Origin: Lagopus muta
Taxonomy: Eukaryota; Chordata; Aves; Galliformes; Phasianidae
Direction of reading: 5' to 3'
NCBI RefSeq assembly: GCF_023343835.1
Contig: NC_064433.1
Span: forward strand, 181,119,777-181,183,776
DNA: 64,000 bases
The notes under the pieces are model-generated. The model was given only the letters and a program-made list of their open reading frames with translations, had not been told where the DNA came from and did no database searches. Below, one piece after another: positions 1-64,000 of the stretch (position 1 is the first letter of the stretch; every line of letters begins with the position of its first letter). Made by a program: the position numbers and the translations under genes.

Positions 1-235
1 CTGTGTGTGTTAAGGACAGTGCTGGCTGTGTCTCCAGAGCTCACGACAGATGCAGAAGCTGCTGGATGGACTTCACGCACCTTTGTGAGCATCCCATTAC
101 ATTCAGGATGCTGATAGACTGTTTGGTTAATCACACAACAGATGCTCCCATAAATATGTATTATGGTCATAGCTCATTCAGTGTTCATCTGGAAAAACAT
201 GTACTTATATTTTACTGTTTAGTCATTTTAACACA
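1..235. other. AT-rich sequence, no gene seen
   Basis: Unique-looking sequence before the first CR1 fragment. The forward open frame from position 3 has no recognisable domain and no splice context that I can support. Confidence 0.4.
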
Positions 236-410
236 TCACAGAATCACAAGATTGAATTGCATGGGACCCTTAAAGGCCATCTGATCTGCCTCCCCTGCAG
301 TGAACACGGACACCTGCAGCTCCATCAGGTGCTCAGAGCCCCATCCAGCCTGCCTGGAGTGTTTGCAGCGACGGGCACCAGCACCCCCTGGGCAACCTGT
401 GCCTCTCACC
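236..410 (-). mobile_element. CR1 LINE fragment, minus orientation
   Basis: Starts with the reverse complement of the CR1 3' end (cacagaatcacaagattgaa) and continues with the characteristic CR1 3'-UTR text (gggacccttaaaggccatct, ctgggcaacctgtgcctctc). Quite diverged, so old. It abuts the CpG island. Confidence 0.75.
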
Positions 411-479
411 ATACAAATGGCGCCCTTTATTCCCCACACTATCAAAACCGTTTTTCTTCTACCCAGAAGAGAAAAAAAA

Positions 480-900
480 AAAAAGGTTGGGGAACGCCGG
501 CTGCCACACTGCCGCCCCGCACCCCCGTCCCCACAGGGCCCCACCCCGCCCTTCGGCGAGCAGCGGGCAGCCATTCCCGGGCAGCTGCCTGCGGGCGGCT
601 CGCGGAAGGATACGCGGAAGGATACGCGCACGGATCCGCGCCCGCCCCGCGTCCCGCCGGTTGCTGGAGGTCCCGCCGCCACAGCGCTCCGCCGCCCGTC
701 CCGCCGGGCTCCACGCGGCGCCCCGGCACTGCCGTACGCTCCTGTGGCCGCACCGCCGCCATCGTAGCAACGAGAGACGCCGCTTCCTTCGCGACGGGGC
801 GGGGCGGCGGGGAGCGGCCGAGGGGCGGCGGTTTGTCCCGAACAGCCCCGGTTGGTGTTCGGGGTGGCGCTGGGGCACGACGGGCGCTGGTGGAACGTAG
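480..900. promoter_or_regulatory. CpG island, probable promoter of a leftward gene
   Basis: Very GC-rich sequence dense in CpG, in contrast to AT-rich flanks. It contains a CCGCCATC (YY1-like) motif and the half-site GTAGCAAC near 764, which resembles one arm of an RFX X-box. A short tandem duplication (gcggaaggatac twice, about 602-625) lies inside. On the minus strand an ATG in good context occurs at 762 (reading MAAVRPQE), but I could not join it to a recognisable protein. In mammals ANGPTL5 lies head-to-head with the ciliary gene CEP126, so this may be the CEP126 promoter. That is inference from synteny. Confidence 0.5.
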
Positions 901-934
901 GGAAAGACCTGGAGCGAAGTGTATCAGCTAGATC

Positions 935-1156
935 TGTATATGAAAAGTTCTGCTGCCTTAAGACGGGGAGGATATGCTAGAATGGAAGCGCTTCACCTCT
1001 AGTTCAGAGGAACAGCTCCAGACTTACCGCTTTGCCCAGTGTTGCAGGCAGAAGGCTGGTTGTTACTTCTCTGCCTCCAAGCAGACCTCTTCAGTTCTTT
1101 TCACACTCCGAAGACCCCAGTCTGTCTGATAAATGCGGTGTTTTACTGAGGAATAG
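935..1156. other. Short unique stretch between CpG island and CR1
   Basis: No coding signal. On the minus strand the reverse complement around 1021-1030 gives a good splice-donor sequence (gcg|gtaagt). It could end a non-coding leader exon of a leftward gene, but nothing else supports that. Confidence 0.25.
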
Positions 1157-1515
1157 ACTCGTTTGAGTTGGAGAAAACCTTTAAAGGTTATCTAGTCCAA
1201 CTCCCCTGCAATGAACAGGGACACCTACAGCTCCAGTGTGTGCTCAGAGCCGTCCATAACTTCCAATGTCCCAGGGATGAGGCATCCAACATCTCTCTGG
1301 TCAGCCTGTCCCAGTGCCTCACCACCATTACCATAAAAATATTTCTTCTTATATCCAGTCTCAATCTCCCCTCTTTTAGTTTGAAACCATTTTCCCTTGC
1401 CTGTCACAACACACCCTGCTAAAGAGTCTGTCCCCTTTAGATACTCAAGATACTGCTCTCAGGTCTCTGGAGCCTTCTCCAGCCTGTACAGCCCCAGCTC
1501 TCTCAGCCTGTAAAG
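1157..1515 (-). mobile_element. CR1 LINE fragment, minus orientation
   Basis: Reverse-complement CR1 3' region: aaggttatctagtccaact, then the internal hallmarks (accaccattaccataaaaat) and the RT-domain C-terminal text ending ccagctctctcagcctgtaa. 5'-truncated and diverged; the terminal ATTCTATG repeat is eroded. Confidence 0.8.
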
Positions 1516-2886
1516 GATACCTTAAAAGACTTTACTGAGAACAGTCATGCAAATGGGACAAAATCATAGCTGTGAGACAGCTACCAAATTTGAGCTTATG
1601 TCATGCTTAGAAAGAATTTAAACTTCTTAGGCTTACTGTAAATTTTGACCTTAGCCAGCAAAACTCGTAGCTGAATTGTAGTCATCTTCTGAAATTCAGT
1701 ATTAAAAATGCCTTTAAATCTCTCTCTCTCTCTCTCTCTTTTTTTAACAGCTTTTTTTTTCTTTGTTCTTCTTCATAGCCCCACTTTGTAGCTTTTCCAG
1801 GTCATTAGCTGCTTTTCTTGGTAAATAAGCTGAGCACCGTGTACTGCAGAGCTGTATGGTTATTCTAGGACAGCAAACAGCCTGGCCTCAAGTGGTTACA
1901 AAATGGAAGATCCCACTCTGGCAGCTGATTTGGAAGAGGTTTCATAAATTTTAATGTGAGCTAGTGACTGATATTCCAGTAAAGGATAAAGATCAACTTT
2001 TAAATCTTTGTGGGACAGACTGAATTTATTACTAATCTGATTTGAAGGCTGGAGCACAGCTATGCTGCTGCAGAAACACATTTTTCTTTCCTTCTTGTTC
2101 CAGAAGGGATTCATCTGCTAATGCCCTTTAGTTTTCCTCCAAGCTTCAGTTTAACTGTATAAGGAAGGAGTTCAGCCAAGGTTCTGCCCATCCTAACCAT
2201 TCCTTCTTGAAATTTGCCTTCTCTTCCTACTTCTGCATATTGGAAGAGGAGTGAAAACCATTTGTTCCTCCTTAGTGTCATATGTAGTTAGCAATGAAAA
2301 TCTTTTCTCCTTAACTCCCTGAGTCTGTAAAACAGATCATAACCTGTGACTTTGTAAGCAAGCATCAACTGAGGCACTAGTAACATTCCAGAATTCTTCC
2401 TTGGAAAGCTACAAAGTACTCCAGAACAGGTTAAACATTTGATCACATCAGATACTGACTAACAGAAGTTGCTAAAAACGTCACAGAGAACTTCAGGTGT
2501 GTGCTGGAAGGGGCCAGTTATGGCTGCTCAGTGCCCTGTAGCTACCAATTTTGAAACAAAACATTGCATTAAAAACATGGTACAGTATGTGGATTTAATA
2601 CTGAATTTATCCCCCTGTTGCAACTGCTGTTAAATCTCCATTAAAGGCAATTTGCAGTGTATGCCAGCTTTGGACAGGGAGGTGAACACAGCACTGAGAC
2701 CAATGTAGGGCATTGGCTGTGCTAGTTCAAGGTGACACTCAAGAGTTTGTTGTGAAAGTGATTCAGACATGACATATCCTGGAGGTGTGGTACAAACTGA
2801 GGTTTAGAAATAAGCCATATCTAGTGTTCTGCCACCCCACCAATGAAAACACCTTCAGTTTAATGATAAAAGTCTTTTAAAAAGTT
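1516..2886. other. Non-coding AT-rich sequence with a (TC)n microsatellite
   Basis: No recognisable exon. A (TC)n run of about 20 bp sits at 1719-1739, followed by T-rich sequence. The remainder appears unique. Confidence 0.4.
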
Positions 2887-3520
2887 AGAATCATAGAATC
2901 ATAGAATCACAATGTTGGAAACAACCTACAAGGTCATCCAGTCCAACCGTCCTCCCATCACCATTGCCACCACAAGCACTAAGCCATATCTCGCAGCTCC
3001 TCATCCAGACACCTCTTGAACACTGCCAGGGACGGTGACTCCACCACCTCCCTGGGCAGCCATTCCAGTGCCTGACCACCCTCTGAGAGAAAAAGCCTCA
3101 CATCCAACCTAAGTCTCCTCTGGTACAACTTGTGGCTGTTTCCTCGGGTTCTGTTCATTGCCTGGGAGAAGAGGCCAAACCTCTCTTCACCACAGCCTCC
3201 CTTCAGGAAGTTGTAGAGTGCAATGAGGTCTCCCCTGAGCCTCCTCTTCTCCACACTGAACAATCCCAGCTCCCTCAGCCGCTCCTCATAAGACTTGTGC
3301 TCCAGACCCCTCACCAGTTTCGTTGCCCTTCTCTGGACACGCTCCAGGGCCTCAATGTCTTTTTTGTGGTGAGGGCCCAAAACTGAACACAGTACTCGAG
3401 GTGCAGCCTCACCAGTGCTGAGTACAGGGGGATGCTCACCTCCCTGCTCCTGCTGCCCACACTATTTCTAATGCAGGCCAGGATGCCGTTGGCCCTCTTG
3501 GCCACCTGGGCACACTGTCA
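2887..3520 (-). mobile_element. CR1 LINE copy, minus orientation, relatively young
   Basis: Begins with intact ATTCTATG repeats in reverse complement (gaatcatagaatcatagaat) and runs about 630 bp. The minus strand still reads the CR1 reverse-transcriptase C-terminal region with few breaks ([21 protein letters not shown], then [20 protein letters not shown]). Text is close to the plus-oriented copy at about 20868-21482, so the two are probably the same subfamily. 5'-truncated. Confidence 0.9.
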
Positions 3521-3711
3521 AAAATGTTGAAAATTGATACCTTTTTTTTTTCTTTCAATGAGCCTAAATCACTCACTACCAAATACAAATACCGGGGCTC
3601 AAAACCAGTGTGTAAGAAATTGTCGTGCTTTTACCACAGTGCAGAGATATGTTTGGTGTGTCATGTGCAGGTAATGAGCAGGAAGTGCTCTCAGGAGACA
3701 AGCAGTGCATG
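3521..3711. other. Upstream region of ANGPTL5
   Basis: Unique AT-rich DNA between the young CR1 and the candidate TATA box. I recognise no specific operator-like site. Confidence 0.3.
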
Positions 3712-3719
3712 TATATAAA
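3712..3719 (+). promoter_or_regulatory. Candidate TATA box of ANGPTL5
   Basis: A TATATAAA octamer lies 175 bp upstream of the ANGPTL5 start codon. Transcription would begin near 3745 and give an unspliced leader of about 150 nt. The surrounding DNA is AT-rich and not CpG-rich, consistent with a tissue-restricted TATA promoter. Only the motif and its spacing are seen; no expression data support it. Confidence 0.5.
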
Positions 3720-3893
3720 CCTGCTGTGCAACAGAGCTGTGTTTTATTAAATGCAGGCATTAAAGGAGTGATGTGTTGGCTGCTCTTTGTGCTGTACACA
3801 TTCCCCAGTAGTTAGCTCAGCACTCTGTAGTGTACAATTCTTTCCGCAGAAATGTGAAACCCGTCAAAACATTTGCATTGCTGCAAGGAAAAG

Positions 3894-17192
<13,299 letters not shown>

Positions 17193-17292
17193 CCTATGAA
17201 AATAGAAATATATCTATTCTTGCTGTTACGTGGGATAATGTATCAATGCAACATCCTCCATTTTCACTTAAGCAGTTCAGTCTTAAATCTTT

Positions 17293-17298
17293 ATTAAA
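17293..17298 (+). terminator. Candidate poly(A) signal of ANGPTL5 (ATTAAA)
   Basis: ATTAAA occurs 101 nt after the ANGPTL5 stop codon, the nearest common poly(A) hexamer variant. A canonical AATAAA at 18118-18123 would give a longer 3' UTR of about 0.95 kb. Which one is used cannot be told from sequence alone. Confidence 0.4.
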
Positions 17299-18117
17299 TG
17301 TTTCCATAATACAGTTACTAATTTTTATTATGAAATATCAGCATCTGTAGTGGTTCCACTTGAGAAAGAAGGTCCTAAGGAAAGGATTTCCAGAAAAACG
17401 ACGAAGCTCAGTGTTTACGAGCTTTTATTTAGCTGCCTCATATGTAATCACAATGGCAGGTCCAGTGGAAAAGTTATAAAAAGAGAAATGCTGACTTTTG
17501 AATGTATTTCTTCTATGCTCTCTGCAAATCTAAATTGCCAAGAAACTGCAGGAAATTTTCTTTTAAAAAAGTAATATATCAGTCGTTCTAGTAATTTCTT
17601 TTCATAAAAATACCTTTTCTTCATGTTAATTTTCCAGAACCAGCTTTTTATACTGTATTCCTTATCAGGCAAGATAATATTAACTTATGTCAGCACATGT
17701 GTAAGGTCCTTACCTGTAAAGCTTGTAATACCTTACCTGTATAAAAAATGTTGCCCTGAGAATACTGTCCAGAGCCTGAGTATTGCATACTCTCAGGGAT
17801 TGATTCTTAGAAAAGTAAGGTACACTGCAATATGCAAGAGCTATGGTCTATTTTCTATTTAATTTTCATAGTCCATGTATTTAAGTTTCAGTTTAAGATT
17901 TGTCATTTACACAATTCACTAAAAATGAATGCTTTTTCCTCAAAGAATAACATCTCAGATTTTTGGAGTTTTGGTTTTTGGATGTATGGGCATGAAATTA
18001 TCTTTTTTGTTCTTACCGTTACTCACTTTGTGAATGTTTTTTTGTAATAATGAACAAAAGATTGGAGTTGTATAATTACATTTTAAATATGCAGTGTTAA
18101 GAGTTGGAATTACTGTC

Positions 18118-18123
18118 AATAAA
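18118..18123 (+). terminator. Alternative distal poly(A) signal (AATAAA)
   Basis: Canonical AATAAA, 926 nt after the ANGPTL5 stop codon, in AT-rich sequence free of repeats. It could end a long 3' UTR isoform. The proximal ATTAAA is the competitor. Confidence 0.35.
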
Positions 18124-18659
18124 AATGGAGTAATATGAAAAACACATGTTGTCAGTACAGCAGTGTTTGTGGAACCTACCAGCTATTCTGTAGCAACTGG
18201 GCATGGAATTTGTCATGCTTGCTTCTATTTCTGAGGATCAGGTCTGTGGCAATATGTGGTATTGAATCAGTTAAAAACTATTACTCATTTTTACTGCCTC
18301 ACACTTTGTATAAGCATAAGGACAGTGAGTATACTTAAAGAAGTCTTTCTTCTTGTCCTTGACATCAGTGATCAGATTCCATTCCATTTAGGCTTTAGCT
18401 TTCCTAACTTCATGCTTGGATGCTTGAACAACGTTTTGGTATCCTTACCAGGCTACCCGTCCTTGCTTCCACTCTCCTGATACTTCCTTTTTGCATTACA
18501 GTTTGGTCAGAAGCTATTTGTTCATCCTTGCAGGATTCCTGGTGCTTTGCCTGACTTCCTAATCGACCACACTTAAGTTTGAACTGCCATGTTTTAGAAA
18601 GACATAAATTAGGAGGAAATGAAGCTTCTGATAGTGTCTATGTTCTCTTACAATGCTTG

Positions 18660-18830
18660 GTCTCCCTCCTGTTTCTAAGGTCCCTCAAATACTGAAAGAA
18701 AGCAATGAGGTCTCCCCAGAGCCTTCTCTGAGCTAAACAAGCCCAACTCCCTCAACCTTTCTTCATAAGAAAGATGCTCCAGCCCACTGTTCGTCCCCAT
18801 GGTCCTCATCTGGACCCAAGGAGATGAGTG
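18660..18830 (-). mobile_element. Internal CR1 fragment, minus orientation
   Basis: Minus-strand translation gives the CR1 RT C-terminal text ([18 protein letters not shown]). It lacks the CR1 3' end, so it is an internal remnant. Confidence 0.75.
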
Positions 18831-19007
18831 AGACTGACAGTTTGATAAATAAGACAAAAACTATTCAGCATTAAGTGAAACATTTGTGTGTTACCAACCT
18901 AAAATGTAGGACCATACAAGCTACTTTGAATAAAATTAACTATCTCTGTCAAAACTGGTACAATGAATCAATTTTGCTCCAAGTTTGATTCCAGAGGGTT
19001 TTGTTCA

Positions 19008-19940
19008 GTATTTAGTGCACCCTCAGCAAGTTTGCTGATGACACCAAGCTGAGTGGTGCATTTGACACGGTGGACGGAAGGGATGCCATTCAGAGGGACC
19101 TGAACAGGCTTGAAAGGTGGGCCCAGGTGAACCTGATGAGGTTCAACAAAGCAAAGTGCAAGATTCTGGACTTGGGACAGAGGAATCCCAGACATCCATA
19201 CAGACTGTAAGGAGCGGTGCTTGAGAGCAGCCCTGCAGAGAAGGACCTGGGAGTCCTGATAGATGAAAAGTTTAACATGAGCCAGCAGTGTGCTCTTGTA
19301 GCTTGGAAAGCAAATGGTATCCTGGGCACCATCAGAACAGGGGTGGCCAGCAGGGACAGGGAGGTGATTGTCCCCCTCTACTCTGCTCTTGTGAGGCCCT
19401 AGATGGAGCATTGTGTCCAGCTCTGGAGTCCCCAGTACAAGAAAGACAGAAGCTGTTGGAGAGGGTCCAGAGGAGAGCAACAAAGATGATCAGGGGACTG
19501 GAGCACCTCCACTATGAAGACAGGCTGAGGGAGCTGGGCTTGTTCAGCCTGGAGAAAAGAAGGCTGCGGGGTGACCTCATTGCAGCCTTTCAGTACCTAA
19601 AGGGAGCCTACAAATAGGAGGGGAATCAACTCTTTGAAAGGGTTGATAACTGCAGGACGAGGGGAAATGGTTTTAAGTTGAGGGAGGGGATATTTAGGTT
19701 GGATGTCAGGGGGAAATTCTTTACTCTGAGAATGGTGAGGTGTTGGAACAGGCTGCCCAGAGAGGTGGTGGATGCCCCGTCCATCCCTGGAGGTGTTCAA
19801 GGTCAGATTGGATGGGGCCCTGGGCAGCCTGGTCTAGTATTAAATGGGGAGGTTGGTGGCCCTGCATGTGGTAGGGAGTTGGAGATTCATGATCCTTGAG
19901 GTCCCTTCCAACCATGGCCATTCTGTGATTCTGTGATTTA
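19008..19940 (+). mobile_element. CR1 LINE copy, plus orientation, about 0.93 kb
   Basis: Begins inside the reverse transcriptase with the catalytic-motif region (caccctcagcaagtttgctg, translating to [11 protein letters not shown]), continues through [14 protein letters not shown] and [19 protein letters not shown], and ends with the CR1 3' terminus ccattctgtgattctgtgat. Several stops make it non-functional. 5'-truncated. Confidence 0.92.
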
Positions 19941-20867
19941 TAGCTAATGATTCCCAATCCATTCATTAGCTTTTCATTAACTTTTATTTAGGACTGGTAA
20001 TGAGCCATTACTGACCAAGCAGACTTGTCTCAACTGAATAAAAATGAATGTGTGTGGTGCAGGAAATAGTGTGTTCCAAATTAAAAGGAGCTTAGTTAAA
20101 CTACATTTAGTAACTACTGCAGGAATGAAACTCTGCACTATGAAAAACTGTCTTTAAAGGATGATTAATCTCTGATGTTATGAAATGGCATTTCTTTTGT
20201 TTTCTTTTTTCCAAGAGTGTCTTCAATTTGTAAGCCTGAATTTGGTGAACTCAAATGATTTGACCCAGTTCTTGATGCTAGAGAAATACAAACAGCAACA
20301 CAGTTTCCATAGCCTGAATACTACTGACGTGGCAGTACAGAGCATAGACATCTGGAAATAAGGAAACAGTACAACCAAAGGCATTTTACTTTCCACTTGG
20401 AAAGGCCTTACATGGACAGTGAAAAATCCTCTAAACTACTTAGATTACTTGTTTCTCTCTTATTTGTTAATTTATTTATTTTTAACTGTAAATTCTGGTA
20501 TTGATTTAAAACTTTGTAATCAGCTGTTTTTCATTTATTTTCCTGGTGTCTGTTACAGAACCTATTAATGGAACTTAACATTTATATATACTGTAGTCTT
20601 GCTTTGCTACAAAATATGTAAAAAAACCAAAAAGTAGTGTTTATGTACAGTACTCCAAGCTGTAAGTCAGAAAGTCAGATGCAGAGCTTAACTACTTAGC
20701 TGGTTGCATGCAAAAAAAAAAAAAAAAAGTTTTCCAAGTTATTTAAGGATCTTTAATGTAATACACAATATGCAGTAATTTACACAACCATCCCAAGAAC
20801 TCTTGCTACGATCTCTTATGTTGGATGTTCTACAAATGTTGGCAGTGTGATCCTTGACACTGCTGCT
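19941..20867. other. Unique sequence between two CR1 copies, with a possible terminal exon
   Basis: Includes a strong pyrimidine tract plus AG at about 20190-20217 followed by about 48 open codons to a TAA at 20359-20361, and a 17-bp poly(A) run at 20712-20728. I do not recognise the short peptide. Confidence 0.3.
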
Positions 20868-21482
20868 TGTTCTTAGTATCCAAGATCACTAGAAATAGTG
20901 TGGGCAGCAGGAGCAGGGAGGCGATCATCCCCCTGTACTCAGCACTGGTGAGGCCACACCTCGAGTACTGTGTTCAGTTTTGGGCCCCTCACTACAAGAA
21001 AGACATTGAGGCCTTGGAGCATGTCCAGAGAAGGGCAACGAAACTGGTGAGGGGTCTGGAGCACAAGTCTTATGAGGAGAGGCTGAAGGAGCTGGGATTG
21101 TTCAGTGTGGAGAAGAGGAGGCTCAGGGGAGACCTCATTGCACTCTACAACTTCCTGAAGGGAGGTTGTGGTGCAAAAGGGTCTGGCCTCTTCTCCCAGG
21201 CAATGAACAGGACCCGAGGAAATGGCAAGAAGTTATACCAGAGGAGGTTTAGGTTGGACATTAGGAGAAACTTTTTCTCTCAGAGGGTGGTCAGGCACTG
21301 GAATGGCTGCCCAGGGAGGTGGTGGAGTCGCCATCCCTGGCAGTGTTCAAGAGGCGCCTGGATGAGGAGCTACGAGAGATGGTTTAGTAGCTTGTGGCAC
21401 TGATAGGAATGGGAGGGTGGTTGGACTGGATGATCTTGCATGTCGTTTCCAACCTTGTGATTCTGTGATTCTGTGATTCTAT
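20868..21482 (+). mobile_element. CR1 LINE copy, plus orientation, young
   Basis: About 615 bp with a nearly continuous plus-strand frame of about 178 codons over the RT C-terminal region ([20 protein letters not shown] and [20 protein letters not shown]). It ends in gattctgtgattctgtgatt. Text closely matches the opposite-strand copy at 2887-3520. Confidence 0.92.
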
Positions 21483-22119
21483 TCTTTTAATGGAAGCTGT
21501 AAATTCCTATTAAATATAATCATGTAAATGCTCAATTCTAACCTCAGCTTCATATGGGAACTCTGTTCAGTGGCTGGCTGGTGTAGAGCTGGTTAGTTTT
21601 TCTACTTAAGTGAAAGTGTACGAATGAAGCTCACAGCTAGCCTAATACAGGTGGGCTCTCATTCTCTTCAGCCAAAGCTGTTGGGTGATCCAGTAAAACA
21701 GAGACAGTCCTGACTCATCTCAATCTTCTGAGAAAACAGCGGTCCTGTTTTGTACAAGTCATCCAGAAATACCAGTCCCAGCAGGTTCTGTCAGCCTTCA
21801 TCTTCAATAGAAATCTTTAATAGGTTCTAGCAGCTGTGGTGAGATGATGTTGTTGGGTGTATCTAGGTAGAACTAGACTCCATTCAGTCTTTATAAACAC
21901 GAGAGAGAAAGCTTTCGCCCCTTAGCACAACTGTGTATATGCATGCGTGGCATTCCACAAGTTTTGATGCTTTAATATGTGTTTTCTAGGAAGCTTCACT
22001 ATAGCCCTTATGTTCTCTCATCTGTTCTAGCTGTTTGGCTGCATTTTGTCATGGTGCATGTAAAGAGTTTAGAGACAGCAATTTTAGCTATGTGAGGTAT
22101 TAAGATGAGGCACAGTTTA

Positions 22120-22345
22120 TAGAACTGAAGAATCATAGATGACTTCTGAAGCTTACCTAGTCCACCTTCCTGCTAAAAGCATATCTAATTAATCAGGTTG
22201 TTCATAGGTGTGTCCTGAGCCTCCAAATACAAAACAAGCTCTCTGGGCAATATTTTCCAGTATTTGACCACTCTCATAGTGAATTTTTTTCCTAACATTT
22301 GATTTAAATTTTCCATATTTCAACTTGTGTTTCTTGCCAATTGTA
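22120..22345 (-). mobile_element. Old, diverged CR1 remnant
   Basis: Weak but ordered similarity to reverse-complement CR1: agaatcatagatgacttctg, ctctgggcaatattttccag, tgaccactctcatagtgaat. Heavily mutated and without the terminal repeat array. Confidence 0.5.
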
Positions 22346-24851
22346 GTATCCAAATTGACCGACTTTTTGTGTATGTCTTAACAGTTAAGCGATCCTTAAC
22401 TCTTCTACTGCTTCACTCCCATAGACTCTGCTCATAGACTTGGGAGACAAAGGACAAGAGTCAGTGAAAGCTGAGGCAAAAAAGATGTCAGTGTATTCGT
22501 AAATTCTTTTCTTGTTCACTTTCACATCACTTGCTAGTTTCATCTCCAGCTTTGCAAACCCTATGTGCAGGCAATTTCACTGTGTTCTGTCCAATAGCCC
22601 GATAATGCTTCCAGCTTCTGGGTCCTTCTTATATTTGAACTCAGTCAGGAGCTCCATGTTTCCCCACACTGTCCTTCCGCCATGCTTGCTCAACTTCCTG
22701 TGCTTAGGAATGCATAAGCACATGTATGTATTTTGGGGTAGTTATATGGGTTCTAAAGCTCTTTCAAAATCACTTTCCTATGGATTTTCTTCTTTCTTTT
22801 TATTTTTTAATGGAAATTACAACAGAGCTGGAAATAATTTCTACATTTCACCTACAAGACCTCTACTTTTTTAGGAATTCATTGCCCCTCTTGCTGGAGA
22901 AAAATCTCTGCATAGTATAAACTAAGACTTTGATTAAAAAACCTCCAAGCTCACTCCAGTGCAATTATTTGTTGTGGTGGTGAGGTCATCCTGGTTGCAG
23001 AACCAACAGCACGCAATAACATCATTTTCCTTTGTACAGTCAATTTTCTGCAGTGAGTCTCTAATTCATAGGGAAATACATATGAACTCTTCCTGTCATA
23101 ATAGTGAACTGAATGTGTTTGCTGGGAATTAAACAGGAAAACAGGACTGCTCTTTTCAAATTTTAAAATAAATCCTTATAGTTTCTTCATATAATTGTAT
23201 TTCTTCCATACTTCCAAATTTGAAAGATGACAGAAAATGGCACAATGGCAAAAAAATAAGCCCACAGCATAACAAAATTAGCTTATAGCTTTTCCAAATT
23301 AAACTCTTCAAATAAATACTAAAATTGCACAGTGGTGATTTTGTTTATCCTTAATATCTGTCTAGATTAGGAATTAAGGAAAGGTTCAGCTGCTTAGCCC
23401 TGAGCAATGACATGGCACTCTTTTTGTTTCCCAGTGTTTCAATTTCCCTTAAAATCAACTGGGAGAGATCACAGAATTGTCCTGCTGTATTTGAATGTCT
23501 CCTCTGCTGTAGTTTCAACAACCACGCTGGGTGACTTCCTCCAACATTCAACCATCAAAGTAAAAAAGTGTTTTCCATATGCTTTCCATTTTTTCAAGTC
23601 CTCTGGAGAGAGTTCCAAGGTATTAGTCCCTTCACTGATTACACAGTACAAAAGCAGAAATATTAGTGCCTTCTTTTGTTCACCATTCTTTTCATGAGTA
23701 TAAATTTAGATTTTATAAAAAAATGATAAAAGTATTGGAAGTTGGCACAATGGCTTACAGTTTTCAATGTCTAAAACACTTTATCAGGAAGGAGGGATTT
23801 AGGTCAGTCTCAGGTAAAAAGTTGAAAACAAATCACTCTAAGTGCCAGTAACTATAGGATCTATGGTAGCTTTTTTTGAATATGGGCACTCAACAGTTGC
23901 AACTGTAGGAATCAGGGGTTGAGGAAACCTTGTATGAAGGACAGTGACTCACAGGAGGAATGGGAGGCTTGCTACTTGGATTATAAGTGAAGGTGATTAT
24001 AGAAAGACTCCAGGCAGATAAGGGACAAATGTAACAAAGAGACGCTAGATTTCCTTCAGTACACCTTAATGCTTTGTCTCACATGTTCTTTTTCCAAGCT
24101 TCTGACACTTGGGTACCTGATGACAGTGTAATGCTGGGCTTTCCCATCAGGAATAAAGTTTTTTCTTTTTTTTTTTTTTCCAGTAAGAAATCAGGTTAGA
24201 CAAGGATATTGTTCTTCTGGTCTTATAGCTGAAGACTGCCTAGAATGTAAATGTTCCACTTAGTGGGTGGTTCTGAGGCTTTGCAACTCTTTAATGGTCC
24301 TGACAGATTGTTTCCAGCTCCACTGATATAAATGAGTGTGATGTGATGAAAAAGGAAAGAATGTGTGCTGTCTGTGAGCGTTTTGCTAGTCTCAACTGAG
24401 ACATGAGAATAGTGACAAAAGTAGCCCAGTTACAGTAGAATACTTCAATGTGATTTTTGAGAAATTAAACTAATTTTCTGTTGCTGCTGTAGTTTTTGAC
24501 ATTTAAAAAAGCAACATGGCCCCAGACAATTGCATTTTGAAAGTTAGATTATATTTCTATGAGCTTGCTAAATGCTGCAAAATGGACTACGGGCATAAAA
24601 ATTCAAATGTACAATAACATCCCATAAGCAGGATTATTTCCATTCCTGAAAGCATCCCACACTTGCAGATACAAAAAATGTCTCTGGCCTCCTATTTCAG
24701 TTGTTCAGAAATTAAAGAATCCAATAAAACAAAAAATTGAAGCTGTGTTGCTTGGATGGAAATTGAACATAAAACAACCCTTAGTGACTGGGCTGGACGG
24801 TTTGTAGCTCCGTGCTTAAAAGAACACTATTAGGGGAAAGTTACTGGAGTT
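22346..24851. other. AT-rich intergenic DNA left of the tandem array
   Basis: No recognisable gene or repeat family apart from a T-rich run at about 24165-24180. It ends abruptly at the GC-rich array boundary. Confidence 0.4.
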
Positions 24852-25372
24852 GCCCACAGCAGGCCTAGCCTTTTATTGGCCTGTGAGCGTTGGCCTCAGC
24901 TTCACGGAGAAGCTGGAAACAGGCTTGGGGTGGAGGAGCAGTGGTGCCCGAGGGAGGCTCCAGGGCTGCAGTCCTGGCCAGGGACAGCTCTGTTCCTGCC
25001 TCTGGCAAGGGGAGTGTTGCCAGCAGGTGGAAGGAGGCCAACCTTCCTCCCCGCTTCATGGCCAGCAGCACGCCCCTCTGTGCACGGCCTGCAACAGCCG
25101 CCATCTTGCTTGGATGCCCAGGGCCCACGCCCTCAGCCCTCTGTGAGGTAGCGACTGCCTCACCACGGGTGTCACGGAGCAGCCATTGTGACCTAGGGGG
25201 CCAGGACCGGGTCAGGCCAGGCCAGGCTCAGACCGTGGGTCAGTGCGACCTGGTGAGGTGAGGAGAGCAGAGGGCAGGGAGCGAGGGGCTGCCTGAGGCT
25301 GCTCAGTGAGGAGGGGTCCCCTCGCCTGGGGGCCTGAGCTGCCAACTCACTCTCGTCCTGCTTCTCCCGCAG
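24852..25372 (+). promoter_or_regulatory. Promoter and leader region of PHF7-like copy 1
   Basis: GC-rich, CpG-containing block with an inverted CCAAT box (tattggcc, about 24873) and a YY1 consensus GCCGCCATCTTG at 25097-25108. A non-coding first exon probably ends at one of two donors, near 25148 (gtgag|gtagcg) or 25258 (gtgag|gtgagg), and splices to the AG at 25371-25372. The exact start site is not determinable here. Equivalent blocks are 35666-36186 and 46339-46859. Confidence 0.55.
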
Positions 25373-25452
25373 AGTCGGCAGAGGAGAGTGTGGAAGACAA
25401 AGCCCAGCGCTGACTGGGCAGGGACTCCGAGCGCTCACTGTCGACGCGTGCC

Positions 25453-28400
25453 ATGTCCAAAAGGAAGCAGAAGACCTCCAACCCGGAGGTTGAAGGTGAG
25501 AGCAAAGGATCTCTGCGTGCAGCTCCCTGCCGGGCAGAGGGGCACTGCGGGCTCTGCCTACTGTGTGCGAGAGGGGAGGCGGGGGCAGGCAGGGGCTCCC
25601 CACACACCGCTGGGCATGGCCCCTCTGCCCCTCAGCCGGGTTGGCCTGTGCGTGCCTGCTGGGACCGTTGGGCCTACAGCGGCCCTTTCCCCCTCGCGTC
25701 GTCCAGCCCTGCCCCTCATCCTGCATGGCAGACCCAGGGCAGGCCCCTGGCAACAGGCCTCAGGGACGCTTGGCACTCACTCCTGCTTCTCTTTGCTCTC
25801 TCCTCTTCAGTATGCATGCTGTGTCGCCGAGCAGATGTTCACCCGGACGCCTGCGGGCCCATGCTTGGCGAGAGCGGGCTTTGCGTCCACAAGTTTTGCT
25901 TGGTGAGTTCTCTCAGGGCTCCTTCCGCCCTCCAGCCAGGGATGCTCCCTCTTTTCCATCCTGTCCTCATGACATCCTGCTCTTTCCTCTGCTACAGTTT
26001 TTTGCTGACGGCCTTTACGAACACACTGCCGGACAGAGGGCGGTTCTGCAGATCCCCCTTGATGCCATCAGATGCGCAATCGAGGAGGCAGAGCAGAAGG
26101 TGAGGATCTCAAGGAACGGGGATGTTTGTGCCAGCACCAGCTAAGCCTGGAGCCTAAGCAAGCAATGGCACTCTTTCCACCTAGCACCAGGACACAATTC
26201 TTGATTAAACGAAGATCAAACTTGTCTGCTGGCGCGTCTGTAGAGCGTGACCCAGCGGTGCCTGCATTCTGTGCCCTGCCTGGAGGCGTGGCGTTGGCCT
26301 CAGAGGCCCTGAGCCTGCTGCTAATGGGGGCTGCTCTTCTCTTTCCAGCACTGCTTCGTTTGTGGAGACAAGGGGGCCTCCATCCACTGTGCAGAGACAG
26401 GCTGTGAACGCAGCTTTCATCTGCCCTGTGCCACGGATGGGGAATGTGTCACGCAGTTCTTTGGGCAGCACAGGTAAGGGCTGTCAGCAGCAGCCAACCA
26501 AGGGAGGAACCTGCACGGCTGCTTCCCAGTGCTGAAGCATGCAGCAAACTCCTTTGTGTTCCTCTGCTGACATCGCAGCACTTCTCGGCTCACCCATCCT
26601 GTCCATCTTCCCCCAGGTCCTTCTGCTGTGAGCACCGCCCTCAGCAGGCCGTGGAGGCAGCTCCAGAGCAAGACACAAACTGCGTCATCTGCCTGGAGCC
26701 CGTGGGGGACAAAAAGTCCTACCACACCATGGTGTGCCCGGTGTGCACACAGGCCTGGTTTCACCGGAGCTGCATCCAGGTAGGAGCCCTCCCTGCCCTT
26801 GCTCTGCAGTCACAGCAGGTGCTCAGCTGCACCAGGCCCCGCTCACACTCTGGCTGCTTGTGTTACCGCTGCAGGGACAGGCCATGAGTGCTGGCATTCT
26901 GCACTTCCGATGTCCCGTCTGCAAAGACAGGATGCAATTCCGGAAAGAAATGCATCTCCTCGGGATCCAAATCCCAGCCAGGTTGGTGCCGTCTGCCCAG
27001 CTCTCCAGATACTGAGGCGCAAGTGCTGTGCCTGCCCACGGATTGCCCCCAGCACGCCCAGCTGACCCTCTGCTGTCCCACGAGCCTTGGCCGCAGCTTC
27101 ATGGAGAAGCTGGGAATGGGCTTGCGCTGGAAGAGCAGGGATGTCCCAGATCCGCTCTATGCCTGGGGTCCTGAGGACTCATTGCTTTCTCTCCTTTCTC
27201 TGGCAGAAGACCTACATGGGAGGACAAGAAGAGCTATGAAACTCTGCACAAGAAACACCAGCGCTGTGATGTCGGCGAGTGCCTTCACACAGAAGGCAGG
27301 GAGCAAGCAGAGAAACACGGGTGAGTTACCACAGCAGCCCTGCGTGGGATCTCAGCCTCCCCCCAGGCTGGGGAGCAAGGACTGAGCTCAAGAGCTGCTC
27401 CCGCCACTCCCTGCTTGACTCATTTTGTGTACACAACTACAACCTCTTTTTTTTTTTCCCCAGGCCCTGGGAGCTGCTCCTGTGCACCTCGTGTGCTGCG
27501 CAAGGCACCCACCGGCTCTGCTCTAATTTGAGCAACAGCCTGAGCAGCTGGGAGTGTGACAGCTGTGCTGGCGTGGGCACAGGTAAGAGGCAAAGAGCCG
27601 TGGACTGCTGCCTTGGGGCCAGGCAAGGCCTGGCACAGCCGCTCCTCAGTGAGTTTCTCTGCCCCGGGAGGGCTGGGTTCCTCTCCCTCCACGGGGCTGA
27701 CGGGTCATCCTGTTGACCTTCCTGCCTCTCCTTACAGCCTCCAGAGCCGAGTCGCAGCTTGCTGGTCCCAGCACTGCCAGCCAGGAGGCGCCGGGACCAT
27801 CTCATAGCTCCCCAGCACCTGATGACCGCAGATCTGCCTCTACCAGCCAGGCAGCATTGGAGTCATCTCCGAGTTCCCAGCTGCCTAAGCGCAGCAGCCT
27901 GTCCAGCCAGCCCAAGACAGGACAGAGGAAAATCCTGAGATGTAAATCCAACCAAGAAGATCAAGGGAGCAGCCAGCAGCAAGCGGGGTACTCTGGCAGA
28001 AGGCAATCTAGGCAGCAGCAGGGCACAGGCCGGACAAGAAGCCGCTCTCCACTCAAGGGTCGTGCCTCAAATTCCCCCAGGCAGCTCAGAAGACCAGCTG
28101 GCAGCAGACGCTCTCCAGCCTCAGGCGTTGGGAAGTGCATGTACATCTTTGCCAGGCAGGGGGCATCCAACAATTCCCCGGGAGCTGCCAACATCAGATG
28201 CCAAAGCCAGGGACAAAGCCAGTCCTCCCTACAAGGTCCGGCATCAAATCCCTTGAGCCAGCCCCAAGGACGCCGTGGCAGCAGCCAGCAGGAAGTGGGG
28301 TACACCTCCAGAAGGCAGTCCAGGCAGCTGGGCACAGGCCGGACAAGAAGCCGCTCTCCACTCAAGGGTCGTGCTTCAAATTCCCCCAGCCAGCTCAGAA

Positions 28401-28855
28401 GACCAGCTGGCAGCAGACGCTCTCCAGCCTCAGGCATTGGGAGGAGCATACACATCTCTGCCAGGCAGGGGGCATCCAACAATTCCCCGAGGGCTGCAAA
28501 CATCAGATGCCCAAGCCAGGGACAAAGCCTGTCCTCCCTACAAGGTCCGGCATCAAATCCCTCGAGCCAGCCCCAAGGACGCCGTGGCAGCAGAATTAGC
28601 CCGGCCCAAGGTGCTGGGAGCAGCACCCAGAGCTCTGCCGGACAGGTGGCGCCGAGGTCCTCCAGGCATTCCCAGCTGCCTGAACGCAGAAGACGTTGCA
28701 GTGTTCTGCAGCGAGGGCAGAACCAAGATCGAAGCCGTTCCCCACGGGATCGTCGGCCTTCCAATTCCCAAAGACAGTCGGGAGGAAGCCTCAGCCCCCG
28801 TTCCAGGCAGCAGCGGCCATCTCAGGCACGATGCCCCTCCCGGGACCAGCCCTGA
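25453..28855 (+). CDS. PHF7-like PHD/RING protein with Ser/Arg-rich repeat tail, copy 1
   Basis: Coding exons are 25453-25495, 25811-25902, 25998-26099, 26349-26473, 26617-26779, 26875-26981, 27207-27320, 27464-27582 and 27738-28855. All phases join to give 660 residues. An in-frame TGA at 25411 supports the start. The zinc knuckle C16-C19-H41-C44 plus a PHD finger (C81, C84, C93, C98, H103, C106, C124, H127) form an extended PHD as in PHF7, G2E3 and PHF11. A RING-like finger uses C143, C146, C161, C164, H170, C173, C188, C191. A third, PHD-like finger spans C231-C283. Exon order and motifs (CFVC, FHLPC, SFCCEHRP, GIQIPAR) follow PHF7, a nuclear histone-H3 reader and H2A ubiquitin ligase of male germ cells in mammals. 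Residues 289-660 are a Ser/Arg/Gln-rich tail with two 103-104-residue repeats (RTRSRSPLKG), absent from ordinary PHF7 (about 380 residues). No HECT domain, so not G2E3. Ligase activity is inferred, not shown. Confidence 0.9.
27965..28585 (+). repeat. Two in-frame tail repeats in PHF7-like copy 1
   Basis: Repeat A is 27965-28276 (104 codons) and repeat B is 28277-28585 (103 codons). Both read GSSQQ, then GRTRSRSPLKGRASNSP, QLRRPAGSRRSPASG, RQGASNNSP, AANIRC and LQGPASNP. They differ mainly at about a dozen residues, for example PRQL versus PSQL and GVGKCMYIF versus GIGRSIHIS. Confidence 0.9.
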
Positions 28856-29221
28856 AGACACTGCAGGAGCAGCCATGGACCAGAGGGAAGAAAAGGAAGC
28901 ATTAATGGCTTACGAGCTGGTCTGGCACGGCCCTGTGACTATAGAGGCAACGGACTCATGGGCCCCAGGAGAAGCATACGGAGATTGCAGACGGGTCTAC
29001 AAAAACTACAAAGCAGCGGCAACCATCTGACGAGTCCGCGAGAGGGAGAGCGGCCCGTGTCCTGCCAGGAGCTGCAGCTTTCTTCCTCTGAGCCCAAAGT
29101 CCTCTGGGGAATGCCGCTCCTCCTTTCCCCTCCAACAACCAAAATGCCTCAAAAAAGCAGTGCACAGAACCAGAACATCAACTCTCCAACTCCCACCGCT
29201 TTACATGATGTTCTGATGTGG

Positions 29222-29277
29222 AATACCAACAACAAAAATTACAACACCACAACAAAAATTACAACACCATAACAAAA
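29222..29277 (+). repeat. Short 20-bp tandem repeat in the 3' UTR
   Basis: Two and a half units of acaacaaaaattacaacacc immediately before the poly(A) signal. Also present at about 39899-39951 and 50403-50455. Confidence 0.7.
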
Positions 29278-29283
29278 AATAAA
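29278..29283 (+). terminator. Poly(A) signal, PHF7-like copy 1
   Basis: AATAAA about 420 nt after the stop codon, at the end of a small AACAAAAATTACAACACC-type tandem repeat. The same arrangement is kept in the other copies. Confidence 0.5.
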
Positions 29284-30300
29284 ACCAAAAATTTACCCCC
29301 CAAAAAGCTGTCTAGTGCCTACTCTCTAAACCGAGAGCTGAATACTCCAGGTACACCGTTAGAGGTACACCGTGAGGATGAAGAAGGATCCAGGGTATAT
29401 CCCCTGCATAAGGAGCAGGGCAGATATCTTTACACAAGCACAGCGCTTCCAGGAGGACTGGTCAGAGAAGATCCAACCAAAGGCTTACAGGCAACACAGG
29501 CTCTTGGCATATGTATGTAGCCTCATTGCCAGAGCAGGCTGATTTTGCACAACTATGGCTACGCGACACCCAGCCTGTCCTAGCTCATACTGAGCCCCCT
29601 TGGTAGCCTCCACACGCAGCTCTTTGGTGGTGTTCACACCCAGCATGACTGCAGTGACTGCAAGGGGTCCTCTGCTGAGCTACAGCCCAGTTCAGCTGCA
29701 TCTCAGCGCTTGTCTGAGCACGCATCCGTAGGTAAAAGACATGCAATCGGACACCCCTGATGCAAGAGGACAGAGAAACTGCACTCACTCACTTCATTGC
29801 AGTATCTCCCTGCCTTCTGTCACCAGCTGCTCTTTAACCACAGGCCCTCTGCAACCTCTCTTGACGTCGGATGCCAAGATCTGATGTCAGCGGTGCCAAC
29901 CGGAGCCTGAAATATTCCAGCTGCCCACTGCCCACCTCTTCTTCCTTCCAAACCTAGCAATTTGTGCTAGGTGCATGCACACACAAATGCTGTCATTACA
30001 GCTCTGCTCTCAGCAAAACTAATGAAAGTTAGCTTGAATTACATCAGCGGAGGCCGAGCTCAGTTTTTTATCAGAGAAAAATTGAAGGAGCTAACACAAA
30101 GGAGATGCAATGAACTTGCTCATGTACCTACTTCTGGCAGTAATGCTAAGGTACTGCCCATACAGTAGCACTTACAGTCCTGGCCCCGAGACTAAACAGG
30201 CAAGGGAATGAATAAGAGTCCACTACGAATAAAATAATAAAAAAGCATATCATAGCTCCATAAGATTGGAAGCAATTCAGGGAAATTCTAAGATCACTAC
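29284..30300. other. Unit spacer between PHF7-like gene and CR1 cluster, copy 1
   Basis: About 1 kb of non-coding sequence without recognised elements, conserved in copies 2 (39958-40973) and 3 (50462-51477). Confidence 0.4.
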
Positions 30301-31225
30301 ATCACAGAGTCATGGAACGGCTTAGTTTGGAGGGGCCCTTAAAGATCATCTAGTCCCAATCCCCCTGCCGTGGGCAAGGCTGCTGTCCACCAGATCAAGC
30401 TGCCCATGATCCAGGCCAACCTGCCCTTGAATGTCTCCAGAGATGAGGCATTCACAGCCTCTCTGTGCAACCTGTGCCAGTGCCTCACCATTCTCTGAGT
30501 AACAAAATTCTTCCTAACGTCTAATCTAAATCTCCCCTCTCTTAGGTTAAAGCCTTGTCCTATCACTATCTACCTGTGTAAAAGGAAGGTATTCCTCCTA
30601 CTTGTAAGATCCCTTGAAGTACTGGAAGGCCGCAATGAGGTCTCCCTGGGGCCTTCTCTTCTCCAAGCTAAATATGCCCAACTTCCTCAACTTTTCTTCA
30701 CAAGAGAGGTGCTTCAGTCCTTCAGTCATCCTTGTGGCCCTCCTCTGGACGCAGTCCAACAGCTCCACATCCTTCCGCTACTGGGGGCTGCAGGCCCAGA
30801 CACAGTACTCCAGATAGGATCTCATGAGGGCAGAGTAGGCAGGGACAATCATCTCCCTCCCCTGCTGACCACCCCTCTTCTGATGCAGCCCAGCATCCCG
30901 TTCGCCTTTCAGGATGCAAGAGTGCACTGCTGCCTCATGTCCAAGGCTGCTCTCAGTGAGTTCTTCTCTCAGTCTGTACGCATATCTCGGATTGCCTCGA
31001 CCCAAGTGCAACACTTGGTCTTGTTAAACCTCATAAGGTTTTTGTGTATCTACTTTTTGAGTCTGGTCAGGTCCCGCCAGATGCCGTCCTTCCCTTCTAC
31101 TGTGTCAGCTGCACCACTCAGCTTGGTGCCATCAGGTAACTTGCTGAGGGTGCACACAATCCCCTGCCTATGTTGATAAAGATGCTGAAGAGCACTGGTC
31201 CCAAAACACACCTCTGGGGGATCAC
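30301..31225 (-). mobile_element. CR1 copy, minus orientation, first of the unit cluster (copy 1)
   Basis: Reverse-complement CR1 from its 3' end (tcatggaacggcttagtttg) through the RT C-terminal region to a broken FADD region (minus strand reads LSKLPDGTKLSG). The border with the next CR1 near 31225 is approximate. Confidence 0.9.
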
Positions 31226-32200
31226 GACGGATTAGGAAGCGCCTGGCCGGATGCAGCCAAGGGGTTGTGATCAATGGTTCTGTGTCAGGGTGGAGGCCGG
31301 TCACAAGCGGTGTCCCTCAGGAGTCAGTCTTGGGCCTGGTGCTCTTCAACATCTTCATCAGTGACATAGATGATGGCATGGAGTGCACCCTCAGCAAGTT
31401 TGCGGACGACACCAAGCTGAGCGGTGCAGTCGATGCACTGGAAGGAAGGAAGGGAAGCCATCCAGAGGGACCTGGACAGGCTGGAGAAGTGGGCCCATGA
31501 AAACCTAATGAGGTTCTGTAAGCCAAGTGCAGGGTGCTGCGCTTGGGTCGGGGCAATGCCAGGTATTTATACAAACTGTGGGAAGAGCTCCTGGGGAGCA
31601 GCCCTGCAGAGAAGGACGTGGCGGTGCTGGTGGACGAGAAGCTGGACGTGAGCCAACAGTGCGTGTTTGCAGCCCTGAAGGCCAACTGTGTGCAGGGCTG
31701 CACTAAAAAAGGGGCGGCCAGCAGGGAGAGGGAGGTGATTGTCCCCCTCTACTCGGCTCTTGTGAGGCCCCATCTGCAGCACTGCGTCCAGGCCTGGAGT
31801 TGGTGGAGCTCTTGGAGTGTGTCCAGAGGAGGGCCACCAAGATGATCAGAGGGCTGGAGCACCTCTGCTATGAGGAAAGGCTGAGGGAAGTGGGCTTGTT
31901 TAGCTTGGAGAAGAGAAGGCTTCAGGGGGACCTCAGTGTGGCCTTCCGGTACTTTGAGGGAGCATTTTAAACAGGAGGGGGAACGGCTGTTGACGAGGGT
32001 GGATCGAGATAGGACAAGGGGGAATGATTTTAAACTGAGACAGGGGACGTTTAAGTTAGATTTTAGGAGGAAGTTTTTCACACAGACTGTGGTACCGCAG
32101 TTGAACAGGTTGCCCAAGGAGGCTGTGGATGCCCCATCCCTGGAGGCCTTCAAGGCCAGGCTGGATGTGGCTCTGGGCAGCTGGGTAGAGGCCGAGTAGA
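31226..32200 (+). mobile_element. CR1 copy, plus orientation, second of the cluster (copy 1)
   Basis: Plus-strand reverse-transcriptase text: [20 protein letters not shown], then [31 protein letters not shown] and [17 protein letters not shown]. It keeps the FADD motif but has frameshifts. The terminal ATTCTGTG repeat is missing, so the 3' end is truncated by the next element. Confidence 0.9.
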
Positions 32201-32457
32201 GGGGGCCAAGTCCTTCTCTGCAGGGCTGCTCTCCAGGAGATCTTCCCCCAGTCTGTATAAACACCTGGCATTGCCCCGACCCAAGCGCAGCACCTCGCGG
32301 TTGCCCTTGTTGAACCTCACTCATCAGGTTTTCATGGGCCCACTTCTCCAGCCTGTCCAGGTCCCTCTGGATGTCTTCCCTTCCTTCCAGCGTATCAACT
32401 GCACCGCTCACTTTGGTGTCATCTGCAAATTTGCTGAGGGTGCACTCCATGCCATCG
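32201..32457 (-). mobile_element. CR1 internal fragment, minus orientation, third of the cluster (copy 1)
   Basis: The minus strand reads [20 protein letters not shown], the same RT region present in plus orientation at about 31379-31440. The two form an inverted repeat within 1 kb. Confidence 0.88.
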
Positions 32458-35400
32458 AGTTTATTTATTATGGGCCACTTATTTTAAAAAAGGCATTAAG
32501 GACCAAGATAATATAATAACTGTATTTTTATATAAGACTATTGACTATCCAGCTCCGTTGCGCAGAGACAGAAGTAACGCCAAGCAGCGATACAGCTGTT
32601 GCAGTAAAATGAAAGCCTAAAACTAGGGAAGAAAAACAACAGAAAGAAAAAAGAAGTGGACGGCTTGTGTGACACCCAGGATTATACTCACACTGCAAAT
32701 CACAGCTTGTGCTCTGACCTTTCAGTTTAAATTACTGCGACTGTTTTTCTAAATGCCAGCTACAAATGTCATTTTAGGCATAAAAGTTAAATTTCCTCTG
32801 GAACATGTGGATGTCCACATTGGATCCAACAGAAGATCTATCGAGGCAAAAATCTTCATTCTATTCAACAGCCCTCTTCCACTGTTGGAAGAACAGCTTA
32901 TTCACACACAATGCACTCTAATACTCTCCTGATTCGTTTCTCATCTAAGCTTAGACGTACACAACAAAATTGCTCACATCTCAGACAGTCACTTTGGGAA
33001 TCTCATCTCCTGACAAACACGGCTGGTGAAGCTTGCCTGACCTACTTTGAGAATCACTATCAAAATTAGATGAATCGTGCCCTAAAAATATTTACTTCTC
33101 CTTTGATTACAGAGAGAATCAAGCAAAATTAGCTCAAACATAAGAGTCTCTGTAAGAGACAGATTAAGGCGCCTGAGATTAACCCCGTTCAAAAGGCCTG
33201 CTGTCAAACCTGGATTTGGGTTTTTAAAGCAAAGAGGAATGGACTGCAGGGTCTGCCCCACACCTGACAAAGCTGTCTCTCCAAGGAGTAGAAATCTTCC
33301 AATGCTGTTCAGCTAAGTGGAAATGGCAATGGTAAAGCAGGGCCAAGAAACAGCCAAACAGTGGCCAGAGGAAGCAAGAGGAGCACCAAAAGGTGGCAGG
33401 CATAGCAAGAAGTTTCAGAACAAAATACTGAGCTGAACAGGAGCTGAGCAATGAGCATCTGGGGGAGCACAGTCAGGGAATAAGGGTTGTGGCTTCAGCC
33501 ACACCAGTCATTCTCAGTGGGAGGAACTAGAGGACTTTTAACAGCATTTCTTCAAGAACACTAATCCCTCCCACCTTTAACACTGTCAGCTGCTTTTGCA
33601 AGATGAGTCTGTAACTTTACTTTCCTTACCCTACACAAAGGAGGACCTTTATCTTCCTTAAGGCCTTTGTTTGAAACTTCATCCCTGTGTGAAAGCTGTT
33701 CTCCATGAAGCACTCCAGCAGTTTAATGTCTGAGATGGAGCCCGGGCTGAAGCTGTTTTAAGTTTCTAATGAAATCAGTAGAAATTGAACCTAGACCTTT
33801 CTGACTCTTTAAGCACGTCTGACAAAACGCTTAGGTCAGACTGAGATTCACTGTTGCTTCCAGCAAAGGAACTGTACAAATCAACAGCTTCTTTCTGGAC
33901 AGCATCTTTCATTAAGAAAGGAAAAAAAGAAAAAAGAAAGAAAGAAAAAAAAAAAAGCAGAAATGCCTTCAAAAACAAGAGAGCATAGTACAATGATTGC
34001 TCTTAATGAAGCCCAACAAAATCACAATCAAGAGCAAAACAAAACAAGGACAAAGCTAAGAAAAGCATTCTAAGAATCAAAACAAGGACAGGAAGAAACA
34101 AGTAACCCTGGTAGTTCAGTTCAAAACAAGCAAAAAATGCACTGAGACAGTCAGAGCACCAACATTTCACGTTAATTAACTTAGCAAAATGATACTACAG
34201 CCTCCAGAATTTATTTCTCAGATAGTATTTGAAATTCCAGTTGCCTCGTGGTAAAATAAATTTGATAAGATACATTCAGAGAGGGCAGAACACAATCTCA
34301 ACAAAATGTAACACTGCCAACCCCCTGTGACACCCTACAGATGGTTCTCACTTCAGCTTGATGAACATTAACAGCATGTATGAGAGAAGCTTTAGAACGA
34401 AATGTAGCTTCAAAGACATTCTCAAGACTAAGGTCTTCTCTCATATTTGGAGATGGAAATTTCGATCTCTCAAGAAACAAAATGGCCATAGAACAAACTT
34501 CCTTCCAATAACAGAGGCTTTTCTGATTCTTCTTCCCACTGTTCTGCTTTCCACGCTCAGTCCTATATTTCTGCTAGCTTTAGAGAAAAATAGTTTGTGC
34601 CGGAATCCCAGACTCTCTTTCATAGATGTATTGTTTTAGTCCAAAAAATAACTCTTCTTCTTCCAGATGTTCTCATTCCACACTCATCCCCTCTGCTGTC
34701 AAATTACATTAATCTGCAATGACTCTTGAGGTTACTTTTCACTCAGGGAGGAAAAAAATAGAAACAATCAAGCAAAAAAGCTAAGGAGACATTTTCCAAT
34801 TGTCATGCTTCTGAACTTGGTCAAAATTATACCTCTGTGCAGGCAGGCATCAGTGGTCGTACCATCAAGGGACGGCCCATGGTTTATCTTTGATATCTAT
34901 TCTGCTGATCCCAGCTGTAAACATGTCAGAGTTCATGATTCAGAATCAGGCCCTTGGTCTTGTTTGTCGTTCAGAATGAAATTGCTTTCACAAAATCACA
35001 CTGTGAAGCCAAATGTTGGCAGGGTGCAGCTTACCACAGTACTTCTGGAGGAATTAATTAGGTGTGGGAAAAGAGAACGGTAGATCTTTTTGATGCTTTA
35101 AGTATTCAAGAGACTTAGTTTTGGAAAGTGAAATATTACAAGATTGCTTTATCACCTTTTTTAGAAACAAGACAACTTCAAAGACCACCAAGTTCATCTA
35201 AAATGATAAAAATTTATTTTTTGATTTTTTGACAATAAGCCATGAACAACTGCTCTGAACTTCAAATGCAATCATGGCAAATCATTTGAAGCAGAGATGC
35301 CGAGAGTCTTGACATCCGGACCCCGTGGTATTTACAAGCAGAGACTGGGAGCCAGAGTGGAATTGCTCCCTTGGGTCATACGGTCCCTGCTTCCAGGGCC

Positions 35401-35665
35401 TACTGCGATCCTCTTGATCAAGTGTGCTGCACACTTCCTTTCTCTGGGAAACACTACTATTTCCAGTCCATAAAACGATTCAACAGGTCATTCTCAAAGA
35501 CTGGCTTGTCTGCGGGTTCCTTTAGCAATTTCTGTGGCCTAGGGCATAGGGTTAACGATCCTGACATCTAGTCATCTAAACAAACTCAAAAGGAACCTGC
35601 TACAGAATCCCTGCAATCAGATTGGTGTCCTTCACATCAGCCCTCTAGAGAGGAGTGCTGTGCCG
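32458..35665. other. Non-coding 3' part of unit copy 1
   Basis: About 3.2 kb, AT-richer than the gene part, with a GAAA/A-rich run at about 33919-33957. Open frames here (for example 34805-35083) show no domain I recognise. The equivalent in copy 2 is 43131-46338; it is absent from copy 3. Confidence 0.4.
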
Positions 35666-36186
35666 GCCCACAGCAGGATTAGCCCTTTATTGGCCTGTGA
35701 GCGTTGGCCTCAGCTTCACGGAGAAGCTGGAAACAGGCTTGGGGTGGAGGAGCAGTGGTGCCCGAGGGAGGCTCCAGGGCTGCAGTCCTGGCCAGGGACA
35801 GCTCTGTTCCTGCCTCTGGCAAGGGGAGTGTTGCCAGCAGGTGGAAGGAGGCCAACCTTCCTCCCCGCTTCATGGCCAGCAGCACGCCCCTCTGTGCACG
35901 GCCTGCAACAGCCGCCATCTTGCTTGGATGCCCAGGGCCCACGCCCTCAGCCCTCTGTGAGGTAGCGACTGCCTCACCACGGGTGTCACGGAGCAGCCAT
36001 TGTGACCTAGGGGGCCAGGACCGGGTCAGGCCAGGCCAGGCTCAGACCGTGGGTCAGTGCGACCTGGTGAGGTGAGGAGAGGAGAGGGCAGGGAGCGAGG
36101 GGCTGCCTGAGGCTGCTCAGTGAGGAGGGATCCCCTCGCCTGGGGGCCTGAGCTGCCAACTCACTCTCGTCCTGCTTCTCCCGCAG
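35666..36186 (+). promoter_or_regulatory. Promoter and leader region of PHF7-like copy 2
   Basis: Near-identical to the copy 1 block; the YY1 consensus is at 35911-35922. One change alters the first bases after the unit start (gcaggatt instead of gcaggcct). Confidence 0.5.
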
Positions 36187-36266
36187 AGTCGGCAGAGGAG
36201 AGTGTGGAAGACAAAGCCCAGCGCTGACTGGGCAGGGACTCCGAGCGCTCACTGTCGACGCGTGCC

Positions 36267-39200
36267 ATGTCCAAAAGGAAGCAGAAGACCTCCAACCCGG
36301 AGGTTGAAGGTGAGAGCAAAGGATCTCTGCGTGCAGCTCCCTGCCGGGCAGAGGGGCACTGCGGGCTCTGCCTACTGTGTGCGAGAGGGGAGGCGGGGGC
36401 AGGCAGGGGCTCCCCACACACCGCTGGGCATGGCCCCTCTGCCCCTCAGCCGGGTTGGCCTGTGCGTGCCTGCTGGGACCGTTGGGCCTACAGCGGCCCT
36501 TTCCCCCTCGCGTCGTCCAGCCCTGCCCCTCATCCTGCATGGCAGACCCAGGGCAGGCCCCTGGCAACAGGCCTCAGGGACGCTTGGCACTCACTCCTGC
36601 TTCTCTTTGCTCTCTCCTCTTCAGTATGCATGCTGTGTCGCCGAGCAGATGTTCACCCGGACGCCTGCGGGCCCATGCTTGGCGAGAGCGGGCTTTGCGT
36701 CCACAAGTTTTGCTTGGTGAGTTCTCTCAGGGCTCCTTCCGCCCTCCAGCCGGGGATGCTCCCTCTTTTCCATCCTGTCCTCATGACATCCTGCTCTTTT
36801 CTCTGCTACAGTTTTTTGCCGACGGCCTTTACGAACACACTGCCGGACAGAGGGCGGTTCTGCAGATCCCCCTTGATGCCATCAGATGCGCAATCGAGGA
36901 GGCAGAGCAGAAGGTGAGGATCTCAAGGAACGGGGATGTTTGTGCCAGCACCAGCTAAGCCTGGAGCCTAAGCAAGCAAGGGCACTCTTTCCACCTAGCA
37001 CCAGGACACAGTTCTTGATTAAACGAAGATCAAACTTGTCTGCTGGCGCGTCTGTAGAGCGTGACCCAGCGGTGCCTGCATTCTGTGCCCTGCCTGGAGG
37101 CGTGGCGTTGGCCTCAGAGGCCCTGAGCCTGCTGCTAATGGGGGCTGCTCTTCTCTTTCCAGCACTGCTTCGTTTGTGGAGACAAGGGGGCCTCCATCCA
37201 CTGCGCAGAGACAGGCTGTGAACGCAGCTTTCATCTGCCCTGTGCCACGGATGGGGAATGTGTCACGCAGTTCTTTGGGCAGCACAGGTAAGGGCTGTCA
37301 GCAGCAGCCAACCAAGGGAGGAACCTGCACGGCTGCTTCCCAGTGCTGAAGCATGCAGCAAACTCCTTTGTGTTCCTCTGCTGACATCGCAGCACTTCTC
37401 GGCTCACCCATCCTGTCCATCTTCCCCCAGGTCCTTCTGCTGTGAGCACCGCCCTCAGCAGGCCGTGGAGGCAGCTCCAGAGCAAGACACAAACTGCGTC
37501 ATCTGCCTGGAGCCCGTGGGGGACAAAAAGTCCTACCACACCATGGTGTGCCCGGTGTGCACACAGGCCTGGTTTCACCGGAGCTGCATCCAGGTAGGAG
37601 CCCTCCCTGCCCTTGCTCTGCAGTCACAGCAGGTGCTCAGCTGCACCAGGCCCCGCTCACACTCTGGCTGCTTGTGTTACCGCTGCAGGGACAGGCCATG
37701 AGTGCTGGCATTCTGCACTTCCGATGTCCCGTCTGCAAAGACAGGATGCAATTCCGGAAAGAAATGCATCTCCTCGGGATCCAAATCCCAGCCAGGTTGG
37801 TGCCTTCTGCCCAGCTCTCCAGATACTGAGGCGCAAGTGCTGTGCCTGCCCACGGATTGCCCCCAGCACGCCCAGCTGACCCTCTGCTGTCCCACGAGCC
37901 TTGGCCGCATCTTCATGGAGAAGCTGGGAATGGGCTTGCGCTGGAAGAGCAGGGATGTCCCAGATCCGCTCTATGCCTGGGGTCCTGAGGACTCATTGCT
38001 TTCTCTCCTTTCTCTGGCAGAAGACCAACATGGGAGGACAAGGAGAGCTATGAAACTCTGCACAAGAAACACCAGCGCTGTGATGTCGGCGAGTGCCTTC
38101 ACACAGAAGGCAGGGAGCAAGCAGAGAAACACGGGTGAGTTACCACAGCAGCCCTGCGTGGGATCTCAGCCTCCCCCCAGGCTGGGGAGCAAGGACTGAG
38201 CTCAAGAGCTGCTCCCGCCACTCCCTGCTTGACTCATTTTGTGCACACAACTACAACCTCTTTTTTTTTTTCCCCAGGCCCTGGGAGCTGCTCCTGTGCA
38301 CCTCGTGTGCTGCGCAAGGCACCCACCGGCTCTGCTCTAATTTGAGCAACAGCCTGAGCAGCTGGGAGTGTGACAGCTGTGCTGGCGTGGGCACAGGTAA
38401 GAGGCAAAGAGCCGTGGACTGCTGCCTTGGGGCCAGGCAAGGCCTGGCACAGCCGCTCCTCAGTGAGTTTCTCTGCCCCGGGAGGGCTGGGTTCCTCTCC
38501 CTCCATGGGGCTGCCGGGTCATCCTGTTGACCTTCCTGCCTCTCCTTACAGCCTCCAGAGCCGAGTCGCAGCTTGCTGGTCCCAGCACTGCCAGCCAGGA
38601 GGCGCCGGGACCATCTCATAGCTCCCCAGCACCTGATGACCGCAGATCTGCCTCTACCAGCCAGGCAGCATTGGAGTCATCTCCGAGTTCCCAGCTGCCT
38701 AAGCGCAGCAGCCTGTCCAGCCAGCCCAAGACAGGACAGAGGAAAATCCTGAGACGTAAATCCAACCAAGAAGATCAAGGGAGCAGCCAGCAGCAAGTGG
38801 GGTACTCTGGCAGAAGGCAATCTAGGCAGCAGCAGGGCACAGGCCGGACAAGAAGCCGCTCTCCACTCAAGGGTCGTGCCTCAAATTCCCCCAGGCAGCT
38901 CAGAAGACCAGCTGGCAGCAGACGCTCTCCAGCCTCAGGCGTTGGGAAGTGCATGTACATCTTTGCCAGGCAGGGGGCATCCAACAATTCCCCGGGAGCT
39001 GCCAACATCAGATGCCAAAGCCAGGGACAAAGCCAGTCCTCCCTACAAGGTCCGGCATCAAATCCCTTGAGCCAGCCCCAAGGATGCCGTGCCAGCAGCC
39101 AGCAGGAAGTGGGGTACACCTCCAGAAGGCAGTCCAGGCAGCTGGGCACAGGCCGGACAAGAAGCCGCTCTCCACTCAAGGGTCGTGCTTCAAATTCCCC

Positions 39201-39669
39201 CAGCCAGCTCAGAAGACCAGCTGGCAGCAGACGCTCTCCAGCCTCAGGCATTGGGAGGAGCATACACATCTCTACCAGGCAGGGGGCATCCAACAATTCC
39301 CCGAGGGCTGCAAACATCAGATGCCCAAGCCAGGGACAAAGCCTGTCCTCCCTACAAGGTCCGGCATCAAATCCCTCAAGCCAGCCCCAAGGACGCCGTG
39401 GCAGCAGAATTAGCCCGGCCCAAGGTGCTGGGAGCAGCACCCAGAGCTCTGCCGGACAGGTGGCGCCGAGGTCCTCCAGGCATTCCCAGCTGCCTGAACG
39501 CAGAAGACGTTCCAGTGTTCTGCAGCGAGGGCAGAACCAAGATCGAAGCCGTTCCCCATGGGATCGTCGGCCTTCCAATTCCCAAAGACAGTCGGGAGGA
39601 AGCCTCAGCCCCCGTTCCAGGCAGCAGCGGCCATCTCAGGCACGATACCCCTCCCGGGACCAGCCCTGA
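36267..39669 (+). CDS. PHF7-like PHD/RING protein with Ser/Arg-rich repeat tail, copy 2
   Basis: Exons are 36267-36309, 36625-36716, 36812-36913, 37163-37287, 37431-37593, 37689-37795, 38021-38134, 38278-38396 and 38552-39669, giving 660 residues with every splice site and all zinc ligands kept. Against copy 1 it carries K219E in exon 8 (shared with copy 3) and several private tail changes, such as GCRASS for GRRGSS, ISTRQG for ISARQG, RRSSVL for RRCSVL, RSPWDRR for RSPRDRR and ARYPS for ARCPS. A 140-bp segment just downstream of the stop is deleted relative to copies 1 and 3. It appears intact and potentially functional, presumably in the nucleus like other PHF7-type proteins. Confidence 0.9.
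38779..39399 (+). repeat. Two in-frame tail repeats in PHF7-like copy 2
   Basis: Same two-repeat layout as copy 1 (A 38779-39090, B 39091-39399). Private substitutions are concentrated from the end of repeat A onward. Confidence 0.88.
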
Positions 39670-39951
39670 AGACACTGCAGGAGCAGCCATGGACCAGAGG
39701 GAAGAAAAAGAAGCGTTAGGAGAGCGGCCCGTGTCCTGCCAGGAGCTGCAGCTTTCTTCCTCTGAGCCCAAAGTCCTCTGGGGAATGCCGCTCCTCCTTT
39801 CCCCTCCGACAACCAAAATGCCTCAAAAAAGCAGTGCACAGAACCAGAACATCAACTCTCCAACTCCCACCGCTTTACGTGATGTTCTGATGTGGAATAC
39901 CAACAACAAAAATTACAACACCACAACAAAAATTACAACACCACAACAAAA

Positions 39952-39957
39952 AATAAA
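39952..39957 (+). terminator. Poly(A) signal, PHF7-like copy 2
   Basis: AATAAA at the equivalent place, now about 283 nt after the stop because of the 140-bp deletion. Confidence 0.5.
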
Positions 39958-40973
39958 ACCAAAAATTTACCCCCAAAAAGCTGTCTAGTGCCTACTCTCT
40001 AAACCGGGAGCTGAATACTCCAGGTACACCGTTAGAGGTACACCGTGAGGATGAAGAAGGATCCAGGGTATATCCCCTGCATAAGGAGCAGGGCAGATAT
40101 CTTTACACAAGCACACCGCTTCCAGGAGGACTGGTCAGAGAAGATCCAACCAAAGGCTTACAGGCAACACAGGCTCTTGGCATATGTATGTAGCCTCATT
40201 GCCAGAGCAGGCTGATTTTGCACAACTATGGCTACGCTACACCCAGCCTGTCCTAGCTCATACTGAGCCCCCTTGGTAGCCTCCACACGCAGCTCTTTGG
40301 TGGTGTTCACACCCAGCATGACTGCAGTGACTGCAAGGGGTCCTCTGCTGAGCTACAGCCCAGTTCAGCTGCATCTCAGCGCTTGTCTGAGCACGCATCC
40401 GTAGGTAAAAGACATGCAATCGGACACCCCTGATGCAAGAGGACAGAGAAACTGCACTCACTCACTTCATTGCAGTATCTCCCTGCCTTCTGTCACCAGC
40501 TGCTCTTTAACCACAGGCCCTCTGCAACCTCTCTTGACGTCGGATGCCAAGATCTGATGTCAGCGGTGCCAACCGGAGCCTGAAATATTCCAGCTGCCCA
40601 CTGCCCACCTCTTCTTCCTTCCAAACCTAGCAATTTGTGCTAGGTGCATGCACACACAAATGCTGTCATTACAGCTCTGCTCTCAGCAAAACTAATGAAA
40701 GTTAGCTTGAATTACATCAGCGGAGGCCGAGCTCAGTTTTTTATCAGAGAAAAATTGAAGGAGCTAACACAAAGGAGATGCAATGAACTTGCTCATGTAC
40801 CTACTTCTGGCAGTAATACTAAGGTACTGCCCATACAGTAGCACTTACAGTCCTGGCCCCGAGACTAAACAGGCAAGGGAATGAATAAGAGTTCACTATG
40901 AATTAAATAATAAAAAAGCATATCATAGCTCCATAAGATTGGAAGCAATTCAGGGAAATTCTAAGATCACTAC

Positions 40974-41898
40974 ATCATAGAGTCATGGAACGGCTTAGTT
41001 TGGAGGGGCCCTTAAAGATCATCTAGTCCCAATCCCCCTGCCGTGGGCAAGGCTGCTGTCCACCAGATCAAGCTGCCCATGATCCAGGCCAACCTGCCCT
41101 TGAATGTCTCCAGAGATGAGGCATTCACAGCCTCTCTGTGCAACCTGTGCCAGTGCCTCACCATTCTCTGAGTAACAAAATTCTTCCTAACGTCTAATCT
41201 AAATCTCCCCTCTCTTAGGTTAAAGCCTTGTCCTATCACTATCTACCTGTGTAAAAGGAAGGTATTCCTCCTACTTGTAAGATCCCTTGAAGTACTGGAA
41301 GGCCGCAATGAGGCCTCCCTGGGGCCTTCTCTTCTCCAAGCTAAATATGCCCAACTTCCTCAACTTTTCTTCACAAGAGAGGTGCTTCAGTCCTTCAGTC
41401 ATCCTTGTGGCCCTCCTCTGGACGCAGTCCAACAGCTCCACATCCTTCCGCTACTGGGGGCTGCAGGCCCAGACACAGTACTCCAGATAGGATCTCATGA
41501 GGGCAGAGTAGGCAGGGACAATCATCTCCCTCCCCTGCTGACCACCCCTCTTCTGATGCAGCCCAGCATCCCGTTCGCCTTTCAGGATGCAAGAGTGCAC
41601 TGCTGCCTCATGTCCAAGGCTGCTCTCAGTGAGTTCTTCTCTCAGCCTGTACGCATATCTCGGATTGCCTCGACCCAAGTGCAACACTTGGTCTTGTTAA
41701 ACCTCATAAGGTTTTTGTGTATCTACTTTTTGAGTCTGGTCAGGTCCCGCCAGATGCCGTCCTTCCCTTCTACTGTGTCAGCTGCACCACTCAGCTTGGT
41801 GCCATCAGGTAACTTGCTGAGGGTGCACACAATCCCCTGCCTATGTTGATAAAGATGCTGAAGAGCACTGGTCCCAAAACACACCTCTGGGGGATCAC
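40974..41898 (-). mobile_element. CR1 copy, minus orientation (unit copy 2)
   Basis: Duplicate of the 30301-31225 element, carried along in the segmental duplication. Confidence 0.9.
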
Positions 41899-42873
41899 GA
41901 CGGATTAGGAAGCGCCTGGCCGGATGCAGCCAAGGGGTTGTGATCAATGGTTCTGTGTCAGGGTGGAGGCCGGTCACAAGCGGTGTCCCTCAGGAGTCAG
42001 TCTTGGGCCTGGTGCTCTTCAACATCTTCATCAGTGACATAGATGATGGCATGGAGTGCACCCTCAGCAAGTTTGCGGACGACACCAAGCTGAGCGGTGC
42101 AGTCGATGCACTGGAAGGAAGGAAGGGAAGCCATCCAGAGGGACCTGGACAGGCTGGAGAAGTGGGCCCATGAAAACCTAATGAGGTTCTGTAAGCCAAG
42201 TGCAGGGTGCTGCGCTTGGGTCGGGGCAATGCCAGGTATTTATACAAACTGTGGGAAGAGCTCCTGGGGAGCAGCCCTGCAGAGAAGGACGTGGCGGTGC
42301 TGGTGGACGAGAAGCTGGACGTGAGCCAACAGTGCGTGTTTGCAGCCCTGAAGGCCAACTGTGTGCAGGGCTGCACTAAAAAAGGGGTGGCCAGCAGGGA
42401 GAGGGAGGTGATTGTCCCCCTCTACTCGGCTCTTGTGAGGCCCCATCTGCAGCACTGCGTCCAGGCCTGGAGTTGGTGGAGCTCTTGGAGTGTGTCCAGA
42501 GGAGGGCCACCAAGATGATCAGAGGGCTGGAGCACCTCTGCTATGAGGAAAGGCTGAGGGAAGTGGGCTTGTTTAGCTTGGAGAAGAGAAGGCTTCAGGG
42601 GGACCTCAGTGTGGCCTTCCGGTACTTTGAGGGAGCATTTTAAACAGGAGGGGGAACGGCTGTTGACGAGGGTGGATCGAGATAGGACAAGGGGGAATGA
42701 TTTTAAACTGAGACAGGGGACGTTTAAGTTAGATTTTAGGAGGAAGTTTTTCACACAGACTGTGGTACCGCAGTTGAACAGGTTGCCCAAGGAGGCTGTG
42801 GATGCCCCATCCCTGGAGGCCTTCAAGGCCAGGCTGGATGTAGCTCTGGGCAGCTGGGTAGAGGCCGAGTAGA
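41899..42873 (+). mobile_element. CR1 copy, plus orientation (unit copy 2)
   Basis: Duplicate of the 31226-32200 element, with the FADDTKLSG region near 42077-42103. Confidence 0.9.
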
Positions 42874-43130
42874 GGGGGCCAAGTCCTTCTCTGCAGGGCT
42901 GCTCTCCAGGAGATCTTCCCCCAGTCTGTATAAACACCTGGCATTGCCCCGACCCAAGCGCAGCACCTCGCGGTTGCCCTTGTTGAACCTCACTCATCAG
43001 GTTTTCATGGGCCCACTTCTCCAGCGTGTCCAGGTCCCTCTGGATGTCTTCCCTTCCTTCCAGTGTATCAACTGCACCGCTCACTTTGGTGTCATCTGCA
43101 AATTTGCTGAGGGTGCACTCCATGCCATCG
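42874..43130 (-). mobile_element. CR1 internal fragment, minus orientation (unit copy 2)
   Basis: Duplicate of the 32201-32457 element. Confidence 0.88.
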
Positions 43131-46100
43131 AGTTTATTTATTATGGGCCACTTATTTTAAAAAATGCATTAAGGACCAAAATAATATAATAACTGTATTT
43201 TTATATAAGACTATTGACTATCCAGCTCCGTTGCGCAGAGACAGAAGTAACGCCAAGCAGCGATACAGCTGTTGCAGTAAAATGAAAGCCTAAAACTAGG
43301 GAAGAAAAACAACAGAAAGAAAAAAGAAGTGGACGGCTTGTGTGACACCCAGGATTATACTCACACTGCAAATCACAGCTTGTGCTCTGACCTTTCAGTT
43401 TAAATTACTGCGACTGTTTTTCTAAATGCCAGCTACAAATGTCATTTTAGGCATAAAAGTTAAATTTCCTCTGGAACATGTGGATGTCCACATTGGATCC
43501 AACAGAAGATCTATCGAGGCAAAAATCTTCATTCTATTCAACAGCCCTCTTCCACTGTTGGAAGAACAGCTTATTCACACACAATGCACTCTAATACTCT
43601 CCTGATTCGTTTCTCATCTAAGCTTAGACGTACACAACAAAATTGCTCACATCTCAGACAGTCACTTTGGGAATCTCATCTCCTGACAAACACGGCTGGT
43701 GAAGCTTGCCTGACCTACTTTGAGAATCACTATCAAAATTAGATGAATCGTGCCCTAAAAATATTTACTTCTCCTTTGATTACAGAGAGAATCAAGCAAA
43801 ATTAGCTCAAACATAAGAGTCTCTGTAAGAGACAGATTAAGGCGCCTGAGATTAACCCCGTTCAAAAGGCCTGCTCTCAAACCTGGATTTGGGTTGTTAA
43901 AGCAAAGAGGAATGGACTGCAGGGTCTGCCCCACACCTGACAAAGCTGTCTCTCCAAGGAGTAGAAATCTTCCAATGCTGTTCAGTTAAGTGGAAATGGC
44001 AATGGTAAAGCAGGGACAAGAAACAGCCAAACAGTGGCCAGAGGAAGCAAGAGGAGCACCAAAAGGTGGCAGGCATAGCAAGAAGTTTCAGAACAAAATA
44101 CTGAGCTGAACAGGAGCTGAGCAATGAGCATCTGGGGGAGCACAGTCAGGGAATAAGGGTTGTGGCTTCAGCCACACCAGTCATTCTCAGTGGGAGGAAC
44201 TAGAGGACTTTTAACAGCATTTCTTCAAGAACACTAATCCCTCCCACCTTTAACACTGTCAGCTGCTTTTGCAAGATGAGTCTGTAACTTTACTTTCCTT
44301 ACCCTACACAAAGGAGGACCTTTATCTTCCTTAAGGCCTTTGTTTGAAACTTCATCCCTGTGTGAAAGCTGTTCTCCATGAAGCACTCCAGCAGTTTAAT
44401 GTCTGAGATGGAGCCCGGGCTGAAGCTGTTTTAAGTTTCTAATGAAATCAGTAGAAATTGAACCTAGACCTTTCTGACTCTTTAAGCACGTCTGACAAAA
44501 CGCTTAGGTCAGACTGAGATTCACTGTTGCTTCCAGCAAAGGAACTGTACAAATCAACAGCTTCTTTCTGGACAGCATCTTTCATTAAGAAAGGAAAAAA
44601 AGAAAAAAGAAAGAAAGAAAAAAAAAAAGCAGAAATGCCTTCAAAAACAAGAGAGCATAGTACAATGATTGCTCTTAATGAAGCCCAACAAAATCACAAT
44701 CAAGAGCAAAACAAAACAAGGACAAAGCTAAGAAAAGCATTCTAAGAATCAAAACAAGGACAGGAAGAAACAAGTAACCCTGGTAGTTCAGTTCAAAACA
44801 AGCAAAAAATGCACTGAGACAGTCAGAGCACCAACATTTCACGTTAATTAACTTAGCAAAATGATACTACAGCCTCCAGAATTTATTTCTCAGATAGTAT
44901 TTGAAATTCCAGTTGCCTCGTGGTAAAATAAATTTGATAAGATACATTCAGAGAGGGCAGAACACAATCTCAACAAAATGCAACACTGCCAACCCCCTGT
45001 GACACCCTACAGATGGTTCTCACTTCAGCTTGATGAACATTAACAGCATGTATGAGAGAAGCTTTAGAACGAAATGTAGCTTCAAAGACATTCTCAAGAC
45101 TAAGGTCTTCTCTCATATTTGGAGATGGAAATTTCGATCTCTCAAGAAACAAAATGGCCATAGAACAAACTTCCTTCCAATAACAGAGGCTTTTCTGATT
45201 CTTCTTCCCACTGTTCTGCTTTCCACGCTCAGTCCTATATTTCTGCTAGCTTTAGAGAAAAATAGTTTGTGCCGGAATCCCAGACTCTCTTTCATAGATG
45301 TATTGTTTTAGTCCAAAAAAATAACTCTTCTTCTTCCAGATGTTCTCATTCCACACTCATCCCCTCTGCTGTCAAATTACATTAATCTGCAATGACTCTT
45401 GAGGTTACTTTTCACTCAGGGAGGAAAAAAATAGAAACAATCAAGCAAAAAAGCTAAGGAGACATTTTCCAATTGTCATGCTTCTGAACTTGGTCAAAAT
45501 TATACCTCTGTGCAGGCAGGCATCAGTGGTCGTACCATCAAGGGACGGCCCATGGTTTATCTTTGATATCTATTCTGCTGATCCCAGCTGTAAACATGTC
45601 AGAGTTCATGATTCAGAATCAGGCCCTTGGTCTTGTTTGTCGTTCAGAATGAAATTGCTTTCACAAAATCACACTGTGAAGCCAAATGTTGGCAGGGTGC
45701 AGCTTACCACAGTACTTCTGGAGGAATTAATTAGGTGTGGGAAAAGAGAACGGTAGATCTTTTTGATGCTTTAAGTATTCAAGAGACTTAGTTTTGGAAA
45801 GTGAAATATTACAAGATTGCTTTATCACCTTTTTTAGAAACAAGACAACTTCAAAGACCACCAAGTTCATCTAAAATGATAAAAATTTATTTTTTGATTT
45901 TTTGACAATAAGCCATGAACAACTGCTCTGAACTTCAAATGCAATCATGGCAAATCATTTGAAGCAGAGATGCCGAGAGTCTTGACATCCGGACCCCGTG
46001 GTATTTACAAGCAGAGACTGGGAGCCAGAGTGGAATTGCTCCCTTGGGTCATACGGTCCCTGCTTCCAGGGCCTACTGCGATCCTCTTGATCAAGTGTGC

Positions 46101-46338
46101 TGCACACTTCCTTTCTCTGGGAAACACTACTATTTCCAGTCCATAAAACGATTCAACAGGTCATTCTCAAAGACTGGCTTGTCTGCGGGTTCCTTTAGCA
46201 ATTTCTGTGGCCTAGGGCATAGGGTTAACGATCCTGACATCTAGTCATCTAAACAAACTCAAAAGGAACCTGCTACAGAATCCCTGCAATCAGATTGGTG
46301 TCCTTCACACCAGCCCTCTAGAGAGGAGTGCTGTGCCG
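43131..46338. other. Non-coding 3' part of unit copy 2
   Basis: Near-identical to 32458-35665. No gene recognised. Confidence 0.4.
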
Positions 46339-46859
46339 GCCCACAGCAGGCCTAGCCCTTTATTGGCCTGTGAGCGTTGGCCTCAGCTTCACGGAGAAGC
46401 TGGAAACAGGCTTGGGGTGGAGGAGCAGTGGTGCCCGAGGGAGGCTCCAGGGCTGCAGTCCTGGCCAGGGACAGCTCTGTTCCTGCCTCTGGCAAGGGGA
46501 GTGTTGCCAGCAGGTGGAAGGAGGCCAACCTTCCTCCCCGCTTCATGGCCAGCAGCACGCCCCTCTGTGCACGGCCTGCAACAGCCGCCATCTTGCTTGG
46601 GTGCCCAGGGCCCACGCCCTCAGCCCTCTGTGAGGTAGCGACTGCCTCACCACGGGTGTCACGGAGCAGCCATTGTGACCTAGGGGGCCAGGACCGGGTC
46701 AGGCCAGGCCAGGCTCAGACCGTGGGTCAGTGCGACCTGGTGAGGTGAGGAGAGCAGAGGGCAGGGAGCGAGGGGCTGCCTGAGGCTGCTCAGTGAGGAG
46801 GGATCCCCTCGCCTGGGGGCCTGAGCTGCCAACTCACTCTCGTCCTGCTTCTCCCGCAG
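46339..46859 (+). promoter_or_regulatory. Promoter and leader region of PHF7-like copy 3
   Basis: Near-identical to copies 1 and 2; the YY1 consensus is at 46584-46595. No promoter-destroying change is visible, so copy 3 could be transcribed. Confidence 0.5.
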
Positions 46860-46939
46860 AGTCGGCAGAGGAGAGTGTGGAAGACAAAGCCCAGCGCTGA
46901 CTGGGCAGGGACTCCGAGCGCTCACTGTCGACGCGTGCC

Positions 46940-49900
46940 ATGTCCAAAAGGAAGCAGAAGACCTCCAACCCGGAGGTTGAAGGTGAGAGCAAAGGATCTC
47001 TGCGTGCAGCTCCCTGCCGGGCAGAGGGGCACTGCGGGCTCTGCCTACTGTGTGCGAGAGGGGAGGCGGGGGCAGGCAGGGGCTCCCCACACACCGCTGG
47101 GCATGGCCCCTCTGCCCCTCAGCCGGGTTGGCCTGTGCGTGCCTGCTGGGACCGTTGGGCCTACAGCGGCCCTTTCCCCCTCGCGTCGTCCAGCCCTGCC
47201 CCTCATCCTGCATGGCAGACCCAGGGCAGGCCCCTGGCAACAGGCCTCAGGGACGCTTGGCACTCACTCCTGCTTCTCTTTGCTCTCTCCTCTTCAGAAT
47301 GCATGCTGTGTCGCCGAGCAGATGTTCACCCGGACGCCTGCGGGCCCATGCTTGGCGAGAGCGGGCTTTGCGTCCACAAGTTTTGCTTGGTGAGTTCTCT
47401 CAGGGCTCCTTCCGCCCTCCAGCCGGGGATGCTCCCTCTTTTCCATCCTGTCCTCATGACATCCTGCTCTTTTCTCTGCTACAGTTTTTTGCTGACGGCC
47501 TTTACGAACACACTGCCGGACAGAGGGCGGTTCTGCAGATCCCCCTTGATGCCATCAGATGCGCAATCGAGGAGGCAGAGCAGAAGGTGAGGAACTCAAG
47601 GAACAGGGATGTTTGTGCCAGCACCAGCTAAGCCTGGAGCCTAAGCAAGCAAGGGCACTCTTTCCACCTAGCACCAGGACACAGTTCTTGATTAAACGAA
47701 GATCAAACTTGTCTGCTGGCGCGTCTGTAGAGCGTGACCCAGCGGTGCCTGCATTCTGTGCCCTGCCTGGAGGCGTGGCGTTGGCCTCAGAGGCCCTGAG
47801 CCTGCTGCTAATGGGGGCTGCTCTTCTCTTTCCAGCACTGCTTCGTTTGTGGAGACAAGGGGGCCTCCATCCACTGCGCAGAGACAGGCTGTGAACGCAG
47901 CTTTCATCTGCCCTGTGCCACGGATGGGGAATGTGTCACGCAGTTCTTTGGGCAGCACAGGTAAGGGCTGTCAGCAGCAGCCAACCAAGGGAGGAACCTG
48001 CACGGCTGCTTCCCAGTGCTGAAGCATGCAGCAAACTCCTTTGTGTTCCTCTGCTGACATCGCAGCACTTCTCGGCTCACCCATCCTGTCCATCTTCCCC
48101 CAGGTCCTTCTGCTGTGAGCACCGCCCTCAGCAGGCCGTGGAGGCAGCTCCAGAGCAAGACACAAACTGCGTCATCTGCCTGGAGCCCGTGGGGGACAAA
48201 AAGTCCTACCACACCATGGTGTGCCCGGTGTGCACACAGGCCTGGTTTCACCGGAGCTGCATCCAGGTAGGAGCCCTCCCTGCCCTTGCTCTGCAGTCAC
48301 AGCAGGTGCTCAGCTGCACCAGGCCCCGCTCACACTCTGGCTGCTTGTGTTACCGCTGCAGGGACAGGCCATGAGTGCTGGCATTCTGCACTTCCGATGT
48401 CCCGTCTGCAAAGACAGGATGCAATTCCGGAAAGAAATGCATCTCCTCGGGATCCAAATCCCAGCCAGGTTGGTGCCGTCTGCCCAGCTCTCCAGATACT
48501 GAGGCGCAAGTGCTGTGCCTGCCCACGGATTGCCCCCAGCACGCCCAGCTGACCCTCTGCTGTCCCACGAGCCTTGGCCGCAGCTTCATGGAGAAGCTGG
48601 GAATGGGCTTGCGCTGGAAGAGCAGGGATGTCCCAGATCCGCTCTATGCCTGGGGTCCTGAGGACTCATTGCTTTCTCTCCTTTCTCTGGCAGAAGACCA
48701 ACATGGGAGGACAAGGAGAGCTATGAAACTCTGCACAAGAAACACCAGCGCTGTGATGTCGGCGAGTGCCTTCACACAGAAGGCAGGGAGCAAGCAGAGA
48801 AACACGGGTGAGTTACCACAGCAGCCCTGCGTGGGATCTCAGCCTCCCCCCAGGCTGGGGAGCAAGGACTGAGCTCAAGAGCTGCTCCCGCCACTCCCTG
48901 CTTGACTCATTTTGTGCACACAACTACAACCTCTTTTTTTTTTTCCCCAGGCCCTGGGAGCTGCTCCTGTGCACCTCGTGTGCTGCGCAAGGCACCCACC
49001 GGCTCTGCTCTAATTTGAGCAACAGCCTGAGCAGCTGGGAGTGTGACAGCTGTGCTGGCGTGGGCACAGGTAAGAGGCAAAGAGCCGTGGACTGCTGCCT
49101 TGGGGCCAGGCAAGGCCTGGCACAGCCGCTCCTCAGTGAGTTTCTCTGCCCCGGGAGGGCTGGGTTCCTCTCCCTCCATGGGGCTGCCGGGTCATCCTGT
49201 TGACCTTCCTGCCTCTCCTTACAGCCTCCAGAGCCGAGTCGCAGCTTGCTGGTCCCAGCACTGCCAGCCAGGAGGCGCCGGGACCATCTCATAGCTCCCC
49301 AGCACCTGATGACCGCAGATCTGCCTCTACCAGCCAGGCAGCATTGGAGTCATCTCCGAGTTCCCAGCTGCCTAAGCGCAGCAGCCTGTCCAGCCAGCCC
49401 AAGACAGGACAGAGGAAAATCCTGAGACGTAAATCCAACCAAGAAGATCAAGGGAGCAGCCAGCAGCAAGTGGGGTACTCTGGCAGAAGGCAATCTAGGC
49501 AGCAGCAGGGCACAGGCCGGACAAGAAGCCGCTCTCCACTCAAGGGTCGTGCTTCAAATTCCCCCAGCCAGCTCAGAAGACCAGCTGGCAGCAGACGCTC
49601 TCCAGCCTCAGGCATTGGGAGGAGCATACACATCTCTGCCAGGCAGGGGGCATCCAACAATTCCCCGAGGGCTGCAAACATCAGATGCCCAAGCCAGGGA
49701 CAAAGCCTGTCCTCCCTACAAGGTCCGGCATCAAATCCCTCGAGCCAGCCCCAAGGACGCCGTGGCAGCAGAATTAGCCCGGCCCAAGGTGCTGGGAGCA
49801 GCACCCAGAGCTCTGCCGGACAGGTGGCGCCGAGGTCCTCCAGGCATTCCCAGCTGCCTGAACGCAGAAGACGTTGCAGTGTTCTGCAGCGAGGGCAGAA

Positions 49901-50033
49901 CCAAGATCGAAGCCGTTCCCCACGGGATCGTCGGCCTTCCAATTCCCAAAGACAGTCGGGAGGAAGCCTCAGCCCCCGTTCCAGGCAGCAGCGGCCATCT
50001 CAGGCACGATGCCCCTCCCGGGACCAGCCCTGA
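46940..50033 (+). CDS. PHF7-like PHD/RING protein, copy 3 with a single tail repeat
   Basis: Exons are 46940-46982, 47298-47389, 47485-47586, 47836-47960, 48104-48266, 48362-48468, 48694-48807, 48951-49069 and 49225-50033, giving 557 residues. The zinc-finger part is intact. The first base of exon 3 is A instead of T, changing residue 15 from Val to Glu beside the first zinc ligand. The final exon is shorter by 309 bp (103 codons): the two tail repeats of copies 1 and 2 are replaced by one hybrid that begins as repeat A and continues as repeat B. The frame stays open to the same stop. The gene lies at the truncated end of the array but keeps its own 3' UTR and poly(A) signal. Confidence 0.9.
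49452..49763 (+). repeat. Single hybrid tail repeat in PHF7-like copy 3
   Basis: One 104-codon repeat whose first part matches repeat A (GSSQQQVGYSGRR) and whose remainder matches repeat B (PSQL, GIGRSIHIS). The switch falls inside the roughly 45-bp stretch, from gggcacaggccgg to gggtcgtgc, that is identical in A and B. Confidence 0.9.
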
Positions 50034-50455
50034 AGATCCTGCAGGAGCAGCCATGGACCAGAGGGAAGAAAAGGAAGCGTTAATGTCTTACGAGCTGGTC
50101 TGGCACGGCCCTGTGACTATAGAGGCAACGGACTCGTGGGCCCCAGGAGAAGCATACGGAGATTGCAGACGGGTCTACAAAAACTACAAAGCAGCGGCAA
50201 CCATCTGACGAGTCCGCGAGAGGGAGAGCGGCCCGTGTCCTGCCAGGAGCTGCAGCTTTCTTCCTCTGAGCCCAAAGTCCTCTGGGGAATGCCGCTCCTC
50301 CTTTCCCCTCCAACAACCAAAATGCCTCAAAAAAGCAGTGCACAGAACCAGAACATCAACTCTCCAACTCCCACCGCTTTACGTGATGTTCTGATGTGGA
50401 ATACCAACAACAAAAATTACAACACCACAACAAAAATTACAACACCACAACAAAA

Positions 50456-50461
50456 AATAAA
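50456..50461 (+). terminator. Poly(A) signal, PHF7-like copy 3
   Basis: AATAAA in the conserved position about 423 nt after the stop codon. Confidence 0.5.
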
Positions 50462-51477
50462 ACCAAAAATTTACCCCCAAAAAGCTGTCTAGTGCCTACT
50501 CTCTAAACCGGGAGCTGAATACTCCAGGTACACCGTTAGAGGTACACCGTGAGGATGAAGAAGGATCCAGGGTATATCCCCTGCATAAGGAGCAGGGCAG
50601 ATATCTTTACACAAGCACAGCGCTTCCAGGAGGACTGGTCAGAGAAGAGCCAACCAAAGGCTTACAGGCAACACAGGCTCTTGGCATACGTATGTAGCCT
50701 CATTGCCAGAGCAGGCTGATTTTGCACAACTATGGCTACGCTACACCCAGCCTGTCCTAGCTCATACTGAGCCCCCTTGGTAGCCTCCACACGCAGCTCT
50801 TTGGTGGTGTTCACACCCAGCATGACTGCAGTGACTGCAAGGGGTCCTCTGCTGAGCTACAGCCCAGTTCAGCTGCATCTCAGCGCTTGTCTGAGCACGC
50901 ATCCGTAGGTAAGAGACATGCAATCGGACACCCCTGATGCAAGAGGACAGAGAAACTGCACTCACTCACTCCATTGCAGTATCTCCCTGTCTTCTGTCAC
51001 CAGCTGCTCTTTAACCACAGGCCCTCTGCAACCTCTCTTGACGTCGGATGCCAAGATCTGATGTCAGCGGTGCCAACCGGAGCCTGAAATATTCCAGCTG
51101 CCCACTGCCCACCTCTTCTTCCTTCCAAACCTAGCAATTTGTGCTAGGTGCATGCACACACAAATGCTGTCATTACAGCTCTGCTCTCAGCAAAACTAAT
51201 AAAAGTTAGCTTGAATTACATCAGCGGAGGCCGAGCTCAGTTTTTTATCAGAGAAAAATTGAAGGAGCTAACACAAAGGAGATGCAATGAACTTGCTCAT
51301 GTACCTACTTCTGGCAGTAATACTAAGGTACTGCCCGTACAGTAGCACTTACAGTCCTGGCCCCGAGACTAAACAGGCAAGGGAATGAATAAGAGTCCAC
51401 TACGAATAAAATAATAAAAAAGCATATCATAGCTCCATAAGATTGGAAGCAATTCAGGGAAATTCTAAGATCACTAC

Positions 51478-52033
51478 ATCATAGAGTCATGGAACGGCTT
51501 AGTTTGGAGGGGCCCTTAAAGATCATCTAGTCCCAATCCCCCTGCCGTGGGCAAGGCTGCTGTCCACCAGATCAAGCTGCCCATGATCCAGGCCAACCTG
51601 CCCTTGAATGTCTCCAGAGATGAGGCATTCACAGCCTCTCTGTGCAACCTGTGCCAGTGCCTCACCATTCTCTGAGTAACAAAATTCTTCCTAACGTCTA
51701 ATCTAAATCTCCCCTCTCTTAGGTTAAAGCCTTGTCCTATCACTATCTACCTGTGTAAAAGGAAGGTATTCCTCCTACTTGTAAGATCCCTTGAAGTACT
51801 GGAAGGCCGCAATGAGGTCTCCCTGGGGCCTTCTCTTCTCCAAGCTAAATATGCCCAACTTCCTCAACTTTTCTTCACAAGAGAGGTGCTTCAGTCCTTC
51901 AGTCATCCTTGTGGCCCTCCTCTGGACGCAGTCCAACAGCTCCACATCCTTCCGCTACTGGGGGCTGCAGGCCCAGACACAGTACTCCAGATAGGATCTC
52001 ATGAGGGCAGAGTAGGCAGGGACAATCATCTCC
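51478..52033 (-). mobile_element. CR1 copy cut at the array's right break (unit copy 3)
   Basis: Matches the first 556 bp of the 30301-31225 element. The match ends at 52033, where the sequence switches to the remnant of another copy, so the break lies inside the CR1. Confidence 0.9.
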
Positions 52034-52225
52034 TGCAGTGACTGCAAGGGGTCCTCTGCTGAGCTACAGCCCAGTTCAGCTGCATCTCAGCGCTTGTCTG
52101 AGCACGCATCAGTAGGTCAAATAAATGGAGGGGGAAAAAAAAGTGTTATTGGGCCTGACCAGCACAGCCCAGTGACTGATGAGGCAAGGGAATAAATAAA
52201 TCCAATATGAATAAAATGAATATAT
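52034..52225 (+). repeat. Rearranged remnant of a further unit copy
   Basis: Bases 52034-52117 match 50827-50910 of copy 3 with about one mismatch. Bases 52170-52225 (gaggcaagggaataaataaa, tatgaataaaat) resemble 51375-51420 but are more diverged, and the intervening 450 bp is missing. This looks like a deletion-bearing fragment of a fourth copy. Confidence 0.75.
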
Positions 52226-52639
52226 TAACATCACTATTAAACCATTTCACCTTCTTTTATTTTTCATGTGCTTTTCCCCCCCGTCTTTGCTTTTCCCCAG
52301 GCTCATACATTCTGGGTTTTTGCTTTTTATTTCTGCATAGTATCTTCCTTGGCAGATGGCATGCAGACTTGGCTTTACCAAACACAAGGCAGCAGAAGCT
52401 ATCATCAGGAGCAGCTTTCAGACCAGCAGAACAGTGTTTCAAAAAACATCCATGTGCTTAAGAATTTTTCCAGGTGCATAGTTTTTTTCTGCCAACTAGT
52501 GACAACTGCCAAGTTCCTACAGTCCTCTAGATATCAAATCTCGGGAATGTAAGTGACGAGACCCACTCTCATCCAAAGCGAAGGGGTTGCCAAGCCAGGG
52601 AAGAGAACTTTATGTGCCTTCTGCCGTGTACCTCCAGGA

Positions 52640-52850
52640 CAACTCCAGGGCGATAGGAGCATTGCGCCGGGGCAGCCGCACCGACCCGGCGGGCTACAGA
52701 CAGCGGCCTGCCTGCAGGGGGCGCCAAAGCACCGGACGCGGCGCTTTGTGGCGCTGCGGCTGACGCCGCTCCCCTCCGCCCCCGCGAGCGCCCGCCTCGC
52801 CGTGCTGGCATCGGTCTGAGAAGGCGGTGATGTAGGGGCGGAGGGGAGGA
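52640..52850. promoter_or_regulatory. Small CpG island right of the array
   Basis: A 200-bp GC- and CpG-rich block in AT-rich surroundings, with a CTCF-like core at 52711-52725 (cctgcagggggcgcc). Open frames on both strands are compositional. It may be an orphan CpG island, a promoter of an unseen transcript, or an insulator. Confidence 0.45.
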
Positions 52851-53470
52851 GTTGTACCTACCTGCCGCACTCGTTCTGCTTTCCAAGAAATACACTATTT
52901 TTTTCTCTTATTTATTTTTAATTTTTTCTCTCACGTTTGGCCTGCATTGTTCTCCAGCTCCTACAACAGTTGTTCTCCCTTACATCAGCCCCGAGTGCAC
53001 ATAAATCGCTTTTTGTACACCGACACTGATTGTGGCAGAAAGCTCAGCCTGTACTGGGCTCTCTATGCAGCCTTGGGCTGCGCTCATCCCTATCTGCTTT
53101 CCTTAGAAAACCCCTACAGCTCACACCGATCCTCAAAGCTCCCATACACCGCAGTTTTATGCATCTCCCTTTTATTATTGTATGCCTTTGTCTTTACTCT
53201 CTGTGGTGCAGAGGGATGCTTTATCCAGGGTTCATGTCAATAAATCACTCTTACAAGTGGCCATGCTGAATTCTCTGCATCTGATGCTGTGCAGACAGAC
53301 AGCACTGAACAGTAACATAGAAGATAAAAGCGTAGTTACACTGAGTATTTCCAAATTGTGGTAACCGAAGTCACCTTCATAGAGTATGTCCATAGCATGG
53401 CATGGAGGCAACTGAGGATACTATGGGATTCTGGATGGGTGATGGGACTTCAGTTCTGGAGCGGCTGGGA
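52851..53470. other. Non-coding sequence right of the CpG island
   Basis: T-rich then mixed sequence. Forward open stretches at 52947-53364 have no recognisable domain. Confidence 0.3.
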
Positions 53471-53625
53471 ATCATAGAAACATAGAATGATTAAGGTTGG
53501 AAAAGACCACTAAGATAATCTAATTTAACCATCAGCCCATCTCCACCATGCCCACTAACTGTGTCCTGCAGCACCACATCACAGTTCTTGAACACCTCCA
53601 AGGATGGTAACTCCACCACCGTTAT
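53471..53625 (-). mobile_element. CR1 3' fragment, minus orientation
   Basis: Reverse-complement CR1 end (gaatcatagaaacatagaat, aggttggaaaagaccactaa, accatcagcccatctccacc). It belongs to the CR1 type with the 'catcagcccatc' motif, unlike those in the array. Confidence 0.85.
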
Positions 53626-54644
53626 CCAGCTTTAAGAAATTCATGTCTGTATACAATACATCAGATAAAACAGGGAAAGAGATAGATATCATCAGATAGA
53701 ACAGGGAAAGAAAACAAAACAAAACAAAAACAAACAAGAAAACAATAAACTTACCCCATACTTTCTCAGAGCCCAACAGACTCCCCGGAAGAACAGGAAG
53801 CCAGGCAGTCTAATGGCCTCGACATTCATCTGACTTAACTTCTACCACTTAGAAGCTACTGCAGACAGTCCTAAACCTTACTTGCCCATGAGCTATAAGC
53901 TGAACAGAATGGTACAAAAGAGGCCCACTATCAGAATTAAGTTTGCATCCTGCTCAAATATGGTATGCAGCTGGTTTGACACTGTGGTGTCAGAAGATGA
54001 TACAAGCTACAGAGAAAGAATATGCAAAGAAAGAAGGCACAGTGAGGCAGAGTAGGGAATGGCTTCCATGTGGGAGTGCATAAGTAGATTAAGACTCAAA
54101 TAAATTGCCTCTCTTACAGAGCAGGGAATATAATAGGGAGCTAGTGACATGGAAAGGGTAAACAGGAACAGATGTCATGTATCTTCCAAATTAAGACCTA
54201 GTAAATAAAATCAGGAAGTTCAAAATGAACAGAAAGCAGCATGTCTGCACACAATTAATTGTGGAGCTTTAGAGTTTGCTGAAAGACAGTAAAATTTTGC
54301 ATGTGTTCAAAAAGGGCTTGGGGACATTCAGGGAAGAGGAATGTGTGAAGGCTCTTGTATTGACAGACACTGACAATGGATCAGGAAGTGCCTGCACCAG
54401 AGGCTGATGAGGCTGCATGTGTGCTGCTGTTGGCTTCTATCATGCATGGGGCTCACTTAGGTGGACCTTTGGATGGATATTCTGTAATGGGAATGTATGT
54501 GGAGGGTAATATCCTTTTGTAGGTGTTGTAGATGTTCAGCAGTTGCCTTTAAATGTAGACAAAGGAAGCACTTCCTAGTCCCTAAGGTGGCAGTAGCTCA
54601 GTGCGTAACTACATTTTTGCTTGGCTGCATATCAGACCTTTCTT
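53626..54644. other. Non-coding AT-rich stretch
   Basis: Contains a local duplication of catcagataRaacagggaaag at about 53660-53712 followed by an (AAAAC)n-like run. No gene seen. Confidence 0.35.
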
Positions 54645-54922
54645 CTACTGACAGGAGGAGAGGTAATGGCCTCAAGTCGCACCACTGGAGTTCCAGGTAG
54701 GATGTTAGGACAAATTTCTTCTCTGAAAGAGTGGTGAGAGACTGGAATGGGCTGCCCAGGGAGGCAGAGGAGTCCATGTCTCTGGAGGCGTTCAAGAAAT
54801 GTGGAGATGTGGCACTGAGTGGGCATGGCTTAGTGGGCATGGTGGTGATGGGTCAATAGCTGAACTGGGTGATCTTAGAGGTCTTTTCCAAACTTAACAA
54901 CTCCATAATTCTGCAGTTCTCT
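54645..54922 (+). mobile_element. CR1 3' fragment, plus orientation
   Basis: Sense CR1 3' region: tggaatgggctgcccaggga, ttcaagaaatgtggagatgt, gatcttagaggtcttttcca, ending in a degraded ATTCTGCAG-type tail. Confidence 0.85.
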
Positions 54923-56142
54923 TATGCACTGGGTTTCTGTAGCCTCAGTTGTTCTGTGGTACATAGCTGCAGGTAAATAATGGCAGTCACACCAATTAAT
55001 TTTCTTCAATGAGTGCATATAAAATAGAAGCTTCTCCACTTTTTTTCTTCTTTTTAAATAAGCAATATGAGTTATGAAGCTGAACTCAGACATGAAAGTA
55101 CTTCAAAAATAAAGGTTCAGTTTGTACACCTTCTGATTATGGCAGCAGATTCATTTCAATGTGTAAAGCTATTTTATTTCGCCTCATAATATTCAATAAA
55201 GCCCTGAATTATAGCAAGATCGAGTATATTGCAAATCTTCCTTTTCTCTGTTTCTCTGTGATCCAGCTGCATAGACCAACAGTCCACCAAAATGCAGAGA
55301 AATAAGAACAGAACTGAGCAAACAAAAGCACCGAAGCTGAAAAGATCCAAGTAATAAAAAAGATTATTTTGGTACAAAACATATGAGATATTACAGTTTT
55401 AATAACTTTTTTTTTCTCATTAGAAAATTGCCTTCAGGAAGAAGTTTTGCTTTATGTCCATTTGCTAATATCTTTTTATGTGTTTAAGTAATTTGTTCCA
55501 GCTTCCTTTCTGTCCTTTTAAATTAATAATTAGAAGGCAGACACAGAAATAAGTCCTTTATTCTAATGAAAAAGAATGAGTCATTAGTGCTTATCATTCT
55601 AAAACACCTTTTACTCTGGGAATTTTCAGAAGATTTTCAAGTGTGACCTACTGTGCAAATTGCTGCTTTTACCACGGTGTAGAGCCAGTAGTTGCTCTGA
55701 CATCCTGCAGGCTGAGTAGGGCTGGGGTGCTGTGCTGTCAGGTCTGGCTGCAGGAAGGATCTGTGTCTGCTTCTTCCACAGATCCTTCCCAGCAGGGCAG
55801 TTCCCCATGCCCTATCCAGCCTGGCATGAGAAGGCAGAAGAATCTGTCCCCCTTAGCTGCCTAAGGACCTCATCTCTCTCCTTGAGCTTCTTCACAACTG
55901 TAGAAAATGGAAATGCTTTCTTTGCTGTTTGGATCCACTTCCACATGTGTGTGAAAGCTGAATGAGTCGGCGCTGGTTCACTCAGCCTGGCTGCCCCTGC
56001 AGACCACCAAGGTCCCCTCTGCAGGGCAGAGCAGGTGAGTTTTTGGGGACTTTAGGGAGATAAGCCAAAGGGAGATAAGCTCTAACACAACTGAAAGGGA
56101 TAAAGTTTGGTACCATATTCTCATTCTGCTATTTAATGCAAT
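54923..56142. other. Non-coding AT-rich stretch
   Basis: No recognisable exon or repeat family. Confidence 0.35.
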
Positions 56143-56370
56143 TATAGGATCTTAAAGGTTGGAAAAGGCCTCCAAGACAATCATGTCCAACCATCAGCCC
56201 CCACCCCATGCCCACTCACCACGTCTCTCAGCACCACATCAAACTTTTTCTTGAACACTCCAGGGACAGTGACTCCATCACCTCCCTGAGCAGCCTGTGC
56301 CAGTGTCTCACCACTCTTTTACAGAAGAAACTTTTCCCAATTCCCAACCCAAAATCTTCTTGACTTCAAG
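56143..56370 (-). mobile_element. CR1 fragment, minus orientation
   Basis: Reverse-complement CR1 (ttaaaggttggaaaaggcct, accatcagcccccaccccat, cctgtgccagtgtctcacca). Same type as the 53471 copy. Confidence 0.83.
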
Positions 56371-56781
56371 TGAAAGATAACTGAGGCCTGAAAGTTTGGG
56401 GACAATTTTATATCTGTTTCTCAAGAATGACTCAAGAGATGTCTGCTTCCAGGTTGTCTGCTGGACTAGATTAAGTTTAGGGGACAAAAGAAGTCTGTTC
56501 TTAATCATAATAAGATTTAAAAATGATACTGAAAATATAAAGTCTAGAGAAATAAAAGTACAAATTCAATTTAGATTTTATCTAATTTTATCTATTGTTT
56601 TTTTCCCCAGTAATAGCCGTTTTTTAATTTCTCAAGAAGTGTTCCCAATTAACCAACCTTAATACCTTTTAGCATCTTTCTTATTAGTCTGTGACTATGT
56701 AAAGGGAGCATTCTACCAATTTTCCCATGCATACTTGCTTATTATAGTCATCCCAGAAAAAGGCAATTTTTTAGAAGAAAT

Positions 56782-57030
56782 AGAATCACAGAATCATAGG
56801 AAGCCATCAAGCCTGGTCTCCTCCAGGGATGGGGCATCCACAGCCTCCTTGGGCAACCTGTTCCAGTGTGTCACCACCCTCTGAGAGAAAAACTTCCTCC
56901 TAATGTCTAACCTAAACCTCCCCTGTCTCAGTTCAAGACCATTCCCCCTTGTCCTATCACTATCCACTCTCATAAACAGACGTTCCCTTTTATGTTTATA
57001 TGCTCCCTAAGTCGCTTCAGGGCTTGTTTT
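56782..57030 (-). mobile_element. CR1 fragment, minus orientation
   Basis: Starts with agaatcacagaatcatagga, has a deletion of the usual 3'-most UTR, then reads gccatcaagcctggtctcct, accaccctctgagagaaaaa and attcccccttgtcctatcac. Confidence 0.85.
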
Positions 57031-58536
57031 CCATACCACTAAGAAAACTGAATGTGAATGAAGTACATGGGAAGTGACAGATAAATACATACCAAGAAAG
57101 AGCTAATTGTCAAAAACATTGTCCTGTATTTATTTTGCTATAACTGTGGGTGGAATTTTGTCCCATTGCCTCAGTTTAATTTCTGTGGCAAATGTTATTT
57201 AGCCATAGAAAATAGTCAAAGCCTGTGGCCAACTGTACTGAAAATTCAATTCCTTCGTTACACATAAAACAATTCCATGGAGAGATCTGTAAATAGAACG
57301 TTTTTCTGTTCTTGTCTTGAGACAAAATTTGTGTAATTTTAGATTTTAGTTTATCCTATTCACTGTTAATTTTTCTGGTTGAGCTAAGCTTTTCTCTTCA
57401 TCCTTAATGCAGCTGAAAAAACAGAAGGATGGAGAATCTATTTATGATGTGGCAACTCTTGACTCTTTGCTGTATTGCAATTACAGCCCCATCTCCTAAA
57501 ATGAGATGAAAATCTAGGTGAAATCAGAGATCAATCACAACCAGGGAGGCGGCTTTTGGAGGTCTTTTGGATACTTATGGAGGTAGGTATCTGAGAAGAC
57601 CTGGAATTCCTTGCATCGGGTGCATCTGTACTGGGTATCTGGGGACACCTGGGCTTTCCCTCTTTTAACCCTAAGAATGGGTGTTCTTTCTGCCCACCCA
57701 GGGCTCCACTGGTGCACACTTCTGCACCTTGCACAACCTGACCTGAAGCACCTTGGGATACCCTAACTAAATGCTTGTCACAGTCAAAGCTGAAGTCTCG
57801 GTTTAGGCCTCAGGATTATACAATCAAGTTAAAGGTTTTTTAGAGGAAATTTTAAATTAAATTTAGTATCTGATATATTGGTGCAAGCTGTTCCTTTAAG
57901 TTACATTTATAGAGTGTATTCCTGTTTTGTTATGAAGTGAAACCTTTTTATGCTCTTCCTTAATGTGACATTGAGCTGAATTAGCTATAATTAAATCCCT
58001 TCATTGAAGCAGGGATACAATAATTTTAACCCTGTAGGGCCATATATTTGTGTTGCCTTTGAAGAATACATAGAAGTTATATACTGATAATGCTGTCATT
58101 CTTCAGTTAAACCCTGTCCGTGTGCCTGGGGATGTGGGCAATCACTACAGCCAGATGTGAAAGATCACACTCACTCTGGAAGCATGGTAAATCAGGCAGG
58201 GAAGACTGGACTAGGCAGGTGAGTGGGATGATAGCCTGAAAGACATCAACAAAGTAAATGAGAATGTGTAGGATAAAAGGTCATAAAAATCCCAATGATT
58301 TTTATGACATGCTTATTTACTCATACTGGTTCCCTCCTCATGCAGAGAACACTCACAATGAAAATCTGGAATTTGTGTTGAAGAAGAGAGCAATGTGATT
58401 ACTTCTAGATAAAGTCTTGCAATAAAACTATGACAGCCATATGGCTTTCAAGTGTGTTACTGGAATGAGAGCAGCCATACAATGAAATGAGACACTGTAG
58501 TCACTGAAGAAAGAATCTTCATTTAAAGATTCACCA
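57031..58536. other. Non-coding AT-rich stretch
   Basis: No recognisable gene or repeat. Confidence 0.35.
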
Positions 58537-59500
58537 ATATCACAGAATCACAGAAACACCAAGATTGGAGAAGACCTACAAGATCATCCAGTCCAACCAC
58601 AACCTAACCATACTACCGTAGCAACCCTCTGCTAAATCATGTCGCTGAGCACCACATCCAAACAGTTTTTAAACACATTCAAGTTTTAAACACATGGTGA
58701 CTCAGCCATCTCCCTGGGGAGCCTATTCCAGTGTTTAACAACCCTTTCTGTAAAGTTTTTCCTGATATACAATCTAAACTTACCCTGGTACGACTTGAGG
58801 TCATTTCCCCTCATCTTGTCACAAGTAAGAAGAGACCAGCCCTGCTCTTGCTATAAGCAGCTTTCAGATATTAGAAGAGGGCAATAAGGTCTCCCCTTAG
58901 CTTCCTCTTGCCCAGACTAAACAGCCCCAGTTCCTTCAGTCTCTCCTCATACGGCACATTCTCCAAGCCCTTCCAAGCTCTGTTGCCCTTCTTTGGACCT
59001 GCTCCAGCACCTCAATGTCCTTTCTGTACTGAGGTGCCCAAAACAGAACGTAGTATTTGGGGTGAGGCCTCACCAATTCCAAGCACAGAGGCAGGATAAC
59101 TTCCCTATTCCTGCTCACCACACCATTCCTGATACAAGCCAGGATGCCATTGGCCTTCTTGGCCACCTGGGCACACTGCTGGCTCATATTCAGCCAACTG
59201 TCTATCGGTGCACCAAGATCCCTTTCCATCAGGCAGCTTTCCAGCCATTCCCCCCAACCCTGTAGGGTTGCCTGGAGTTGTTGTGACCAAAATGCAGGAC
59301 CTGACATTTTGTCCCTATTGAAACTCATGCAGTTTTCATTGCCCTATTGATGCAGTCTATCCAGGTCCCTCTGTAGTGCCTTTCTGCCCTCCGGCAGACC
59401 AACACTCCCTCCCAATTTGGTGTCGTGTGCAAATTTACTGAGGGTGCACTCAATGCTGTCATCAAGGTTGTTAATAAAGGTGTTAAATACATCAGATGAT
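58537..59500 (-). mobile_element. CR1 LINE copy, minus orientation, about 0.96 kb
   Basis: Reverse-complement CR1 from tcacagaatcacagaaacac through the RT C-terminal region (minus strand: ILACIRNGVVSRNREVILPL) to the RT palm at about 59440, where the minus strand encodes ECTLSKF. 5'-truncated and with frameshifts. Confidence 0.9.
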
Positions 59501-59968
59501 GTTAAATACATCTGATGTTAATACATCAGTAGCACTTTTAGATCAATAAGGTGCTCAGTGAGAGGACTTTAAATTTTCCATTAAAATTAACATGAGCTCC
59601 AGACTTCGTTTTGCCTAATATTGGGTTGCAAACTAGTTGGAGCTCACACCTGAGGTTAGCCTGTGCTGGATAGATTTTCTGTGAAGACTTGCTCATGTGT
59701 GCTGTGGAAAAACACAGGGTGTGATTCTGAACAATGTTGTTTTACAGTAATTTAAGTCGGCAACTCTTATCTGCTTCTGCTGCAGTCTTCCTATGATGTA
59801 AGAAATGAGAATTAATAATATATAGTGATCTTAACTTCTGCTTACTTATTCTTACTGTAAAAGAAGGTTAAAAATATATGGTTGTAAATATTGTAAAAAT
59901 TAGGAGAGGAGATCAGCTTTTGGGGATTTTAGTAGCTAAGCTGCTGAAGGTTTAAGAAAGAATTTTAG

Positions 59969-60170
59969 AGTCACAGAATGGCTTGGGTTGGAAGGGACCT
60001 CCAAGATCATCTAGTTCCAGCTCTCCTGCTGTGCCAGCATTCCCATTCACAAGATCAGACTGCCCAGGAAGCCATCAAGCCTGGTCTTGAACACCTCCAG
60101 GGACGGGGCATCCACAGCTCCTGTGGGCTGCTGTGCCAGTGTTTTAGCCCTCTGAAAGATGTGACATTTG
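59969..60170 (-). mobile_element. CR1 3' fragment, minus orientation
   Basis: Reverse-complement CR1 end: tcacagaatggcttgggttg, aagggacctccaagatcatc, gtcttgaacacctccaggga. Confidence 0.87.
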
Positions 60171-61068
60171 ATTGCTGAGTGTCTTGAGAATTTTTTTTTT
60201 TGTGCTCTGATAATTTTTTTTTCCAGAAGTTTTTGTTGTATTCACTTACTGTTTACTTGCTTTTTGCTTTTACAAGGTAATTTTCATGATATTTTTCCAA
60301 AGATTTCTCCTGAGTAACCCTGATTATCTTGCACTTCTATAAATTTTAGTTAACCAGTAAACAATTTTGTGTGACCATTATCCAGTTTCATCATAATTAT
60401 GAAAAACTACAGTTGCGTGAGTGAGTGAATGTGGTGAGTGCCTTTATGAGGCACCCTTTCTTTCCAAGTAGTTCCTGAGCACACTGAGTTAGTTCTATAG
60501 AGCATTAATCTTTGTTTTCACTTCCTGGCAAGTAGCAGTAGTGTAATTTCATGAAGAATGATACCCAGTAAAATGGGATTTTCTAACTCTGCATAATAAT
60601 ACCCATTCTGATCTGCAGCAAATTACTTTATGATTTATACAAGTAACACTTTTTATTCTGTTTCCTTCCAGAGGAGTGGTTACACATAAGGCCAGAGGCT
60701 GTACTCTATACACAAAATATAACAAGTTGGCAACAGTCAAAAGTCTGTCTCAAATAGGAAAAGACTGATGATAGGATAACAGACATTACCTCTTGATATC
60801 TTTTTTTTTCTTTAATGATGCTTTTTTTGTTTCTTTCTTGGGGTGGAGGGGGGGATTATAAAGTGAAGAAAGCAGTGAATTAAAGCACTGTGTCAGTGTT
60901 ATGGACTTACACTGAGAATACTATACTTTGTAGGTTTGTAGGTACTTATACAACCCTCCTTGCTAGGGTAGCATTCAAATGCCTTACTGTTTTTATTATA
61001 TTTTCTTTCACTTGTAAAACAGGGAAATGTTCACAGTTTAGAAGTTGGGATCTTGAGCCACACACGCA

Positions 61069-61101
<33 letters not shown>

Positions 61102-64000
61102 CAAACAGAGATTTTGAAGGCTTATATTTCTCTTAAATCTCGGTCTTAATATCATCTACTGGATATTTGTGATGGCCATGCAGTTAACTAGAGCCAAACA
61201 ATTAGAAAATTAGTCATGGAGAATTTAAACTCTTTGACCATGGCCTTTCGTGATTCATCTGCCATCTCGTTAGAAACTTCTGGTAATGACAATGTCTTGG
61301 AGGTTTATTTATCCCGGACTCAACATCATGCCTTTACAACCGGATCATCAGATGTAACTTTGCCCTAAGGAGTGGGAGACATGCAATTTGATTAAATCCA
61401 AGTTCCTTATTCAGATTACTCACAGATTTTAAGCAATATACATAGGTTTAACCAAAAAGGTCCTTCCATGAACATGATGTGAAATTGTGCTGGAGTTTGA
61501 GCCCCTCTGTGAGCTTTCTGAGTCATAAGAGGGAGTGAGTCTGTAGCCATTCATTCAGCAGAGGGAAGTGGGAATTATAGTAAGCCCTAAGAAGGCCTAC
61601 TGTGTTCAAACAAGCTCCAGGATTTATCTCCCTGGCTGTTTAAATTTGTTATCTTTGTGAGATCATTATAAATGTTGTAGTTGACCAATGGGTTTACAAA
61701 TTTTAGAAGGGTGGAGAGAGAAGAGCAGGGAAGATTGGCAAGCTGACAAAGATAAAGACAATGAAATGTCATGCACACACAGAGAAGAGCTGGACACCAT
61801 CACTGTAGAACAGGATGCACTGTTTAGAAGAACTAACTACTATTTATGTGTTAATAGTGTAATACCACTGTAAGACATTAAGCTTTGTTATGATGTCTGT
61901 GGCATTAGAGGGACTGTCCTGTGTCCAGCACCACAGATTGTCATACTGGTGGGCGTTGGCTTAGCCTCTTCCTATCTTACATACTGTCATCACTTAGTAT
62001 GATTTTGAAAGAAAAGAGAATAAGCAGTAGAATTTTGTGAAAAATACATAATGGAGAGTGATAGAATTAAATTATGTGAAAAATATTTTCTACTTGCCAA
62101 AAGAGTACATGATGTAAAGGCTGCTCAGGAGGCCCACCTGGCTGGGGCAGGCTTTGGGCTGGGCACATGTTCATGTTCAAATAAAAGGCATTCTTCCTGA
62201 ATGTGACTATGGTAGGGACAATGTTTTTCTTCAGGTAAACCATAACATCATTGAATACATGCCTGTTCCACTTCTGATCAGTCTGCAGCTCTACTGAAAC
62301 TCTGGTGTCTAATGCCAGTGGAGACATGGGGAGGATAATATGGGTGGCCAGTTTGCTTGGCCACTGGTATTTTCTGATTTCATCATTGTTTGAACAGCTG
62401 AGAATCAGGACAGAGGTCACATTGCTGAAATAACCATTTTGTACAAGTTGCTATTGTGCTGATGTCACCATTTGCCTCCGCAGAACTGACTAATGATGGA
62501 AACGCAGTTGACCACTTCTGTGATTTTCAGTTTTTATCAGCACTTTCAGTGTTAAAATTATCTAATCCTGATGTTACACTGGTTTTACGCCATCCATTTT
62601 GAAGAAGAGACACTGATCTTAGATTGGTGTGGCTGTCTTGTCTGCCATGATCCTGCTTTCCATCTCTTTGATAGGTATATTGGTTAGGAGAACTCAGTGC
62701 TACAGTTGGACACTAGAATAGAAATACTTGTTAATTTTTTTTGCATAAAAGAAAGAAAGTTGGGAATGATTAAGATTTTTTTTTTCAATGGACATTAAAA
62801 CAAAAGGCAAAACTTGATATTCTGTGCCCAGAGATCTTGAGCTCTAGTAAGTAACACAGAGGGGATGAGAGAACTGGTATTAAATTCTGACATACTGGAT
62901 CTAGATTATGTAAATACCTGTGTTTCCCAACACAATAAAAAGAGATTTACATTCTTATCATGAGATTTTACCTGCTGGAACTTCAGAACAAAATAGAAAT
63001 GTATTTGGTGTTGTACATAAATTGGAACATTTTTACCCCTGTGATTTGTGCTGCATGAATAAGTCTTTGTTAGTATGCTTCTTTTCATATCAAAAATAAA
63101 AGCATGAGCTTTTGTCACCCACCACATGCTATTTAAAAAGCTTCTTGGTATTTAAGGTCACTGGCTTTCCAACAGGAAACGGAGGCATGCTATGGGAAAA
63201 ATCTCTAGTGTAAATGTTTAAATAATAGTGAGATTATGTAAAAATCAACCACACTTAAAGGACTGAGAGGTAAAGTCTGAGTATTTGTGTGCACCAAGAT
63301 ATAAATCCAGCATTTGTTTATAAATTAATTAATATGGCTGTCCTTGTTATTTCTGTTACTAAGCATCATCTTCCGCATCTAAATTCAAGAATTTTATAGG
63401 CCCAGTTGGGATTAGCCAAGTGAGATCAAGTTCCAGTGTAAAATGATGAGGATTGTATCACCTTTTGCCACCACCAGTGCTGGTCCGAACAGCAGCTCCC
63501 ACTGCAGTTACAGGGTGGTGCTGGCTGCAGGTCTCTGATGAGGCCAGGTTTTGTATTGTCCCTTCTCAGAAGAAAATCTGTTATTTTCCACCAGGAAGCT
63601 CAGTCTTTGATGGCAGACTCCTGATGTTATGTTCCTTTAACATGTCTGGATAAAGATGACCTTCAAAATCCACCAAGCGAATGCTAAAATTTGCTTCTAC
63701 CTTAAGTTTGGCATTTCTCTTCTTTTTCTCATTCCCACTGGGTACCTTGACTTTCTCTCCAAGATTAACTTTGTAGATCTCTCTAAGCAGCTATTGTGGG
63801 AACATGCTGACACTGTTTGTTACCTGTTCATCCTCATTCCTCAGAATGCCTATTTAGCCACTCTCGTTAGCCACTCCTTGGCTATTTTCAATGTAGTTTT
63901 GTTCCATCACTGTCTCTTTTTTATGCATTCTTTATAGACTCACTGTTTGCACTCATCTTTTTAGTTGAGAGTTCCACAAAAGTACTTTTTACCATGTTGG
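60171..64000. other. Terminal AT-rich stretch, no gene recognised
   Basis: Contains a 31-bp poly(A) run at 61070-61100 and a 117-codon minus-strand open stretch at 62067-62420 that I cannot assign. If synteny with mammals holds, TRPC6 would lie further right; I found no exon resembling it here. Confidence 0.35.

Follow-up and report, generated by a model that had tools for sequence, protein, structure and literature searches.

Mammalian PHF7 is encoded by a single-copy gene and ends in a short C-terminus. Fouchecourt et al. 2022 is reportedly a chicken paper on the expansion of PHF7 and is cited by the turkey genome paper. The mouse protein reads H3K4me2/3 and ubiquitylates H2A, and its loss impairs the histone-to-protamine exchange (PMC6792021, PMC12751476). 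For birds, one published survey gives 63 predicted PHF7 co-orthologues in chicken, where the duplicated copies have a relative testis expression of at least 50%, together with 38 in zebra finch, 17 in turkey and 6 in duck (PMC6609395), and the turkey genome paper reports a PHF7 expansion (PMC10360393). One passage of the canary genome paper states that the zebra finch expansion was not found in canary, with assembly problems as one possible cause (PMC4373106); that single passage speaks against a general expansion of PHF7 in birds. None of the entries listed in literature searches on PHF7 points to an account of the long C-terminal tail that we report here.

We analysed 64,000 nt of Lagopus muta DNA (GCF_023343835.1, NC_064433.1 181,119,777-181,183,776, forward strand), and refer to this whole stretch as the window. 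It contains an intact PHF7-type gene on the plus strand (25453-28855, hereafter copy 1), which, rebuilt from the DNA, comprises nine exons with GT-AG introns and encodes 660 aa (Table 1). Copy 1 belongs, as one ordinary gene among many, to the published avian PHF7 family, which is large and testis-enriched, and is not a unique fusion; for the window alone, the result is mainly explanatory. The first-pass annotation had described PHF7-type fingers and a long Ser/Arg/Gln-rich tail in a single gene, an arrangement supported by the splice model, by Pfam and by the match to the human PHF7 chain 8jwj. That annotation named one gene; two further copies (copies 2 and 3) sit inside the window, and all 43 nt of exon 1 are the same in both as in copy 1.

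Table 1. Positions of the PHF7-type genes, their exons and repeats within the 64,000-nt window of Lagopus muta.
Feature	Position	Strand	Basis or remark
Copy 1 exon 1	25453..25495	+	Starts with ATG at 25453; reading frame open in the GT-AG splice model
Copy 1 exon 2, first part of extended PHD finger	25811..25902	+	Splice model, PHF7 homology
Copy 1 exon 3	25998..26099	+	Splice model, PHF7 homology
Copy 1 exon 4, second part of extended PHD, inside zf-HC5HC2H match	26349..26473	+	Splice model, Pfam, PHF7 homology
Copy 1 exon 5, end of ePHD and start of RING	26617..26779	+	Splice model, Pfam, PHF7 homology
Copy 1 exon 6, end of RING	26875..26981	+	Splice model, PHF7 homology
Copy 1 exon 7, start of last PHD finger	27207..27320	+	Splice model, PHF7 homology
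Copy 1 exon 8, end of last PHD finger	27464..27582	+	Splice model, PHF7 homology
Copy 1 exon 9, Ser/Arg/Gln-rich basic tail (372 residues) and stop codon	27738..28855	+	Splice model, composition
Two tandem 309-bp (103-codon) repeat units in copy 1 tail exon	27968..28593	+	TRF and repeat search
Copy 2, 9 exons, 660 aa, two repeat units	36267..39669	+	Exon 9 99.2% identical to copy 1
Copy 3, 9 exons, 557 aa, one repeat unit	46940..50033	+	Splice model, alignment
Head-to-tail array of three units	24852..52033	+	10.5-10.8 kb shift between copies, about 99% identity

The finger part resembles mammalian PHF7 throughout its ePHD-RING-PHD module, with residues 14-285 matching 8jwj, which comes from a structure with UBE2D2, at an E-value of 1.8e-60 by phmmer. 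In Pfam, zf-HC5HC2H passed its cut-off, whereas the scores of three weaker zinc-binding families, RING among them, fell short of theirs. All 27 Cys/His positions checked, of the 30 that are invariant in alignment A1, are present in all of copies 1-4. One RING Cys of the bird protein aligns with a Ser in the human chain (SPCC), a column that holds Cys in 28 bird rows and one turtle row. Unlike mammalian PHF7, the bird protein continues beyond the module into the basic tail.

A relative from Tympanuchus, P0001, was modelled with AlphaFold from an alignment of 29 sequences, giving a mean pLDDT of 51.8. The ePHD and RING parts mostly reached 70-90, with parts of the last PHD finger below 50; residues 285-556 were all below 50, at about 29-40 over 291-556, and the tail is thus predicted to be probably disordered. 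Searched with Foldseek, the model returned PHF7 chains as its top six matches, followed by PHF6, and the best of these (E = 4.1e-23) agrees with the phmmer result on homology to the full length of the PHF7 finger module, with a poor global fit. Since the overall pLDDT is poor and the rmsd to 8jwj is near 14 Å over 271 columns, the model backs the domains and not their arrangement.

The tail is encoded by one last exon of 1118 nt, which begins after an acceptor AG at 27736-27737, ends with the TGA at 28853-28855 and yields 372 residues with the split first codon counted, as the first-pass annotation had placed and measured it. Its two repeats of 103-104 residues were likewise recovered, as two 103-aa units: TRF gave a period of 309 in 2.0 copies, and the repeat search a 270-nt pair with 94% identity at a spacing of 309. 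Composition alone would seldom produce an open frame as long as that of exon 9: of 1000 dinucleotide shuffles, seven contained 371 open codons in a row when any of three frames was allowed, and one did so when the frame was kept. Openness alone is weak evidence, because other frames of the exon are unusually open too (286 aa antisense and 257 aa in another plus-strand frame). We accept the coding frame as real, and reject a chance open frame, because close relatives keep the same frame through to the C-terminus.

Copies 1-3 are accompanied by a fourth that lies downstream of the window in inverted orientation (G000:C1:181193132-181196999); it is intact and more diverged than the other three. 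The repeat unit is single in two of the four copies (3 and 4) and double in copies 1 and 2. Pseudogene status is unsupported for any of copies 1-4, which have GT-AG introns and lack internal stops. Compared site by site, copies 1 and 4 differ at 36/865 positions across exons 1-8 (exon 7 alone contributing 14/114) and at 30/809 in exon 9; the intron count is 18/1420 and that of the 3' flank 14/1321. The upstream row, with 40/500 differences and 101 gapped columns, extends into a stretch that has no homologue in copy 4 and was therefore excluded here; over the homologous 440 nt, BLAST gave 99.1% identity. The exon excess is present at silent sites too, with dS of 0.068 and 0.033 against an intron divergence of 0.013, so that gene conversion is as likely an explanation as selection.

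Judged by predicted protein sequences, a Ser/Arg-rich tail is the usual layout in the bird PHF7-like family. A protein search gave 227 matches, 120 of them listed; 114 of the 120 could be scored, and in six the last PHD finger could not be seen to end (in a further search, 120 of 259 matches were listed). Among the 114 scoreable listed bird relatives, the median tail length is 214 aa, and 91 carry a tail of at least 80 aa with Arg+Ser of at least 30%, some of these being Ser-rich with only about 10% Arg. The premise that ordinary PHF7 ends about 100 residues past the third finger holds for mammals but not for the listed birds. Nor is the layout without parallel, although the first-pass annotation knew of no described protein of this kind: predicted relatives with the same tail are present in public databases for Tympanuchus, Centrocercus, Gallus and Numida, and their alignments span the whole tail and finish at a shared C-terminus. 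The name 'serine/arginine repetitive matrix protein 2-like' is attached to the Numida relative and to another chicken member. Measured against copy 4 over aligned residues, tail identity is 94% for Tympanuchus P0001 (253/268), 72% for Gallus P0005 (186/258) and 71% for Numida P0003 (189/267), with 94%, 81% and 75%, respectively, in the finger part.

Copies of the gene are abundant and clustered in the Lagopus muta assembly itself. The tail exon occupies at least 40 distinct places (47 matches, seven of which are second pieces of one place), and the RING exon occupies at least 77 distinct places among the matches listed from a search with 189 matches, in which 135 of 468 candidates were scored; many of these places lie in tandem clusters. 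When 30 RING-exon loci were screened, a tail match was found at 29, including all 26 non-focal loci; the remaining four are the focal copies, and the one miss is copy 4, for which the fetched stretch ends before the tail. What this screen scores is similarity to relatives' tails and not whether the frame is open, and a large share of the loci in it are tandem copies that barely differ. An open Ser/Arg-rich tail was found at 10 of 11 other gene loci of the assembly, the exception being paralogue L023, which stops after about 72 tail residues; locus L019, whose fetched stretch held a tail-like exon but lacked finger exons, was left out of this count. Some predicted chicken members (P0022 and P0036) end in another frame, and, together with the early stop in L023, they suggest that some copies may be able to do without the tail. 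Copy 1 thus shares with the avian family its finger order, its clustering and the tail seen in most scoreable listed members, and is otherwise of the same kind apart from the doubled 103-aa unit that it has in common with copy 2; orthology within the family is by similarity.

Estimates of selection on the tail differ between close and distant copies. For copies 1-3 against copy 4, tail dN/dS was 1.21, 0.96 and 1.11, with no stops, and copies 1 and 2 differ in the tail by eight replacement changes and one silent change; with values of about 1 among near copies, recent constraint on the tail is not visible. In the finger part, the same copy-4 pairs gave 0.53-0.68. Among distant paralogues, protein-guided alignment of ten tails (leaving out L014, which is almost identical to L013, and L018 and L023, for which a wrong acceptor had been picked) gave a median tail dN/dS of 0.60 in frame, whereas the two alternative frames gave 1.06 and 1.01 (43/45 pairs). 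Frame-blind DNA alignment of eleven tails, with L018 added, is the safer measure, since protein-guided alignment leans to a low in-frame dN; it gave a median of 0.71 (0.52-1.08) against 0.98 and 0.88 (53/55 pairs), and 171 of the 236 internal gaps were multiples of three. Finger exons 4, 5 and 8 gave 0.37 (44 pairs) in a set of ten sequences that, with L018 in place of L017, is not quite the tail set. Pairs with dS below 0.1 were dropped, and the pairs share ancestry and are non-independent. We take these values to mean that, across distant paralogues, the tail has maintained its reading frame and is weakly constrained. The first-pass annotation had named a dN/dS near 1 with stops in related species as the pattern that would count against its proposal; close copies do lie at about 1 and L023, one of 11, does stop early, whereas the close copies are free of stops and the distant medians are 0.60-0.71.

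The composition of the tail is strongly basic, with a pI of 12.0, a charge of +53 and 81 Ser, 58 Arg and 48 Gln among its 372 residues. Such values are compatible with a nucleic-acid-binding basic tail. Sperm nuclear basic proteins such as protamine offer one likeness, being basic, Arg/Ser-containing and part of a testis-associated family. Protamines are dominated by Arg far above the 16% of this tail (58/372), which is moreover fused to an E3 ligase module, and protamine identity was rejected on Arg content. The other likeness is to SR and SR-related splicing proteins (SRSF, SRRM), which share a Ser/Arg-rich, probably disordered tail with RSRSP/RRSP motifs, and the first-pass annotation had called the composition typical of SR splicing factors. 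SR proteins carry one or two RRM domains, and the metazoan rule asks for an RS domain of at least 50 residues with more than 40% RS. A Pfam search of the 660-aa protein found no RRM, and it is therefore not an SR protein; RS content reaches at most 28% in any 50-residue window and 12% over the whole tail, and the longest run is RSRS. The best window does pass the 20% rule used for plant RS domains (PMC8583155). The tail contains 26 RS/SR dipeptides, compared with 25.3 in shuffled sequences, of which 995 in 2000 have at least as many, so that it is not an RS domain by enrichment, its dipeptides being at chance for its composition. On these three counts (RRM, RS content and dipeptides) we rejected an SR splicing factor. 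Motifs of the RRSP/SRSP type are more frequent than expected (8 versus 0.7, with none of 500 shuffles having as many), a count partly inflated by the doubling of the repeat unit. Among eight relatives' tails checked, the best RS content was 48% in P0012 and 40% in P0108 and P0058, and RS-like character is accordingly stronger in some family members than here.

Copy 1 is a galliform-branch copy of an amplified avian PHF7-like family and encodes a predicted PHD/RING histone ubiquitin ligase with a probably disordered basic tail, whose length changes through in-frame gain and loss of repeats. To the reading that this tail acts as an electrostatic tether to chromatin or DNA in spermatids we assign a probability of about 0.5. 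As in mouse, the fingers would bind H3, and histones of elongating spermatids would be ubiquitylated before protamine loading. The tail, with its charge of +53 and several RRSP/SRSP sites, could hold the ligase non-specifically on chromatin or DNA, with Ser phosphorylation as a probable means of tuning, although that step is weakened by RS/SR dipeptides being unenriched beyond composition. Its effect would be to raise chromatin residence, with no role in splicing. If the tail is a functional tether, the bird PHF7 paralogues would offer a ready-made set of ligases that differ by degrees in their affinity for chromatin, with which the timing of sperm histone removal and the cause of the amplification in birds could be tested. 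The main rival, which we regard as somewhat unlikely, is that a repeat-prone, compositionally biased last exon drifts with little function on a working finger module. Near-neutral change among close copies, long-range tail ratios that are only 0.60-0.71 beside the 0.37 of the finger exons, the wide variation in tail length, the truncated paralogue, the members ending in another frame and the chance level of RS/SR dipeptides would all follow from such drift, but the prevalence of gaps in multiples of three, the in-frame ratios below those of other frames and the Ser/Arg-rich tail of 91 of the 114 scoreable listed members argue for more than slack. Were the tail slack, the family would illustrate how a repeat-prone last exon inflates predicted proteins and earns them names suggesting splicing-matrix proteins.

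Two further readings fare less well. The idea of the first-pass annotation, that an RS-like domain sends a histone reader and ligase to nuclear speckles and so couples chromatin to RNA processing, draws on the RRSP/SRSP-type motifs, with the inflation noted above, and on the matrix-protein names of the Numida and chicken relatives; we consider it very unlikely given the lack of an RRM in the Pfam search, a longest run of only RSRS, and an RS content that lies over the plant rule but under the metazoan one. Sperm-chromatin conflict or drive, in which fast-changing basic tails would rival protamines or chromatin factors and copies would expand for dosage, is consistent with the many clustered RING-exon places and with exons of copies 1 and 4 that differ more than their introns. 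It too seems very unlikely, as that excess extends to silent sites, where gene conversion or CpG mutability suffices without selection.

The tethering reading can be extended to the origin of the tail, in a form that we consider distinctly doubtful. Birds may have turned PHF7 into many E3 ligases, each with a chromatin- or DNA-compacting tail grown by in-frame tandem amplification from a short basic C-terminal motif that ratites still have, so that ligase and transition-protein-like element would be one molecule in the histone-to-protamine exchange. A unit profile was built from ten units, pattern-extracted from 23 hand-picked, mostly Neoaves proteins, and applied to test groups hand-picked from the listed proteins, with the 95th percentile of shuffled tails as threshold. 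Judged by this profile, the tail units appear to link ratites and Neoaves well and passerines and galliforms weakly, with the link absent in one turtle. Above threshold were 11 of 14 ratite tails (median 13.0 bits, shuffle maximum 4.2), 8 of 11 passerine tails (3.3 bits, 7.2), 14 of 31 galliform tails (1.6 bits, 10.0) and 0 of 1 turtle tail; the window's own copies scored at most 4.1 bits. Among ratite entries, the tail is 62-64 residues long in eight, several of which finish with a basic motif, and 119-146 residues long in others.

The window carries three tandem gene units at 24852-52033 that are ~99% identical to one another, each with a PHF7-type gene (copies 1-3), and a fourth copy lies downstream in inverted orientation (G000:C1:181193132-181196999). 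The Ser/Arg/Gln-rich tail encoded by the last exon contains two repeat units in copies 1 and 2 and a single unit in copies 3 and 4. Between copy 1 (window 25453-28855) and copy 4, the exons have diverged ~3 times as much as the introns, with exon 7 the most divergent (14/114 differing). This exonic excess of differences extends to silent sites, and may reflect gene conversion or selection.

Open frames on the array flanks have stretches in common, which we take to resemble CR1-type reverse transcriptase.

Array-flank open frames with stretches in common
Feature	Window position
Open frame	2982-3461
Open frame	10075-10479
Open frame	20858-21400
Open frame	58939-59343

In our protein alignment, residue 161 of the bird protein, within the RING finger, is a cysteine in the bird sequences as well as in that of the turtle, whereas the human PHF7 chain (8jwj) has a serine (SPCC); this substitution suggests that a RING zinc ligand may be displaced in mammalian PHF7.

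A paralogue at G000:C1:1855000-1862500 has a stop in the tail frame ~72 residues in, and in the chicken predicted proteins P0022 and P0036 the C-terminus seems, by eye, to derive from another frame of the tail exon. At G000:C3:72748000-72756000, an exon resembles the PHF7-like tail; no finger exon was found within the 8 kb examined, and the exon may be an orphan fragment or part of a distant, diverged gene.

Several PHF7-like tandem clusters reside on a single contig (G000:C59:60.4-71.6 Mb), which accounts for 25 of the 77 RING-exon places among the matches listed. The closest chicken query is P0013, from an 86-Mb contig that is perhaps the Z chromosome.
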